From positions 1-53,296 of the IMG/VR virus record IMGVR_UViG_3300025769_000158: DNA of 53,296 nucleotides; one strand, given 5' to 3'. This DNA comes from a virus. The notes below the pieces were generated by a model, which worked only from the letters and a program-made list of their open reading frames with translations, made no database searches and was not told the origin of the DNA. Every line of letters begins with the position of its first letter. Positions within the stretch are counted from its first letter, which is position 1. Shown here one piece after another: positions 1 to 53,296 of this stretch. The translations under genes and the position numbers were made by a program.

Positions 1-16
1 AACTTTCTGTAGCCAT
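1..16 (-). CDS. First codons of fibre protein 2 (continues at 53296)
   Basis: The minus strand reads ATG at 16-14 and then codes M-A-T-E-S; the next codon uses base 1 plus bases 53296-53295. The frame continues without a stop into the fibre gene that is open at the right edge, giving MATESLALDLARAIF. The start lies 3 nt after the stop of the small gene ending at 20. This is the missing N-terminus of that gene and shows that the window ends are adjacent in the genome. Confidence 0.85.
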
Positions 17-19
17 ATC

Positions 20-238
20 TTAAATTTCTTCTGATGGGTACCATTCAGCACCTAATGATTCTTCTATCGTTAGCGTAGCATCATAATTAGGATGCTTGAG
101 TATTGCAAAATCCAATCCGTTGGGATGATCTACGATGGTTGCCCATTGCGTAGTCGTTCCGTTGTACCCCTCGCCAGTCGTTACAAGGGTGTTGTAGGCT
201 TCCAAATCTGCCTTTGTTGTGCTTGTGTAGTACGCCAT
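20..238 (-). CDS. Small fibre-associated protein (paralogue of 51553-51771)
   Basis: This 72-residue protein overlaps the upstream fibre stop by one base (TAATG), so it is translationally coupled to it. It is clearly related to the protein at 51553-51771: both begin with a YYTST.KADLEAYN motif, share HPNG.DFA.LKH in the middle and end in G(A).(W)(Y/F)P.E. Each copy sits directly behind a fibre gene, so it probably acts with the fibre, either as an assembly chaperone or as a small tip subunit. No enzyme motif is visible and the role is inferred from position only. Confidence 0.7.
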   Translation of the reverse strand: MAYYTSTTKADLEAYNTLVTTGEGYNGTTTQWATIVDHPNGLDFAILKHPNYDATLTIEESLGAEWYPSEEI

Positions 239-1212
239 TAGTAGATTGAATAAAAGTCGTTAATGTTCGTTTCAATGCCCGTGCGGTTGGTGCTTTGGTT
301 TACATCATATACAATTAATTCATAAATAGAGCCTACCCATCCGTAAGAAGAACTTACTGGTGAACCAATTCCCCTTGCACCACCAATTGTTATTCCATTT
401 GCTCCATTATATCCCGCATTTGAATTTGCAGTGCTTCCATTATATCCCGCATTTGAATTTGAACCATTAAATAGCCCGTAATGAATAGCACTACCATTTA
501 TGGCTGGATTTTTATATACTAATAACCCCCCAGCGCCAATAGCATAAGCATTTGAGTTCACTTGAATTGCTAATCCAGCAGATACAGTAGAGTCCCTATT
601 ATCTGTAAGTTGTTGTGTATTATCGCTGACATCGTAAGCCGTTGCTACTCCAAACATTGTAAATGGTTGAGTTAATGAAAACTCTTGAGTTTGTAATCTA
701 ACAGAACTTGAGACCGATGTTGCGTTAATCAAAATGCTCGGTTTTCCACCATCCAAGATAGTAGACCCACTTGAAACGATTTGAGGTTGAGCCGATGCAG
801 TCGTTTGCGTTGCATTATTCCCATTCCCACTTTGGTCGTACCAAGTCGTTACAAAGGCATCCGTACCACTCGCAAAAGTCTCAAGCGTTGCCGTATCCAA
901 TTCATTATTGCTGAACGCTATATCTTGCTCGGCATTGTCCGATGCTCTACGAACTTTGATAGCGTTGCCCGAATAGGTGTTATCCAACAAGCGCAAAGAG
1001 TATGCTGCCGCCGCTCCGCTATAGTCATTAAGTAACCCTGTGTATGCTGGTGGCTTAATAGGATTAAGCACCTTCAAGTCGGCCTTCAAGCAAGACATAC
1101 TCTCTACTGTACCGCCATCAGCCTCTACTCTATCTTTAAAAGCAGCAGCAACAACAGCATAGTACGGTCTTAATGAACCACCAGTAAGTAATGATAACCC
1201 TAAACCTAACAT
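238..1212 (-). CDS. Tail fibre / receptor-binding protein 1
   Basis: 324 residues. The N-terminus (about 1-50, with an AAAFKDRVEADGGTVES stretch) matches the N-terminus of fibre 2 and probably attaches it to the virion. Residues about 60-150 hold the AYSLRLL..YSGNAIKVRR, LDTATLE.F and TWYDQSGNGN.ATQ motifs seen in the arabinofuranosidase-B-like/lectin modules of many Bacteroidota phage fibres. A jelly-roll-like C-terminal half follows and ends NRTGIETNINDFYSIY, identical to the end of fibre 2. The middle differs from fibre 2. Residues near 250-275 contain a duplicated SNAGYNG unit. It likely binds host surface glycan; catalytic activity is not established. Confidence 0.8.
   Translation of the reverse strand: MLGLGLSLLTGGSLRPYYAVVAAAFKDRVEADGGTVESMSCLKADLKVLNPIKPPAYTGLLNDYSGAAAAYSLRLLDNTYSGNAIKVRRASDNAEQDIAFSNNELDTATLETFASGTDAFVTTWYDQSGNGNNATQTTASAQPQIVSSGSTILDGGKPSILINATSVSSSVRLQTQEFSLTQPFTMFGVATAYDVSDNTQQLTDNRDSTVSAGLAIQVNSNAYAIGAGGLLVYKNPAINGSAIHYGLFNGSNSNAGYNGSTANSNAGYNGANGITIGGARGIGSPVSSSYGWVGSIYELIVYDVNQSTNRTGIETNINDFYSIY
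404..461. repeat. 33-bp tandem duplication inside fibre 1
   Basis: A 25-nt string starting CCATTATATCCCGC occurs at 404-428 and again at 437-461, a repeat unit of 33 bp (11 codons). It encodes two NSNAGYNG-type units in a glycine/asparagine-rich loop, and the frame is kept. Confidence 0.85.
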
Positions 1213-1215
1213 AAC

Positions 1216-1479
1216 TTACCCTTGTGCTTCTCTATACGCTAGGATCTTGCCGGAAGCCACAGTAATAGATGTGAATCGGCTGTATACTGTTACGCCTGCA
1301 GGAACAACCACGGAAGTCAAACTATCACCTACCTCTGCGGTAGCAGTAATAGTTGCATCCTCCAATGCTGTAATAGCAATGTAGGTGTCCGTATCTATCG
1401 TTCCTGTAGTGACATAATCAAATCCCGATTGTCCAAATGACTGTAGGTTTGCATCACCTTGTCTAAATAATTTTCCCAT
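1216..1479 (-). CDS. Small beta-rich virion protein
   Basis: 87 residues between portal and fibre genes, with a stop 3 nt before the fibre 1 start. The sequence is almost all short beta-strand-like segments (for example TIDTDTYIAITAL and SVVVPAGVTVYSRF), typical of small phage decoration or fibre-linked domains. No family recognised. A TACCTTTG -7 box lies 17 nt upstream, so it may be transcribed with the fibre independently of the portal. Confidence 0.65.
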   Translation of the reverse strand: MGKLFRQGDANLQSFGQSGFDYVTTGTIDTDTYIAITALEDATITATAEVGDSLTSVVVPAGVTVYSRFTSITVASGKILAYREAQG

Positions 1480-1495
1480 TTTTTTTATCTTTTTA

Positions 1496-1503
1496 CAAAG
1501 GTA
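1496..1503 (-). promoter_or_regulatory. -7 box (TACCTTTG) for the fibre 1 unit
   Basis: The minus strand reads TACCTTTG, a full match to the Bacteroidota -7 consensus TAnnTTTG, 17 nt upstream of the ATG at 1479. I see no clear -33 TTTG. Confidence 0.5.
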
Positions 1504-1508
1504 CTAAA

Positions 1509-3950
1509 TCATTGATTGCTAAATATTTCTTGTAGGGCGTCTCCTTGATCAGCAAGCTCTCCTCGCTTCCCTTGACGTTGAGCGATCAGTTTACTTTGTT
1601 CAACGGCTTGCTTTTCTACGCGCTCATCTTTCCGGTCTTCCTTCATTCCCTCAAGGTTTTGCTTGAAGGAGTTCCCACCTTGTGTTTGCGCCAATACAAT
1701 TTGAGACTTCATTGCTTGAATCTCTTTGTCGTATTGATGTTGAAGTTGCATCATCTGCGCTTTTATCTTCGCTTCGATTTGCATCTTTTGAATCTCAAAC
1801 TCCGACTCCATTTGCTTCTTCTGCATCTCCAGTTGTGTAGACTGTTGTTGCGTTTGAGCATTGGCTTGTGCTTGTGCTTGGATATTTTGCATCTGCGCCT
1901 GTTGCTTTTGCTTTAGGCGTTTCTTTCTTCGTAGGATCAGTAAGCGTTCTGCCTGATCGATGTCGCGAAGGTTACGGATGGCGATGGCATCTTCAAGGTC
2001 GATCTCTTGTTGACTCAACGCTATTTGGATGTTTTGCTCCATATATTGTCTGTCGAGGTCGTCCATGGCAGATACTATGCGTACCCCGAAGTTATACATG
2101 GGCAGTTCCTTGAAACTGTTAAGGATGCTCATGTTGGTCTCTCCAATGGCGTTGGCATAGATTCTATACAACACACTTTCTTCCGGGATAATTTGTAGAC
2201 ATTTAACGACGTCTTCAGACACACGCTTGTAGAGCAGTTGTGCTGCATGGGTGATGTCGTAGATGGCGTTGTTCCCGGCTTGAAGTTGTTGTTGACGCAC
2301 GCCTACGAGTTGGTCTCCTTTAGGTGATGTTCCATCCATCACTTCATTGATTCCTGTAGCATCACGAATCATTCGTAGGTTATGGTTGTAGATACCTATG
2401 AGTTCATTGATGTTGCGGATGCTGTTGTCGATAGCTCGTACCGGTGGGTTTTGGAATCCACCTTCCGGGTTTTTCGATCGGTAGTAGAAGACCCCGGTTT
2501 GTTCGTAGATGTCTTGAAGTTCTAGCGGCTGTAGTTCCCCTCCTTTTCCGAGTTGTACATTCTCTAGTCCTTCGATGTCTATGATTAGGCCATCGGGTTT
2601 TGCTTTGGCGATGGCTTGTTGTAGTTTGAGGTGTGACAACTGCAACTGATCGGCGAAGCTTATGATTCCACTCACTAGGGACTTTGGCATCATGCGACGG
2701 AGGTTTGTCGAGATGACGTTGTAGGACAACCGTGTCTTTGTGATGTCGTGGATGTTCTTCGGTATATTTCTCTTTAGTCCATAGTTGAATACATACTTGG
2801 TGCCTATCACAAAGCATCCACCATATAAGGTGGTGTTGGTCATGCAGTGGGGCTGGCGGTCGTAGATACTTTCCGCGGGTGCCTTGTATTCATTCCCTTT
2901 AAAGTAGAACCCGGTATGTCCGTGGCGTGTTTCCTTTTCTTCAAAGAACATCTTATCAACGGAGAGGAATTCGAAGTCGAGGACCTCAACAAAGTATTCG
3001 TCGTATCCGTATGTTGCGCGCTGTAGGTTCTTATCGTAGTAGGAGTGTGTTAGCCTACTAGGATTGTTTTGGAACCTGTTGCGTACTGTGCGGGCAATGT
3101 TTTCGTATTGTTCTTCGGAGAACTGATCCCCGGCAAGTCTTTTTAGTTCTTGTATGGTGATGCGCTTGATGTGCCCGGCATATACCATATCGTCGAAGTT
3201 GTGGTCTTCGGTATAACTGTGTATGAAGTAGGAAGGGTCTACATACTCTTCTACAATCCCATAGTTTGGGTCGTTGTTCCTCTTGACCACGGCCATCCCA
3301 TTTGTTACCAGGTCGGTGACGGCTCTTCGGTATGTGGTGTCGTGGAAGTTGTTCCAGTCCAGGGTCATCTTTGTCGCTAGTTGAGCGGCGACCTCGGCTT
3401 CTGTTTTTACGTTGGTGTCTAGGAATATCTCGGCCTCCTCGAGGCTTTCTGGTATTTCGTTGGGGTCAACATCAAGGTCCACGCCCATCTCCTTTGCTTT
3501 AAGGAGGAATTCGCGGGTCATGATTTGAGCCTTGATTTTATTTTTCTTTTTGTCTTTCTCCGAATGTGAAAGTGGGTCTACGGCCTCCACGTTTGGGTAG
3601 GGGTCGGCAGATAGAATCTTGTTTACGACGATCTTCACGAACTTCGGGATGATAGGCACGGGTGACCAGTCGAGGTTTAGGAGGGTACCGTCCCCATTGT
3701 TGGGGTCTAGGGAATTTAAGATTTGCTTGTACCTAGAGGTATCTTGCGTACCGTTTGCGTAATCGCGGTTGGTCTCAAATTCTTTTTTACGACGGTAGTA
3801 TAGGGAGCCTTCATCATCCGAGCTGCCCCATTGTCCTTCTATTGCTTTTGCGTATTTTAATCCATAGGCGTTACTCCCCTTAATTTCTGGGGATGCTAGT
3901 GGATCAGGGAAACTTCCGTACCTTTCGTTTTCTTGAGGATTATCAAACAT
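1509..3950 (-). CDS. Portal protein
   Basis: 813 residues, directly downstream of the large terminase as expected. The N-terminal two-thirds contain a portal-like core with W-S-P-V-P-I-I-P-K-F-V-K-I-V-V-N-K near residue 95, then a long mixed alpha/beta stem-wing region. The C-terminus (about 680-790) is an extremely glutamine-rich coiled coil (QAQMQNIQAQAQANA and similar), unusual in length and composition and probably forming an internal barrel or a tail contact. The portal forms the dodecameric DNA channel of the capsid and the docking site for the terminase and adaptor rings. The length and the conserved segment recall portals of crAss-like phages; the exact family is unproven. Confidence 0.85.
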   Translation of the reverse strand: MFDNPQENERYGSFPDPLASPEIKGSNAYGLKYAKAIEGQWGSSDDEGSLYYRRKKEFETNRDYANGTQDTSRYKQILNSLDPNNGDGTLLNLDWSPVPIIPKFVKIVVNKILSADPYPNVEAVDPLSHSEKDKKKNKIKAQIMTREFLLKAKEMGVDLDVDPNEIPESLEEAEIFLDTNVKTEAEVAAQLATKMTLDWNNFHDTTYRRAVTDLVTNGMAVVKRNNDPNYGIVEEYVDPSYFIHSYTEDHNFDDMVYAGHIKRITIQELKRLAGDQFSEEQYENIARTVRNRFQNNPSRLTHSYYDKNLQRATYGYDEYFVEVLDFEFLSVDKMFFEEKETRHGHTGFYFKGNEYKAPAESIYDRQPHCMTNTTLYGGCFVIGTKYVFNYGLKRNIPKNIHDITKTRLSYNVISTNLRRMMPKSLVSGIISFADQLQLSHLKLQQAIAKAKPDGLIIDIEGLENVQLGKGGELQPLELQDIYEQTGVFYYRSKNPEGGFQNPPVRAIDNSIRNINELIGIYNHNLRMIRDATGINEVMDGTSPKGDQLVGVRQQQLQAGNNAIYDITHAAQLLYKRVSEDVVKCLQIIPEESVLYRIYANAIGETNMSILNSFKELPMYNFGVRIVSAMDDLDRQYMEQNIQIALSQQEIDLEDAIAIRNLRDIDQAERLLILRRKKRLKQKQQAQMQNIQAQAQANAQTQQQSTQLEMQKKQMESEFEIQKMQIEAKIKAQMMQLQHQYDKEIQAMKSQIVLAQTQGGNSFKQNLEGMKEDRKDERVEKQAVEQSKLIAQRQGKRGELADQGDALQEIFSNQ

Positions 3951-3973
3951 TTCGTGAGATAATAGTTAATATG

Positions 3974-3981
3974 CAAATATA
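3974..3981 (-). promoter_or_regulatory. -7 box (TATATTTG) for the portal
   Basis: The minus strand reads TATATTTG, matching TAnnTTTG, about 24 nt upstream of the portal ATG in the short terminase-portal gap. It would let the portal be transcribed separately from the terminase. Confidence 0.5.
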
Positions 3982-4010
3982 CTGATTAATAAAGCTTTAA
4001 TCTACGGGGG

Positions 4011-6128
4011 TTAAAGTTTGTATCTTCTAAAGAATTTCTTCTCGCTAAAGTCCGCCTGTTTTTTTTCTTGTTTGACTTTTTGAGCGCCTAATAAAGCAAG
4101 TCCACTTGAAATTGTTAAATCGTATTTTGTGCGGTTATCGATCTTAAATCCTATCCAATCTTCGAGGGTCCGGGAAAAGTACATGTTCCCCATTGACCCG
4201 TCGTTGTCGTTGGTCCCCACATAGTTGTGTATGTATTCTTCTACGGCTTGAGCATGTGCTTGGATAACATCGGCGGAGTTTGATGGTATCCCCTTTGTTT
4301 TTACGTTGACCTTGGCGGATGTTGAGGTAAGGTGTTGAGGGCGGTCCATGATGTATCCGTCGTATCCGCGTTGCTCGAAATACCGTACGATGCCGTACTT
4401 GTTGTTTTCGATCAGTAGTGGGTACCCGTAGAATACGGCGCACATGAGTACATCTTCATAAAATATTTTTGCTAGTGGTGGCCTTGAGGCATACTCAACG
4501 ACGAACATATTAGAAGGGCAGGCGAGGTTGAATTTATTATAAAGGTGCATCGCGCCTTTAGAGCCTCTACCATCAAGCGTAGCATCGAGGTCGTAACTAT
4601 CGACCCCACCAACACCGATATGAGCATTTCCAGGTTTCTTGATACCTCGCTCGATAACCATGTTGTTTCGCATCTCGGCTGGGGGGAGCCATGAGATATG
4701 AAACCGCCCGTTAATATCAGGGGTAAATATAACCTTTGTATTTTGAACGGCGTTCTCCCACACGAAGTTTCCTCGTACGATGGGGTTTGGAAAGAGGTTG
4801 TCGTTGTGTGTTACTTGCTCATATATCTTCGTGAGGTTAAACAGTGAGCCTTGTATACTGTCTCGGAAGGCTTCATCCTCATTAAAGGGGAATTGTCGGA
4901 TGACCTCGTTAAGTTCTGAATGGTCGTTCTTTAGGGATTCGCGCTCATTTTTTAGGAAGGTCTTTGCCCCGATTTCTATATCTTCTCCGTCGATTCCTTT
5001 GACGGGTTGTTCCGGGTCTTCGATTACGGGGTTGCCGTATATGTCGAAGAATCCTTCGAGTGCTTCGTATGAGGGTATAAATATCCTGTAGAGTCCTGAT
5101 CTAGTCCTCCCGTTTTTATTTCTTTGGTATGGGGAGGAGTCTTGCCACAGTTCTTTGTATTCTTTCCCTCCTTTGTTCATTGGGTTTACGGTGGAACCCA
5201 TTAGGCACTTACCAATTACTCTACGCCCTACGATCAGACAGGTCCTTTGTATGCGCCATGCCTCTCGTATGTCGGTAGGCTTTTCCCACTTCCCGGCCTC
5301 ATCGAGGTAGAGCATGTGTAGTTTTTCCCCATCGTATGCGTTGTTGGTTGTGTTCTTCCAATTGATTATGGTGTTGAGTGCCTCTCCTTGTTGTGACGTT
5401 TTATTTTTCTTGGTGATTCTTTTCGCGGGTTCACGGAAGGCAAGTTCCATGCGTGGGTTGGTGGTACCGTCTTGTATGGGCTTAAAGAAGAATGGGTAGG
5501 ACTTGAACACGGAGACGATCTTTTTCATGAAGATATTTTCTTGGGCGTCTTTCCCGGTCTTGGACTGTAGTCCTAATAGTTTTTCTTTTACTTGTGTTGC
5601 CTCATCTACTAGTGTGCAGGCGCTCATGTTGGTATATCCTGATCGGCGGCACTTGGTGTATACTTGCCCCAGTGACCTAGGGTCTACCTCACAGGCTTTT
5701 TGATGTATGAACAGTTTACGTTGAAAGTCGAGGAAGTATGGGTATCCGATATCGAGCTTGGACCATTGAAGCATCATATAGTGTCTTCCTGTGATATAGG
5801 TCGGTGTGCCGTTATTCATGAACCATACCCCATTGTTTCTACGCTGAAATTCTTGTTGTATGTACGGCAGGTACCTCGCTCTAAATTCTTTAGGCATCTC
5901 TAGCCATTCGTCCATCGATCTTATCCTGGACATTTCTTGGGGCATGGATATCCTTCTCCAACACTGTTCCTTTTTAGGGAGGTCGGAAAACAAAATAGTT
6001 CCCGTATTGGGAACTTTGGGCAGTTGTATGTATAGACCGGCGAGTTCTATGATTTCACCTTCGGTGTCGTCTGTGCAGATATTAATTACCGAATCATCAT
6101 AGCCTTCAACTTCTTTTAGTTTAGCCAT
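4011..6128 (-). CDS. terL: Terminase large subunit
   Basis: 705 residues; the packaging motor ATPase and headful nuclease. An ATPase site is suggested by the arginine-rich KCRRSGYTN segment (near residue 155), a deviant Walker A in which the usual lysine position is tyrosine, and by the Walker B-like LHMLYLDEAGK (near 270). The C-terminal RNase H-like nuclease begins with IGVGGVDSYDLD (near 510), supplying acidic metal ligands, and continues through LLIENNKYGIVRYFEQ. The N-terminal YLPYIQQEFQRRNNGVWFMNNG segment resembles terminases of large Bacteroidota phages. It is followed by the portal after 60 nt. No small terminase was identified with confidence; one of the small genes at 6269-9534 could supply it. 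Confidence 0.9.
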   Translation of the reverse strand: MAKLKEVEGYDDSVINICTDDTEGEIIELAGLYIQLPKVPNTGTILFSDLPKKEQCWRRISMPQEMSRIRSMDEWLEMPKEFRARYLPYIQQEFQRRNNGVWFMNNGTPTYITGRHYMMLQWSKLDIGYPYFLDFQRKLFIHQKACEVDPRSLGQVYTKCRRSGYTNMSACTLVDEATQVKEKLLGLQSKTGKDAQENIFMKKIVSVFKSYPFFFKPIQDGTTNPRMELAFREPAKRITKKNKTSQQGEALNTIINWKNTTNNAYDGEKLHMLYLDEAGKWEKPTDIREAWRIQRTCLIVGRRVIGKCLMGSTVNPMNKGGKEYKELWQDSSPYQRNKNGRTRSGLYRIFIPSYEALEGFFDIYGNPVIEDPEQPVKGIDGEDIEIGAKTFLKNERESLKNDHSELNEVIRQFPFNEDEAFRDSIQGSLFNLTKIYEQVTHNDNLFPNPIVRGNFVWENAVQNTKVIFTPDINGRFHISWLPPAEMRNNMVIERGIKKPGNAHIGVGGVDSYDLDATLDGRGSKGAMHLYNKFNLACPSNMFVVEYASRPPLAKIFYEDVLMCAVFYGYPLLIENNKYGIVRYFEQRGYDGYIMDRPQHLTSTSAKVNVKTKGIPSNSADVIQAHAQAVEEYIHNYVGTNDNDGSMGNMYFSRTLEDWIGFKIDNRTKYDLTISSGLALLGAQKVKQEKKQADFSEKKFFRRYKL

Positions 6129-6168
6129 TTAATTATTTTTTCGTGCTCTACATTAAATTAACATTCAA

Positions 6169-6297
6169 ATGAAAAAGATATTTACACTTCTCGTTGGTCT
6201 ATTGTTGTGTGCTTGTGCTTCGTCAGATGCTTATGTGATGCAAAATTGCACCATCTCCGATTGTGAAATCACATCTGTTCATCATCATGTGTGGTAG
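6169..6297 (+). CDS. Tiny predicted lipoprotein (moron)
   Basis: 42 codons on the plus strand, inside a minus-strand region, beginning 41 nt from the divergent terminase start. The product starts MKKIFTLLVGLLLCAC: two lysines, a hydrophobic core and an L-C-A-C lipobox with the modified cysteine at residue 16. Only 27 residues follow, with two more cysteines and a terminal HHHVW. The 3' end overlaps the convergent gene at 6269-6457 by 29 nt. Small phage lipoproteins can block the receptor (T5 Llp is the precedent) or assist lysis. The signal sequence is seen; the role is inferred. Too short for statistical certainty. Confidence 0.6.
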   Translation: MKKIFTLLVGLLLCACASSDAYVMQNCTISDCEITSVHHHVW

Positions 6298-6457
6298 AAT
6301 CTTCCAAGTGTTTTAGGATCAGTTCATACTTTAGTGTCCTTCTGTCGTATATATTAGGTACACTCATGTATATTATCTGCTTGCATTGCTTGATGGCATA
6401 TTGCAGGCTCCCACTTTTTCTGATGAGGCTTATTGCTTGTTGTTTTGTCGACATCAT
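6269..6457 (-). CDS. Small helical protein, unknown
   Basis: 62 residues with a four-base overlap with the gene upstream (start 6457, upstream stop at 6454). The predicted protein is helical and basic (LIRKSGSLQYAIKQCKQII) with no known motif. It is the last of a run of small coupled genes ahead of the terminase; position makes a DNA-packaging accessory role possible, but nothing in the sequence proves it. Confidence 0.55.
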   Translation of the reverse strand: MMSTKQQAISLIRKSGSLQYAIKQCKQIIYMSVPNIYDRRTLKYELILKHLEDSTTHDDEQM

Positions 6458-6648
6458 TTCACTAGCATTCTATCAATTTTTTCTGGGTCGAATTTACGAA
6501 TTCGCTGTAGTCTTTCGTTTTCTATTTCCCGGGCTTTAGCGTATTCTTCGGGTGTGCTGTCTAGACCGAGGTTTGTAAACATCTTTGCGTTGCGTTGCAG
6601 TACGCAGTCGATCACTTGTTTTGCTTGGGGATTTGTTGTGTAGCTCAT
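6454..6648 (-). CDS. Small charged helical protein, unknown
   Basis: 64 residues, highly charged, with a helical stretch PEEYAKAREIENERLQRI and a C-terminal KIDRMLVK. It overlaps the next gene by four bases. The start is 3 nt after the stop of the 39-residue gene upstream. No family recognised. Confidence 0.55.
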   Translation of the reverse strand: MSYTTNPQAKQVIDCVLQRNAKMFTNLGLDSTPEEYAKAREIENERLQRIRKFDPEKIDRMLVK

Positions 6649-6651
6649 GTC

Positions 6652-6771
6652 TTAATCTTTTTCTATTCCGTATTCTTCAAGGTCTCTATAACATAGGTTG
6701 ACCATGTGTAGAGCCTGATCGTAATCTTCGTAGTAGTGGTTGCCTACTTTCCACAATAGTATTGGCTTCAT
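6652..6771 (-). CDS. 39-residue protein, unknown
   Basis: Starts MKPILLWKVGNHYYEDYDQA and ends EEYGIEKD. The ATG overlaps the stop of the gene upstream in ATGA and its own stop is 3 nt before the next ATG, so it fits the coupled chain of small genes. Evidence is this packing and plausible composition only. Confidence 0.5.
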   Translation of the reverse strand: MKPILLWKVGNHYYEDYDQALHMVNLCYRDLEEYGIEKD

Positions 6772-6866
6772 TTTTTCTTTTTATTAATTTCTTTTATATG
6801 ATAAGCAATAAGCCAAAGAGGGACAGATACATTAAGAAGTAAAATAAATACCGTTGTGTCGCTCAT
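6768..6866 (-). CDS. 32-residue single-TM peptide
   Basis: The peptide starts MSDTTVFILLLNVSVPLWLI, one hydrophobic segment, and ends in a lysine run (NKKKK). The stop TGA overlaps the next ATG (ATGA). Such positively tailed mini-membrane proteins can be lysis regulators, but no function can be assigned. Confidence 0.45.
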   Translation of the reverse strand: MSDTTVFILLLNVSVPLWLIAYHIKEINKKKK

Positions 6867-6867
6867 T

Positions 6868-6935
6868 TCTCTTTGGTGTTAAATGTTATTTCATTATGAT
6901 GTGAAATCCTTTTTTCATCTCTCTTTGGTGTTAAA
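6868..6935 (-). repeat. Duplicated translation-start element with a 10-codon ORF
   Basis: A 16-nt sequence, on the minus strand TTTAACACCAAAGAGA, occurs at 6883-6868 and again at 6935-6920. Each copy sits 1 nt before an ATG: the one at 6866 and one at 6918 that opens a 10-codon ORF (6886-6918, MKKGFHIIMK). Copies are 52 bp apart. This looks like a duplication of the gene start, leaving a remnant leader peptide. Confidence 0.5.
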
Positions 6936-6997
6936 GGTTCTATTAAAGACACAAAACCCTATCGTTTTGTATGATTATTGGTTATATGTCTCCGCAT

Positions 6998-7483
6998 TTA
7001 TAATTTGTCAGTTGCTATTATGTCTATACCAAATGCTTTTGCATATTGTAAAAGACCATCAAACACAAAGTTTGTCTTGCCTTGCTCTATTTTCCTTACA
7101 ACAGTAAGTGCTATACCTAACCTATCAGCAAATTGTTCTTGAGTTAATCCTGCCAATCTTCTTTTTTCTTTTAGGTACGAACCAAGAGTAACAGACTCTT
7201 GAGACAAAACAAAATAACTTCCGCTTACAACTTTATTGAAAAGGCTGTGTCCCAGTTCTTCAAAGTGTTTAATCCATTTTGTCTCTGCGGCACGGATATC
7301 AAGAATGTCTTTCTCAAGTATTTGAACTATCGGTTCATAGCTTAAAGAGTTGTACCATTCCTTCAAACCTTCATTATGAGACATTCTATGTTGATAAGGT
7401 CTGACTAAATCTTTAGTTTGAGACATACCTACATAAACAACATTTAGTTCATTGTCTGATAAAGCATAGATATAGTTTGTCAT
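6998..7483 (-). CDS. GIY-YIG nuclease-like / XRE helix-turn-helix fusion
   Basis: 161 residues. Residues 1-85 resemble a GIY-YIG domain: NYIYALSD for GIY, VVYVGMS for YIG, then an arginine-containing segment LVRPYQHRM, a glutamate in RAAETKWIKHF and LFNKV. Residues about 97-155 form an XRE helix-turn-helix (YLKEKRRLAGLTQEQFADRL, then a VRKIEQGK recognition region) closest in style to HipB-type repressors. Two identical palindromic sites lie 18-75 nt upstream of the start, indicating autoregulation. The fusion could be a repressor with a nuclease-derived domain or a nuclease that controls its own expression. It sits alone between two small-gene groups. Confidence 0.75.
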   Translation of the reverse strand: MTNYIYALSDNELNVVYVGMSQTKDLVRPYQHRMSHNEGLKEWYNSLSYEPIVQILEKDILDIRAAETKWIKHFEELGHSLFNKVVSGSYFVLSQESVTLGSYLKEKRRLAGLTQEQFADRLGIALTVVRKIEQGKTNFVFDGLLQYAKAFGIDIIATDKL

Positions 7484-7500
7484 AAGTAATTAGTTTTAAT

Positions 7501-7558
7501 TGTAAGGTTTTACCCTTACTTTGTGCACTACATTGTAAGGTTTTACCCTTACTTTGTG
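7501..7558 (-). promoter_or_regulatory. Two tandem palindromic operators
   Basis: An identical 25-nt sequence occurs at 7501-7525 and 7534-7558, 33 bp apart (about three helical turns, same DNA face). Each copy contains the inverted repeat GTAAGG-TTTTAC-CCTTAC. The pair lies directly upstream of the XRE fusion gene at 6998-7483, the expected place for its own binding sites. A further hairpin GTACC-ACTTT-GGTAC lies near 7608-7622. Confidence 0.75.
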
Positions 7559-7628
7559 AAAATTTAAGGTTCATCGTTGTGAGGATTTGCGATTCGCGAA
7601 TTACGAATGTGTACCACTTTGGTACGCA

Positions 7629-7940
7629 TTACTCTTCTCTATGTTCTTCTATCACCCATTTCAGTTGAGCGAGTTCTTGTGTTGTTAGGGTGTTAATCAT
7701 CTCGACCCTTTCTTGTAGTGCGGAAAACAACTCACTGGTTTGTGGGTCGGCATCAACTGTCCCTAGGGGTTTTCTGATCATGAACTCGATTTTCTTTTCG
7801 AGGTTGTTCATGAGTTTTTTGATGTCGTGTTTGTACAGTGCGGTCCCTTTGAAGTCGTCCATGGCATCGAGTGATGCTTGGTAGAGGACGAGTAGTTTCA
7901 CGGCGTTTTGGAATACTTTGAATTCTTTCTCTTTTGACAT
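7629..7940 (-). CDS. Helical protein, unknown
   Basis: 103 residues, almost entirely helical (FQNAVKLLVLYQASLDAMDD; SELFSALQERVEMINTL) with an acidic C-terminus. No motif recognised. It follows the cysteine-rich small gene by 18 nt in the accessory arm. Confidence 0.6.
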   Translation of the reverse strand: MSKEKEFKVFQNAVKLLVLYQASLDAMDDFKGTALYKHDIKKLMNNLEKKIEFMIRKPLGTVDADPQTSELFSALQERVEMINTLTTQELAQLKWVIEEHREE

Positions 7941-7958
7941 AGTATTTAATTTAATTGG

Positions 7959-8108
7959 TTAGCATTCGTGAGCGCATGCTTCGGTGCATGCTTCGCAGCA
8001 GTCGCATAGTGTCTCTATGTCTTGCTCGTGCTTTTCTCTATATGGGCATGAGTGTTTAAATTCGGTAGACCCGCAACTACACATCCCGGTTGTTATCTTG
8101 TATGTCAT
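7959..8108 (-). CDS. Cysteine-rich 49-residue protein
   Basis: Nine of 49 residues are cysteine: a C-x-C near residue 10, one at 21, then a dense C-terminal cluster CDCCEACTEACAHEC. The spacing suggests a zinc- or metal-binding mini-protein. The start ATG at 8108 lies 35 nt after the upstream stop and the stop is 18 nt before the next gene. Cysteine spacing this regular is unlikely in a non-coding frame. Confidence 0.6.
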   Translation of the reverse strand: MTYKITTGMCSCGSTEFKHSCPYREKHEQDIETLCDCCEACTEACAHEC

Positions 8109-8143
8109 AATCGTCCCAATATAGGAAGATGTATCGAGGGTCT

Positions 8144-8434
8144 CTACTTTGAAAACCTTTCTGCGAATCCTCCTCCGTAGTCTTTTTCTTCTGATATTTC
8201 TCCACTGCTCTTTAGGTCTTTGACCATTTGTTCTAGCCGTTGTCTTTCTATGATCAGTTCTTTACAGTCTACTGCGGTTTGTTTTATGGACTGTAGTTCG
8301 GCCTTTCGTTGTGTCCCTCCTAGATCGGGGTCTATGGGCTTACGTATTTCGCCGATCATATTCTCGATTGCTACCTCCATGCTCTTCATTAGTTTTTGGG
8401 AGGCTTCTATGGTTGTGAATTCTTTTTTAGCCAT
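8144..8434 (-). CDS. Coiled-coil protein, unknown
   Basis: 96 residues, long charged helices (IIERQRLEQMVKDLKSSGE) and a glycine-containing tail GGGFAERF. The start overlaps the GroES-like gene by 8 nt, so they are probably co-translated. Function unknown. Confidence 0.6.
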   Translation of the reverse strand: MAKKEFTTIEASQKLMKSMEVAIENMIGEIRKPIDPDLGGTQRKAELQSIKQTAVDCKELIIERQRLEQMVKDLKSSGEISEEKDYGGGFAERFSK

Positions 8435-9008
8435 ATACCAGTTCTAGATCAGATATACGCATTCTCCAGTAGGGCTTCCCTTCGATTTGAATTTCGTAGT
8501 CGGAATGTTTTGAGAATCTTACGCGGTCTCCTTTGCGGAGTCCGTTCTCGACCATTTCGGAGGTTAGGAAGGTAATGACGCCGTCGGTGGCTAGTTCTTC
8601 GTCGAAGCTCACAATTTCTAGTAGGTCGCTCTTTAGTTTTTTCTCGGGGCGTATAGGTTCTAGCAGGACCCAATTAGATAGTGGGTGTATGTTTCCTTGC
8701 TGATCCTTGTAGGCGAATGCTTGAGAGTTGATGCTGTCGGTCGGGTGGTATTTTACCTGGTATATGTCTTCCCCGTCGTATTTTATTTGTTGTGATTTTT
8801 CTACTACTACGTGGTGGTGGAAGTATATGGTGTCTCCCTTATTGAATGGGCAGTCATACTTTATGGGTGTGCTTACAACCTCCCCTTCCATAACTCTATG
8901 GGCGAACTCGTCGAACTTTGTTTCTAGGTAGAGTTCTTCGTTGTTGACATTGATGGTGTCCTTGAATCGCTTGGGTATGCGCACAAGGATTGTGGTCATT
9001 GTTTTCAT
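8427..9008 (-). CDS. GroES-like co-chaperonin, two tandem domains
   Basis: 193 residues that look like two GroES-type barrels in one chain. The first (about 25-110) has GEVVS...CPFNKGDTIYFHHH; the second (about 120-193) has ATDGVITFL..., GLRKGDRVRFSKHSDYEI and a YWRMRISDLELV end. Both show the GroES pattern of a 'G(E/V)V' strand, a 'KGD.(I/V).F' turn and a final strand; the segment between would hold the mobile loop that contacts GroEL. Phage co-chaperonins such as T4 gp31 help host GroEL fold the capsid protein. It overlaps its upstream neighbour by one base (TAATG). Assignment rests on motif order, not alignment. Confidence 0.65.
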   Translation of the reverse strand: MKTMTTILVRIPKRFKDTINVNNEELYLETKFDEFAHRVMEGEVVSTPIKYDCPFNKGDTIYFHHHVVVEKSQQIKYDGEDIYQVKYHPTDSINSQAFAYKDQQGNIHPLSNWVLLEPIRPEKKLKSDLLEIVSFDEELATDGVITFLTSEMVENGLRKGDRVRFSKHSDYEIQIEGKPYWRMRISDLELVYG

Positions 9009-9235
9009 TAGAAGTTTAAATTATATTCAACTATGACGGGCAGTCCTTCGATTACTTTCCAGAGCATTACTCCGTCGTCTGATGTTAAATATATTAAATA
9101 TCTTCTAATATTGTGTTTTATTAAATACTTTTCATCAACAACGATATTGTCGATGGTCATCTTCCCTATAGACATTCCTGTATAGTATGCCATGGCGTCT
9201 TTTGGGTTTACGCCTACGATAATCTTTCTGATCAT
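9008..9235 (-). CDS. Small protein, unknown
   Basis: 75 residues (starts MIRKIIVGVNPKDAMAYYTG). Alternating strands and helices; no motif recognised. It is coupled to the GroES-like gene through TAATG and follows the first gene of the operon by 5 nt. Confidence 0.6.
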   Translation of the reverse strand: MIRKIIVGVNPKDAMAYYTGMSIGKMTIDNIVVDEKYLIKHNIRRYLIYLTSDDGVMLWKVIEGLPVIVEYNLNF

Positions 9236-9240
9236 TTTAT

Positions 9241-9534
9241 TTAATTTATTCTATCTATCCACCAGTCGATGGTCCCTTCATCGGGTCTGTTTTTAATTTC
9301 TTCAGCGATCATGTTGTCGAGGAAGTCCAGTCCTGTGACCATCACTTCATCGGAGGGTGCTAGTGCGTCGTAGATGGCTTCTATCTGGTTATTTTCTTTA
9401 TTGTATACTCCGGCCATGGCAATGAACACCACTTCATCTTGTAATTCTAAAAGTTCTGCGGTTGCGCGCAGGGAGGAGAGTATGTCGTTGCACAGTTCTA
9501 AAAATTCTTGTTTACTACTTTGATTCTCCTCCAT
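9241..9534 (-). CDS. First gene of the leftward accessory operon, unknown
   Basis: 97 residues, acidic and helical (FLELCNDILSSLRATAELLE), ending WWIDRIN. It is the promoter-proximal gene of the leftward arm, 40 nt from the divergent early gene at 9575, with a perfect TATATTTG -7 box 25 nt upstream. No family recognised. Confidence 0.65.
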   Translation of the reverse strand: MEENQSSKQEFLELCNDILSSLRATAELLELQDEVVFIAMAGVYNKENNQIEAIYDALAPSDEVMVTGLDFLDNMIAEEIKNRPDEGTIDWWIDRIN

Positions 9535-9558
9535 TTTCTTGTAGTTTAGTCGCTATAG

Positions 9559-9566
9559 CAAATATA
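9559..9566 (-). promoter_or_regulatory. -7 box (TATATTTG) of the leftward arm
   Basis: The 40-bp divergent gap between 9534 and 9575 contains TATATTTG on the minus strand, 25 nt before the minus ATG. The palindrome GCTATAGC (9553-9560) overlaps it, so a regulator could act on both directions. Confidence 0.55.
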
Positions 9567-9574
9567 TTATTTTA

Positions 9575-9988
9575 ATGAATAAGAGTGTAGAGGTTCTTTA
9601 CGACTATAGGAATTTCGTTCAGGAGTTTGAGGTTACTCAAAGTCGTGAGCGTAGGAACATCATTTACAAGTATGCATATATAAATGCGTTAAAGCCTTTC
9701 TTGGGATGCAGTGATGCGGGCCATGTCATCGGGTGTAACCACGCTACCATCCTGCATGCTTGGCGCGCTCATGAGACGAACATGCGTTATTCTAGGGACC
9801 GGTTGGAGTATGCTGATATCTATGAGATGTGTGTCAACCGCATCAGTAACAGTATTGGGGATGATTGTGACCCATTGTTCTTTTACACGAAGGGTGAGGT
9901 TATACGTATGTATCGATCATTAGAAAAGAAATACGAGGGTTATGCCAAGGAGCCATATATCGAGTTCGAAGAAATTTCGGGAGTTTAG
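9575..9988 (+). CDS. DnaA domain IV-like DNA-binding protein
   Basis: 137 residues, first gene of the rightward early region. The segment at about 40-65 (ALKPFLG..DAGHVIGCNHATILHAWRAHE) has the form of the DnaA domain IV helix-turn-helix, including the H-(A/S)-T-(I/V)-L-H-A signature that contacts the DnaA box. No AAA+ domain is present, so it is not a full initiator. It may recruit replication or act as an early regulator. The 3' end overlaps the next gene by 47 nt. Confidence 0.65.
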   Translation: MNKSVEVLYDYRNFVQEFEVTQSRERRNIIYKYAYINALKPFLGCSDAGHVIGCNHATILHAWRAHETNMRYSRDRLEYADIYEMCVNRISNSIGDDCDPLFFYTKGEVIRMYRSLEKKYEGYAKEPYIEFEEISGV

Positions 9989-10358
9989 TAGGCTCCCTGA
10001 TCGCTACTTGGGTCATAATGGCTTCAAGAATTCTTCTTTGGTCTACCGTAAGATGAGGGAGAAGTATGGGCTTGCCCGCCCGGAGTTAGACTTCATGCTC
10101 TTTATTTACGACCTTGAGTTCTTTACCATCGATTATATATGCCAGGCGTATGAGCAGTCAAAGAAGCAACTCCCCATCAAGGTGTTGTACCCACTTCAGC
10201 GTCGCGGCTATATCTATAAGCACTTTGACAAACTCACTTCAAAGAAGGACCCGGCGGATCAGATGTTTCATAGTGAGACCAAGTTTAACTATCGTGTGCG
10301 CTATGCCCTCTCTCAAAAGGGAAGGTTGATGGTTCAACGCTTTTACAACGAGCTATGA
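9942..10358 (+). CDS. Winged-helix-like DNA-binding protein
   Basis: 138 residues. The middle (FFTIDYICQAYEQSKKQLPIKVLYPLQRRGYI) fits a MarR-type winged helix: a recognition helix followed by a 'L..L.RRGYI' hairpin, and a final YALSQKGRLMVQRFY helix as in MarR-like regulators. It overlaps the next ORF by four bases. Regulatory role inferred from the fold-like pattern. Confidence 0.55.
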   Translation: MPRSHISSSKKFREFSRLPDRYLGHNGFKNSSLVYRKMREKYGLARPELDFMLFIYDLEFFTIDYICQAYEQSKKQLPIKVLYPLQRRGYIYKHFDKLTSKKDPADQMFHSETKFNYRVRYALSQKGRLMVQRFYNEL

Positions 10359-10903
10359 CCTCACTAGAGATTCCACAGTCCCTAAAAGAATTTTGTTGGG
10401 ACATCCTCAAAAACCACAGCCTAGGCCATAGGCATTCCTTCAACGGAAGTAAGGAGGATCAGTACATCGGATTGTTAGGGGAATACATGACCGCTCTTAT
10501 TCTTGAACTCCCCGTAGAATTCATAGAGGGATTTGACGGAGGTTACGACCTCCTTTACAAAGGGTATAAGATCGACGTTAAGACCATGGGAAGAACAGTT
10601 GATCCCAAGCCTCACTATGTAAACAACTTCGTAGGATACCAAGAAGATCTAGATTGCGATATCCTCATGTTCACCTCCATAAACAAGAAGACCTCTACCT
10701 ACACCTTGTGCGGATGGATATTCAAATCCGAATTCCTGGAAAAAGCAAAATACTTCCCCATAGGAGCAAAAAGAAAAAGAGACGATGGATCAGAACTTAC
10801 CGTTCAAGCTCCACTCTACGAAATAACCAATAACCAATTAAGAACAGTTCAAACAAACAATATCAAGTCTCCAGACTCAACATCATCCCAGAACTCACAG
10901 TAG
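10355..10903 (+). CDS. PD-(D/E)XK nuclease-like protein
   Basis: 182 residues. GLLGEYMTALIL (glutamate) followed by GGYDLLYKGYKIDVKT gives the E ... D ... D-V-K arrangement of restriction-endonuclease-fold enzymes. The C-terminus is low-complexity (serine/asparagine/glutamine). It may degrade host DNA or act in recombination. Followed by about 830 bp without a convincing gene. Confidence 0.6.
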   Translation: MTSLEIPQSLKEFCWDILKNHSLGHRHSFNGSKEDQYIGLLGEYMTALILELPVEFIEGFDGGYDLLYKGYKIDVKTMGRTVDPKPHYVNNFVGYQEDLDCDILMFTSINKKTSTYTLCGWIFKSEFLEKAKYFPIGAKRKRDDGSELTVQAPLYEITNNQLRTVQTNNIKSPDSTSSQNSQ

Positions 10904-11640
10904 CATTGCTCCTGATCCGTGCAATCACACATGATTAACCCCCCATTAAAAATTAGACATAGTATCCCCTAATTCAACTTCAAATCAAGATTGCAATCTA
11001 CATTCTTGATGTATGCGGTTGCCCCTCAAAGGCAAACCGCCTATCTCTCGATCTAGAAGATAAGCAAAGTTACAACTTATTTTTGATTAAATCAAGTCCC
11101 AAATGAGACAAAGTTTAAAGGCAACTGCCCCATAAAACCTAAAGGAACAGTTTAACACAAGGAGGGAAAACCCTTGAAAACCAATGAGTTACACCACAAA
11201 GTTAAAGGATCACTTTAAGCCAAAAAAACAACCTGGAAATATAGAGCGTGGGGATTATACGCTATATGACAGCGTGAGCGAGAGAGAACCAAAACGATAA
11301 TCCAAACCCACCCCCCAACCCGGACCAACCAAATCCGAAAAACATTTGGCGTTTTACCTCAACCTCCTCAAGATCAGAGAACTAAACCCACATACCTACA
11401 CCATCAAGTTAAACATCAAGACCTAATCGATTGCTAACGAGACAATTGCGCGACTCGCGTTCGCAACCCTAGATGGTTGACAATCCACCCCCCGGATTTC
11501 GTACGCTCATCATGTTAACTAAATAGATACCACATGTTTACCTATCCTTACTTCTAGACTGTATTTAGGTACCAGGCCTTATTGTGTTGATTATTAGTCG
11601 TTTACCCATTTCAATTCTCCTTGGGTAATTGTCCTTGTTT
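10904..11640. other. Long structured intergenic region, candidate origin/control region
   Basis: No convincing gene on either strand. It holds two adjacent hairpins (10984-11040), a TTAAAG-GATCA-CTTTAA palindrome (11202-11218), a bulged inverted repeat ATATAGAGCGT / ACGCTATAT (11239-11267), a GA-rich tract (about 11273-11289), C-rich runs near 11303-11316, and several ATCAAG words. The order palindrome, ACGCTATA, GA tract recurs at 14536-14655. This is the largest intergenic gap and a reasonable place for a replication origin, which is unproven. Confidence 0.6.
10984..11040 (+). other. Two adjacent strong hairpins
   Basis: Hairpin 1 pairs ATCAAGA (10984-10990) with TCTTGAT (11004-11010). Hairpin 2 pairs GCGGTTGCC (11015-11023) with GGCAAACCGC (11031-11040), one bulged A, seven-base loop. 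Neither is followed by a T run, so they are not simple terminators; a structured RNA or protein site is possible. Confidence 0.5.
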
Positions 11641-11644
11641 TTTC

Positions 11645-11715
11645 TTTGTCTTTTATCCTAGGTATGCTATCTTAATGGTGTACCAATCGGTACGATGTTC
11701 TTTGACATATGGGCA
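11645..11715 (+). promoter_or_regulatory. Promoter and conserved hairpin leader (copy 1)
   Basis: TTTG (11645-11648), 19 nt, TATCTTAA (11668-11675, matching TAnnTT of the Bacteroidota -7 box), then the hairpin GTACC-AATC-GGTAC (11680-11693) and TGTTCTTTGACATATGGGCA (11696-11715). The arrangement is repeated before the gene at 13072, with the same 3-nt gap between hairpin and GTTCTTTGACAT although hairpin bases differ. Confidence 0.6.
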
Positions 11716-11769
11716 TTTTTCTAACCACCTATGAAGGGGTCTCCTTCATGGGCTAAATCTTTATTTATT

Positions 11770-12426
11770 ATGAGACATTTAAATTTGTCAACGATGATTG
11801 AATCATCACTCGAAACCTACCAACATGTGGTAGCGGAAATCGCAAAAGAGATTGTGAAGTCAATGAAACTATCCGACAAAGGATTTGAGACAATTGATGA
11901 CCTAATCAATAGGGAGTTCAATGAAGCATTCTATGTTGATTTGAACATCCTAAATGAGGCCGAAAATCTTCTCAATGAATTCCTGGATTGTGCCAAAGCT
12001 TTGGATGTTGACCAAGTCAACGGAGCGGCTAGTGACAACCTCACTTTCTTTTGTGAACTAGGAGAAAAAGACAACTACTTGATAGGAGTTTTGAAGCGAT
12101 TAGAACGCCGAATGACCCTTAAGACTTTGTTGGACATTGAGCGGTCCCCGACACAAATCGACTACGGCATGCACGCGTTGGATGCAAAAGATTTGAGGGG
12201 AGTTCGTTTAGGTATGAAACCGGATAATGACTTCATCTTATTTCAAGCGTTCATCCACTCCCTTGAATTAGGCAAAAACATCCATGACCTTGAAATCATG
12301 TTTGATGTACGACCGATGGGGGAGAAGTTTGATGCGCTAGGCCATCGAGTTGAGTTCGATTGTGATACCATGGAACTTGCTAACATTCAATTAGAGCAAG
12401 AACTCAAAACGGGCATGAATTTATGA
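11770..12426 (+). CDS. Early protein, unknown
   Basis: 218 residues from the ATG at 11770, preferred over an upstream one at 11731 because the same AAATCTTTATTT.TTATG context precedes the gene at 13072. The protein is acidic and helical (TMIESSLETYQHVVAEIAKE; FIHSLELGKNIHDLEIMFDV). No family recognised. It has its own promoter-leader and overlaps a tiny membrane peptide gene at its 3' end. Confidence 0.65.
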   Translation: MRHLNLSTMIESSLETYQHVVAEIAKEIVKSMKLSDKGFETIDDLINREFNEAFYVDLNILNEAENLLNEFLDCAKALDVDQVNGAASDNLTFFCELGEKDNYLIGVLKRLERRMTLKTLLDIERSPTQIDYGMHALDAKDLRGVRLGMKPDNDFILFQAFIHSLELGKNIHDLEIMFDVRPMGEKFDALGHRVEFDCDTMELANIQLEQELKTGMNL

Positions 12427-12506
12427 TGTGCCTAGTCCTGATCCTAATCCTCGCGCCCTTACTTATTGAAGTAGGGGAGGTGATACAAATCTTCAAAAGA
12501 AAGTAG
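12423..12506 (+). CDS. 27-residue membrane peptide
   Basis: MMCLVLILILAPLLIEVGEV then a basic end (FKRK). The start overlaps the previous stop (ATGA) and the stop is 2 nt before the next ATG. One TM segment; function unknown. Confidence 0.45.
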   Translation: MMCLVLILILAPLLIEVGEVIQIFKRK

Positions 12507-12508
12507 TT

Positions 12509-12775
12509 ATGACAAAGAAAGAAAAAGATGCAATGTGGGGGTTCATTATGGTGAACCTCGATGAAGTGTTAGATGATATCCTTCACGAGAAAGCAAGAAG
12601 GTACATGGATGACCTAGATGAAATCATCAAGGACAAACACCGGATTGATGGATGCTATGAATGTGAATTGAGTTTAGATGAGTTCTTATGTGAATATCAA
12701 GACTTACTCACATCGGCTCAATCGAATGAAGGATACGCTATCCTCGATGCATTCTCCGTAGTACGGAGGCACTAG
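12509..12775 (+). CDS. Small acidic protein, unknown
   Basis: 88 residues, helical and acidic (NLDEVLDDILHEKARRYMDD) with three cysteines (C-x-x-C at CYEC). It ends the small transcription unit that starts at 11.67 kb; a strong terminator follows 7 nt after the stop. Confidence 0.6.
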   Translation: MTKKEKDAMWGFIMVNLDEVLDDILHEKARRYMDDLDEIIKDKHRIDGCYECELSLDEFLCEYQDLLTSAQSNEGYAILDAFSVVRRH

Positions 12776-12782
12776 CAATTAA

Positions 12783-12808
12783 CCCTCGCCATCGGCGGGG
12801 GTTTTTTT
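12783..12808 (+). terminator. Rho-independent terminator
   Basis: CCCTCGCC-ATC-GGCGGGGG (8-bp stem, one T-G pair) followed by seven T. Confidence 0.85.
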
Positions 12809-12845
12809 ATGCTCAAAAATGGATGACAAGATCTTGTTGGGCGAT

Positions 12846-12927
12846 TCGCTAACCCCTATAAACACTAGGATTTTATATAGGGGCGACCCCTGGCCGATGA
12901 AGTTCAAGATTTACATGGGCGGTGCTT
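12846..12927 (+). promoter_or_regulatory. Competing hairpins and repeat element
   Basis: CCCCTATA (12853-12860) can pair with TATAGGGG (12876-12883), but the AGGGG part can instead pair with CCCCT (12887-12891) around a CGA loop. The two foldings exclude each other. A 32-nt element at 12896-12927 (core TTCAAGATTTACATGGG) recurs in diverged form at 13822-13852, and CGCTAACCCCTATA recurs near 14001-14013. Confidence 0.5.
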
Positions 12928-12951
12928 CAAGATTAAGAGCAAGGATATGAG

Positions 12952-13021
12952 TTGCATAATTAGTTATAAGGTGCTATATTAGGGTATCGCTTCGGCGGTC
13001 ACGTTCTTTGACATGTGGGCA
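12952..13021 (+). promoter_or_regulatory. Promoter and conserved hairpin leader (copy 2)
   Basis: TTG (12952-12954), 20 nt, TATATTAG (12975-12982), then the hairpin ATCGC-TTCG-GCGGT (12986-12999, UUCG-type loop) and GTTCTTTGACATGTGGGCA (13003-13021). The order and spacing match copy 1 at 11645-11715. Stem bases differ but pairing is kept, which points to an RNA structure. Confidence 0.6.
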
Positions 13022-13071
13022 CAACTAAATCCAACCGCTCCTCCTATGAGGGGCACAAATCTTTTATTGTT

Positions 13072-13749
13072 ATGAAAACGATTGAATTATTATTCACTTA
13101 CTTGAAAGTGATGAACGAGCAAGGCTTGAAGGGAAAGAAAACAACCATGAAAATGATTGCAATCTTGAACGGCACGAATGAAGAGAAGAAGTCGGATTTG
13201 ATGTTGAAGATGATTGCAAATGGAGCACCAACGAGTACTGTACTTTACATCCATCACGACATCGCTAGACATATGGCTTCATTAGAGGTGCAAGGGTTAC
13301 TACCTAAACTACCACCTAATATGAGGGGCCACTACGATACAAACTTCAAATCTTACAAAATTAGAGGCCTCATCACTTACAATCGAGATGGTGTTGAAAT
13401 CACCAAACTTGGTCTCCAATACTTGGATGAACCAAACAAGTACAAGGAAGAAAGAAAGCAACAACTTGCTCTTCAAGAAGCAAGGCTAGAAGGATTCAAA
13501 ATTGGTCGCAAAAGAGAAAGTGAAGTCAACTTCTACAACGACAATTTTGTCTTTGGAAGATTGCTTGAACGGATGGTTGAATTGGAGAAACAATACAACC
13601 TATATTCTTGTGACATGGTCCATGACCAAGATGCACTTTTTGATATTCAAAGTGAACTTTTAGACATCATGATTGCGATGAACAATCGCACAAATGTCAT
13701 CAACCTTGTGAAAGAATTACCTTACTTGTTTACGCGAGTAAAAGTCTAA
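13072..13749 (+). CDS. Early protein, possibly winged-helix
   Basis: 225 residues from the ATG at 13072 (an upstream GTG at 13015 lies in the conserved leader and is unlikely). A segment HHDIARHMASLEVQGLLPKL followed by IRGLITYNRDGVEITKLGLQYL looks like a winged helix with wing. The C-terminal half is helical. Basic overall. It forms a single-gene unit with its own leader and terminator, the same design as the unit starting at 11.67 kb. Confidence 0.6.
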   Translation: MKTIELLFTYLKVMNEQGLKGKKTTMKMIAILNGTNEEKKSDLMLKMIANGAPTSTVLYIHHDIARHMASLEVQGLLPKLPPNMRGHYDTNFKSYKIRGLITYNRDGVEITKLGLQYLDEPNKYKEERKQQLALQEARLEGFKIGRKRESEVNFYNDNFVFGRLLERMVELEKQYNLYSCDMVHDQDALFDIQSELLDIMIAMNNRTNVINLVKELPYLFTRVKV

Positions 13750-13756
13750 AACTAGA

Positions 13757-13787
13757 CCCTCATCGGGAAATCGATGGGGGTTTTTTT
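13757..13787 (+). terminator. Rho-independent terminator
   Basis: CCCTCATCG-GGAAAT-CGATGGGGG followed by seven T. Confidence 0.85.
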
Positions 13788-14076
<289 letters not shown>

Positions 14077-14081
14077 ATCTT

Positions 14082-14429
14082 TTATTCTTCATCGCCTTCA
14101 ATGAAGAGTGTGAGGAGTTTTACGGATTCATCGAGGATGCCATCTTGTACATCTATCTCGAATATTGATTGAACATATCTAGGCATAAGGGTTTCAATCA
14201 TCTCTTGAGTGGAGTCTTCGGTAAGTCCTCCGAACTCATTAAAGTCGTAGTAGTCGTTAATTGCATCAAGCAATTGAGTTGTGCTTAAACTATTGTTGAT
14301 GTTGTAGGTGTCAACTACACTATGGAAGAAGTGTTTGTTTTGGTACATGGCTTCCATTACTTCGCTAGTTCCTCTAGCGACTACACTTTCTTGAAGCAAA
14401 CGAATTGCAAGGTTACTGATCTTACTCAT
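14082..14429 (-). CDS. Lone minus-strand early-region protein, unknown
   Basis: 115 residues, acidic and helical, ending LFIEGDEE. It is the only minus-strand gene inside the rightward early region and has its own terminator 6 nt after its stop. The upstream sequence (minus strand ATATTTTGCATA near 14465-14472) resembles but does not fully match a -7 box. An isolated, oppositely oriented gene with its own terminator suggests an independently expressed regulator or moron; no family is recognised. Confidence 0.65.
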   Translation of the reverse strand: MSKISNLAIRLLQESVVARGTSEVMEAMYQNKHFFHSVVDTYNINNSLSTTQLLDAINDYYDFNEFGGLTEDSTQEMIETLMPRYVQSIFEIDVQDGILDESVKLLTLFIEGDEE

Positions 14430-14732
14430 GATAAAGGATTTTTAGTTAGTGGTATAAAGATATGCAAAATATCCTACCAAACAAGCCGGTGTAACTAAAA
14501 AAACAAATAATCGACTCATCAAGAATTAGTTGGAGTTAAAGTATCACTTTAAGTACGGACCATAAAAGCCTGGTAAACAAGGTGTTGACACGCTATAGTT
14601 AAACCAAATTTTAGGAGTGACCCATACATATATATAATAAGAGTGAGAGAGAGCGTAAAATATTTTATCCTATGTGTTGCATGTTTAAAATATCCTACTT
14701 ACATTTACCTCACTAACTAAAATTTATTTGTC
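14430..14732. other. Intergenic module: palindrome, ACGCTATA box, GA tract
   Basis: Contains TTAAAG-TATCA-CTTTAA (14536-14552), ACGCTATA (14590-14597), a TATATATA run (about 14629-14637) and GAGTGAGAGAGAGCG (14641-14655), in the same order as in the 10.9-11.7-kb region. ATATCCTAC occurs twice (near 14470 and 14690). It ends with the A/T-rich start region of the gene at 14733. Confidence 0.55.
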
Positions 14733-15347
14733 ATGAAAGATTTAATTGATCAGTCGCTACAAGTCGGCACAGTCGTAAAGTTCGAAGCGAGCAACATCCA
14801 GGGAATTGGGATTATCTTGGGGCAATCCAAAATCTCAAAGTACTACCTCGTACACTACAAGAACTACCCATCACTAACCTACAACCTCAACCGCTCGAAC
14901 ATGGCGTACATCACTCAAGATGAGATTACCGAAGTATGTGATACCGGAGCTCGTGTTTGCAACATAACGAGCAAGCCTATGAATGAGGGCTACCTATGGG
15001 AAGGCGGAATACTCTACTGTAAAGAGGATAAAGATTGTGCCGATGAAATTAGAAGAGAGATAAGAGAAGACATCGCATGGGCTAATGAAGACAAGGTCTC
15101 TTACGAAGGAAAAGAGTTTAGTAAGGAAGAACTCCTCAATATGGATGATATCAAGTTGATTGATATATACTACGAAATTAGCGAGGAGGTAGGCTTTGAA
15201 TTCTACTACACCGATTGGGACCTAGAAGATGCCGTTGAGAATGGAGATGGATGGTTTGTTCTTGATGGAGAGACCGAAAACATCTTTGACATCTTCAACT
15301 ACGCCGAAGTAAAGCAATGCCTGATCGCGGGTACAATTTTAAAATAA
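14733..15347 (+). CDS. Acidic protein with possible zinc site, unknown
   Basis: 204 residues, strongly acidic. Residues about 68-105 contain CDTGARVCNITSKPMNEGY and then LYCKEDKDC, a C...C...C...C pattern that could bind zinc. The rest is acidic helix and aromatic-rich (FEFYYTDWDLEDA). Acidic early proteins can mimic DNA and inhibit nucleases; that is speculation. It is the first gene of a seven-gene cluster of small ORFs. Confidence 0.65.
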   Translation: MKDLIDQSLQVGTVVKFEASNIQGIGIILGQSKISKYYLVHYKNYPSLTYNLNRSNMAYITQDEITEVCDTGARVCNITSKPMNEGYLWEGGILYCKEDKDCADEIRREIREDIAWANEDKVSYEGKEFSKEELLNMDDIKLIDIYYEISEEVGFEFYYTDWDLEDAVENGDGWFVLDGETENIFDIFNYAEVKQCLIAGTILK

Positions 15348-15353
15348 TATATC

Positions 15354-15530
15354 ATGCTAGAAGAAAAATTCAAAGCCTACTTGAACATACAAGAGGTAGG
15401 GTGCTACAACATGTTTGACCCAAGAGCGAGAGAACTCGCTCAAGAAATGAGCGGGATTGAGATTAGTCGTAAAGACTGGTCCTACATCATGGCCAACTAC
15501 GAACAATTAAAAAATACGTACGATGTCTAG
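15354..15530 (+). CDS. 58-residue protein, unknown
   Basis: Starts MLEEKFKAYLNIQEVG and ends YEQLKNTYDV. It lies 6 nt after the previous stop and overlaps the next start by 8 nt. No family recognised. Confidence 0.6.
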   Translation: MLEEKFKAYLNIQEVGCYNMFDPRARELAQEMSGIEISRKDWSYIMANYEQLKNTYDV

Positions 15531-15732
15531 ATACTATAGAGCCGTAGAAACCGCTCACGTGAGGGTGGAGGCAACCATAAAGATTGTTGTTAAAGGGAGG
15601 GCCAATATGCAATCCTTTGATGATATGGATTTCGTGCACGATATGCTAGGCATAGGAGAATACGAATTGGTAGAGTTGATAAATGATTCTATTGAGATCA
15701 GCGACCGGGAAACTGAAATTGAGGACTATTAA
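15523..15732 (+). CDS. Small protein, unknown
   Basis: 69 residues: a beta-like N-terminus (AHVRVEATIKIVVKGRAN) and an acidic C-terminal helix. It is packed between neighbours with an 8-nt overlap on one side and a 1-nt gap on the other. Confidence 0.6.
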   Translation: MSRYYRAVETAHVRVEATIKIVVKGRANMQSFDDMDFVHDMLGIGEYELVELINDSIEISDRETEIEDY

Positions 15733-15733
15733 T

Positions 15734-15892
15734 ATGGACAAAGAACTAGAAAGACAAGTGGAGCGTGCCCTCGAATACCTCGAGGATGCATGCTTCATTT
15801 TTGGGATGAGAGAAAACTCCCTATACATCAATAAGATGAGGGAGGTACAAAAAACTATTTTAACACTTAAAGAAAAGATCGATGGCAAGTAA
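15734..15892 (+). CDS. 52-residue protein, unknown
   Basis: Start chosen at 15734 (MDKELERQVERALEYLED), directly after the previous stop, because an earlier in-frame ATG at 15683 lies inside the neighbour. Helical, charged. It overlaps the next gene by 11 nt. Confidence 0.6.
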   Translation: MDKELERQVERALEYLEDACFIFGMRENSLYINKMREVQKTILTLKEKIDGK

Positions 15893-16253
15893 GAATTTGA
15901 CCCAAAAGATTCTTGAGTTTATCAAGATTGAGCGACCAGAGCAACTCGTTCAAATACAATCTTACATCCGAGCGGTTAACGGCTCGAGTGTAACAAAGCT
16001 CAAGGGATACTACTCCTCAAATATATCGAGGCTAGTAGAGAATGGACTCTTGGAAAAGAAGTCAAGAGGTGTGTACCAAGTGACTGATCTAGGAGAAATA
16101 TATATCGAAGATAGAGTAAGAGCACAACGCATCATTAGAAGCCAACGAGATTCGGTAAGAATCCAAAAGGCTATTCAATTGATAGATGAAGTGCGAGAGG
16201 GAATCCTCCTAGGAGAGATTAAAGAGGGAGACAGTGTAACCATAAAAGTATAA
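15882..16253 (+). CDS. Winged-helix-like protein
   Basis: 123 residues. SSVTKLKGYYSSNISRLVENGLLEKKSRGVYQVTDLGEIYI (about 33-75) has the helix-turn-helix plus beta-wing pattern of a small transcription regulator; a basic helical C-terminus follows (RAQRIIRSQRDSVRIQKA). It probably controls early genes. Confidence 0.6.
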   Translation: MASKNLTQKILEFIKIERPEQLVQIQSYIRAVNGSSVTKLKGYYSSNISRLVENGLLEKKSRGVYQVTDLGEIYIEDRVRAQRIIRSQRDSVRIQKAIQLIDEVREGILLGEIKEGDSVTIKV

Positions 16254-16255
16254 TC

Positions 16256-16435
16256 ATGCTACTAACAAAAAGAGCGCGCCGACACAAAATGATCAGTAAT
16301 CTAGAGCGCACAGTAAAGGAGCTCGATGCTAAAATAGTGAGCGGCGAAGACGACCAAACAGATTACCTCATCGCGAGTTTATTTGCTATTTCACAGCAAC
16401 TAAAAATACTTGCAGATGACTTCACAAACGACTAA
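16256..16435 (+). CDS. 59-residue helical protein, unknown
   Basis: A basic start (MLLTKRARRHKMISNLERT) and helical remainder; 2 nt after the previous stop and 26 nt before the annealing protein. No family recognised. Confidence 0.55.
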   Translation: MLLTKRARRHKMISNLERTVKELDAKIVSGEDDQTDYLIASLFAISQQLKILADDFTND

Positions 16436-16461
16436 ATTGCAACTAATTAAATTTAATAACT

Positions 16462-16995
16462 ATGGCTAAACACCAATTCAAAACCACCAACATTCGTGGT
16501 AAGGAATACGTAGAGGTAAATCAGCGTATCCTTTATTTCCGCACCGCTCCTGAATACAAGGGGTGGGCATTGTGTACCGAGATGGTACACCTCGACAATG
16601 AATCTTGTGTAATCAAAGCAATCATATCTGATCCTGAAGGTCGCGAGATAGCCACCGGCTTTGCTCAAGAAGACCGCACAAGTTCACACATCAATAAGAC
16701 CAGTTATATCGAGAATGGAGAGACCTCGGCATGGGGTCGTGCACTTGCTAACCTAGGCATTGGTATAGAAACTTCTATCGCTTCAAGCAATGAGGTAGCC
16801 ATGGCCGTAGCCAAGCAAGATTCAGCGCCCAAGGCGGTAAAGACCGCTCCTAAAACGAATGTCTTTGAAGATGCCGTTGAATACATAAAGAAGTCCAAGG
16901 ACAAACCAGGCGCATACGACCGCATCATCGGTAAGTATGGGGAGACCTTTAGCGAGAAGCAAAAAGAAGCCCTCATGAAATTCGTTAAGAAATAA
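16462..16995 (+). CDS. Single-strand annealing protein-like (ERF/Rad52-like)
   Basis: 177 residues. The core has GKEYVEVNQRILYFR, then REIATGFAQED...., and the segment SYIENGETSAWGRALANLGIG followed by ASSNEVAMA. The 'E.ETSA.GRAL..LGIG' pattern is typical of phage ERF/Rad52-like annealing proteins. A linker and a helical C-terminal tail (about 135-177) follow. Its stop overlaps the start of the exonuclease gene by one base, the standard pairing of annealase and exonuclease, giving a recombination system for replication of linear or concatemeric DNA. Confidence 0.7.
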   Translation: MAKHQFKTTNIRGKEYVEVNQRILYFRTAPEYKGWALCTEMVHLDNESCVIKAIISDPEGREIATGFAQEDRTSSHINKTSYIENGETSAWGRALANLGIGIETSIASSNEVAMAVAKQDSAPKAVKTAPKTNVFEDAVEYIKKSKDKPGAYDRIIGKYGETFSEKQKEALMKFVKK

Positions 16996-17762
16996 TGGAG
17001 TTTGCTAATAAACTAGTAAATAAAGTAGGGAAGGAATACCTTTCCTACTCCTCCATTAAGTATGCCCTACAAGACATGCGCTTGTGGGAGATGTACATGT
17101 CGGGACAGTTGAAGAAGACATCGCAAGCACTATCTTTTGGATCAGTATATGACTGTCTTTTATTTGAACCCGAGAAGTATGAGGAGCGGTTCGTTACTTT
17201 TGATGACAGTGAAATCATCAAGGAGATAGGTGGTAAATCGCCACGAGCTACATCAAAGTATAAGGTGTGGAAAGATGAACTGATCGCTCAATCGAAAGAA
17301 CGCAAACTAGAAGTAGTGAGTGAGGAAGACTTTATGATGGCGCTTGATATGATAAACCGACTTGATGAGACAGGCCTTAAGGATAGTTTTCTTACCGGAG
17401 AGGTCCAAGTAGAATTCAATTCTTTTATTGATGAGGTGCCGGTCCGCGGTTTTCTAGACTGTAAGGGCGATACCTTTATAACCGATAGTAAGAGCTGCCG
17501 ATCAGTAAAAGGGTTTGGTAGAGATGTGTTTTCTTTTGGTTATGATATCCAAGCATACATCTACACAAGCGTGTTCCCGGGTCACGACTACTACTGGGTT
17601 GCACAAGAAAAATCTTATCCGTACCTTCCAGCGTTAGTTAAAGCATCGGAAGATACCTTAATGAGGGGAAAGCAAAAGTATGATACGGCTATCGATAGGA
17701 TTATGAGTTACCTTGATAGCGATGCACCGACCGAAACTTTCTTCGCACAATTTGAAGTTTAA
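16995..17762 (+). CDS. PD-(D/E)XK exonuclease (DUF3799-like, RecE/Exo VIII type)
   Basis: 255 residues. It opens with YLSYSSIKYAL and QALSFGSVYDCLLFEPEKYEE, as in phage RecE-like exonucleases. Catalytic region: FLDCKGDTFITDSKSCRSVK (the D...D-S-K motif) followed by GYDIQAYIYTSVF with the conserved glutamine-alanine-tyrosine. It would resect duplex ends to load the upstream annealing protein. Start coupled to that gene (TAATG). Confidence 0.75.
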   Translation: MEFANKLVNKVGKEYLSYSSIKYALQDMRLWEMYMSGQLKKTSQALSFGSVYDCLLFEPEKYEERFVTFDDSEIIKEIGGKSPRATSKYKVWKDELIAQSKERKLEVVSEEDFMMALDMINRLDETGLKDSFLTGEVQVEFNSFIDEVPVRGFLDCKGDTFITDSKSCRSVKGFGRDVFSFGYDIQAYIYTSVFPGHDYYWVAQEKSYPYLPALVKASEDTLMRGKQKYDTAIDRIMSYLDSDAPTETFFAQFEV

Positions 17763-17779
17763 TTTAAATCTATATTGTC

Positions 17780-18061
17780 ATGTCAGAGAAAAAGTATGAT
17801 TCAGACTTGATCGGGTTCGTTGATGAACCCAAACGTGGAGACGGAGGAGAAATCCGTTCCTGGAAAATTGCCTTGAGCGCTACACACCTTGAGGATTTAC
17901 AAAAGTATAAAACCGAGAAGGGGTATGTGTATATCACTCTATTCTTTAGCCGTGCGGGTAAGCCTATGGCTAGTGTTTACAATCCTCATAGCGAAGGTGC
18001 TAAAGAGTACAAGAGTAACACCCCAAAGAAAGAAGCGGTAGAGGATGACCTACCATTCTAA
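17780..18061 (+). CDS. ssb: Single-stranded DNA-binding protein with SSB-type tail
   Basis: 93 residues. An OB-like beta pattern (SWKIALSATHLEDL; GYVYITLFFSRAGKP) is followed by a linker and the C-terminal tip EDDLPF, very close to the DDDIPF-type tip with which bacterial SSBs recruit partners. Short, as for phage SSBs. It sits directly downstream of the annealase-exonuclease pair. The codons of the tail also contain the possible ATG (18045) of the next gene. Confidence 0.65.
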   Translation: MSEKKYDSDLIGFVDEPKRGDGGEIRSWKIALSATHLEDLQKYKTEKGYVYITLFFSRAGKPMASVYNPHSEGAKEYKSNTPKKEAVEDDLPF

Positions 18062-18386
18062 TCTTAAGGAAAAACTATTCCTTATGATAGCATTGAGTTG
18101 GGGGTTGCGGATAAAGAAGTCTGCTACCCCCTTCTTTGTTACTAATAAGAATGGTAAGGAGATAACTTTTTATATAGAGGTACTTAATCATAGGAATTCG
18201 GAATTGGAGTTAACCGCTCCTAAAAAAGATGCGGACTACGCAATCGTTATCATACCGAATAAAAGGGGAGACAATCTTATCCTCTTTAAATTCAAGGAGT
18301 TGTTCGAACTCCCTGATCACACCTTTGAAAGCCTCGCAAAAAAATTAATTTTTAAAGAGCGAATAGATATTAGTCATGGAGATTAA
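18045..18386 (+). CDS. Protein of unknown function overlapping SSB tail
   Basis: 113 residues from the ATG at 18045, which lies inside the SSB tail codons; an alternative ATG at 18084 would avoid most of the overlap. Beta strands (KEITFYIEVLNHRNSELEL; DYAIVIIPNK) and a helical end. The 3' end overlaps the methyltransferase start by 11 nt. No motif recognised; position suggests DNA metabolism. Confidence 0.6.
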   Translation: MTYHSNLKEKLFLMIALSWGLRIKKSATPFFVTNKNGKEITFYIEVLNHRNSELELTAPKKDADYAIVIIPNKRGDNLILFKFKELFELPDHTFESLAKKLIFKERIDISHGD

Positions 18387-19335
18387 TCAACTAGACTTGT
18401 TCTCGGGCATCGGAGGATTCCACAAGGGATTTGAGAAGGCCGGGTATAAAGTAAACAGTTATTTTAGTGAGGTAGACAAACATGCCGTCGCTGTATATCA
18501 ATACCAATTTAAATCATCAACCTATGTCGGATCAGTTACAGATGTTCACGGAGGAGACCTCCCTAGAATCGACCTTATCACTTTTGGAAGTCCATGCCAA
18601 GACTTCAGCCTTGCTGGGAAGCGAAAGGGCATGGGTGGGGAACGCTCAAGCCTTATCCTTGAAGCAATACGGCTTATCAAACAATGCAGACCACGAGTTT
18701 TTATTTGGGAAAATGTTAAAGGAACTTTCTCCTCAAACGCTGGGGCAGATTTTGCGGGAATCCTCCAAGCCTTTGCCGACATTGGGGGTTATGACTGCGA
18801 ATGGCAACTGCTCAACACTGCGTGGTTTTTACCCCAAAATCGTGAGAGGGTGTACCTTGTCGGATATCTTGCAGAACCCCGAAGAGATTGGCGAGGAGTT
18901 TTTCCTCTCGTCGAGCCAAGTGGAAAAGATGGCGGGGTGGAAGGCGCAGGAGGACCCACTAGCAAAACTCTTACCGCAAGAGGACAACACGACCTACACT
19001 CCGGGATGCAACTCGTAAAGGTGGTCGGGTACAGTAGAGACAGCCGTGGTGTAGTTACCAATAGAAGCTTAAAAGACGAGGCTAATACATTACATACAAG
19101 CACAGGTAGTGGGGGAAACACGGATCAGTTTATAACTGATGGAAGGATACGTAGGCTAACACCTATTGAGTGTGAGCGCTTGCAAGGGTTCCCCGATAAT
19201 CATACCTTGTATGGAATCTTTGATGATGGAGTCAAAGAGGTAAGCAGGTCACAACGCTACAAGCAATGCGGGAATGCCGTGACAGTAGATGTCGTGAAAG
19301 CCATTGCGGAAAAAGTAAAACCTCTTTTTTTATGA
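18376..19335 (+). CDS. dcm-like: DNA C5-cytosine methyltransferase
   Basis: 319 residues with all main motifs in order: I LDLFSGIGGF (7-16), IV TFGSPCQDFS with catalytic cysteine (about 74), VI ENVKG (about 116), VIII QNRERVYLVG (about 152), the recognition region (about 170-260), IX RRLTPIECERLQGFP and X QCGNAVT. It transfers a methyl group from SAM to C5 of cytosine, probably to protect phage DNA from host restriction. No partner endonuclease is adjacent, so it is an orphan phage enzyme. It overlaps the PAPS-reductase-like gene in ATGA. Confidence 0.92.
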   Translation: MEINQLDLFSGIGGFHKGFEKAGYKVNSYFSEVDKHAVAVYQYQFKSSTYVGSVTDVHGGDLPRIDLITFGSPCQDFSLAGKRKGMGGERSSLILEAIRLIKQCRPRVFIWENVKGTFSSNAGADFAGILQAFADIGGYDCEWQLLNTAWFLPQNRERVYLVGYLAEPRRDWRGVFPLVEPSGKDGGVEGAGGPTSKTLTARGQHDLHSGMQLVKVVGYSRDSRGVVTNRSLKDEANTLHTSTGSGGNTDQFITDGRIRRLTPIECERLQGFPDNHTLYGIFDDGVKEVSRSQRYKQCGNAVTVDVVKAIAEKVKPLFL

Positions 19336-20192
19336 AGACAGTAAACTCATTAAGTGGAGGTAAGACCTCATCATATATTGCGGTGCACTACCCCGCGGAC
19401 TACGATGTATTTTCTTTGGTGCGTACCGATGACAAAGCATGTTTGTTTCCTGATCCCAAGGTTAGGCAGATAGTAAGTGATAAGCTCGGAAAGGAGTTTA
19501 TAGGAACCCTTGAGCAAGATGAAATCATATATACCATACTCGATCTTGAGCAGTTCATAGGAAGGGAAATACATTGGGTAACCGGACCCACCTTTGATGA
19601 GGTCATCGTTAGGGGCGAGCGTAAAGAGGGAGGCGCATACATATACCTTCCAAATGTTACGCAACGCTATTGCACAACCGAACTAAAGGTCAACCCCATC
19701 AAGCAATGGTGCTATGAGAATATGGAGTTGCCTATAGATATGCGCATAGGATTTAGAGCGAATGAAATCAAGCGTGCAAATTCAATGATGAACCGCTATC
19801 GCGAAGATGGATATCAATGGGACAAGTTTATTATAGGTAAGAGTAAGACCGGGAGAAGCAACAGGTATAAAGAGATGGCCTATCGTGTGTGTTCATTCCC
19901 TCTTATACATGACAACATATATAAGGATCAGATAGAATCCTATTGGAAAGACAAGCCGGTGCGCTTTGCCTACCTCAACAATTGTGTGGGCTGCTTCCAT
20001 AGAAACGAGATGCTCCTTAAACATATGTCGGATAAAGAACCTAGTAAGTTTGACTGGTTCGCAAAGCAAGAGAACGACAAAGCAAGATTTAAAAAAGGGG
20101 TGAGGTATGAAGATATCAAGTCCTATAAAATGCAATTTCAATTATTCGATGAAGACTTTAACGAATGCGATAGCGGATACTGTGGACTATGA
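19332..20192 (+). CDS. PAPS reductase-family ATP pyrophosphatase
   Basis: 286 residues from the ATG at 19332, which overlaps the methyltransferase stop (ATGA). N-terminal NSLSGGKTSSYIA is the SGGKTS PP-loop of the ATP pyrophosphatase/PAPS reductase fold. Cysteines occur at QRYCTTELK, in C-x-x-C at NNCVGCFHRNEM (about 223) and at the extreme C-terminus (DSGYCGL). True sulfate assimilation is unlikely in a phage this size. The coupling to a DNA methyltransferase makes a DNA-modification or sulfur-transfer role more likely. Family assignment is firm; substrate is unknown. Confidence 0.8.
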   Translation: MKTVNSLSGGKTSSYIAVHYPADYDVFSLVRTDDKACLFPDPKVRQIVSDKLGKEFIGTLEQDEIIYTILDLEQFIGREIHWVTGPTFDEVIVRGERKEGGAYIYLPNVTQRYCTTELKVNPIKQWCYENMELPIDMRIGFRANEIKRANSMMNRYREDGYQWDKFIIGKSKTGRSNRYKEMAYRVCSFPLIHDNIYKDQIESYWKDKPVRFAYLNNCVGCFHRNEMLLKHMSDKEPSKFDWFAKQENDKARFKKGVRYEDIKSYKMQFQLFDEDFNECDSGYCGL

Positions 20193-20508
20193 TTTAGATA
20201 CGGTGCCTTCTTACTATATAGGAAAGCATAAAGGCATAGAGGCGATGGATGTAGTGTTAGATTTCCAGAGTGACAACTACAACCTAGGAACTGCCCTAAC
20301 CTACATCATGAGGGCGGGGAAGAAGCCGGGGAACCCAATGAGTCAAGACATCATAAAAGCGATAGTACATTTAAATAGAGAACTAAACCACCAACTATAT
20401 CTAGAGAATGAAAGAAGTAACGATATACAAGAACATATTTCAAAAGGATCAGCCCTACCACAAAGATATTTCCGTAGCACTACAGCGGATAAAAGAGGGG
20501 AAGAGTAA
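20149..20508 (+). CDS. DUF3310-family protein
   Basis: 119 residues from the ATG at 20149 (an earlier ATG at 20107 is deeper inside the previous gene). Core YYIGKHKGIEAMDVVLDFQS, then NLGTALTYIMRAGKKPGN and DIIKAIVHLNREL: the 'GIE..D' plus 'G.A..YI.RAGKK' signature of the phage nucleotide-metabolism family DUF3310. The role is poorly known. It overlaps its neighbours by 44 and 101 nt, unusually dense even here. Confidence 0.7.
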   Translation: MKTLTNAIADTVDYDLDTVPSYYIGKHKGIEAMDVVLDFQSDNYNLGTALTYIMRAGKKPGNPMSQDIIKAIVHLNRELNHQLYLENERSNDIQEHISKGSALPQRYFRSTTADKRGEE

Positions 20509-22261
20509 AGACCTCATAGAACAAATAAGGGAGACGGAAGACAATAAGAAGAGGGCCGAGCTAAAGAACCAACTGCCGTGTGTATTGTGGAGCGGTGTGT
20601 TTACTGTGCGTAAGGATAGTGGACTCGCTGATCACAGCGGATTTATATGCCTCGACTTCGATCATCTTGACATCCAAAAAAACAAGGGTGTCATCGCCAT
20701 GGACCAACACGTATATGCATGTTGGGTGTCTCCAAGTGGAGACGGAATCAAAGCCCTCGTTCCTATCACAAATCCAGAAAGACATAGGGACCATTTTAAC
20801 GCGCTTGAGAAGTACTTTGACAAGACTTATGGCCTCGAGGTAGACCCAACAGGAAAGAACGAATCACGAGCGTGCTATGAGAGTTATGACCCGGAGATTA
20901 TTATCAACGATGAATGCGAAAGGTTCGGAAGCTTCTACACGGATCAGGCCGTTCAAGAAAAGAAGAATGAAAAGACCATAGAGCGAAAGCCTACTACGGA
21001 CTATGTAAAGTTTAACCTTGTTGCTACCATGATATCGAATGCGGTGGATGGTGAGAAGCACAGTGCACTACTCCGCGCATCACGACTATGTGGTGGGTAT
21101 ATCGGAGCGGGTCGGATGGAAGAGGAAGAAGCGATACATGTCCTTGAGAGAGAGATAAGCAAGAGAGATATCAACTCGATGGAGACGGCAAAAGAAACCA
21201 TCCGCACGGGCATCGAGTATGGGAAGAGCCTCCCTATCAATGAGGTGATGAGCCTTGAGAAAGAATCCAAGAGAAAGATGAGTGTCGATGATGGGGACTA
21301 CTCATTTATATCTTCGGACTCGGAAGACTTCAAGTGGATTAATAGATATGCCGAGGGCAACATCGAGATAGGATTAACCTTGGGACATGAACACTTCGAT
21401 GAATACTTTAGATACAAGAAAGAGTTTGTCATCCTCAACGGACACAGTAATGTAGGGAAGACCACCTTTTGTTTGTACCTAATGGTGAACAGTTCCGTTC
21501 ATCATGGGTGGAAGTGGTGTGTGTATTCTTCCGAGAACACTACGGCCACAGTAAAGATGAAGCTCATGGAATTCCTGGTCGACCGACCGATAGCGGAGAT
21601 GACCTACTCACAACGTAAGCATGCCTACGAATGGGTAAAGGACCACTTCATTATCTACGGGAATAGAGATATGTATTCCTACACCGACATCTTAATGTTT
21701 ACCGAGAAGTGTATGAAGCAGGGGAAGATTGACGCCCTATTTATAGACCCATACAATAGTCTTAAGATTCAAATAGGATCAGAGAATAAGATAGGTATAC
21801 ACGAGTACCACTATGAAGCGGCAAGTGAACTGCTCAACTTTGCAAACAATAATGAGATAGCCGTATGGTTAAACACCCACGCGGTAACCGAAGCACAAAG
21901 AAGAAAGGATGCGATGGGGCTACCTATTGCTCCATACGCGGAGGACAGTGAGCATGGCGGTAAGTGGGTGAATAGATGTAGCGCCTTCTTAACTATACAT
22001 AGAAAGGTGCAGGCGGAAGACCCGGTAACACGACGGACCACAGAACTACATGTTCGTAAGGTTCGTATGACCGAGACGGGGGGTCAGCCCACCCCCTTGT
22101 CTTCCCCTATAGAGTTTGAAATAAACAATCAAAAGACAGGCTTCTATCTAGTACATGGTGCTGATCGTAAGCGATTATATGAACCCATCTCCCAAAGCCT
22201 TGAGCAATATAAGAGGTACGATATCCCTAGGATGAACATGGAAGATGGAATAGTTTTTTAA
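20408..22261 (+). CDS. Primase-helicase (VirE_N/BT4734-like + DnaB-like ATPase)
   Basis: 617 residues. N-terminal part (about 1-180): LKNQLPCVLWSGVF, GFICLDFDHLD and WVSPSGDGIKALVPI match the BT4734/VirE N-terminal primase-like domain of Bacteroidota elements. A helical linker follows. C-terminal RecA/DnaB-like ATPase: Walker A NGHSNVGKTTF (about 343), Walker B IDALFIDPYNSL (about 442), and a later VWLNTHAVTEAQRR segment. It would unwind and prime the fork. The real N-terminus is supported by family resemblance although its first 101 nt overlap the DUF3310 gene. No phage polymerase accompanies it. Confidence 0.8.
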   Translation: MKEVTIYKNIFQKDQPYHKDISVALQRIKEGKSKDLIEQIRETEDNKKRAELKNQLPCVLWSGVFTVRKDSGLADHSGFICLDFDHLDIQKNKGVIAMDQHVYACWVSPSGDGIKALVPITNPERHRDHFNALEKYFDKTYGLEVDPTGKNESRACYESYDPEIIINDECERFGSFYTDQAVQEKKNEKTIERKPTTDYVKFNLVATMISNAVDGEKHSALLRASRLCGGYIGAGRMEEEEAIHVLEREISKRDINSMETAKETIRTGIEYGKSLPINEVMSLEKESKRKMSVDDGDYSFISSDSEDFKWINRYAEGNIEIGLTLGHEHFDEYFRYKKEFVILNGHSNVGKTTFCLYLMVNSSVHHGWKWCVYSSENTTATVKMKLMEFLVDRPIAEMTYSQRKHAYEWVKDHFIIYGNRDMYSYTDILMFTEKCMKQGKIDALFIDPYNSLKIQIGSENKIGIHEYHYEAASELLNFANNNEIAVWLNTHAVTEAQRRKDAMGLPIAPYAEDSEHGGKWVNRCSAFLTIHRKVQAEDPVTRRTTELHVRKVRMTETGGQPTPLSSPIEFEINNQKTGFYLVHGADRKRLYEPISQSLEQYKRYDIPRMNMEDGIVF

Positions 22262-22263
22262 AA

Positions 22264-22716
22264 ATGAGAAGAGGAAATAAAAGAAAGACAGGAGCGATCA
22301 ATAGAACGAAGGTTACCTATGATGGGTTGATCTTCCAATCAAAACTTGAATTGTATTGCTACAAACAATTAAAACTTGCGGGTATAGATTTTAAATATGA
22401 GCAAGATACCTATGAGATATTCCCATCGTTTCGGCATGAGGGCAGGTATGGTAAGAAAGCGGCGAGAGGATTTAGCATCAAGGACAAGCGCGTGATCAGA
22501 GCAGTTACCTACACCCCGGACTTTGTGAGTGACAAACATAAATTTATTATTGAGACTAAAGGATATGTGCCTAGCCAGCACAGTTTTCCATTAAGGTTTA
22601 AAATGTTTCTTCAATATTGTAGAGCAAATAACATGGGTGACTATGCTATCTATATACCTAGTAATCAGAAACAAGTGGATGAAGTAATAAAAGACATTGT
22701 TAATAACTCAAAATAA
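22264..22716 (+). CDS. DUF1064-like PD-(D/E)XK nuclease
   Basis: 150 residues. GLIFQSKLELYCYKQL gives the conserved glutamate; AVTYTPDFVSDKHKFIIETKGYV gives P-D...E-T-K, the core of the PD-(D/E)XK site. Phage DUF1064 proteins are predicted structure-specific nucleases. It lies 2 nt after the primase-helicase stop, so a role in resolving branched replication intermediates is likely. Confidence 0.75.
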   Translation: MRRGNKRKTGAINRTKVTYDGLIFQSKLELYCYKQLKLAGIDFKYEQDTYEIFPSFRHEGRYGKKAARGFSIKDKRVIRAVTYTPDFVSDKHKFIIETKGYVPSQHSFPLRFKMFLQYCRANNMGDYAIYIPSNQKQVDEVIKDIVNNSK

Positions 22717-22723
22717 GAAGCAA

Positions 22724-22731
22724 TACCTTTG
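22724..22731 (+). promoter_or_regulatory. -7 box (TACCTTTG)
   Basis: TACCTTTG on the plus strand, matching TAnnTTTG, 32 nt upstream of the ATG at 22764. It would separately express the last two early genes. Confidence 0.45.
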
Positions 22732-22763
22732 TCACAATTGTTGTCTAAATTAATGACAACGCC

Positions 22764-22979
22764 ATGGACCAAAAAGAACTCGCAAAATATTACCATCTAG
22801 CTTGTGATAAAGCACACGAAGAAATAGACGCGCTTTATGAAAATCTATTTGATTACCAAGGCAATCCAATTGTTAGTCAAGAGAAGATAGTTTCGGTGTT
22901 ACAATCGACAACTCAAAGGATCAGATTAGAATTGGAGATAATTAAATCTTCTCTTCAAGAACATGATGAGTCTTCATAA
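22764..22979 (+). CDS. Small helical protein, unknown
   Basis: 71 residues, helical (AHEEIDALYENLFDYQG; RIRLELEIIKSSLQEHDE). Common architecture for small phage proteins; no family. It overlaps the next gene by 17 nt. Confidence 0.6.
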   Translation: MDQKELAKYYHLACDKAHEEIDALYENLFDYQGNPIVSQEKIVSVLQSTTQRIRLELEIIKSSLQEHDESS

Positions 22980-23310
22980 GTGTAGTCGATGTCAAAAGAA
23001 AAAACCTGCGAGTGAATTCCATAAGAGCAATACACGACAGGCAGGTGTCCAGAGGTATTGCAAGGAATGCAAAAGGTTGGTGGACCGCAATGGCAAAAAG
23101 GCCCACAATGGAAAGTACATCGTATACTACCTACCTAAAGAAAGGTATGTCGGCATGACTCAAAACTACAGGAAGCGAATGTACAAGCATAAGATCAGAG
23201 GCCGTAATACCCGGGGCAGTAGGATACTACTTATCACTGGGAGCAGTAAACTTGCCCACCTATTAGAAACATTACTACACCTAGTAGGTTACAAAGGGTT
23301 TCGGTACTAG
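22963..23310 (+). CDS. Zinc-ribbon GIY-YIG nuclease-like protein
   Basis: 115 residues. The N-terminus has CSRCQKKKPASEF and YCKECKRL, two C-x-x-C pairs as in phage zinc ribbons. Then GKYIVYYLPKERYVGMTQN..KRMYKHK supplies YIVYY for GIY, RYVGMT for YIG and the conserved arginine; a later glutamate (HLLETLL) could complete the site. Either a homing-type nuclease or a small recombination nuclease. It ends the early unit; its stop codon overlaps the convergent lysis-type gene's stop. Confidence 0.65.
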   Translation: MMSLHKCSRCQKKKPASEFHKSNTRQAGVQRYCKECKRLVDRNGKKAHNGKYIVYYLPKERYVGMTQNYRKRMYKHKIRGRNTRGSRILLITGSSKLAHLLETLLHLVGYKGFRY

Positions 23311-23316
23311 CCGAAA
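23299..23316. terminator. Inverted repeat at the convergence point
   Basis: TTTCGG-TACTAG-CCGAAA is centred on CTAG, in which both convergent stop codons (TAG on each strand) overlap. The 6-bp stem may act as a weak bidirectional end; no T run follows. Confidence 0.4.
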
Positions 23317-23774
23317 TCAATGTATGTGATGGTTACTTCTTCCCCTTCTTCAATCGCTTTAGCAATCGGAGGGTAAATTCTTTTGTACGAATTAACACTT
23401 GAACCAATGAACCCATCACTATCACCAAAATTCGTTTGTTGACTATCACCAACAATGAGGCACCCAGCAGTATGCTCGTCAGTATTACCAGTGTGAATAA
23501 GAATATACTCGAAGTTAGGGACATCGCGAACCCATAACATTCCTTTGTGCATTTCCCCATACTTGCTTTTGTATCGCCCATGGAACCCACCGACTGTTCG
23601 TAATGTAATCTTATAGGTTCCTGCCGGAACGCGTGTCTCCGCCATGACCTTCACATCTCTATGCTCATCTTCTAATGTATAGCACAAGAACTCACGCTTG
23701 CCTCCGGTCACATCAAACAACAAACCATTTGTGCTATCGGCTTGACTGCTAAATCGTAGTACTTCTAATTCCAT
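23307..23774 (-). CDS. DUF5675-like protein, putative peptidoglycan-active
   Basis: 155 residues. FLCYTLEDEHRDVK, VPAGTYKITLR and the segment LIHTGNTDEHTAGCLIVGD are characteristic of DUF5675. The H-x-G-N...(S/T)xGC arrangement resembles L,D-transpeptidase-type active sites, though catalysis is unproven. It overlaps the holin-like gene by one base, so it is a candidate endolysin or cell-wall enzyme. Confidence 0.7.
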   Translation of the reverse strand: MELEVLRFSSQADSTNGLLFDVTGGKREFLCYTLEDEHRDVKVMAETRVPAGTYKITLRTVGGFHGRYKSKYGEMHKGMLWVRDVPNFEYILIHTGNTDEHTAGCLIVGDSQQTNFGDSDGFIGSSVNSYKRIYPPIAKAIEEGEEVTITYIDFG

Positions 23775-24232
23775 TATTTATCTGTGTCTTTAATTGCTGC
23801 TCCAAAGTAATATCCAAAGATCGAAAGTGCTACACCTTCAACGATACCTATTAGATGAATGAATATCTCTTTGTTTTCTTTAGGCACATCAAGGAATACA
23901 ATCGATAAGACAAGGAATGCAAACGCACCTAGACCCACAAGTCCCGTTACATTAAACAACCAATCTTTAGCACCGGCCTTTACCATATCGGCTTGGCGCT
24001 TACGGGCACTGTCACGATCAGCAACCTCGAGTTCATACATCTTCATTAGTTCGGCGTGAAGTTCAGCACGTTCCTCGGGAGTCATTAGAGGAGACTGCTC
24101 CTTACTATCGATAAGGTTCTTTACAATACCTAGCGCCCCTTGATCAGGTAGCAAGTCCCCCACCATCTCGAGGATGTGAGGGGCTTTGTCCTTAAGTAAA
24201 CTACCTATCTTACTGTCTTTAATTTTTTTCAT
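23774..24232 (-). CDS. Holin-like membrane protein (3TM-holin type)
   Basis: 152 residues. A charged helical N-terminus (PEERAELHAELMKMYELEVA; DRDSARKRQADMVKAG) precedes WLFNVTGLVGLGAFAFLVL and IFIHLIGIVEGVALSIFGYY, two clear TM segments. This resembles the gene-transfer-agent/phage '3TM' holin family. The start overlaps the giant gene by 14 nt and its stop is coupled to the DUF5675-like gene, a holin-enzyme pair. Confidence 0.7.
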   Translation of the reverse strand: MKKIKDSKIGSLLKDKAPHILEMVGDLLPDQGALGIVKNLIDSKEQSPLMTPEERAELHAELMKMYELEVADRDSARKRQADMVKAGAKDWLFNVTGLVGLGAFAFLVLSIVFLDVPKENKEIFIHLIGIVEGVALSIFGYYFGAAIKDTDK

Positions 24233-27200
24233 TTAGTTTTTGATTAATCATTTCTTGTCTACGCTTGTACCACTCAAAGACTTTTCTATTACCGTCTTCT
24301 AATGTGATGTAACCGGTAGAGTATTTACCATTTATCTTTCTTAAGATGTTAATCTTTTGCTCGTCCGTAGCATCCTTCCAAAGAGATGTGTTAATCGTAT
24401 TTGAAAGGTCCTTGGTTCTTTGTTGACCCAGCAACATGAGCAGTTCGTTTACTTCCCCGGTAGAGAAATTGATAGGCTTTGAACCTTTATCAATAACCAT
24501 TCTCTTATTAAGAATTAAACTAGGGATAGAAGGTAATGCGTCTTCATCTCCTGTTCTTTTGTACAAGTTGTACAACTCAACCTTTAATGGGTCGTCGGTC
24601 GCGAGTCTTGTACCTGTAGGGTCAAGGAATTCATAGAATACAGGGTTTGTTCCCGGAGGAGTTTGATTAATCTTCTCACCCCATACATTAATACGGATAG
24701 GAGCCGGGTCATCACCTCGACCGAAGACACCGAAGGTTCTATCGTACACAACATTCATGAAGCGTTGATCGAAACTGTTGTCTCTATAGTCTGGTAGGAA
24801 CTCACGCTCCGCTCTAAAGAATGAAGTGAATAAGTTAGGTAGTGGAACGGCAACCATCGCCCGCGACAACTGCTCAAAGTATTTAGAAACCACGTTGACA
24901 TCCTCGGTATTCTGTAACAACTTGGTCATGTTCTCAAGACCTGTGAGGAACGACTGATCAAGCAATGCTCCAAGTGAACCTAGTGTAATGCCTAGACCTT
25001 GCTCTAGGAATTTACTAATAGCGCTTTGCTCATCAATACCATACTCTACTAGTTCTTCTTCCGTTGAGAAATTAGGCTTTCTATCAATAACCTTGAAGGC
25101 CTCAACATATGCAGCCATCACCGCTCCATACAATCCTAGTTTAGCAAACCCAATTCTACGATCAGAAGGTTGGAATGGCTCGCCTACCTCACGGCCTAGT
25201 GCCGAGACATTGATGGTAAATGGAGGCTCCACTTCGTAGGCTACACTACGAGCTTTAGGACTCAACTTATCTACGGCACCACTAACCGCTCCTTTGTCAT
25301 ACAACTTACGAGCATATAAGAATAGCATGTACCCCATGATAGCCGTGGCTAGTTTCTCTGATCTATCACGAGCGGATATTCCAGGAGAGAAGGCTTGTGC
25401 AAAAGTGATAGGGAACAGTGTAATCTCTAGCGACTGTGACAAGATGTTAAACGGAGTCTTTACAAACGGGAAGTTTGATTTGACCAAGAACTTCACAGCA
25501 TTACCAAACATACGGGTAGTGTAACTATCGCTAGCCAATGCTTTAGCACCTGCCTTATTAAATATATTTTGTACTTGCTGTGTATCAACCAACCCAAACA
25601 ATAGAGTACTATCATTCTCTTGGAAGGTTAACTTCAATCCCTTTTCTCTAGCGATTTTAAAGTGTTGTTCCGTAGGATACTTTAAGAATCTTTTTAACTC
25701 TTCACCCTCTAGGCCCAATCGTTTACCTTGTTGATATAACTCGTAACCTTCCATACCTCTATAGAATGGGCGGTCACCAAGAACAAGCAACTTAAAGTTT
25801 GATGATGCCGTGATACCAAAGATTCCTTCAAAGAGTTTCTTTGCCTTGAAGTTGATATAGTCTACTTGACTATGGAACTCTTGAGGAAGGCTGTCCTTCC
25901 CGCGCCCGAACACAGTAGCCAGGGCAACGAGTGGTTGTAGTTGATGACCCGAAGTGTATTCAAAGTCCCCGGGAGCTTGACCCGTCTTGATGGCCTTCAT
26001 TGATTCCTTTAATCCATAGAATGCACGCTGCGCCCCGTATACCATAGCGCCAAATGAAGGGCGGAGTTCACGGTTTCTAGGGTTGATCATGTACTCTATT
26101 GGAGCAGCAATGGCCTGCTGAATCAATCTTCCCGGCAATGTCAAAGCATTCGCTACGACGTTCGTTGTAATAGAGCGAAGCGTCAACAAGTTACCTTGCA
26201 TGATAGTAGAGAGTAATGTCCCCCACGTAGGAGCATTGAATTTTTGGAAGTCATTGAGAGCACCGATAGCATCTTCAAGTCTCTTTTGAGATTCCTCAAC
26301 TAGTTTGTCTAGTGTATCAAACTCTTCGGGATCAGCATCTAATACCTTATCTACATTTGAATCAAAGGCATCCTTCGCTGCGATGTATTCTTCAACAATA
26401 GTTGTGAGGTCTTCTATCGCATCTTCCTTAAGAGGAGTTCCCTTTTGCTCATACTCATTTGTGATGAGTGCAACCATACCTTCCGCGGTCTTGCCTTTTA
26501 TCTCACCGAATTGACGGAGCAGTTGTCCAAAGGTAGTACCCATCTGTGTCAACTTCGCGAGCTCGGCTTTGTATCCTGTGATGTCCCCCTCCTTACGCAA
26601 CCGCTCAAGGTATTCCACTTGTGCAAGTACAAGGATGTTTCCATCGGTATTGAAGTCTAGCCCACCACTCACTGAAGTGATGTCACGAAGTGTGTTGGTA
26701 TTCAAGGTGGCTACCACTTGTGCGGTAGACATCCCTGAAAGATTCTCTTGGATATCTCCTATGCTTTGTGGTTCATAGAAGAACTCTGATGCTTCCTCAC
26801 CCGGCTTGAGTCTACCTTTTTGAGCACGACGTGCGGCATTGAGAATGGACTCACTAAAGGCTACCTCTTGAGGCACGCCTCCTTTGAGCATGTCCACGAA
26901 TTTCTCCGTGGCCTTTCTCATCTTTAGAGCAGCCCTTCCGGTAGCGTCGCCATCACCTCCGGGTGTACCTGTCTCGGCACCTGTTCCGCTAGGTAAATCT
27001 CCTCCAGCCAATTGTCCTTCGTCAGCGACTTGCCCTTCCGTAGCAGTTCCTTCGCTATCAGTAGGTCGGTACCAACTAGGGTGTTTAATATTTCTTCCTC
27101 TTGGCGTGTCTGTGTCTGTGTCTTTTTCATCAAAGTATTTTTTAATTTCATTTTGTACATCTGCAATATCTTCTCCCTTATAGTCATTGTAGATTTTTGC

Positions 27201-30200
27201 AATGTCTGATCTACTAGTGTTATCACGAAGGGTTGATGGCATAAACAAACGAATGACCTCCCATGTAATAGATTGCATCTCACGAGGAAGGATGCCTCTT
27301 TGTTTGGCCGCTTCAACATAAGCGTCAAGGTAGGCCCAATAGTTTCCTGACAATGCATTAACGGAAGACGACATGATACCCGCCCCTCCAAAGTTTTCAT
27401 TTACGGCGGCGCTTGATTGTCCGTAAGGCATAAGTTCTGCCGCGGCAACAGCATGGGTGTCCATAGTAACATCACCATCCGTAGCGTCTGGGTTAGCGAT
27501 GTTATTGTAGAAGTGTCTAATCTTATGGCTACCACCGAGCAGTTCACTGATCATAGCGATGTCGTTATTCTCAAACATCATCACAGCCTTCGCCATGTTA
27601 GAGAAACTTTGAGTGACTACCTTTCTAGGTGAACCATCCTTTGTAGTATATGTTCCTAGGTCATCACCAATAGGGCTATACACTTGTACAGTGTCAGGCA
27701 TGTAGACCTCTCTATAGTAGCGGATAAACTTGGCTTTCTCTAAAGCATCCATACTATTAAGAGTTCTTCCTCGAAGAGCATCCATGGAATCCTTGAAAGA
27801 ATCAAAAGCAACACGGTCTTTCTTCAATAGTTTTGAAGGGGTCATTTTCTTACCCTTCGCCTTCTTCTTGTAGACTTTGCTATTGGCTCCGGTTTGACGG
27901 AAGGACTCTAGTTTTCTTTCGATGGCCATGTTGTACATGGTGTCATCGAATGTAGACTCTTGATTGTTGAATAGAACCTCGGCAATGTTGTAGGCGTTTT
28001 GGATATTGATAAACCAATCCGCACCAGGAGATAGTGCCGCTAGTATACCCGCGGACTGCTCAACCGAAATGTCATACTTGCTGGACATGTCCTTGGCAAT
28101 CTTGTTCGCCCCATCATACCATCTACGCATGTACTCGCGAACCTCGGGATCGGCAAGATCGTGAAGGAATAATAGGTTAGAAACCACGCGATCCTTGAAT
28201 ATTTCGTACACTCCATCGGCCCATTCTTTTTGGCTTTGGAGTTTTACCGAACCTTTATCGATGGCGCTTTGTGGATTTAACACCACCATGTTTTGTACAA
28301 GGCGAGGGCTTTTAGTTTCGTCTGCTTGATTGTCCGCAAAAGACACAGCATCAAAACCCGCGGCCTCAAGAGCACTAAAGTATTTCTTACGCTCTTTCTT
28401 GTTAAGTATAAATGGAATATCCTCTAAAGGAATTTCTCTAGCCTCCGTACCTTCTATGTCTATCAACATAAAGAACATAGAATCACCTTGGGCATCGTAT
28501 TGAGCCATCTTTGCCGGGAACAGTTTCCTTGCCACCTCTAATGCTTTTTCTTCAGAGGCTACTCTTGACTCTTGAATATATACCGGGTTGAGTAGTTTGC
28601 TATCAACACTTTCTCCTGGGTCTTGAAGGCGTAGGTAATCCATCGCCTCTCCTTCCTCGGGAGAAATGTAAAGAGGTCTATCGTTAGAAATATCCTCAAG
28701 TCCATAACCACCATGGTAAGCAGTGACCATACCCTCTCTAGAGTAGTCCTCTTTAGGCATCTGATCAATGAAAGAAGGAACCTCTACATCAACCATCAAC
28801 GGGTGGTTTTTAGTATTTGTAAGAGCTACGGCGTGGTCTACATATATAGGTCTAACATTTTTGTTAGCCGCAGGTATCTCACGCACCGTTGCTGACGACA
28901 TATCAAATACATCTGTAGCAACCCCTCGGCTTTTCGCGATGCCTTGACCTACGCGTTTACCCGCAACGATACCTTCTTTAAGTTTGTCTATCGAGGCTTG
29001 ATTTAATGCGGCGCGACCATCTAACAATTCATTGCGTGACTGATCAATCTTCTCGGCTACTTTTTGTTGGAACAGTTTGTTATCTATCTCTGCATCGATA
29101 CCTTCTTCTAGGTTGACTAGGTGTTCACTCATGTAAGATAGGTAGTCGATACGTTGCAATGGATCAGCGATGTTGTCGGCATCAGCAAGTAGTTGATTCA
29201 TTGTTTTAGGAACACGCTTACCCGTAAGGTACCAAGTCACATCCGAACCAAAGTTTCTAGTGTATGCTTTGTATTCTTCTTGTTCAATATTAAATACTCT
29301 ATTTGATGGGCGTGCGCTAGGGTCTAAAGAGAACGTCTCTAGGTACGGCTCTACACTTGAACTGTTCTCATCCTTATCCAAGAAGGTTATTTCTTTTAGG
29401 CTAACCGCAGGTGCCTCGAGATCGATTAGGTCAAACATAATCTTTCTCATGCCCTCATCAAACTCAATCATACGCTCTCTATCCAAGAAGCTCTCGGCGT
29501 CAGCGATACTTTCAATCTCTGCCGGCTCAACACCATATGCATCTTTGTAAAGGGTACGAGCATACAAGATATCCCCAAGAGGCATCATTGATTTTCTAAT
29601 GAGTTCTTTTGCTACTTGGTTTGCTCTTTTCTTATCACCCGTGCTAGAAACAATATGGTTGTATATCTTAACAGCATCTAGGTAGGTGGCATGGTATATG
29701 TTATCATTGTAACTGCCCAAGCCAGGAATCCATCCTATGCTGTCCGGGTGCATATGCGTTCTATATAGCGCTCGGTATTCTTCACTGTCCAAGAAGCCGG
29801 TTGTATCTTCTCCCGTTCTACGAATCTCTGCGCCCTTCATATATGTTTCAAGCGCCTCTAGAGGCAAGCCTTTAACGGGAGCGTATGACATTGCTCCGGC
29901 CTCAATAATATCTTGATAGACATCGCTTTCATCTAGAAGTAAACTCTCATCGCCATCTAGATACTCATTGATATCATCTGCATATACATGTCCTTGGAGT
30001 TCTTCGTTTTCGTAAATACCTAGAAGTACCATGTCGTCACCTATAAGAATCATCGGTGCCTTTGTAACTCCTTGTATGAGCAGTTCTTTATGGATTCCGG
30101 AGATGTCGTTTAATACTTCTTCAGCAAGGAACTTATCTCCTCGTGTACCATCAATGCCTCCGGGGCGTCCGGTACCACCCGTTACGGTAGACCTTCTAAC

Positions 30201-33200
30201 CGTGGTCCCACGATCAGGCATCAAAGCAAAGAACCTAGGCTGTAGTGATTCTCCTGGATTGAGTTTATCTATCTTTGGACTAGACTGTAGTTTACCTTCT
30301 TTCCAATTCTCGGTATACCCTTCTGCAGTACGAGGCATAAAGAACCCACCCGTAACGATAGGTAGACGGAGGTTTCTAGAGGAAGGAGTGCCGTCGGCTT
30401 TCTTCCCTTTTATAGACAGGTCTGTTTCTGTTTTATAAGTATTCCAATCTACATAGGTTTCTATGTTGTACTCCGTATCTTCTTCTAAAGCTTGATTAGC
30501 AATCTCAAAGACCTCAACAGCCCCGAGTCTCATGCCTACGCTAGCATCAATTTCTCCCCATTGATCAGGAAGTAGGTTTAAGTCTTCGATGTCACCCATC
30601 GCCTCAATAGCCTCTTCCTCCGTAGCATATACTATATCCTCTCCATAGTTTTGTCTTCGCTCCCAATATTCACGAGAAGTGAAAGCAAATGTTTCGCCAC
30701 TCCCTTTAAGGTTTAACTGCTTTATAGTTTTAGCGTCGAGGCCTAGAATGTCTGCAAGCATTAAGATGCTAGCACGGCCACCGTCCGAGACCGGTTGTGT
30801 TCTATATGGTTGGCTTACACGTTGTTTGATAGGCTTACCTAGTCGCGTTGCAATAGCAAAGGTTTCCGCTAACTTGGTAAAGGATGTATCATCCGTGATT
30901 GTTAGTTTCTTAAGACCAATGGCAGTAAGGGCCTTGTTAATGATACGTCTTAACTTACCTCTTAATGAAGCGTCGATTTGATTTAGGTTGGTAGTGTAGC
31001 CGGCAAGCACCTTCATCACAACCTCTTCTTGGACCATTGCTTCTATTGCGGCATCACTCATGCCTAGACTCTTTCCGTATGCGGTGTATGCAGCGCTGAT
31101 CGCCTCAACATCCACACCTAAAGAACTGTTCTTTTTTGCTAGGTCTAGAACTTCACTATATAATCTTCCACGAACTTTATCATCCGACATGATGCCTCCA
31201 AAGCCTGCGTGTGCAAATTCTTCTTTGATGACAGCATCACTCGAATCTATAGTAAGGTGGATGGTGTTTGTGCCAAATTCATAAAATGCCTCTAGACCTT
31301 CTTGACCTAGAGCGGCGTTAAGGTCTTCGGTGTTGTTCCAAAAGACAACATTTACATCCTTGCCTATATTATCACTCAAGGCTTTAACAAGACCGTTCAC
31401 TGTTTTAGCAACACGCTCGGTGATTCCTTTTCTAGGAAGTATGTTCTTGACTCTAGAGCGAAGCGCCGGTTGTGGACCTTTAGGTGCTGCTTCCGTTGGT
31501 GGCGTTGGCGCCTCCTCGACAGGAGTTACGGGTGCTTCTTCGGCTACCGCTTCCTCTGTAGTTTCTTCAATTGGACCCCCAACAAGTTCTTCGTTGGTGT
31601 CAACAATAATCTCATCAAGACTTCTTGTGTCCTCTTGTTTTGATTTTGGCTCGCTAAACAAGAAGGCAACCTCTTGAGCTGTGTCCCCTCTAAATGTTCT
31701 GTTTCGACCCTTTGCATCTTTTAATGTGACGCTAACAACCTCACCCTGATCATTGAAGTTTACCGACTTCTTACCACGAGGAGCAGTGTATTGCTTGCCT
31801 CGTATGGTAAATGATCCGTCCTCATTGAGGCTACTTTCAATCGTGCCAAACCCAGCATCTTCAAATGTCTGATCGCCAATGTCTTCAATGTTTCCAATCT
31901 CGGTAATGTTTCCATTAGCCTCAATAATAGATACCTTTCCTCCCTCATCTACTTGGACAAGTCCTCGAACAATACCTGTAGGTAATTTCACTACGGCTTG
32001 TTGGTTAAGGCTCTCACTTATTGTTGGGGTTACAGGAGCCGGTGCTTTAGTAACGGGTGTAGGTGCTACTCCTTCAACAGGCACCTCGACTGTAGGTGCT
32101 ACTTCCGTGCCAAGAGGAGTCTCACGAGCAGGCTCTCTGTTAACGATTTGTTTTATTTCTCCATAGATGCGACCTATCTCTTCAACCTTTGCTTTGTAGC
32201 CAGGCTCATTTTTCTTGAAGCTTCGTAGTTCCGCAATATGGTTTACTAGGTTATCGGACAGTTCTGCTACACGAGCGCGTTCATTCTCGGGAAGGTTTTG
32301 TAGCGTCTCAATATTTCTATTGAGCGTAGTATACTTTTGCTCTTGTAGTTTTCTAGCATTCTCTCTATGTGTAGCACGTGACTCACGAGTCTTTGCTTTA
32401 CGAGCGGCTTGACGTTGCTCCTTAATCTTCTGATCTATAGCGGTCACTTCTCCATAGTTCATGGTCGTTGCCACCGTTGTAAGTTCATGAGCATCTTCAG
32501 CCATAGTAGCAAAGCGGATATAGTCTGCCTCGGCTTGACTTATATCTTTATTCTTTATTGCTAGGTAGGTTTGAACGGGAGCAGTTTGAATCCCTTGACC
32601 TATAAATTCAAGGGCAATACCCTTAAGGTCATAGATGGTTCCTGTCTCCGTCAACTGCCCCAATGCCTCACCCGTAGAACCGGCAACGCCTTCAACCGTC
32701 TCCGTCAACAATCTAGATGTAGTTGTAGAATATCCCTTCTTTAAAAATTGCTTGAGTATAGCACCTCCAAAACGAGCAGTCACCGCATCGACAATAGCGA
32801 TAGGGATACCCTTCTTTAACCCACGCTCGCGTGCCTCACCCATAACTTCCGGGTCTTGTGTAGCACGTAATAGTTCTTCAGGGTTTGTGGTATCAAGTCC
32901 TAATTCATTGAAGACCTCTAAAATCTTTGATGAATATTCTAACGCAAGACCTTCACGACCAAATGCAACAGGAGCAAGTGTGCCACCTGAAGCCACAGAA
33001 ACTCCAATGTTTACCGGGTCGATCATGCCTGCCCACATTGCCGCTACCGATTCAAGGACCGGGCTAACAACACTAGACAATACAACATCAACTCCCTTTA
33101 AGAATCCATTATCTGTGTCCCAAGAAACCGCTTGGTTCTCACGCAATAGTTTTTGATAGTATGCAAGTGCTGTAAAGTCTACCTCATGAGTATCAATCAA

Positions 33201-34088
33201 TGGGTCAAACATATCCGCTTGACGCTTACTGATCATCGCTCTATTGTAAAAACGAACAAGGTCCTTTCCCACACCAGCCTCTTGACCCGGGGCATTCTCC
33301 TCATCAATCAACCAAAAGGAATATATATCTTCCCCGGGAGTTAGGTATCCTTCATATAATGTATTATGATTAGCAACCTTTAAACCAAGGTCTTCCGCGG
33401 CCTGATCAACATCCATGCCTTTATCCAACCAATAAGCCACATTGGTTGCTTCTTGAGCGGCACCCTCAAAGTCGATAACAGTCTTGTATCGCTCTTGATT
33501 CTCTATAGTGATACCCTCTTGTTCTAATGCTTGGGCAGTGTACTTGCCGTAGTCGTAGATATAGGTCTCATTAAATATTTGATTTAGAGGCTTCTTTTCT
33601 TCTTGAGAACGCTGCACCATTTGATTGGTAGCCTGCTCCGCCTTCTCATCACTATAACCTAAATACTTGTAGGTGTCGTATGCTTGTTGGTAAGATACGT
33701 TAGACATATCTTCAACCAACTTCTTTTGCTCTTCTTCAAATACCTTTTCTTCAAGAGCATTCTTTTTACCTACCGCGGACTCACCGCTATAATCATACCC
33801 TAGACCTCCAGCGTATTTCGAGTCTTCCGATTTTGAAAACCCAGTCTCTTCCACTGCTTGTTGATAAAGCTCTTGAGATGTAGGAAGTTGGATTTGCTCT
33901 TCTTTTTTTTTTACAAATTCAGAACGAAGTTGTTCCATAGCAGGCTCCATATCTACCATGGAGTAACCATTCATAATACCGGTACGAAAAACATTGTTCT
34001 CATACTTGGTTAATTCTTCTTGGGTCTCAAGGTTAAAATAATCATCACTAAATTGACCGCGTAGATATTCTAGAATTTCTTCGTTCAT
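24219..34088 (-). CDS. Giant polyvalent virion (cargo/ejection) protein
   Basis: 3,289 residues, 18.5% of the genome. Visible regions: helical N-terminus (1-330); charged coiled coil (about 560-640); Pro/Thr-rich linkers (about 650-690 and 840-880); a metallopeptidase-like domain (about 895-1000) with FYEFGTNTIHLTID and KEEFAHAG, in which the first zinc histidine is replaced by lysine; an ADP-ribosyltransferase-like domain (about 1785-1930) with TAYHGG, PLYISPEEGEAMDYL, GFDAVSF and NMVVLNP; a helical segment with VEQSAGILAALSP (about 2010); acidic/glycine linker near 2340; and a C-terminal helical part with NFPFVKTPFNIL (about 2870) and hydrophobic stretches. This fits phage polyvalent proteins carried in the head and delivered into the host. 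I see no DxDGD RNA polymerase motif. Confidence 0.75.
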   Translation of the reverse strand: MNEEILEYLRGQFSDDYFNLETQEELTKYENNVFRTGIMNGYSMVDMEPAMEQLRSEFVKKKEEQIQLPTSQELYQQAVEETGFSKSEDSKYAGGLGYDYSGESAVGKKNALEEKVFEEEQKKLVEDMSNVSYQQAYDTYKYLGYSDEKAEQATNQMVQRSQEEKKPLNQIFNETYIYDYGKYTAQALEQEGITIENQERYKTVIDFEGAAQEATNVAYWLDKGMDVDQAAEDLGLKVANHNTLYEGYLTPGEDIYSFWLIDEENAPGQEAGVGKDLVRFYNRAMISKRQADMFDPLIDTHEVDFTALAYYQKLLRENQAVSWDTDNGFLKGVDVVLSSVVSPVLESVAAMWAGMIDPVNIGVSVASGGTLAPVAFGREGLALEYSSKILEVFNELGLDTTNPEELLRATQDPEVMGEARERGLKKGIPIAIVDAVTARFGGAILKQFLKKGYSTTTSRLLTETVEGVAGSTGEALGQLTETGTIYDLKGIALEFIGQGIQTAPVQTYLAIKNKDISQAEADYIRFATMAEDAHELTTVATTMNYGEVTAIDQKIKEQRQAARKAKTRESRATHRENARKLQEQKYTTLNRNIETLQNLPENERARVAELSDNLVNHIAELRSFKKNEPGYKAKVEEIGRIYGEIKQIVNREPARETPLGTEVAPTVEVPVEGVAPTPVTKAPAPVTPTISESLNQQAVVKLPTGIVRGLVQVDEGGKVSIIEANGNITEIGNIEDIGDQTFEDAGFGTIESSLNEDGSFTIRGKQYTAPRGKKSVNFNDQGEVVSVTLKDAKGRNRTFRGDTAQEVAFLFSEPKSKQEDTRSLDEIIVDTNEELVGGPIEETTEEAVAEEAPVTPVEEAPTPPTEAAPKGPQPALRSRVKNILPRKGITERVAKTVNGLVKALSDNIGKDVNVVFWNNTEDLNAALGQEGLEAFYEFGTNTIHLTIDSSDAVIKEEFAHAGFGGIMSDDKVRGRLYSEVLDLAKKNSSLGVDVEAISAAYTAYGKSLGMSDAAIEAMVQEEVVMKVLAGYTTNLNQIDASLRGKLRRIINKALTAIGLKKLTITDDTSFTKLAETFAIATRLGKPIKQRVSQPYRTQPVSDGGRASILMLADILGLDAKTIKQLNLKGSGETFAFTSREYWERRQNYGEDIVYATEEEAIEAMGDIEDLNLLPDQWGEIDASVGMRLGAVEVFEIANQALEEDTEYNIETYVDWNTYKTETDLSIKGKKADGTPSSRNLRLPIVTGGFFMPRTAEGYTENWKEGKLQSSPKIDKLNPGESLQPRFFALMPDRGTTVRRSTVTGGTGRPGGIDGTRGDKFLAEEVLNDISGIHKELLIQGVTKAPMILIGDDMVLLGIYENEELQGHVYADDINEYLDGDESLLLDESDVYQDIIEAGAMSYAPVKGLPLEALETYMKGAEIRRTGEDTTGFLDSEEYRALYRTHMHPDSIGWIPGLGSYNDNIYHATYLDAVKIYNHIVSSTGDKKRANQVAKELIRKSMMPLGDILYARTLYKDAYGVEPAEIESIADAESFLDRERMIEFDEGMRKIMFDLIDLEAPAVSLKEITFLDKDENSSSVEPYLETFSLDPSARPSNRVFNIEQEEYKAYTRNFGSDVTWYLTGKRVPKTMNQLLADADNIADPLQRIDYLSYMSEHLVNLEEGIDAEIDNKLFQQKVAEKIDQSRNELLDGRAALNQASIDKLKEGIVAGKRVGQGIAKSRGVATDVFDMSSATVREIPAANKNVRPIYVDHAVALTNTKNHPLMVDVEVPSFIDQMPKEDYSREGMVTAYHGGYGLEDISNDRPLYISPEEGEAMDYLRLQDPGESVDSKLLNPVYIQESRVASEEKALEVARKLFPAKMAQYDAQGDSMFFMLIDIEGTEAREIPLEDIPFILNKKERKKYFSALEAAGFDAVSFADNQADETKSPRLVQNMVVLNPQSAIDKGSVKLQSQKEWADGVYEIFKDRVVSNLLFLHDLADPEVREYMRRWYDGANKIAKDMSSKYDISVEQSAGILAALSPGADWFINIQNAYNIAEVLFNNQESTFDDTMYNMAIERKLESFRQTGANSKVYKKKAKGKKMTPSKLLKKDRVAFDSFKDSMDALRGRTLNSMDALEKAKFIRYYREVYMPDTVQVYSPIGDDLGTYTTKDGSPRKVVTQSFSNMAKAVMMFENNDIAMISELLGGSHKIRHFYNNIANPDATDGDVTMDTHAVAAAELMPYGQSSAAVNENFGGAGIMSSSVNALSGNYWAYLDAYVEAAKQRGILPREMQSITWEVIRLFMPSTLRDNTSRSDIAKIYNDYKGEDIADVQNEIKKYFDEKDTDTDTPRGRNIKHPSWYRPTDSEGTATEGQVADEGQLAGGDLPSGTGAETGTPGGDGDATGRAALKMRKATEKFVDMLKGGVPQEVAFSESILNAARRAQKGRLKPGEEASEFFYEPQSIGDIQENLSGMSTAQVVATLNTNTLRDITSVSGGLDFNTDGNILVLAQVEYLERLRKEGDITGYKAELAKLTQMGTTFGQLLRQFGEIKGKTAEGMVALITNEYEQKGTPLKEDAIEDLTTIVEEYIAAKDAFDSNVDKVLDADPEEFDTLDKLVEESQKRLEDAIGALNDFQKFNAPTWGTLLSTIMQGNLLTLRSITTNVVANALTLPGRLIQQAIAAPIEYMINPRNRELRPSFGAMVYGAQRAFYGLKESMKAIKTGQAPGDFEYTSGHQLQPLVALATVFGRGKDSLPQEFHSQVDYINFKAKKLFEGIFGITASSNFKLLVLGDRPFYRGMEGYELYQQGKRLGLEGEELKRFLKYPTEQHFKIAREKGLKLTFQENDSTLLFGLVDTQQVQNIFNKAGAKALASDSYTTRMFGNAVKFLVKSNFPFVKTPFNILSQSLEITLFPITFAQAFSPGISARDRSEKLATAIMGYMLFLYARKLYDKGAVSGAVDKLSPKARSVAYEVEPPFTINVSALGREVGEPFQPSDRRIGFAKLGLYGAVMAAYVEAFKVIDRKPNFSTEEELVEYGIDEQSAISKFLEQGLGITLGSLGALLDQSFLTGLENMTKLLQNTEDVNVVSKYFEQLSRAMVAVPLPNLFTSFFRAEREFLPDYRDNSFDQRFMNVVYDRTFGVFGRGDDPAPIRINVWGEKINQTPPGTNPVFYEFLDPTGTRLATDDPLKVELYNLYKRTGDEDALPSIPSLILNKRMVIDKGSKPINFSTGEVNELLMLLGQQRTKDLSNTINTSLWKDATDEQKINILRKINGKYSTGYITLEDGNRKVFEWYKRRQEMINQKLNEKN

Positions 34089-34094
34089 TCCTTG

Positions 34095-35378
34095 TTATTT
34101 ATTGAATGGTAATCCTTGTCTTGTTATTTCGTTATAGAAACTTTCAAATAATTTAGGGTCGTCAACCACCTCTGTTTTAGAGATAAGGTCTTTACGGAAA
34201 TTATATGTAGTTCCTAGGTTTGCTTTGTTAGTGGAATAATCTAACATCGCTTCTTTAAGTTTGTCTCCTTGTAATTCATTACCGCTCATGTCAACAAAGT
34301 TAACCATCTCTTGAGCGTAGTCCACAACAAGTTCGTTGCCTACAACACGGTACCCACGAATTCTATATATATCTACAGGAGTTTCTTCGGAGCCTGGGTC
34401 ACGCTCTACATAAACGGCCACAGGGTTTTTGAGTAGGTCGATCTCATACTTATTTTCGCCTACCAACTTTGATGTGGTACCGCTGTATGGATTTGTCTTC
34501 TCGGCCTCATCTTGCATTTGAGACTGCTTGATACCTAGTATTTCGTTTTTAGCATTTTCTAGGTAATATTCTTTAGCATCTTGCTCCATACCTTCGGAAG
34601 AAAGAATCGCTTGAGGCGTTGTGTTCATCACTTCGGCATACGTCATGATAACACTATTCTTAAGGTTGGCATCCGAGTTGTATTCAGCGTCAAAGAAAGA
34701 GCCGAACTGATCTACCTTATTAGATACAATAAGCGGTTGCGCCTTCTTGTATCCGTAAGATATAGGATCAGTATAGTTGAAGCGACTCTTTGGTGTAAAT
34801 ACTAGAGCAGTTTCTTGGTCTGCTTTGTAGCGACCTCCATACACACTTCCGTATTCCGTTTGACCATTTCTAGAATCAACCATCTCTACTTGTAAGGTTT
34901 CAGGGTTGTAACGGACATCATCAACACGCCCCCACTTTTGATTGTAACGAGATTGCATCTCATCCGGAGACTCCTCATATTTCTCGTTATCCATCATCCC
35001 TCTTACTAGGGTATTGTTATCTGAACTGTATGCGGCAGGAGCAACACTTAAAAAGTTTTGAGCGTCCGAAACGATAGTCATTAATCGGTTGAGGTTTTCT
35101 TGACTAGGGTCTAAAGAGTATTTGTTTAACTCCGTAGTATACCCTTGCATATATCCTTCTTGAAAGATTTTCTTGCTTTCAGCATCAAGCCCTCCTATCT
35201 TACCTTGAAGCGTAGAGAACTGCCCCTCAATACGAGAGGTGATATTATCTTGGCGCTTACGCTCGGCTTCAGCCTCTTGACGCATGCGCTCTTGCAATTG
35301 CATCTGACCACGAATACCCTCGATGGTAGTCTTGGTTGTTTGTGAGGAATAATCTAAAGGCTTACTTAATAAACTCAT
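34095..35378 (-). CDS. Internal virion / ejection-type protein
   Basis: 427 residues. The N-terminal coiled coil (RGQMQLQERMRQEAEAERKR) leads into LQGKIGGLDAESKKIFQEGY; the rest is mixed. It lies between the giant protein and another ejection-type protein and overlaps the latter in ATGA, so it is probably a subunit of the ejected core. No enzymatic motif. Confidence 0.6.
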   Translation of the reverse strand: MSLLSKPLDYSSQTTKTTIEGIRGQMQLQERMRQEAEAERKRQDNITSRIEGQFSTLQGKIGGLDAESKKIFQEGYMQGYTTELNKYSLDPSQENLNRLMTIVSDAQNFLSVAPAAYSSDNNTLVRGMMDNEKYEESPDEMQSRYNQKWGRVDDVRYNPETLQVEMVDSRNGQTEYGSVYGGRYKADQETALVFTPKSRFNYTDPISYGYKKAQPLIVSNKVDQFGSFFDAEYNSDANLKNSVIMTYAEVMNTTPQAILSSEGMEQDAKEYYLENAKNEILGIKQSQMQDEAEKTNPYSGTTSKLVGENKYEIDLLKNPVAVYVERDPGSEETPVDIYRIRGYRVVGNELVVDYAQEMVNFVDMSGNELQGDKLKEAMLDYSTNKANLGTTYNFRKDLISKTEVVDDPKLFESFYNEITRQGLPFNK

Positions 35379-36178
35379 TTGGCTTTCTTATCAAATTTAG
35401 TAAGTAGGCTAGTCACGTATTTACCTAGTGGAGACTTTTCTTTACTCGCTAGTTCCTTAATCTTTTTAGACTGTTCCGGATTGAAGATATACTCACCACC
35501 TGTAGCCTCACCTATCTTTTCTCCGTTTTGAACAAGGTCGATGGGGTTAGAGTCATGGTCAAATTCACCGGGAGTCTTCATTCCCGTTTTAGCGAACGCA
35601 CCATCTGACAATCCTTGATTAGCCATGTTTTGACCAAACGCAGAAATAGTCGATGCAAAAGCATCGGTAGCACCTGCCTGCATTTGTCTACCTGCTTGGT
35701 AGCCCGCTTGTGCGCTTTGTAGATCAGACATGTATTGACGAGCACCAAGTTGTGTGTTCATGCCGCCTGCATATTGTTGTGCTTGGGCGAGAGATTCTAA
35801 AGCCTTTAATTCACTTTGTTCTTGTTGGGCCTGGATACCGTAAATGTCTTGTGTTGTTTTACGAGCGGCCCCAGTCAACCCACCTATCAATCCACGTGCA
35901 CCCCCCGCCGTGGCAAGAGTGTCGGATATAGTTGCTAGATTTTGTTGGGCCTGTTCCGTAGCGATTTGCGAAGCCCTCCCTTCTTTTGCTTTTTCGTAAA
36001 GGTCAAAGTATTCTTCAGGAGTCTCCATTTTAGGCATACCTTGAGCGCGAAGTTCTGCCTCCATGCTCTCCGCCTTCTTGGCCTCTTTTCTACCTTGATA
36101 GCCTTGGATGCCAGAGCTAATCGCTTGTGCTCCTAGACTTGCGCCCGTGCCTATAAGGTACATTGTAAGTGGATCCAT
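35375..36178 (-). CDS. Internal virion protein (ejection, gp14-like in style)
   Basis: 267 residues. A small hydrophobic N-terminus (TMYLIGTGASLGAQAISSG), long Ala/Gln-rich helices (ATEQAQQNLATISDTLATAG; QAQQYAGGMNTQL), then a beta C-terminus with NPIDLVQNGEKIGEATGGEY, a pattern common at the ends of Bacteroidota phage ejection proteins. It starts a unit behind a TAACTTTG -7 box. Confidence 0.65.
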   Translation of the reverse strand: MDPLTMYLIGTGASLGAQAISSGIQGYQGRKEAKKAESMEAELRAQGMPKMETPEEYFDLYEKAKEGRASQIATEQAQQNLATISDTLATAGGARGLIGGLTGAARKTTQDIYGIQAQQEQSELKALESLAQAQQYAGGMNTQLGARQYMSDLQSAQAGYQAGRQMQAGATDAFASTISAFGQNMANQGLSDGAFAKTGMKTPGEFDHDSNPIDLVQNGEKIGEATGGEYIFNPEQSKKIKELASKEKSPLGKYVTSLLTKFDKKAK

Positions 36179-36194
36179 AATGAGTTATAATTTA

Positions 36195-36202
36195 CAAAGT
36201 TA
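36195..36202 (-). promoter_or_regulatory. -7 box (TAACTTTG) for the ejection-protein unit
   Basis: TAACTTTG on the minus strand, 17 nt upstream of the ATG at 36178, overlapping the end of the preceding tail gene. Confidence 0.45.
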
Positions 36203-36203
36203 A

Positions 36204-39200
36204 TTATTTATTTGCAACACTTTGCACTCCCAAATTGCTGTGTAAAGTTTCGTTATTAAAGTGCATATTTACCGCAAACAATTCTATCTTATTACTAGAA
36301 TGTGAGCTTTGGAAATCTACCTTGCAATAGTAGTCTCTTAACTGATCGCCTTCCTCTTTCGCAGAAAGTGATAACACCACTATAGAGTTTACAGGTATAC
36401 TTGAGATTGAAGCACTTGCAGTAATCTTCTTTGATGTATCTACACTAGCAAGGTTTGCAGAAAGGCTTGTAAGCGTGCCCGCATTGTCGTAGTATAACGC
36501 TGCACCGATAGGGAGCGGTTGTGTATTCACCTTATTCTTAAATGTGATTTCCGTACCATTGGTTACCGCTGTAGCCGTCTCCCCAATAACAATATAATTT
36601 CCCGTCGAGTTTTGAGTATCTCTAGGAATAGAGGCTACAAACTCTCGCTCTCTTTCGTCGTAATCATTTACGGCAATAGTCGTTTGCTGATCGCTAGTTG
36701 AAAGCGTTGCGGACCACGCCTTGTTTCCTTCAATGCTAATAGTATCATATGATTTAACCGCACTAGCATCAAGGTTAGAGACAACCGAAAATTTAGCGGG
36801 GTAATTTACATTGTAGAATCGACCATATGTAGAATTTACCCCATGCTCCCACATCACTTGGGACTTATTATTATCAATACCATCCCCATAAAAAGAGAAA
36901 AACTTATCATTGATATTGCTATACAAGTTAGGCTTGAACGAATAAAAAGATGTCCACTGTTTCTTTTGATGGTCAAAGGCAACTGTAAACCCGGTATATG
37001 TAGATATGTCTTTTGATGTAATTACATATTCATCATTGTCGGGGTCATACCCAGCGACAATATCCATTTCAGTTTTATTAGAAACAATCAAGTACTCCGA
37101 AAACTTTGAATCAAAATAAGAGTCCATGTTGTTGTCGCTAATAGGATAGATACCATCTCTTGATATACGTAATACCTTTTGCGCTTTAACATCTACATAG
37201 TACATAATACCAAACCGCTCAACGATTGCCGCGGGGTATCCACTCGAACCAAAGTCACCGGCGTAGTATGAGGCAGTACCTAATACATTACTACTAACTA
37301 CAACATTACCATCCGTAAGTGTTTGGAGCAGTTGTCTATTTACTTGGGCGAATCCTACCTTGTGCTCTTGGAATATGTATAGCCTATCCGTCTGATCTAT
37401 TAGTCGATCAATTTTTCCATGACGTATATCATAGTCAACAAAGTTTGCTGTAGATACATTGAAAGAAGAAAGACTCAACTTGTCTCCATCAATGACGTAT
37501 GGATCAGAATAAGTAATACTAGCTCTTCGCCTTACTTCCCTAGCATCATCTAAAATAGCATGAGGTCGGCCACGGCTTGTATAGTCGGAATTAAAGAAGT
37601 CGCTATATGCATTTGATTCAACATATAAAACATCGTATTCATATCCGTCATAGTCGTCTTCATCATATTTACTAGCGCCACTATCAAATGGAGCAGATAG
37701 GATTTCTCTAGGTTTAAAGTATACGTCACCATCCTCAAGGATTACCACAGGAAACCCACCATCGGTAGTGTCACCAACGTGTGCTCCAGATACGATGTCG
37801 TACACCTCTCCTATTTCGTGGTAGACAATATCATTATTAACCTTTTTAGGAGACGCTATCTCTACAATAACTCTTTGGCCCCATTTGTCACTTCCCGCAA
37901 CAACGTCCGCAAGGCTCCAGTCGTCCAATGGCTTATTGCCATAGTCTTCATCTCTAATAACAACAAAGGTCGACTTACGAGGAGGAGTTACTTCAGCCGC
38001 AGTGGTCACTACTTCCTTACCTATGACAGCAAATTCATAACCATCGATATACTGACGTGTCTCGTTATCATCATAGTATGATACAATCCTTAATATATCA
38101 TTCTCACTATAGGTATAGTCAATGTTTGCTCCCCTATCGTTTACATATGAATTAGGCTTACCTTCTAATGGGAAGAGGTCTAGATAGATACTGTTCTGAC
38201 CCTCGTTGGTACTAGCGTCTGCAGTAAGTTTATGAGCACCACCAACACCAAACTGCAAAAAGTCGGTGTATGTTTCATTGCCTGCATATACAATTTGATA
38301 TTTCGTAGCCCATGAAGGTGGGTTGTGCTTAATCTTTAGATGTATCCTTACTCGTCCCTTATTTGTTGAACGGCTAGGATCAGCATAACCACCTACATAT
38401 ACGCCGTCAATCTTTTGAACGAATGAAGACCTTCCTTTATCATCGTAATACACAATGCCAAAACTGTGTATGGCGCTAGTTTTAAAACTAGTAATACCCG
38501 CTTCATAAGCATATTGTATATTGATAGGTAGGGTCATGTTGGTATGTAGAACATACTCAATATTTGCTGGGGGTATGCTTGTCGCTACCGTTGCGTTAGG
38601 GTCGTTAAATAAAGTTCCATTGACCGTAATCATACGCCAACCCGTAAGAGTGTTTAAATGAACCTTGGTTTGTAGGGTGACAATATCAAGGTCGATCTTG
38701 CGCTTTGATGTAACCGAATAAGCGGTGTCCTGATCAAAGTCAATCTCTATGCTAGGGAAATCTAACCCCATCTCTACCGGGTCACCCGGGTCATGGTTAT
38801 GGCCCGTGCCGTCCGATGTAATTACATATCCTGTGGCGTTGAAGTTAACTCCGTTATTTACATAGGAATAAGATATATTCTCCTCGGCATCTAGTTGGGA
38901 TGCTAACTCATCAAGTATCTCGTCCCTAGTCATAGTAACCGAAGGCACCACAGTTGCAGATAAGACTACTTGTCTATTGTAAAAAGGAACATCGACGTAT
39001 GAACCTACATCATTTGTTTTACCAACCCCCGCTGTAAAACTATGGGAACCGTCATCAAAACTCTCGCTAAATAAATAGGCCTCAACTTCAGCCTGCCTAG
39101 AAAGCCTAAACGCACCCGAAGGACCACCGGTTAATGTAACGCGCAGGGTTATGATAGCACCATCATTGTATGTCGAGGCCATAGAGGTCCCATCAATAAC

Positions 39201-40358
39201 TATATGACTAGGTCCCCCATTAGGTTGTTCTAGTGTTGCAGTGATTACCCCAGGGTCTTCTACAGTATCGTAGACTACCGATGAATCTACATTTATTGAG
39301 ATGTTGTTAAAGCCTTCAGTGTAATCGCCATACATAAGACGGTTGCCTGATATCGATTGGGCGTTGGCCTTGAGTGGGACATTGTCATATATCTTATCGA
39401 CTTCGGTAGTAGATACCGCTGGGTAGGAGCCATCATTAAAAAATGTAAATGTGCCAGTCGCAGTAGATGGATTATCAACCTCCCCTATCTTATAAAAAAC
39501 TGTAGAGCCACCTAGACGAGAAAGTATACGCACCTTCTTAACTTCACTGTCCCCACTTGTGAATGTTAGCGTAAGCTTGTTATTTAGTGTTTGAAAGGAA
39601 GTGTTTACCACACCCTCACCATACGTATTGGGATTGATTGCTAGTTTAGAATAAGTACTAATAGCACTGTTCTCCCCATCTTGATATATATATTGATAAG
39701 CAAATTGAAAAGACTTGTCAATAAGGTTGTTTTGCAAGTAGTTGGTGTCGGTAGAATACTCAAAGGTTATAGGCTCGAGCGGTGGTGATTTACATACCTC
39801 TAAAAATTCTTTACGCTCGTCATCGCTATAGTAGTTCAATCCGTCAGGATCAGCCCATATATCACTTTTATCCGCAATTGCTCTATCAACATTTATCTTT
39901 CTTGGAGGATTAAATCCGTCAGTAAAGTACACCAAGGTTTCATCCTTGTCGTTGAATACAACATTAGCCTCTATGAAGGTGTTGTCTTGAAAGTTTAATA
40001 CACTACTTTGAAATATACGCTCATAGTTTCGTGATTCAACATCGTACTTATAGATAGTGTCTACACCGGCTAGTTGAGCGTTAGAGGTCACATGAACAAA
40101 AAAGATTATCTGTTGCTTCTTTGCAATAGATACTTGACCAAGAACTTGGTATACATCGGAGTCTATTTCAAAGGGCAGTTCATCGTTTATGTTTGCAGCG
40201 AGTACCGCTTGATTTCCCTTGATAGTTTTCAATATACCAGCATCGCCGTCATCGTCCGAGGAGATGCGGATATTCTCTGCATTGGTCATCTCAACAGCCT
40301 TGACGAGTCTTTCATCGTCGGACTTATTGAGGTATTGTGGTACAATCTTGTTTATCAT
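36204..40358 (-). CDS. Large tail protein, beta-propeller/muzzle-like
   Basis: 1,384 residues, rich in beta strands and aspartate/tyrosine. The N-terminus (NKIVPQYLNKSDDERLVKA; ENIRIS) and repeated blades such as DTIYKYDVESRNYERIFQ recall the tail nozzle/stabilisation proteins of podoviruses (P22 gp10, T7 gp12 or the crAss-like muzzle). It follows two ring/adaptor-like genes, the expected place for the tail nozzle. It would close the tail channel and carry the fibres. The fold is inferred from strand pattern and gene order. Confidence 0.65.
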   Translation of the reverse strand: MINKIVPQYLNKSDDERLVKAVEMTNAENIRISSDDDGDAGILKTIKGNQAVLAANINDELPFEIDSDVYQVLGQVSIAKKQQIIFFVHVTSNAQLAGVDTIYKYDVESRNYERIFQSSVLNFQDNTFIEANVVFNDKDETLVYFTDGFNPPRKINVDRAIADKSDIWADPDGLNYYSDDERKEFLEVCKSPPLEPITFEYSTDTNYLQNNLIDKSFQFAYQYIYQDGENSAISTYSKLAINPNTYGEGVVNTSFQTLNNKLTLTFTSGDSEVKKVRILSRLGGSTVFYKIGEVDNPSTATGTFTFFNDGSYPAVSTTEVDKIYDNVPLKANAQSISGNRLMYGDYTEGFNNISINVDSSVVYDTVEDPGVITATLEQPNGGPSHIVIDGTSMASTYNDGAIITLRVTLTGGPSGAFRLSRQAEVEAYLFSESFDDGSHSFTAGVGKTNDVGSYVDVPFYNRQVVLSATVVPSVTMTRDEILDELASQLDAEENISYSYVNNGVNFNATGYVITSDGTGHNHDPGDPVEMGLDFPSIEIDFDQDTAYSVTSKRKIDLDIVTLQTKVHLNTLTGWRMITVNGTLFNDPNATVATSIPPANIEYVLHTNMTLPINIQYAYEAGITSFKTSAIHSFGIVYYDDKGRSSFVQKIDGVYVGGYADPSRSTNKGRVRIHLKIKHNPPSWATKYQIVYAGNETYTDFLQFGVGGAHKLTADASTNEGQNSIYLDLFPLEGKPNSYVNDRGANIDYTYSENDILRIVSYYDDNETRQYIDGYEFAVIGKEVVTTAAEVTPPRKSTFVVIRDEDYGNKPLDDWSLADVVAGSDKWGQRVIVEIASPKKVNNDIVYHEIGEVYDIVSGAHVGDTTDGGFPVVILEDGDVYFKPREILSAPFDSGASKYDEDDYDGYEYDVLYVESNAYSDFFNSDYTSRGRPHAILDDAREVRRRASITYSDPYVIDGDKLSLSSFNVSTANFVDYDIRHGKIDRLIDQTDRLYIFQEHKVGFAQVNRQLLQTLTDGNVVVSSNVLGTASYYAGDFGSSGYPAAIVERFGIMYYVDVKAQKVLRISRDGIYPISDNNMDSYFDSKFSEYLIVSNKTEMDIVAGYDPDNDEYVITSKDISTYTGFTVAFDHQKKQWTSFYSFKPNLYSNINDKFFSFYGDGIDNNKSQVMWEHGVNSTYGRFYNVNYPAKFSVVSNLDASAVKSYDTISIEGNKAWSATLSTSDQQTTIAVNDYDEREREFVASIPRDTQNSTGNYIVIGETATAVTNGTEITFKNKVNTQPLPIGAALYYDNAGTLTSLSANLASVDTSKKITASASISSIPVNSIVVLSLSAKEEGDQLRDYYCKVDFQSSHSSNKIELFAVNMHFNNETLHSNLGVQSVANK

Positions 40359-41185
40359 TAGAATTTAGGAGATTGCTTAAAGTTCTTACGAATCGTTTTA
40401 AGTGCTTCGTCCTTGCCAAACGATTTCATTCTAGAATTAGCGAGTCTTCTTTCGTTGTAGTATTCTTGTCGTGCTCTTGCCTTCTCACCCAATGGAACAT
40501 CAGACTTCTTCTCAATAGACTTAAAGTATATGTATGAGCGTAAAGCAGATTCCATATAAATGTGTACCGAAGGATTTTTACTACGACCTTCATCACAAAC
40601 ATATTCCATGACGATTTCGCTAATGTCTTCACCAGCACTTAATTCAATGCGATTTTGATCGAGGTTAATTCTATATTCCCCGGTATATACTCCACCACCT
40701 AAACCATAGAGCGCACCCATGGTGTTTTCGTACAAGTAGTTTCTAAATACGTAAGAGTCGTATCCTCTTAATCCGTCGTACTCTACAGTAGGGCTATCTA
40801 CATCTACACGGTCATACACACCATCGTTATCGCTGTCACTTGCATTTGCAGCAACAAGGTCGTTACCGGCACTAACATCATACTTCTGTGCGATATGTAG
40901 GTTTTTGTTTTCTCCGTATACATAGACTAGACCATCCGCACCAATGACACCTATCTTTACTAGGTCGACATAATCGTCGGGCAGTTCAACCGTATTGTTG
41001 GCACTGTTTATAGAAAGCTTTAGAGAACGGATTCTGTTGGACATGTCAAAGCCCATCTCACGAATTCCCCTCTTCGCATAAGTTCTAATTAATGTATCAG
41101 AAGCATTGTTGCCATAGTCATCACCTTCCATGGTGATGATATAATCACTAACAATCTGATCTAACGTGGTGTAATTACGAGCCAT
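40358..41185 (-). CDS. Tail ring/adaptor-like protein
   Basis: 275 residues. TLDQIVSDYIITMEGDDYG..., then TLIRTYAKRGIREMGFDM, and NNTVELPDDYVDLVKIGVIG: the 'ELP.DYVDLVKIG' strand turn is common in podoviral adaptor/tail-tube-A-type proteins. Helical start and end with a beta insertion. It overlaps both neighbours by one base. It probably forms a ring under the portal. Confidence 0.7.
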   Translation of the reverse strand: MARNYTTLDQIVSDYIITMEGDDYGNNASDTLIRTYAKRGIREMGFDMSNRIRSLKLSINSANNTVELPDDYVDLVKIGVIGADGLVYVYGENKNLHIAQKYDVSAGNDLVAANASDSDNDGVYDRVDVDSPTVEYDGLRGYDSYVFRNYLYENTMGALYGLGGGVYTGEYRINLDQNRIELSAGEDISEIVMEYVCDEGRSKNPSVHIYMESALRSYIYFKSIEKKSDVPLGEKARARQEYYNERRLANSRMKSFGKDEALKTIRKNFKQSPKF

Positions 41186-41922
41186 TATTTAGCTTTTTTA
41201 ATTTCTTCGGACTGCCCATAAGTATATACGTCCTTGTCGCGAAGGTTAATACCTATTAGTTTAGCAAGCTCACTTACTAGTTCAGGGACATAGTGATCAG
41301 GCAATTCAAAGTCGATACTAGTTGCTGGGTTGTTAATGTTCACACCATTTGTTGTGGTGTATCCATACGATGGGAGGCTTACTGATTTCGCCCCGGTAGT
41401 TGGTACAATACCTTGCGGGTACTTATAGTAAGACACTCTAATATTGCTAATAGTCGTAGGGAACACTTCTATATCACCAGAGACTAAAGCAATAGGATGG
41501 GATGCGCTTGGCGCAGAAAGGTCACTCTTAAGTATATGATCGATTTTTGATTCGTCGTATACCACCTCGATATTTGTGCGTGTACTTTGATTCATGATTA
41601 CACTTCCTATAGTCGTAACACCTATGAGGTAAATCATGTCATCAGGCTTTTGAAATACACCGTTCACACGACCTATGTTCATCGTCTTTGCAAATACAGA
41701 GAGGTCCTCTTTTGCATTGTTTAATTTAGAAAAGTTTCTACCCTCATCTATTCTACGAAGTCTTTTAACAAGTCCTTCGGAGGATGAATCATAGATTTTT
41801 CTAAAAACATTTATCTGTGCTAATTGCGCAAAATTATTAAACACGCTAGGCGTAACAAATCCCTTTTGTTCTTTGTTAGCCAAATCTTTTAATGTATTGT
41901 AAACGACACTGACGCTTGCCAT
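41185..41922 (-). CDS. Tail ring protein 2
   Basis: 245 residues. NTLKDLANKEQKGFVTPSVF, FNNFAQLAQINVFRKIY and, near the C-terminus, IDFELPDHYVPELVSELAKL. This resembles the ring proteins that follow the capsid gene in crAss-like phages and relatives. First gene of the tail unit, with its own -7 box and a terminator directly upstream. Confidence 0.65.
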   Translation of the reverse strand: MASVSVVYNTLKDLANKEQKGFVTPSVFNNFAQLAQINVFRKIYDSSSEGLVKRLRRIDEGRNFSKLNNAKEDLSVFAKTMNIGRVNGVFQKPDDMIYLIGVTTIGSVIMNQSTRTNIEVVYDESKIDHILKSDLSAPSASHPIALVSGDIEVFPTTISNIRVSYYKYPQGIVPTTGAKSVSLPSYGYTTTNGVNINNPATSIDFELPDHYVPELVSELAKLIGINLRDKDVYTYGQSEEIKKAK

Positions 41923-41942
41923 ATGCTTGAAATATTGTTTTA

Positions 41943-41950
41943 CAAATATA
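41943..41950 (-). promoter_or_regulatory. -7 box (TATATTTG) for the tail unit
   Basis: TATATTTG on the minus strand, 21 nt upstream of the ATG at 41922 and immediately downstream of the T-run of the terminator at 41951-41981. Confidence 0.55.
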
Positions 41951-41981
41951 CCAAAAAGAAAGGGGCGGTATTGACCGCCCC
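41951..41981 (-). terminator. Rho-independent terminator (minus strand)
   Basis: GGGGCGGT-CAAT-ACCGCCCC on the minus strand (eight base pairs) followed by TTTCTTTTT. It ends the unit containing the gene at 42011-42865. Confidence 0.85.
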
Positions 41982-42010
41982 CCTCTACATCGCTAACATG
42001 AGTGTAAGTG

Positions 42011-42865
42011 TTAGAGTCTTGATACTTTTTGTTCTAACTCACCTAGTACTAAAGAGCCTTTCTCTGTCATACAAAAGCGTGTAAGAACATCTACGCTATC
42101 TTGACCAACAGGCGTAGAAACAATTAATCGACCACTATCAAACCAATATGAACCGTTCTCATCGGTCTTAATGATTTGATACATCTCGGCAGTCTTTATC
42201 GTAGAGCGTACACCAACAACGGGGTTGTCAAATGCACTAATGAATTCAGCAGGGTTTGAACGTGCCTCTTGCAAAAGGTCAAAACGAATCTCGCTACTTG
42301 GTCGATCGATACTCATATTGTAGAACATTGCGATAGGGAGCAGTTCTTCAATGTGTTTGTCGCGTACCATTTGCACAGCGTCAAGTGTTTGGAATTCGTT
42401 GTTGAGTTGTTCTTCCGCAGTCTTTGCGTTGTCAACCAATTCAAATCGATTGCCGCCATTAGCCTTGTTGCCCGGGTGCTTTGATAGATACTCAATTAGG
42501 TTGGGCTTTGTATAAGGAACATATAACAATCCGTCACGGAACATGATATGCTCGCGTTGCGCAAATTGACTTTGCTCATCACGCCATACGGACTGTTCAT
42601 TAGGGCAGTATCGCAATTCGCGAATCGTGTTTTTCCCCTGATCATAAACAGTAACTCCTGTTTGGGGAAGAGAGTATACAATACCTCCACCTGAAATCAC
42701 ACGGTATAGTTTATCTTTTTTCTCCCATGAATCCGTAGGAGTTTTTACCGTAGGTGGGGTTGTTTTTTTAGGGGTAGGAATCTCTTCGATTGAAGAAGAG
42801 ATATCAATAGACGGGGAGTTTTTTCTTGGTCTCCCTCCAGTTTTTTTTGGAGCAGTAGTTGCCAT
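42011..42865 (-). CDS. Capsid-associated protein with AT-hook-like start
   Basis: 284 residues from the ATG at 42865 (an earlier ATG at 42892 is less likely). The N-terminal KKTGGRPRKNSP is AT-hook-like and is followed by a Pro/Thr/Ser linker. The body has RYCPNEQSVWRDEQ and KHPGNKANGGNRFELVDN, motifs I associate with proteins found next to the capsid gene in Bacteroidota phages. It may line the capsid interior and touch DNA. Bounded by terminators on both sides, so it forms a single-gene unit or is expressed by read-through. Confidence 0.65.
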   Translation of the reverse strand: MATTAPKKTGGRPRKNSPSIDISSSIEEIPTPKKTTPPTVKTPTDSWEKKDKLYRVISGGGIVYSLPQTGVTVYDQGKNTIRELRYCPNEQSVWRDEQSQFAQREHIMFRDGLLYVPYTKPNLIEYLSKHPGNKANGGNRFELVDNAKTAEEQLNNEFQTLDAVQMVRDKHIEELLPIAMFYNMSIDRPSSEIRFDLLQEARSNPAEFISAFDNPVVGVRSTIKTAEMYQIIKTDENGSYWFDSGRLIVSTPVGQDSVDVLTRFCMTEKGSLVLGELEQKVSRL

Positions 42866-42894
42866 TGTTAAAGTAATTAAATTAAAATCCAATA

Positions 42895-42932
42895 AAATAA
42901 AAAAGATAAGGGGAGGAAACCCTCCCCCTATC
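42895..42932 (-). terminator. Strong terminator after the major capsid gene
   Basis: GATAGGGGGAGG-GTTT-CCTCCCCTTATC on the minus strand, then a T-rich run. It lies 9 nt past the capsid stop and would isolate capsid expression. Confidence 0.88.
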
Positions 42933-42940
42933 CTAGGTGA

Positions 42941-44305
42941 TTATGCTGTAATCAAAGCGTGGCGGTTAGCACCACGAGTGACCAAACATACTTCAGAGCG
43001 GTAGTTAAACTGCGCGAAGTCATTTCCGTCAGTACTAGCACCCAAAACAGAACCTGTAATCCAGTGCTCCATCTCGCGAGAGTATCCGTTAGAAGCCTTG
43101 TAGTTCAACTCCAATGATGGGTTGCGGTCTCCACTTTGTGGGTCAACCACAGTAGAAAGAGGAATTGCAGCACCAACAAATTCTTGAGCAGAACCTAACA
43201 ATGTTGGGTCGTTCAACAATTTCCAGTCATGCTTGTGGAAAGTGTAACCACCACGAGTGAATGACTTGAATCCTAATTTAACAGCCATGTCAGAGTCGTT
43301 GTTAAACGCACCGAAGTTAGCCGCTAAACCTGTAGTCGTACCACCAGAAGCAGTGTGACCCGCTGCTGCCAACATATCGTCGATAGCCAAGTCTTGAGTA
43401 CGGTTTACATATAGAGCGTATTCTGGGTTTGCACCTTGCTTGTCAAACTCTTTGATAAGAGCATCGAAGTCAGTCAATGCAGTCATTGCTCCACCTGTAA
43501 CATTGATACCGCGATCAGCGATAGCCGCGAAGTAACCTTCAGAACCAGAGATACCGCTCAATGCTGCATCGTTTTGAGTTACTTTTTGACCTAACAACAT
43601 CATCATTTCACGCTTGTCCATGAAACGCTGACGAGTGTCTGCTTCGTTTTTCAAGTACCAACGGTAATCTCCGTTACCCAAGTTAATCCAACCGATGTTG
43701 GTTGCTTGAGAACCAGATACTTTGTATACTTCTTTCAAGATCATGTAATCGTTTGTACGCTTGATTACGTTGCTCTCGAAGAACTCGCTAGGCTGATCTG
43801 TACCTTGTGCGTACAAGTTACCAATGATTGCGAACTCACCGCTACCTACAGCAATTTCAGGAAGATTAGACTCCAACAAGTGCTTGATAACAAAAGAAGT
43901 ACCAGGAGTTGTAGCAGAAACGTAAGCACGCTCACCAGCAGGAAGCAATACAACATCACCAACGCGAACATTAGTATCGTTACTACCTACAGTAACTGTT
44001 TGTGATTCACCCGCAGCAATAGCCGAGCCTGACACAGTGTACTTCTGTACTTGGTGAAGACGAGTTTCTTCCCACCATTGTACTTGGTCGTTTGTACCAG
44101 CAGCCTTAACTGCTCCAGTCAACTTCAAGAAACCAGTGATACCTTGGTCACCGAAGGTCTTTACCAACAAGTCACGGTTATCCGGCTTGTTAATTTCGTC
44201 AATGTAATCGCCCAACGCTGAATACTTGTCAATCGTTGCGCGGCGAATGTTGCCCTGTGATGGGCTGTCGGCATCGTTAAATGCGCCTGTAATTCCAAAA
44301 GCCAT
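42941..44305 (-). CDS. mcp: Major capsid protein
   Basis: 454 residues, preceded by a scaffold-like acidic gene and followed by a very strong terminator, the usual arrangement for the most abundant virion protein. Starts MAFGITGAFNDADSPSQ; NGDYRWYLKNEADTRQRFMD (about 210) and DRGINVTGGAMTALTDFDAL (about 265) are typical HK97-fold-type segments. Codon choice looks cleaner (fewer rare codons) than in the early genes, as expected for high expression. It resembles crAss-like capsid proteins in the WYLK.E.DTRQRF region. Confidence 0.85.
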   Translation of the reverse strand: MAFGITGAFNDADSPSQGNIRRATIDKYSALGDYIDEINKPDNRDLLVKTFGDQGITGFLKLTGAVKAAGTNDQVQWWEETRLHQVQKYTVSGSAIAAGESQTVTVGSNDTNVRVGDVVLLPAGERAYVSATTPGTSFVIKHLLESNLPEIAVGSGEFAIIGNLYAQGTDQPSEFFESNVIKRTNDYMILKEVYKVSGSQATNIGWINLGNGDYRWYLKNEADTRQRFMDKREMMMLLGQKVTQNDAALSGISGSEGYFAAIADRGINVTGGAMTALTDFDALIKEFDKQGANPEYALYVNRTQDLAIDDMLAAAGHTASGGTTTGLAANFGAFNNDSDMAVKLGFKSFTRGGYTFHKHDWKLLNDPTLLGSAQEFVGAAIPLSTVVDPQSGDRNPSLELNYKASNGYSREMEHWITGSVLGASTDGNDFAQFNYRSEVCLVTRGANRHALITA

Positions 44306-44325
44306 AATATTTTATTTAGGCGTTA

Positions 44326-45420
44326 TTATTTAAATCGCATCAAGGAATCCCCACCTTTAAATAGGGCGTCCATGATTTGTTTCTCTACTTGATTTGTTTC
44401 TTTACTTTGTTGATTTGGGCTAGAGGCGTCAATGTTTGCTGCTTTCTCAACGATTTTCTTTTGTCCTTTACCTAGTCCATATTGGTAGGCAGCCCGAACA
44501 ATGTTCTCGATATTATCGACAACTGCTCTATGAGAACTCAACAACTCATGATTCCACTCTCCGTTATCATTAACATAAGGATCGAAGTACTCATCAAGTC
44601 GAGTGTTTTTGTCCTTTAGTTGATTCTTGTATGAATCTTCCAACGAGAAGGTAAACTCTTCTCCTTTTCCTAATTCAAATGTGAGTCCCTCCATATTGTC
44701 AACTATTGACGACATAGAAGAAATCCAATTATCATCTATTGGACTTTGAACCTCTTGAGCAGTTTCTTGCTTTGCGGGGAGCTTGAATCCATTTCGGACA
44801 TTGTCAATCTCTTCCCTCGCCGCTTTCGCATCTAGTTTCAATTGGAGTTTAGAATACTCAACGTCTTCCGAATCAAATCGGTCTTCGTCAAGTTTATACT
44901 TTCGTCCAATCAAAAGGTCTAGTTCCGTTTGATTAAGATCAGGATTCTGTTGGGCAAGACTAATCCGTACCACAGTCATGTCATCCATTTCGGATGGGTT
45001 GAGCTGTTGATATCGGAACCAATCTTCAGGGCTACGCCCGGTTTGCTCTACAAAATCAGCAATTACCTTAATCGCTTCTGGCAACTCATTTGGTTCACTT
45101 TGAGTAGAAGTTGACTGGACATCTTCCCATGATTCATGGTTCACGCCGAATTTCTCATTGTAGTATTGTAGAAACAATGAGTCGATGTCTACATCTTCTT
45201 CTTCCTCGTTTGTCAAAGAACTTTCCGTTTTAGCAACGGGTTGCTCAATATCTTCTTGTACCTGCTCCTGTACGTTTTCTTGTACAGGTTCTTGTACAAC
45301 TTCTTCTTTTTGTTGCGACTCTTGAGGTTGTGCTTCAGATTCAAAATTAGGGTCGTCACTTATTTGAACGCCCATTGCTTCTGCAGCCTGCTCAAGTGAA
45401 GATTGAACTGAACTAGCCAT
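44326..45420 (-). CDS. Scaffold-like protein
   Basis: 364 residues, very acidic and glutamine-rich. Its N-terminus has repeats of VQEP/VQEN/VQEQ/VQED (about 40-60), then acidic helices, and it ends with a short basic tail (FKGGDSLMRFK). Acidity, helicity and position directly upstream of the capsid gene fit a scaffolding protein; no protease was found. It opens the capsid unit behind a TATATTTG box. Confidence 0.7.
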   Translation of the reverse strand: MASSVQSSLEQAAEAMGVQISDDPNFESEAQPQESQQKEEVVQEPVQENVQEQVQEDIEQPVAKTESSLTNEEEEDVDIDSLFLQYYNEKFGVNHESWEDVQSTSTQSEPNELPEAIKVIADFVEQTGRSPEDWFRYQQLNPSEMDDMTVVRISLAQQNPDLNQTELDLLIGRKYKLDEDRFDSEDVEYSKLQLKLDAKAAREEIDNVRNGFKLPAKQETAQEVQSPIDDNWISSMSSIVDNMEGLTFELGKGEEFTFSLEDSYKNQLKDKNTRLDEYFDPYVNDNGEWNHELLSSHRAVVDNIENIVRAAYQYGLGKGQKKIVEKAANIDASSPNQQSKETNQVEKQIMDALFKGGDSLMRFK

Positions 45421-45443
45421 ATGGATAAATTTAAATTATGTTA

Positions 45444-45451
45444 CAAATATA
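45444..45451 (-). promoter_or_regulatory. -7 box (TATATTTG) for the capsid unit
   Basis: TATATTTG on the minus strand, 24 nt upstream of the scaffold-like ATG. The divergent secreted-protein gene starts about 100 nt away on the other strand. Confidence 0.6.
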
Positions 45452-45544
45452 CCTATTCTACAATTTTTTTTAGAGGGGGTGTTGTATATGTGGAAAAGTA
45501 TTGTTAGTATTGTTAATATAATTAACCAATTAAATTCAATAATC

Positions 45545-45919
45545 ATGAAAAAGATGTTGTTAGTCGTCGCGACTATCTTCGCGACACAGTCAAGTTCCCA
45601 AGAACTTTTTAAAGAAGAACGTGTAATTCACGGCATTACCTACCTCGCTACATTCAATACACCTACAAAGGCCGTGTACGTGCAACAAGACTACTTCGAC
45701 TTTACACTCGCGGCAGACAGTTTCTACGTCCAAGTTATGACTGATCTAGAGTGGGACGCGTTTAGAACATACTTAATGGTTGAAGAGGATGCTTTCTTTA
45801 GAAACGGTTTATACCACCTTCCAGATAATAGACAGGTGTTTAACACCGGGAAGAAAGATGATTTCTTTGACGGCACGTACATCTACCAACTTTTTGGTTC
45901 TGTAGATACTAGTCAATAG
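45545..45919 (+). CDS. Secreted protein (moron) on the plus strand
   Basis: 124 residues from the ATG at 45545. MKKMLLVVATIFATQSSSQ is a signal peptide (basic start, hydrophobic core, S-S-S-Q cleavage region). The mature part is an alpha/beta domain with ITYLATFNTPTKAVYVQQDY and a W-D-A-F segment; no cysteines. It is the only plus-strand gene of this size inside the minus-strand virion cluster, with a divergent start region and its own bidirectional terminator, the layout of a moron. It may act in the periplasm (receptor blocking or superinfection exclusion). Confidence 0.75.
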   Translation: MKKMLLVVATIFATQSSSQELFKEERVIHGITYLATFNTPTKAVYVQQDYFDFTLAADSFYVQVMTDLEWDAFRTYLMVEEDAFFRNGLYHLPDNRQVFNTGKKDDFFDGTYIYQLFGSVDTSQ

Positions 45920-45952
45920 GTTTGGTTTGTTATTTCGGCTAGTATCAAAAAG

Positions 45953-45977
45953 AAGAGGGGCTTGCGCCCCTCTTTTT
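45953..45977. terminator. Bidirectional terminator
   Basis: AAGAGGGGC-TTGC-GCCCCTCTT, flanked by A-rich sequence on the left and TTTTTATTTTT on the right. It serves the plus-strand moron and the minus-strand gene at 45976-46830. Confidence 0.88.
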
Positions 45978-46830
45978 ATTTTTCGTCTCCTTCACCGTAT
46001 TTTCTTCGCCACTCATCAACAGCAGCCATACGAGCGTCTTGGTATACACCTTTTTGTTTTGCCATCTCGACGACCTCATCATACGAACCCATGCCCATAT
46101 TGTTGCCATCGGTAACGGCGTATTTACCTCCAACACCGGCCTTACGTAATGCCTCCATAAGGTAGCTTTTGGTAATCATCTCTAGGTCTTTTAAGGCTTC
46201 GGATTTCTTTTTAGGATCGTCATCAACCATCCCCCCGTCTTCGTATTTAGAGAGTAGGCTCTTTGCCATCTCACGTTGTTTCGGGTCATCTAGCAATGCT
46301 TTTAACATACCACCGCTAGCATACATTTCTTTCATTGAGCCACCCTTACCGTATTCGGTCATGCCTCCTTTGGAATATTTTACTTTCATTTTACCTCCGT
46401 TTTCAAATCTTTTATTTCGTTTTCCTTTTTTGTTTTCTCTTGACGCAGCCTCTTCTCTCATGCGTTGCACATCTGGGTCATCATCAAATGGATCAGAACC
46501 ACCAAACATGCTAGAGCCAAATTCACTGTCAAACGAATCCATTAGACTTGGTGCTTTCACTTCCTTAAGAGCTGGGTCTACAGAATAAGAATCCATAGCC
46601 TCATTGCTTTTGTGAGCTTTAGCATTAAGGAACTTCTCAACTTGTTCCGCTCTTTGAAATAAGTCTAGGTCTGGAAACTCTTTTACCAAGTACTCATCAA
46701 AAGCGATTAAGCGATCAGCCTCTTCACCCATGAAATGCATATCGCCTATCTTATAGGTAGACCTACTTTCTGGTGAAGTCTTTGGTGGATCGACTGGGCT
46801 TTTACCTCCCTTGTTGTATTTTACTTTCAT
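45976..46830 (-). CDS. Glycine-rich structural-type protein, unknown
   Basis: 284 residues. The N-terminus MKVKYNKGG recurs internally as MKVKYSKGG, and several GGM units with Tyr/Lys follow (KGGMTEYGKGGSMKEMYASG; YEDGGMV). Such KGG/DGG repeats are common in virion proteins of Bacteroidota phages. Acidic middle, helical C-terminus. It has a -7 box only 4 nt before the ATG. Confidence 0.6.
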   Translation of the reverse strand: MKVKYNKGGKSPVDPPKTSPESRSTYKIGDMHFMGEEADRLIAFDEYLVKEFPDLDLFQRAEQVEKFLNAKAHKSNEAMDSYSVDPALKEVKAPSLMDSFDSEFGSSMFGGSDPFDDDPDVQRMREEAASRENKKGKRNKRFENGGKMKVKYSKGGMTEYGKGGSMKEMYASGGMLKALLDDPKQREMAKSLLSKYEDGGMVDDDPKKKSEALKDLEMITKSYLMEALRKAGVGGKYAVTDGNNMGMGSYDEVVEMAKQKGVYQDARMAAVDEWRRKYGEGDEK

Positions 46831-46834
46831 AAGA

Positions 46835-46842
46835 CAAAAATA
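46835..46842 (-). promoter_or_regulatory. -7 box (TATTTTTG) next to the start codon
   Basis: TATTTTTG is followed by only four bases before the ATG at 46830, so the transcript would be leaderless or nearly so. Confidence 0.45.
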
Positions 46843-46850
46843 AGAATTAT

Positions 46851-47243
46851 CTACTTACGATATTTAGCGGTCTTCTTTGCAATCGACTTGGGTTGCTTTA
46901 CAAATTGTTTTCCCGATTTGTTTCCTTTAGACTTCGCGGCATTTGTAGCGCGCTTTTCACTTGCTGTAAGATTTTTCCATGCTTTAGCCGGTAGGTATCT
47001 CTTCTTACCTTCACTTGGTTTACCATCACTTGTCGTCCATTTTTGTTTGGTCCATTTAGCAAGACTATTGCTTTTAGATTTTTTCCCTTTGTAGGTACCA
47101 CCAGCCTTTTTATATGCTGCAACTGCTAGTTGTGCCTTACGAGCAGACCACTGTCCTGGACGACCTCCCTTGCTTCCGGATTTAATACGAGCAACGATTC
47201 TTTTCCAAAGGGCAGGATTCTTTTTCTTTGATGTTGTAGACAT
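46851..47243 (-). CDS. DUF5872-like basic protein
   Basis: 130 residues, about one-third Lys/Arg. NPALWKRIVARIKSGSKGG, RPGQWSARKAQLAVAAYKKAG and LAKWTKQKW..., then RYLPAKAWKNLTASEKRATN match the DUF5872 pattern found in phages and some algal viruses. It is probably packaged with DNA. A TATCTTTG box lies 4 nt before its ATG. Confidence 0.75.
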   Translation of the reverse strand: MSTTSKKKNPALWKRIVARIKSGSKGGRPGQWSARKAQLAVAAYKKAGGTYKGKKSKSNSLAKWTKQKWTTSDGKPSEGKKRYLPAKAWKNLTASEKRATNAAKSKGNKSGKQFVKQPKSIAKKTAKYRK

Positions 47244-47247
47244 GAGA

Positions 47248-47255
47248 CAAAGATA
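47248..47255 (-). promoter_or_regulatory. -7 box (TATCTTTG) next to the start codon
   Basis: TATCTTTG and four bases precede the ATG at 47243. It sits on the T-run side of the terminator at 47262-47284. Confidence 0.5.
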
Positions 47256-47261
47256 AAAAAT

Positions 47262-47284
47262 AAAACCGCCCCTATTGGAGCGGT
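47262..47284 (-). terminator. Rho-independent terminator (minus strand)
   Basis: ACCGCTCC-AATA-GGGGCGGT on the minus strand (one mismatch), followed by TTTATTTTTT. It ends the gene at 47290-47460. Confidence 0.8.
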
Positions 47285-47289
47285 CTCTT

Positions 47290-47460
47290 TTACTTGTGTG
47301 TTGTAATTGTCTTGAAAGGCATTTCTAGTGCTGCTCCTTCGTGAGGTTTAAATTTACCCTCATGAGGCATAAGGTAATATCGACCTTTCTGATTCATCCA
47401 ATGGTAGCCACTTGGGGCCTTTACCATTATTTCGTTTTTGTTTTTTCTTTTTACTTTCAT
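47290..47460 (-). CDS. Small basic protein, unknown
   Basis: 56 residues from the ATG at 47460. KAPSGYHWMNQKGRYYLMPH is a compact, aromatic, conserved-looking core; KFKPHEGAALEM follows. It ends the tightly packed late operon and is followed by a terminator. A longer start at 47478 is less likely. Confidence 0.6.
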   Translation of the reverse strand: MKVKRKNKNEIMVKAPSGYHWMNQKGRYYLMPHEGKFKPHEGAALEMPFKTITTHK

Positions 47461-47515
47461 GACACTTACAATTACCACAAGGGCATTCTACCGGTTCTAT
47501 TTCACACCACATCAT
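47360..47515 (-). CDS. Cysteine-rich basic peptide overlapping 47290-47460
   Basis: 51 residues in a different frame. The N-terminus has MWCEIEPVECPCGNCKCHES (five cysteines in a dense C-x(6)-C-x-C-x-x-C-x-C arrangement), then a Lys-rich tail. The start ATGATG overlaps the upstream stop. The cysteine spacing argues for a real metal-binding peptide; the 101-nt overlap with the next gene argues against it. Confidence 0.35.
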   Translation of the reverse strand: MMWCEIEPVECPCGNCKCHESKKKKQKRNNGKGPKWLPLDESERSILPYAS

Positions 47516-47619
47516 GAGCCACACGCTTCACAATCTTCAGGGTTAGAAATGTTACATGTGGGTTGATCTGCCGTTTCGAGTTCACTTACCCAAGAAGAAA
47601 AAGAATCTTGTCCTTGCAT
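47512..47619 (-). CDS. 35-residue peptide, unknown
   Basis: Starts MQGQDSFSSWVSELETADQ and ends with three cysteines (ISNPEDCEACGS). It has a TATCTTTG box 2 nt before the ATG. Confidence 0.45.
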   Translation of the reverse strand: MQGQDSFSSWVSELETADQPTCNISNPEDCEACGS

Positions 47620-47621
47620 TA

Positions 47622-47629
47622 CAAAGATA
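47622..47629 (-). promoter_or_regulatory. -7 box (TATCTTTG) abutting the start codon
   Basis: Only two bases separate the box from the ATG at 47619, so transcription would start at or inside the codon. Confidence 0.45.
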
Positions 47630-47659
47630 GTTTAAAAGGTTAAAAAAATGTTGAGGTAA

Positions 47660-47842
47660 CTACTTGCCTTTCACAGCGTCTACAACGTCCTTGACTTCCT
47701 TTACAGTCTTCTTGTAGCGAGACTGTGCTTCTCTCAAGGCCGCTATAATTTTTTCATCAGCTTCGGTGTAGCCAAACCAATAAGCCCAAAATCTTTTGTG
47801 TGTCTCCTTAATCCAGAGCCAAAGTACTTTCAAGTGTTTCAT
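47660..47842 (-). CDS. Small aromatic-helical protein
   Basis: 60 residues: an amphipathic aromatic N-terminus (HLKVLWLWIKETHKRFWAYW) and a charged helix (SRYKKTVKEVKDVVDAVKG). It could associate with the inner membrane. It starts 1 nt after the stop of the TM protein upstream and is the last of the coupled sensor operon. Confidence 0.55.
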   Translation of the reverse strand: MKHLKVLWLWIKETHKRFWAYWFGYTEADEKIIAALREAQSRYKKTVKEVKDVVDAVKGK

Positions 47843-47843
47843 C

Positions 47844-48170
47844 TTACTTTTCTTTCATGAAGTTTAGGATGCTGTCCTTACGCTTTTCCTTTAAAGCCTG
47901 TTCATTATCTCGGAACAACACAAATGCAAATATAAGCAATGCTATGATAATAGCGAAGAAGGAGGGCACCATCCAATATTGCAAATTATGAGACAATCCG
48001 TCAAAGTCTTGTGTTTTAGCAATATCGTAATCCGCATCCTTATGTACCCATACAGACTCCCAACCCTCCTCGGTACTATAATGATAGTCAACTACTACAC
48101 TGTCTCTATACACAGCATAGTGAGCTTTGACGCTATCGTAGTTCCAATCAGCTTGTTTTTTCTGTGGCAT
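47844..48170 (-). CDS. Single-TM protein of the sensor operon
   Basis: 108 residues. A soluble N-terminal part with aromatic/aspartate motifs (DSVVVDYHYSTEEGWESVWV) is followed by one TM segment (VPSFFAIIIALLIFAFVLF, about 68-88) and a basic tail. The start overlaps the upstream coiled-coil gene by 23 nt. The N-terminal domain may lie outside the membrane; topology is not certain. Confidence 0.6.
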   Translation of the reverse strand: MPQKKQADWNYDSVKAHYAVYRDSVVVDYHYSTEEGWESVWVHKDADYDIAKTQDFDGLSHNLQYWMVPSFFAIIIALLIFAFVLFRDNEQALKEKRKDSILNFMKEK

Positions 48171-48717
48171 ACTTCACACCCATTATTGTACCTATAATAC
48201 TAAAACTGTTCGTTAGTAAGATACCAAAAAGATTGCTCCAGGCATTACCTAGTATTGTGGTGTCCTTGTCGGCAAGGATTGCTGTGGTATACATCAAAGT
48301 TGTAGTGACGCCAACTCCTATAATTATGATCAGGGCAACCCTTACGATTAAACCTATAAGTTCAAACTGCGTTCTTTTTTGTAGAAGGTCGAGGTCTTCA
48401 ACGGCTTCATCACGAAGTTTCTCTGCTTCCGCTTTAGCATTCTTCGTTTCTTCCAAAGAGTTTTGCAACTCAATAACAAGAGCCTCCTTAATTACAGAGG
48501 CCTCCTCTAGTTCTTTGTTTTGCTTTTGAACTTGCTTGGTAACATCAAGACGTCTACGCCGGGCTTTAGCATCACGGTCCTTGCATTCCTCTAGGTATTC
48601 CTTGACATCGGTAGGTAAAGACTTCGATAATATCTTTACAAAGTTTCCTTCTATGTAAACCTTTTTAGATTTTGCTTTACGCAAAGCCTCCTCTACCGTG
48701 TCCTTACCATTTATCAT
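48148..48717 (-). CDS. Coiled-coil protein with two TM segments
   Basis: 189 residues. Residues about 45-115 form a long charged coiled coil (LDVTKQVQKQNKELEEAS; ETKNAKAEAEKLRDEAVEDL), then two hydrophobic segments: IGLIVRVALIIIIGVGV (about 123) and LFGILLTNSFSIIGTIMGV (about 165). The start overlaps the response regulator stop in ATGA. It could be an output partner of the response regulator or part of a membrane complex controlling lysis; this is inferred only from coupling. Confidence 0.6.
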   Translation of the reverse strand: MINGKDTVEEALRKAKSKKVYIEGNFVKILSKSLPTDVKEYLEECKDRDAKARRRRLDVTKQVQKQNKELEEASVIKEALVIELQNSLEETKNAKAEAEKLRDEAVEDLDLLQKRTQFELIGLIVRVALIIIIGVGVTTTLMYTTAILADKDTTILGNAWSNLFGILLTNSFSIIGTIMGVKYATEKTS

Positions 48718-49151
48718 TTGTATACCTTAAACGGGGCAGTTTTGTTTTTATAGCCCTCATAGTCTTTTAAGAATTCTTCTAGTCGAGGTTCGATCTCGTC
48801 ACTCTTAATAATCCAAAATTGAGCGCCCACATCTTTAGCCTTGTCTATTTCTTGGTTGTCGTCCGAGGAAGATATGATTCCGATAACCACGCCATTACCG
48901 TAGTCGGTATTAATCTTACGGATCAGTTCAATCCCATCAAAGCTAGACCCTATAATGTTAAGGTCTACAAAAACACATTTAGGTCTTTCTTCTATCGGAC
49001 CATCTTCAAACCACTTCTTAAATAAACGATCAGCCTCATCAGAAGAGTTTAATGCTTCTAATGACAATGTCATGTCAAGAAGGCTGCATGCATCTTCAAA
49101 TACGAGGTGGAAGAGGTCTTCGTCGTCTACGAGTAGTATAGAGTCTATCAT
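48714..49151 (-). CDS. Single-domain response regulator
   Basis: 145 residues, a CheY-like receiver without an output domain. All key residues are present: acidic pair in LLVDDED (about 9-11), phosphoacceptor aspartate in CVFVDLNI (about 62), Ser in GIISSSDD (about 95) and lysine in FWIIKSDE (about 115). It would accept phosphate from the adjoining kinase and signal by protein contact. ATGA overlaps on both sides. Confidence 0.85.
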   Translation of the reverse strand: MIDSILLVDDEDLFHLVFEDACSLLDMTLSLEALNSSDEADRLFKKWFEDGPIEERPKCVFVDLNIIGSSFDGIELIRKINTDYGNGVVIGIISSSDDNQEIDKAKDVGAQFWIIKSDEIEPRLEEFLKDYEGYKNKTAPFKVYK

Positions 49152-50380
49152 TTTAATTCTATCGTTATTTTAGTTCCTTGTTCTATTTTACGAGCGGAGA
49201 TTTCAAATCCGTGTTCTTTAATTATGGCAACACATATGTTTAGTCCTAACCCGGTGCCTTTCTCTTCTTGCTTGCCCCTTGTGTAGGGTTGAGAGTATTC
49301 TTCAAAATCTTCTTGGCTCATGCCGCGACCATTGTCTTCAATGACAATAGACTGCTCATCCCCCATATAGATGGAAACCTTTTTTGTATGACTGTCGTTA
49401 TACTTAAGGCCATTACGGATCAGGTTGTCAACGGCAGTACAGAACAACGCTTCGTTTATTTCATAATCTATTAAATCCTTTATCTCTACCTGGCTTATAT
49501 AAGATGTAGATGAAAGATAGTTAATCAATACTTCTTTTAGGTTGAGGACCTCTTTTTCTAATTGAGTGTCTTTCTTTACCAGGTTGGTAAACTCCTTAAC
49601 CCCTTTATATACTTTTTGAGTATGTATAAGCCCCTCTTGAATCATCTTTAAAGGAGGACCTATCTTTAGTTTTTTTATGTCTTCTTCTTTTAGCCTACGC
49701 TTTAAAGAACTCAATCCCCTAGGTATGTATGTGTTGATGCCACTGTGCATGTCGTGACGAAGTATCTTTGCGGCATGCTCTAGATATCCATTCTTCTTAT
49801 GGATTTCCATCTCAATGATCTTCTTATCGGTAATGTCAGAGGCAATCTTAAGTATCCGGTATACTTCCCCATATGGATTCTTGATAGGGTTGTAGTTCCC
49901 ATATATCCAAAACTCGGTATAGTTCTTCCCCATCCTTTTGAACTCCCCTGATCTAGCATAACCCTTTTTTAGTTTTAACCAAAAGTCCTTGTAGTAAGCC
50001 TCGTTTAAATCAAGAGGGGTAAGCATCTTGTGATTCTTTCCTATGAGTTCATTCATAGTATATCCCGACATCTCACAGAACTTATCGTTACACGATATGA
50101 TTTTTCCATCAAGATCAAACTCTACAAGAGCATTGGACATATTTATTGCAGAGAGGGTATCGTCAATAGATTGAAACTTATAGCGGACCTTACGAACAAA
50201 CTCTACAAGCACAAAAAAAAAGAAGGGCATAAAGGAGATTACACTAACCCATCCAAACACAGCACTGTCGTAAGTAACCTCGGAATATCCGATAACTAGA
50301 GCAGTTTGGTATGCGAAGAAAACAAGCATGATTCCTATCGCAAGAACTATAGATATCCTAGAGGCTATTGATAGTTTCAT
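49148..50380 (-). CDS. Membrane sensor histidine kinase with PAS domain
   Basis: 410 residues from the ATG at 50380, chosen because the stop of the upstream TM gene overlaps it in ATGA. Two TM helices (about 8-30 and 42-62) flank a very short external loop. A PAS domain (about 78-185) has ALVEFDLDGKIISCND, MSGYTMNELIGKNHKMLTP and a closing ASDITD. H-box: LRHDMHSG (His near 209). ATPase: N-box DNLIRNGLKYND, G1 EDNGRGM, F-box YSQPYTRG, G2 GTGLGLN. All catalytic boxes are intact, so it should autophosphorylate. With almost no external domain, it probably senses membrane state or a cytoplasmic signal through PAS. Confidence 0.9.
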   Translation of the reverse strand: MKLSIASRISIVLAIGIMLVFFAYQTALVIGYSEVTYDSAVFGWVSVISFMPFFFFVLVEFVRKVRYKFQSIDDTLSAINMSNALVEFDLDGKIISCNDKFCEMSGYTMNELIGKNHKMLTPLDLNEAYYKDFWLKLKKGYARSGEFKRMGKNYTEFWIYGNYNPIKNPYGEVYRILKIASDITDKKIIEMEIHKKNGYLEHAAKILRHDMHSGINTYIPRGLSSLKRRLKEEDIKKLKIGPPLKMIQEGLIHTQKVYKGVKEFTNLVKKDTQLEKEVLNLKEVLINYLSSTSYISQVEIKDLIDYEINEALFCTAVDNLIRNGLKYNDSHTKKVSIYMGDEQSIVIEDNGRGMSQEDFEEYSQPYTRGKQEEKGTGLGLNICVAIIKEHGFEISARKIEQGTKITIELK

Positions 50381-50535
50381 TTTTCCTTTTTCTTGCCCAA
50401 CAGGTACCACCTTTGTATGGTGTAACCTATTGAAACTATTAGTAGAAATATCTTTAAGTAAAGTTCTACTTGAGACATAGACACACTAAATGTGACTGCG
50501 TTTAGAGCATATACTTTCAAATCTTCGTGCGTCAT
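50377..50535 (-). CDS. 52-residue single-TM protein, holin-like
   Basis: A soluble start (MTHEDLKVYALNAVTFSVSM), then one TM segment (YLKIFLLIVSIGYTIQRWY) and a lysine-rich end. Both ends overlap neighbours in ATGA: the lysozyme-like gene before it and the histidine kinase after it. Small one-TM proteins of this form in phages act as holins or antiholins, but so could many small membrane proteins. Confidence 0.65.
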   Translation of the reverse strand: MTHEDLKVYALNAVTFSVSMSQVELYLKIFLLIVSIGYTIQRWYLLGKKKEK

Positions 50536-51413
50536 TTTTTCAACTTGTTATAGGCTTCCATATCTCTTTCAAAAGAAGACTTACGCTTTTGGGCGTCTTT
50601 CTCCGAGCCTGCCCAATGATATTTTAGCCAATAGTCCGTAAGAGACATTTCATCGTTTAGATACTTCCCTAGATCAGCGGATGGATGCGCTAGTTGATTC
50701 ATAAGGAAGAGGTACTTTTGTTTTTCTAGGTCTACTTGACTAGCGTCAAAAGACTTTTCAGGATAGTATTGTTTAACCCACTCCGGGGTTTTGTATTCAG
50801 CAAGTTCCGGGAAGGCTGTTTCTTTTCCTTCGGTGATGTTGTAAGCCCTATTGATTGCTATGATACCACCGCCCCCTGGTTGAGATTCAAATTGGAAGGC
50901 ACCTCTACCGGGTCCTCCTCCCATTTGTTTTTTGGCGGGGTCACTCTTGCTTTCGTGATACATGATTTTATTCATCATGTCTTCAAGCTTTTCTACTGAT
51001 CCCCCCTTCTTTGAAACGATGTACTCGAGCAGTTCTTGGTAGGTCAACTCTTCTCCCGGAGGAGGAACCGATCCGCCATCCTCATACTTCTTTACCTTTT
51101 GAGATTTAGGTGGAGATTTTTTACTTCCTCCTTTTCCTGCCCAAAAGAATTTATCAGCCCAGTATGCGGCAGACATTTTTCCTTTTTTAATATTCTTTCC
51201 GTGGCGAGCTTTAAATGATTTGCGAGCGGCATCCGAATAATTATGCCCCATCTTCTGATCGCCAAATCGGATGATACGAACCTTATTGCCCTCCTTTGCT
51301 AGAACCATCCCTTTCTTTGTTGGGTGGTTAGGCGTTCGCTTGGGTTTGTTAACCCCTTTAAGACCGTGCTTTTTGAGCAGTCGCTTGATTCTATCTCTCA
51401 ACTTACTATCCAT
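50532..51413 (-). CDS. Virion-associated lysozyme/transglycosylase-like protein
   Basis: 293 residues. The basic N-terminal third (KVRIIRFGDQKMGHNYSDA; KSFKARHGKNIKKGKMSA; AYWADKFFWAGKGG) matches a short basic virion module found in phages. The C-terminal half has NKIMYHESKSDPAKKQMGGG and PGRGAFQFESQPGGGG: an H-E-S with candidate catalytic glutamate and the G.G.FQ(F/I)E motif of lysozyme-like transglycosylases, then FLMNQLAHPSADL. It probably cleaves peptidoglycan, either at entry or at lysis. It opens the sensor operon; a -7 box lies 4 nt before its ATG. Confidence 0.7.
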   Translation of the reverse strand: MDSKLRDRIKRLLKKHGLKGVNKPKRTPNHPTKKGMVLAKEGNKVRIIRFGDQKMGHNYSDAARKSFKARHGKNIKKGKMSAAYWADKFFWAGKGGSKKSPPKSQKVKKYEDGGSVPPPGEELTYQELLEYIVSKKGGSVEKLEDMMNKIMYHESKSDPAKKQMGGGPGRGAFQFESQPGGGGIIAINRAYNITEGKETAFPELAEYKTPEWVKQYYPEKSFDASQVDLEKQKYLFLMNQLAHPSADLGKYLNDEMSLTDYWLKYHWAGSEKDAQKRKSSFERDMEAYNKLKK

Positions 51414-51417
51414 TGCA

Positions 51418-51425
51418 CAAATATA
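51418..51425 (-). promoter_or_regulatory. -7 box (TATATTTG) next to the start codon
   Basis: TATATTTG and four bases precede the ATG at 51413. This is the only strong promoter-like box seen for the lysozyme-sensor operon. Directly behind the terminator at 51433-51455. Confidence 0.55.
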
Positions 51426-51432
51426 AAAAGAA

Positions 51433-51455
51433 AGGGGTCACGTTTTGTGACCCCT
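51433..51455 (-). terminator. Rho-independent terminator (minus strand)
   Basis: AGGGGTCAC-AAAAC-GTGACCCCT on the minus strand followed by TTTCTTTTT. It ends the fibre 2 unit. The 97 nt between it and the gene at 51553 hold nothing recognisable. Confidence 0.88.
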
Positions 51456-51552
51456 ATTCTAACCAACTAAATCCTCATTGTCATGAGAATGCCTAAATCT
51501 TTTGTATAGATCAAATGTATAAAAATAATTTCTGATCTACAAGCTCGTGATG

Positions 51553-51771
51553 TTACATTATCTCCTCGGGGAACCAATCCGCCCCAAGCGTTTCTAATTC
51601 TGTTAACTCTGCAATGTAGTCATCGTGCTTTAACATTGCGAAGTCTACCCCGTTAGGGTGTTCTATAACTTGTGCCCAATCGGTTGTATATACTCCGTCA
51701 TAGTTCTCACCCCAAAACACCTTCTTGTTGTAGGCTTCTAAATCCGCTTTGTTTGTGCTTGTGTAGTACAT
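51553..51771 (-). CDS. Small fibre-associated protein 2
   Basis: 72 residues, paralogous to the gene at 20-238 (shared YYTST.KADLEAYN and HPNG.DFA.LKH motifs; similar C-termini). It overlaps the fibre 2 stop by one base (TAATG). Same inferred role as its paralogue; the pairing of each copy with its own fibre suggests a specific partner. Confidence 0.7.
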   Translation of the reverse strand: MYYTSTNKADLEAYNKKVFWGENYDGVYTTDWAQVIEHPNGVDFAMLKHDDYIAELTELETLGADWFPEEIM

Positions 51772-53296
51772 TAGTAGATAGAGTAAAAGTCATTGATGTT
51801 TGTTTCTATGCCCGTGCGGTTGGTATTTTGGTCGCTTCCGTACATTACAATTTCTTGAATTGTTCCATCAAAACAATAGTTAGTAAAACTTTGGTAGATG
51901 CCGATGTAAAAATTAGCATTAGTATTTGCCATTCCCGTTATAGTGCTTCCAATAGTGTCTCCTAATGTAGATGCTACTCCATTTTTGAACATTGAAAAAC
52001 CATTAACATTCTCGCTTCCATCATAAAATGCAGACATTAACAAATAGTCTAACTGTCCCGTATCTTTATTGTCTTTAGATATTTGATTATTACCTCCGTT
52101 TTCTTTTACAAAGAATCTTAAATCAGTATCAAAATATCCTAAAGCATATTCACGATTTGGTGCACCATCATCTTTTGCAAGCAACATAGAATTTGTTCGG
52201 TTATTGTGATACGCAGTAAATATGTTCAATGGAGTGTCGTTGCCCGCACCATCAGTAAAAGATAAAGAATCAGAATCTGGTGCGACCAATCTATGTGAAC
52301 TACCATTAAAAGACAATACCGGTTTAATTCCTTCTAAAATAGTAGAACCACTTGAAACAATCTGTGGTTGGTTTGCCGCAGTCGTTTGCGTAGCATCATT
52401 TCCATTCCCGCTTTGGTCGTACCAAGTATGGACAAATCCATCCGTACCGCTACAAAAAGATTCAAGTGTTGTAGTATCTAATTCCCCATTAGCAAGGAAT
52501 CCAATATCTTGCAATGCTTGGTCACTATCTCTGCGCACTTTGATAGCACTACCATTATAAGAGCCTCTTAACTTACGTAATGAATAAGCCGCTGCTGCAT
52601 TTGGATAGTCGTCTAACAATCCAATAAATGCTGCTGGCTGAATCTGCCCCGTACTTACACTATTAGCAGTCGCAGTACCTAAAATGTTTTCTTCGGTCTG
52701 CTGAACACGGATGTACTTGTCCTCATCTAATGAGCCAAGTAAATAAGTTGTGCCCGTTGCTCCCGCAATATCAGCCCAGCCCGTAGTGCCGTTATCGCTT
52801 CGTTGCCATTGCAGTACTTGCGTTGGCGTAGGTTCTCCCGATACATTGCCAGCGGTTGCCGTGAGGGTTTCCCCAACATTTAGCGTCCCCGAAATAGTCG
52901 GTAGTGTTGTGATAACAGGCTTGAAGGAATCTGGTGGGATAGCGGCTAATGTACCCGTGTTGCCCACTACAATTCTGTAAGCTGTATTGTTCTCTGAACG
53001 TAAGATGATACCCTTGCTAGGGTCCTTCACCTCAATGTCTCCCTCGGTGTTTATTCTAAACCTTTCTATAGGCGCACCCGTACCATCATTCAAGTAGAAC
53101 ACTAGGTCCGCTTTGGTTGAGCCAAGCGTCCCTGTGTACTCTGGGCGGATATCCACCATATTGATAAGATACTCACCACTAACGATAAGCTCCAACTCAC
53201 TAGCCACACATTCCTCGCTACCCTCAATTGTACCACCGTCAGCTGTTACCCTCTCGCTGAAGTCAGCAAAGATTGCACGTGCTAGGTCTAGGGCTA
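51771..53296 (-). CDS. Tail fibre / receptor-binding protein 2 (runs off the right edge)
   Basis: Open at 53296 and continuing at 16-1, giving 513 residues. Residues 1-50 (AIFADFSERVTADGGTIEG) resemble the fibre 1 anchor. A 100-residue insertion follows that includes an Ig-like repeat (TISGTLNVGETLTATAGNV; QWQRSDNGTTGWADI), absent from fibre 1. Then come the shared AYSLRKLRGSYNGSAIKVRR and TWYDQSGNGNDATQ modules, a jelly-roll-like part and the same final residues NRTGIETNINDFYSIY. A GTG at 53207 lies inside the reading frame and is not the start. Probably binds a surface glycan different from that of fibre 1. Confidence 0.85.
   Translation of the reverse strand, partial: ALDLARAIFADFSERVTADGGTIEGSEECVASELELIVSGEYLINMVDIRPEYTGTLGSTKADLVFYLNDGTGAPIERFRINTEGDIEVKDPSKGIILRSENNTAYRIVVGNTGTLAAIPPDSFKPVITTLPTISGTLNVGETLTATAGNVSGEPTPTQVLQWQRSDNGTTGWADIAGATGTTYLLGSLDEDKYIRVQQTEENILGTATANSVSTGQIQPAAFIGLLDDYPNAAAAYSLRKLRGSYNGSAIKVRRDSDQALQDIGFLANGELDTTTLESFCSGTDGFVHTWYDQSGNGNDATQTTAANQPQIVSSGSTILEGIKPVLSFNGSSHRLVAPDSDSLSFTDGAGNDTPLNIFTAYHNNRTNSMLLAKDDGAPNREYALGYFDTDLRFFVKENGGNNQISKDNKDTGQLDYLLMSAFYDGSENVNGFSMFKNGVASTLGDTIGSTITGMANTNANFYIGIYQSFTNYCFDGTIQEIVMYGSDQNTNRTGIETNINDFYSIY

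Follow-up and report, generated by a model that had tools for sequence, protein, structure and literature searches.

The locus lies in a 53,296-nucleotide stretch of viral DNA (IMG/VR record IMGVR_UViG_3300025769_000158, positions 1 to 53,296), the whole of which is referred to here as the window. Its central feature is a minus-strand gene coding for a protein in which a GIY-YIG endonuclease domain is joined to a HipB-like helix-turn-helix (HTH) domain of the XRE type, and directly upstream of this gene lies a pair of identical repeats (Table 1).

Table 1. Features of the fusion gene locus and its surroundings (window coordinates)
Feature	Position	Strand	Basis or remark
GIY-YIG + XRE (HipB-like) fusion protein, 161 aa	6998..7483	-	ORF, profile matches, alignment, predicted model and fold match
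GIY-YIG catalytic domain, aa 3-75	7259..7477	-	PF01541, 14-sequence alignment, I-TevI fold match
XRE/HipB-like helix-turn-helix, aa 100-155	7019..7186	-	HTH_3, TIGR03070, HipB fold match
Gene-proximal repeat copy (gene-strand sequence, CACAAAGTAAGGGTAAAACCTTACAAT)	7499..7525	-	Exact 27-bp repeat
Second identical repeat copy, 33 bp off	7532..7558	-	Exact 27-bp repeat
Putative mobile cassette: ORF preceded by 17 nt and followed by a few nt beyond the stop codon	6989..7500	-	Left edge, start of G018/L003 homology; right edge, L244 empty site
Resident left flank, comprising the GTACC-N5-GGTAC dyad (7611-7625) followed by the two repeats	7502..7629	-	87.6% identical to gene-less L244
Resident right flank	6912..6988	-	97.4% identical to L244

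Searches with Pfam profiles placed an HTH_3 domain on residues 104 to 155 of the protein (E = 2.4e-10), and the nearest NCBIfam model is the HipB-type TIGR03070 (E = 3.6e-14, under the cut-off of that model). As to the predicted GIY-YIG character of the N terminus, PF01541 matches residues 3 to 75 at an E value of 4.5e-4, with a score of 20.9 bits that falls just under the Pfam gathering score of 22.6. Across the fusion family, represented by an alignment of 14 sequences, eight members match PF01541 at an E value of 0.01 or less, the best at 7.3e-5, and the residues Y6, R28, H32, H36, E67, and N83 are invariant. In an AlphaFold model, which is of modest quality (mean pLDDT, 72.9; pTM, 0.46) and unreliable in its interdomain placement, the closest fold for the GIY-YIG domain is that of the I-TevI catalytic domain (residues 2 to 86 against 1ln0_A; Z score of 9.1, 2.3 Å, 80 aligned residues); the model also matches the N domain of UvrC (1yd6_B; Z score of 7.2), and residues 91 to 161 resemble HipB (8ezt_B; Z score of 9.4). 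From the fold match and the invariant catalytic residues, we conclude that this is a true nuclease domain, which is probably active. Thus, the 161-residue GIY-YIG and HipB-like HTH fusion that had been recognized from the DNA alone in the original prediction is upheld by the open reading frame, the HTH_3 match, both fold matches, and the catalytic residues. The window also encodes a second GIY-YIG-like protein (22963-23310, plus strand), with a Cys-rich N terminus, a partial PF01541 match (E = 0.004), and a PHROG endonuclease assignment, as well as a C5 cytosine methyltransferase, the gene for which overlaps one coding for a PAPS reductase-like protein (18376-20192, plus strand).

The search for the same domain fusion elsewhere was successful: scans of viral contigs recovered 31 related loci, one of which (L002) codes for an identical protein, with most of the others being 30 to 40% identical. 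In four fusion relatives (L108, L109, L110, and L111), the recognition helix is of a different HipB subtype (GVGLRFVRELEQGK), and the GIY-YIG part belongs to the same family. The HTH part is thus more variable than the nuclease part, and the sequences point to an apparent swap of the targeting domain in these relatives. Matches to the fusion protein in phage and plasmid databases are almost exclusively to its HTH domain, and none of 395 Bacteroidota genomes matched the GIY-YIG part in a search that had no positive control. A chromosomal origin of the fusion was considered and set aside, as the bacterial matches examined are stand-alone HTH domains. We found no description of a GIY-YIG/HipB fusion in the open-access texts searched; hence, the combination of GIY-YIG with a HipB-type XRE domain, present in at least 30 viral contigs, is apparently an undescribed architecture. 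The interest of the gene lies both in this architecture and in the clean sign of its recent transfer between distant phages, which is presented below.

The upstream repeats had been predicted to be two identical 25-bp palindromes spaced 33 bp apart. Their identity and spacing hold, but each is 27 bp long and the only perfect dyad within it is GTAAGG-N6-CCTTAC, which spans 18 bp. Two copies were encountered in none of 100 shuffles, and a third copy is absent from the window at up to three mismatches. The repeats are in direct orientation, and their core (AAARTMAGGGTAAAACCTKAC) is asymmetric and conserved; the outer arms of the dyad display no covariation in relatives. An RNA hairpin reading was rejected, given that the outer arms lack compensatory changes across 55 distinct doublets (Fisher P = 0.13 to 1.0) and that some members of the set have a consensus promoter 3' of the repeats, which in those members need not be transcribed. 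Two additional dyads, at 7585-7608 (ATTTGCGATTCGCGAATTACGAAT) and 7611-7625 (GTACC-N5-GGTAC), are located between the upstream gene and the repeats and are conserved in L244 and other loci.

With the large terminase subunit (TerL) as the guide, relatives of the window phage were collected (70 to 94% amino acid identity), and none of the 73 examined possesses the fusion gene within the fetched stretch. One relative is L244 (from the same record as L133), the TerL of which is 80% identical to that of the window phage. Both flanks of the gene are matched in L244 (Table 1), and between the matching flanks there is the gene in the window and only a short leader in L244. As this gene-less orthologous locus already has the repeats, the repeats predate the insertion of the gene. 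The same order of repeats, leader, and an element similar to the right flank, without the gene, is observed in five loci (L131, L133, L134, L145, and L170, with L133 being the same phage as L244). More generally, the gene found after the same repeats varies among phages, and the leaders are built of repeated units. One such unit, TTTAACACCAAAGAGA, occurs in the window at 6863-6887 and 6915-6939, directly 5' of the start codons of small minus-strand ORFs, and in relatives it stands before many small genes; its appearance is that of a translation leader or a recombination seam. In L129, a protein similar to the second GIY-YIG-like protein of the window is encoded downstream of the repeats. A repeat leader of this kind also precedes, at 1435-1998 of L124 and 6547-7110 of L185 (minus strand), a gene that by eye resembles HNH/NUMOD homing endonucleases, which suggests that several nuclease genes have used the leader as a landing site.

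The movement of the gene is evident from G018, the record that contains L003. Over 267 bp reaching to the contig end, a region comprising the first 83 codons, its copy is 93.6% identical to that of the window at the nucleotide level; the C-terminal half of this copy lies beyond the contig end. This sharply contrasts with the backbones of the two phages, in which TerL is 68% identical in amino acids and 65% in nucleotides, the portal protein is 63% identical in amino acids, and other shared proteins are 34 to 57% identical at the amino acid level. The match begins abruptly at window position 7500, 17 bases before the start codon and just inside the repeats, which are absent from G018. The leader 5' of the gene in G018 (...AAGCATATAAAGATGGGTTTATCCATC) differs from that of the window. 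It is shared, with no gene behind it, by L246 and, apart from a single change, by L238 and L129; hence, the same cassette edge joins two different resident leaders. A gene shared between distant backbones and placed behind different leaders reflects the horizontal transfer of a compact ORF. As judged from these sequences, the fusion gene has recently moved between distant phages independently of their backbones. Its mobility and its absence from close relatives agree with the selfish element that had been among the options first raised.

The gene and the adjoining repeats can thus be independent modules, and this bears directly on whether the protein represses its own gene through the two repeats acting as operators, in a lysogeny-like or carrier-state switch. 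The position of the repeats directly upstream of the gene at a 33-bp spacing speaks for self-repression, and the GIY-YIG enzyme I-TevI is a known autorepressor (PMC2988022). A weight matrix built from the repeats detected repeat-type sites within 400 bp upstream of the gene in only 5 of 32 fusion loci, namely, the window, its near-copy L002, L009, L011, and, weakly, L007; in the last three, the site lies at most about 180 bp upstream. However, the remaining 27 fusion loci have no such site, including L003, which is 94% identical to the window in the nuclease domain. The search for further operators did retrieve the exact 17-base repeat core (AAAGTAAGGGTAAAACC) from 75 other viral-contig stretches, but 73 of these loci have no fusion gene, and of the two that do, L156 is the contig of L002. 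Similarly, 28 other repeat-bearing records have neither the fusion protein nor an HTH_3 protein over the cut-off. Further, the residues of the recognition helix do not sort with the presence of repeats: ALTVVRK is found in the window, with repeats, and in L004 and L017, without them, and SLKVIRK is found in L009 and L011, both with repeat-type sites. An operator specific to an XRE gene would be expected to travel with it; here there are repeats without the gene and genes without the repeats, and the moved block excludes the repeats. Since the repeats do not belong to the gene, and predate its insertion, autorepression has lost its main support and we consider it unlikely. Comparison of these loci instead identifies the repeats as an older shared element of these phages rather than the fusion gene's own switch. 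A palindrome over the -7 box of freshwater relatives may be an operator, but it coincides with the promoter consensus and was not relied on. The phage had been noted at the outset to be without an integrase, and the window has no match to Phage_integrase (PF00589); as the same is true of 21 other records, nothing at the level of this domain points to lysogeny. The original interpretation is therefore partly supported, being right as to a selfish or mobile nuclease and not supported as to the repeats being its own operators.

With the domain identity, the conserved catalytic residues, the empty site, the horizontal transfer, and the independence of gene and repeats established by comparison, we propose that the gene, free-standing and horizontally mobile, codes for a GIY-YIG endonuclease of the homing-endonuclease-like kind, the XRE domain of which recognizes the DNA, and that the gene entered a resident leader already bearing the repeats. 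A compact cassette of about 512 bp, an ORF with almost no flanks, would have inserted into an intergenic leader of a Bacteroidota-type phage, at a point immediately 3' of the tandem 33-bp repeats already in place. The HipB/XRE HTH is predicted to bind DNA and supply sequence recognition, the GIY-YIG domain would cut the DNA at a corresponding target site, and repair copying of the cut DNA might then drive the spread of the gene, which could be transcribed from the resident leader. The homing type is indicated by the gene being intergenic, compact, mobile, and catalytically conserved; like free-standing homing genes, it is also absent from close relatives, has an identifiable empty site, and moves apart from the backbone. 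Counting against this reading, the classic GIY-YIG homing enzymes recognize DNA through a NUMOD, a zinc finger, or an extended DNA-binding region, and not through an XRE dimer domain. Further, leader repeats could simply recombine with one another and thereby move the gene, leaving similar junctions without nuclease-driven homing; for this reason, we regard the homing-type gene as a reasonably probable explanation rather than a firm one.

Such genes have precedent in phages. Free-standing GIY-YIG homing genes are established in the intergenic regions of T4-like phages (PMC2988022), and in ICP1-like phages, nuclease genes have been reported to lie at the borders of exchanged regions (PMC10448857). 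I-TevI and the T4 Seg endonucleases share with the fusion protein a GIY-YIG domain of the same fold and a separate DNA-binding part with an HTH, and the Seg genes are likewise intergenic and mobile (PMC2988022). The fusion differs from them in its compact HipB/XRE domain, in the absence of a zinc finger, a NUMOD, and an intron, and in that its upstream repeats are not specific to the gene. The methyl-dependent wH-GIY-YIG restriction enzymes Ahi29725I and Apa233I also combine GIY-YIG with a reader of the HTH type (PMC11037411); however, the reader is a winged helix and not an XRE domain, and they are not phage encoded but are bacterial type IV enzymes that read N6-methyladenine. The C-terminal domain has the fold of the HipB antitoxin and Y4mF-type XRE regulators, to which the TIGR03070 similarity also points, but unlike HipB it is joined to a nuclease, and no HipA kinase partner is seen next to the gene.

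The passive movement noted above is the substance of an alternative in which the gene is an ordinary accessory (moron-like) gene exchanged between leader repeats, possibly serving in early regulation or acting on the DNA of the host, and without homing. The construction of the leaders from repeated units, the different genes found after the same repeats, and the recurrence of the right-flank repeat TTTAACACCAAAGAGA in the window and its relatives are all in keeping with such exchange. The invariance of the catalytic residues across the family favors instead a working nuclease under selection, and bare-ORF transfer is typical of homing genes, so that we give this alternative little weight.

A role in interphage conflict was also considered, in which the tandem 33-bp element of rival phages would be recognized by the XRE domain and cut by the GIY-YIG domain. 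The precedent is Odn of vibriophage ICP1, which, like the fusion, is a chimeric phage protein combining a GIY-YIG-family nuclease with a DNA-binding domain borrowed from another system. The target of Odn, on the PLE, consists of tandem, semipalindromic repeats of about 30 bp, and these iterons are required for cutting (PMC8263062). The 33-bp element would be a good target, in being widespread and confined to one locus per phage record, and repeat-type sites adjoin the gene in three other fusion loci. However, Odn has a RepA_N domain and attacks a satellite, whereas the fusion has an XRE domain. A nuclease of the Odn type would be expected to target tandem repeats that a competitor has and its own phage lacks, but the window phage bears two perfect copies of the repeat, which it would cut unless they were protected. 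For the same reason, a superinfection-immunity switch that cuts at operator sites, as once envisaged, is unlikely. As most fusion-bearing phages also lack sites near the gene, and the helix residues are unlinked to the site, we regard an interference nuclease as improbable. We accord as little probability to the related possibility that a family of phage GIY-YIG endonucleases took over a HipB/XRE repressor domain for its targeting, with this element of many Bacteroidota phages as the target. If true, the protein would be an Odn-like weapon or a homing enzyme directed against a conserved phage control or replication site.

Under the homing-type explanation, the resident tandem repeats would serve a DNA-binding protein other than the fusion. 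Many Bacteroidota-type phage contigs (L113 to L235) have the element (core AAARTMAGGGTAAAACCTKAC) at just one locus, often at a boundary of late and early genes; in the largest repeat group, it lies 5' of early genes. Close copies are confined to one locus per record (30 records, up to three mismatches). The unbiased evidence for its spacing comes from the exact-core records searched at up to three mismatches, about two-thirds of which have a second copy 33 or 34 bp off, with three copies in one. A pattern search for the tandem form retrieved 79 stretches, nearly all with a spacing of 33, the pattern itself imposing 33 or 34. Some members of the set have a Bacteroidota-type -33/-7 promoter pattern 50 to 130 bp downstream of the repeats. 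The element might possibly comprise activator sites, operators of a non-XRE phage protein, or origin iterons. It is strikingly regular, at a single locus of so many phages, and its binding protein can be looked for. A DnaA-like phage protein was examined as one such candidate, with DnaA_C being matched in 24 of the 30 doublet-set records. This link is weakened because DnaA_C is also matched in 9 of 21 TerL relatives, most of them without the doublet, and has no match in the window, and it was not taken as decisive. At a divergent gene boundary of the window (9575-9988, plus strand), a small protein that has no Pfam or PHROG match displays, by eye, a motif resembling that of DnaA domain IV (GHVIGCNHATILHA).

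Follow-up and report, generated by a model that had tools for sequence, protein, structure and literature searches.

The window, a 53,296-nucleotide stretch of viral DNA, encodes a histidine kinase (HK), a single-domain response regulator (RR) and a coiled-coil two-TM protein (CC), and we give slightly better than even chances that this HK-RR-CC triad is a virus-specific two-component switch acting on a membrane effector, most likely to tune lysis by holin and endolysin. The evidence is read from sequences and consists of the component parts, their order, conservation and spread, the swapping of sensors, the proximity to lysis genes, and the fusion of a CC module with a kinase on a bacterial chromosome. 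We found no description in the literature of a viral two-component switch of this kind. The source is a phi38:1-like flavophage, which has portal, capsid, terminase and cpn10-type genes in common with the Cellulophaga phage phi38:1 and the Pervagoviridae, but a similarity search did not find the triad in these or in other cultured phages.

The five open reading frames described in an earlier note on this DNA are all present (Table 1), with the four ATGA overlaps (50535-50532, 50380-50377, 49151-49148 and 48717-48714) and the 23-nt overlap of the next TM gene with CC. Of the 30 minus-strand genes, 10 have a promoter box of the type seen in front of the operon in the 40 nt that precede them, 0.62 being expected, and none was found ahead of genes 2 to 5 (TM1, HK, RR and CC). 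Because a terminator-like hairpin and a box precede the first gene and no box precedes the next four, the five proteins are probably made from one message, as the note had proposed.

Table 1. Features of the triad operon and the nearest lysis-type enzyme gene in the window
Feature	Coordinates	Strand	Remarks
DUF5675 gene	23307..23774	-	87.9 bits; about 25 kb from the triad, nearest lysis-type enzyme
Operon-end protein	47660..47842	-	60 aa; without relatives among the loci compared
TM6, one-TM protein	47844..48170	-	directly 3' of CC, 23-nt overlap
CC, coiled-coil two-TM protein	48148..48717	-	189 aa; proposed effector
RR, single-domain response regulator	48714..49151	-	145 aa
HK, histidine kinase	49148..50380	-	410 aa from ATG 50380; GTG at 50410 a possible alternative start
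TM1, small one-TM protein	50377..50535	-	52 aa; upstream of HK
Protein with N-terminal phage domain and all-alpha C-terminal domain	50532..51413	-	293 aa
TATATTTG, Bacteroidota-type -7 promoter box (TAnnTTTG)	51418..51425	-	4 nt before first ATG
Intrinsic terminator-like hairpin	51433..51455	-	just upstream of the operon

HK is composed of a two-TM hairpin with a short loop, followed by PAS, DHp and HATPase_c domains, and matches the Pfam families HATPase_c (PF02518, 63 bits) and PAS_3 (51 bits); the Pfam HisKA model gives no match to its DHp domain. The candidate phospho-acceptor is H209 (CAC, 49756-49754), which lies within RHDMHSGIN, and the N, G1 and G2 boxes of the ATPase domain are present and conserved in relatives, with the motifs DNLIRNGLKYN, EDNGRGM and GTGLGLN intact. 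RR consists of a receiver without a DNA-binding domain and matches Response_reg (PF00072) with 32.4 bits at a cut-off of 30.2. Its active site residues D9, D10, D63, S94 and K116 are invariant in an alignment of 36 diverse sequences, D63 being the predicted phospho-acceptor. The residue check and the Pfam profiles agree with the earlier description of intact kinase boxes and receiver residues, and together with the ATGA overlap they point to a complete, translationally coupled kinase-regulator pair.

Across the family, every one of the 166 kinases with a readable motif has RHDMHSG, and the sensors in front of it are of at least five types, indicating a nearly invariant transmitter motif on which sensors are freely swapped. 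In intramembrane-sensing kinases, fewer than about 25 residues separate the two TM helices and there is no periplasmic domain, a layout found in the window HK and in most of its relatives (median spacing of the hydropathy cores, 20). Some family members carry sensors other than the two-TM hairpin. The best PDB matches of the PAS domain are the sensor protein 3ewk and the Aer receptor; FAD-type redox sensing through PAS was dropped as a general input, several relatives being without any PAS domain.

The HK-RR-CC order occurs in hundreds of viral contigs of up to 430 kb and is kept in all untruncated loci except one, the HK-RR junction being coupled by ATGA in 124 of 180 cases and the RR-CC junction by ATGA or TAATG in 123 of 179. 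The gene order put forward earlier is thus retained in essentially all relatives as far as these three genes are concerned, but the block of five as drawn is not; in the loci compared, the conserved unit is the triad. TM1 is present at 60 of 298 loci and is kept in the window's own clade, TM6 is present at 78 of 298 and retained by part of the family, and a number of small flanking genes are variable. The pN/pS values for close pairs (0.08 for RR, 0.12 for the HK core and 0.17 for CC) indicate that the triad genes are under purifying selection. The triad, moreover, moves independently of the capsid and terminase genes, pointing to horizontal spread, because the RR and CC of locus L025 are 88% and 87% identical to those of the window, while its major capsid protein (23%) and TerL (38%) have diverged.

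Among 84,980 prokaryote species scanned, only two copies of the triad were found. One of them, L218, lies on a phage-like MAG contig with a PhoH gene, which we take as phage. The other, L219/L304, lies on a bacterial chromosome contig (TonB plug, SusD and CreD), outside any lysis context, and a strictly viral distribution without exception was withdrawn for this reason; its HK and RR nest inside the viral tree, which was midpoint-rooted. Phages often carry host genes, and the variation of the small genes around the triad would also suit a module of host-derived signalling genes that had been inserted by chance into late operons and serves no particular phage function. Such a passenger role is already disfavoured and in our view very improbable, given the hundreds of viral contigs, the strong purifying selection with invariant active sites, and the rarity of prokaryote copies, of which the chromosomal one is nested among viruses.

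The N-terminal helical, coiled-coil module of CC carries the motifs EG... and R..RLxVTKQVQxQNKEL and is followed, in the alignment and in the AF2 model, by the two-TM hairpin WSNxFGILLTNxFSIxGTIMGVK, in which every complete viral CC ends. In the chromosomal L304 protein, the N-module is instead joined to a second kinase (HisKA-HATPase), without the hairpin, and because of this fusion the N-module is the probable RR-receiving domain, with the hairpin probably being the viral output. A Foldseek search with CC against the PDB gave no significant match; one viral match was obtained, a 48% identical protein from an uncultured phage.

The hairpin has charged ends and a strongly conserved, glycine-containing TM2, and the CC gene lies beside lysis genes in many lineages, which raises the question of whether CC itself is the holin, the lethal membrane lesion being made by its class II-like hairpin under direct gating by RR phosphorylation. 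We regard this stronger form of the preferred explanation as rather improbable, since separate holin-family genes often lie beside CC and since searches with Pfam, PHROG and profile comparison gave no match to holin families. Profile comparison of CC with the neighbouring two-TM proteins and with Phage_holin_4 proteins was negative, and a relationship to them was not accepted.

RR is the most conserved member of the triad, with a mean pairwise identity of 77.5% over 157 triads, as would be expected if its partner were a conserved protein of the host. A single-domain regulator that lacks a DNA-binding domain is able to work through such a conserved protein or to serve as a phosphate sink, and HK and RR might tune host pathways in one of these ways, with CC being an anchor only. 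This seems quite unlikely, because CC is found with RR on every contig of sufficient length and has an invariant module of its own, which is joined to a kinase in the chromosomal copy.

Lysis genes adjoin the triad above chance in many lineages, though not in all. Within 4 kb of RR, we find the holin PF05105 on 10 of 11 contigs (2.2 expected), DUF5675 on 8 of 14 (2.5 expected), PG_binding_1 endolysins on 13 of 27 (2.7 expected) and the terminase control on 0 of 11, the chance estimates overstating significance because the contigs are related and the 4-kb limit was set after a first look. Counting four families only, lysis genes lie beside the triad in 39 of 91 well-flanked loci. The adjacency recurs in several unrelated lineages in different forms, with the lysis genes on either side of the triad and endolysins of different types; the close relative L024, for example, has the order Amidase_2 endolysin, two-TM protein, TM1, HK, RR and CC. 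For about half of the triads, the flanks out to about 4 kb contain no gene recognised as a lysis gene, and some triads lie in other contexts, e.g., with ribonucleotide reductase. A universal adjacency was dropped, a neighbour scan of the unlabelled loci having added few lysis enzymes.

The relay could be real and yet serve a different decision at the membrane, for example superinfection exclusion, an envelope stress response or the blocking of host signalling there, the lysis genes being mere neighbours that all act late at the envelope. The many triads away from lysis genes, the chromosomal copy without lysis context and the dissimilarity of CC to any known holin fit this explanation, which we consider unlikely but the most serious competitor; it sits poorly with an adjacency that recurs in differing arrangements in unrelated lineages and is absent for terminase. 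Judging from these neighbourhoods, lysis is our leading inference for the function of the triad.

In the window itself, profile and fold searches confirmed none of the adjacent genes as a lysis gene; the proposed link to lysis is supported across the family but not by a recognised lysis gene next to this triad. The first protein of the operon had been called lysozyme-like, but it matches no lysozyme family or fold: Pfam, NCBIfam and PDB sequence searches gave no significant muralytic match, and Foldseek gave no significant PDB match for the AF2 model of its C-terminal part. The phage tblastn and viral-contig scans likewise lent no support, and the lysozyme identity is not accepted. The protein combines a phrog_7595 N-terminal domain with a rare all-alpha C-terminal domain, and the only significant match in the searches for a lysozyme identity is a protein of phage MEP301 (E value, 2e-5). 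The same slot holds Amidase_2 or DUF5675 genes in the relatives L024, L008 and L007. TM1 has a marginal match to a PHROG holin (E value, 0.047). The DUF5675 family, represented in the window by a distant gene, adjoins the triad in other phages.

For the preferred switch on lysis, we propose that the variable sensor, here a membrane hairpin with PAS, would set the phosphorylation of RR by phosphotransfer from HK. RR would then act by contact with a protein and not with DNA, its target being the coiled-coil N-module of CC, a predicted inner-membrane protein whose translation follows that of RR on the one message and whose hairpin would provide the output at the membrane. CC would most likely promote or restrain lysis by holin and endolysin, and lysis timing, or a response to superinfection or energy state, would follow a cell signal. 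The occurrence of the triad in many unrelated Bacteroidota viruses, very often beside lysis genes, suggests that the decision on when to burst the cell is taken only after its state has been sensed. The wider reading, which we hold tentatively and at somewhat less than an even chance as a whole, is a widespread viral phosphorelay carrying diverse cell signals through an almost invariant RR to a viral inner-membrane effector that times lysis, common to unrelated Bacteroidota phages and captured once by a bacterium, where the output was rewired to a kinase.

Phage lysis timing is thought to be mainly an intrinsic holin clock, with few sensory inputs known. If the proposal is true, a complete two-component system with exchangeable sensors and a constant output, present on hundreds of uncultured viral contigs, would put lysis timing under the control of a signal in a major group of environmental phages. 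The triad is also a rare viral signalling family whose chromosomal homologue gives a lead on the regulator's partner, making the RR-CC step directly testable. In T4 lysis inhibition, RI and RIII act on the holin T, and a sensed signal resets the lysis time, an outcome analogous to the proposed role of the triad but reached without a kinase or phosphorelay. The Caulobacter protein DivK is a single-domain regulator acting on DivL/CckA. Systems of this type share with the triad the route from a kinase through a single-domain receiver to a protein partner, which in the chromosomal homologue is a kinase, whereas the triad is viral, forms a fixed three-gene operon, has a partner with a two-TM hairpin and swaps sensors on a near-invariant transmitter.

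Lytic progress is tied to two-component signalling in the CtrA-dependent lytic deferment of alphaproteobacterial phages, which use the host regulator via DNA sites (PMC9437464), whereas the triad virus brings its own HK and RR; by Pfam, RR has the receiver domain only and is not a DNA-binding regulator of the CtrA type. The Clostridioides difficile phage phiCDHM1 carries agrD-agrB-agrC, including a histidine kinase, as host-type quorum-sensing genes without a phage response regulator (PMC3901668), whereas the triad has both. The divergent receivers of jumbo phages are like RR in fold, but they are connected with NAD/ADP-ribose enzymes and are reportedly never part of a histidine kinase system (PMC7824862), whereas RR sits with a histidine kinase.

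The histidine kinase, the single-domain response regulator (RR), and the coiled-coil two-TM protein (CC) form a constant unit which, judged by its parts, is a two-component system. One IMG/VR search per protein yielded at least 592 relatives of the kinase, at least 393 of the receiver, and at least 145 of CC, and a divergent receiver as the query found 503. Among 298 loci, including the window, the kinase is present in 291, RR in 296, and CC in 290, and the loci lacking one member are all cut by a contig end, with the sole exception of L256. The order kinase-RR-CC is kept in all 185 non-redundant loci (185/185), where RR and CC are sometimes separated by one or two genes. The five-gene block proposed in the earlier note is not conserved as such, the flanking "lysozyme" and TM genes lying outside the constant unit. 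In cultured phages, RR and CC have no matches beyond chance, and the kinase has only partial PAS/kinase matches. In some large-phage loci (L231, L241, L246, and L263), two kinase-like genes precede RR, the RR-proximal ones having a long inter-TM domain.

Across 157 triads, RR has a mean identity of 77.5% (minimum, 60), compared to 64% for the kinase core and 55% for CC, and the pN/pS values of close pairs are 0.08, 0.12, and 0.17, respectively. The motif RHDMHSG is found in 166/166 kinases with a readable DHp region. The regions N-terminal to it vary, being a membrane hairpin only, a hairpin plus PAS (as in the window), tandem PAS with no TM, a GAF/PAS-like multidomain region, or a domain of ~200 residues between two TMs, where names other than PAS were assigned by eye. 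The invariant motif with differing preceding parts indicates that sensors are swapped while transmitter and receiver stay together. Because its loop is short, the kinase hairpin probably takes its input from the membrane or the cytoplasm and not from outside.

The window capsid is matched in 9 and its terminase in 11 of 44 triad-bearing contigs, some of which are fragments. Compared with the window, contig L025 has a capsid of 23% and a terminase of 38% identity, but its RR and CC are 88% and 87% identical; for L072, the values are 59% (capsid), 72% (terminase), and 79% (RR). The module therefore transfers among phage backbones.

We named the triad neighbors with public family libraries and then scanned whole contigs. 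The neighbor families are Phage_holin_4_1 (above the cutoff), PG_binding_1 with Amidase_2, DUF5675, a PHROG endolysin domain, PG_binding_1 with GH19, Peptidase_M15_3, and Phage_holin_10; a GH19 protein with a peptidoglycan-binding domain is the proposed flavophage endolysin (PMC8776804). Within 4 kb of RR, a limit fixed after a first look and applied to contigs related to one another, holin PF05105 lies in 10 of the 11 contigs having it (2.2 expected), DUF5675 in 8 of 14 (2.5 expected), and PG_binding_1 in 13 of 27, including contigs of 100 to 430 kb (2.7 expected). The terminase control lies within this distance in 0/11 contigs, the closest being ~19 kb away. Four lysis families alone score 39 of 91 well-flanked loci, and scanning the neighbors of the remaining loci gained few further lysis enzymes. 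The arrangements vary among lineages (for example, amidase-holin-small TM-kinase-RR-CC, DUF5675-small TM-kinase-RR-CC, kinase-RR-CC-2TM-DUF5675-holin, and kinase-RR-CC-GH19), so the association probably arose several times. In the window's clade, the slot upstream of the one-TM gene is taken by Amidase_2 and a 2-TM protein in L024, by DUF5675 in L007 and L008, and otherwise by the unclassified protein, which could be the window phage's lysin. Of the link to lysis suggested earlier, the family-wide proximity above expectation stands, but in the window itself the upstream protein, labeled lysozyme-like, did not classify as a lysozyme when tested, and the DUF5675 gene lies 25 kb from the triad.

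Two loci of the triad type turned up when 84,980 prokaryote species were scanned. L218 has a PhoH gene and looks like a phage. The other (L219/L304, one copy) is on a Bacteroidota chromosome contig with TonB plug, SusD, CreD, and sorting-domain proteins; besides it, ~690 sampled Bacteroidota genomes gave only weak, partial matches. It encodes a kinase with RHDMHSG, an RR 69% identical to that of the window, and a 349-residue protein replacing CC. Roughly the first 110 residues of this protein are the CC N-terminal module, in which E24, G25, K29, Y42, D50, R54, R57, L58, T61, K62, Q65, Q67, N68, and L71 are common to 14/14 aligned sequences; a HisKA-like region and HATPase_c (a second histidine kinase) follow, with no membrane hairpin. 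Such a hairpin terminates all complete viral CCs, and in the AF2 model of CC, the coiled coil continues as one long helix into the first TM, after which comes the second. Since the module is joined to two different outputs and always encoded after RR, it is most probably the part of CC on which the regulator acts, its receiving domain. The chromosomal copy falls inside viral branches (support, 0.97; midpoint root), making capture from a virus likely.

The data show the parts and their co-occurrence; we infer every step of the mechanism proposed here: a signal would reach the kinase, which would phosphorylate RR at D63; RR would then contact the coiled-coil module of CC and change its membrane hairpin, altering lysis as either trigger or brake. 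Alphaproteobacterial phages use the host CtrA (PMC9437464), whereas here both kinase and regulator are virus borne. The phage AgrC kinase comes without a regulator (PMC3901668), unlike the triad, and jumbo phage receiver domains are said never to pair with kinases (PMC7824862), whereas the triad RR is encoded with one. A full-text search of open-licence papers, where absence is not proof, found no case of a virus carrying both a kinase and its regulator in connection with lysis. The novelty lies in the carrier, the constant core, the membrane output, and the neighborhood.

Features of the window and of two related loci
Feature	Sequence	Position	Strand	Remark
Adhesin-like paralogues	window	238-1212; 51771-53294	-	one per contig end; phrog_10356, PF09206 match
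PAPS reductase-like gene	window	19266-20192	+	amid replication genes
DUF5675 gene	window	23307-23774	-	lysis-type family
3,289-aa protein	window	24219-34088	-	DUF7178 match, the sole assignment
Repeat protein	window	45976-46830	-	K-Y-x-x-G-G-like motifs (KYNKGG, KYSKGG, EYGKGG, MYASGG)
TAnnTTTG boxes	window	46835; 47248; 51418	-	4 nt before ATG
Gene run	window	51413 to 47660	-	almost gapless
CC	window	48148-48717	-	
RR	window	48714-49151	-	
Kinase	window	49148-50380	-	
One-TM protein	window	50377-50535	-	
Unclassified protein	window	50532-51413	-	
Endolysin gene before RR	L256	36-1451		contig starts with endolysin gene directly before RR, at the kinase's expected place
Kinase, RR, 349-aa protein	L304	5709-9090		chromosomal copy

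The window, a viral record of 53,296 bases, encodes portal, terminase, capsid, and muzzle proteins with relatives in Cellulophaga phage phi38:1 and in Flavobacterium phages (portal identity, ~30 to 33%), and it has a GroES-type gene, a type reported among Pervagoviridae core proteins (PMC8776804). The minus-strand run encodes, in order, the unclassified protein, the one-TM protein, the kinase, RR, CC, another one-TM protein, and a 60-residue protein; an ORF check placed all four ATGA junctions, as well as the overlap of 23 nt, exactly where the earlier note had them. The first gene is preceded by a hairpin resembling a terminator and by a TATATTTG box. Of 30 minus-strand genes, 10 have a box of this type no more than 40 nt upstream (0.62 expected), and the first one-TM gene and the kinase, RR, and CC genes have none, so the operon is likely transcribed as one message. 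The three boxes 4 nt from an ATG suggest leaderless or very short-leader transcripts. The end paralogues, together with the gene order, suggest a circular or permuted genome in which the two ends of the window are adjacent.
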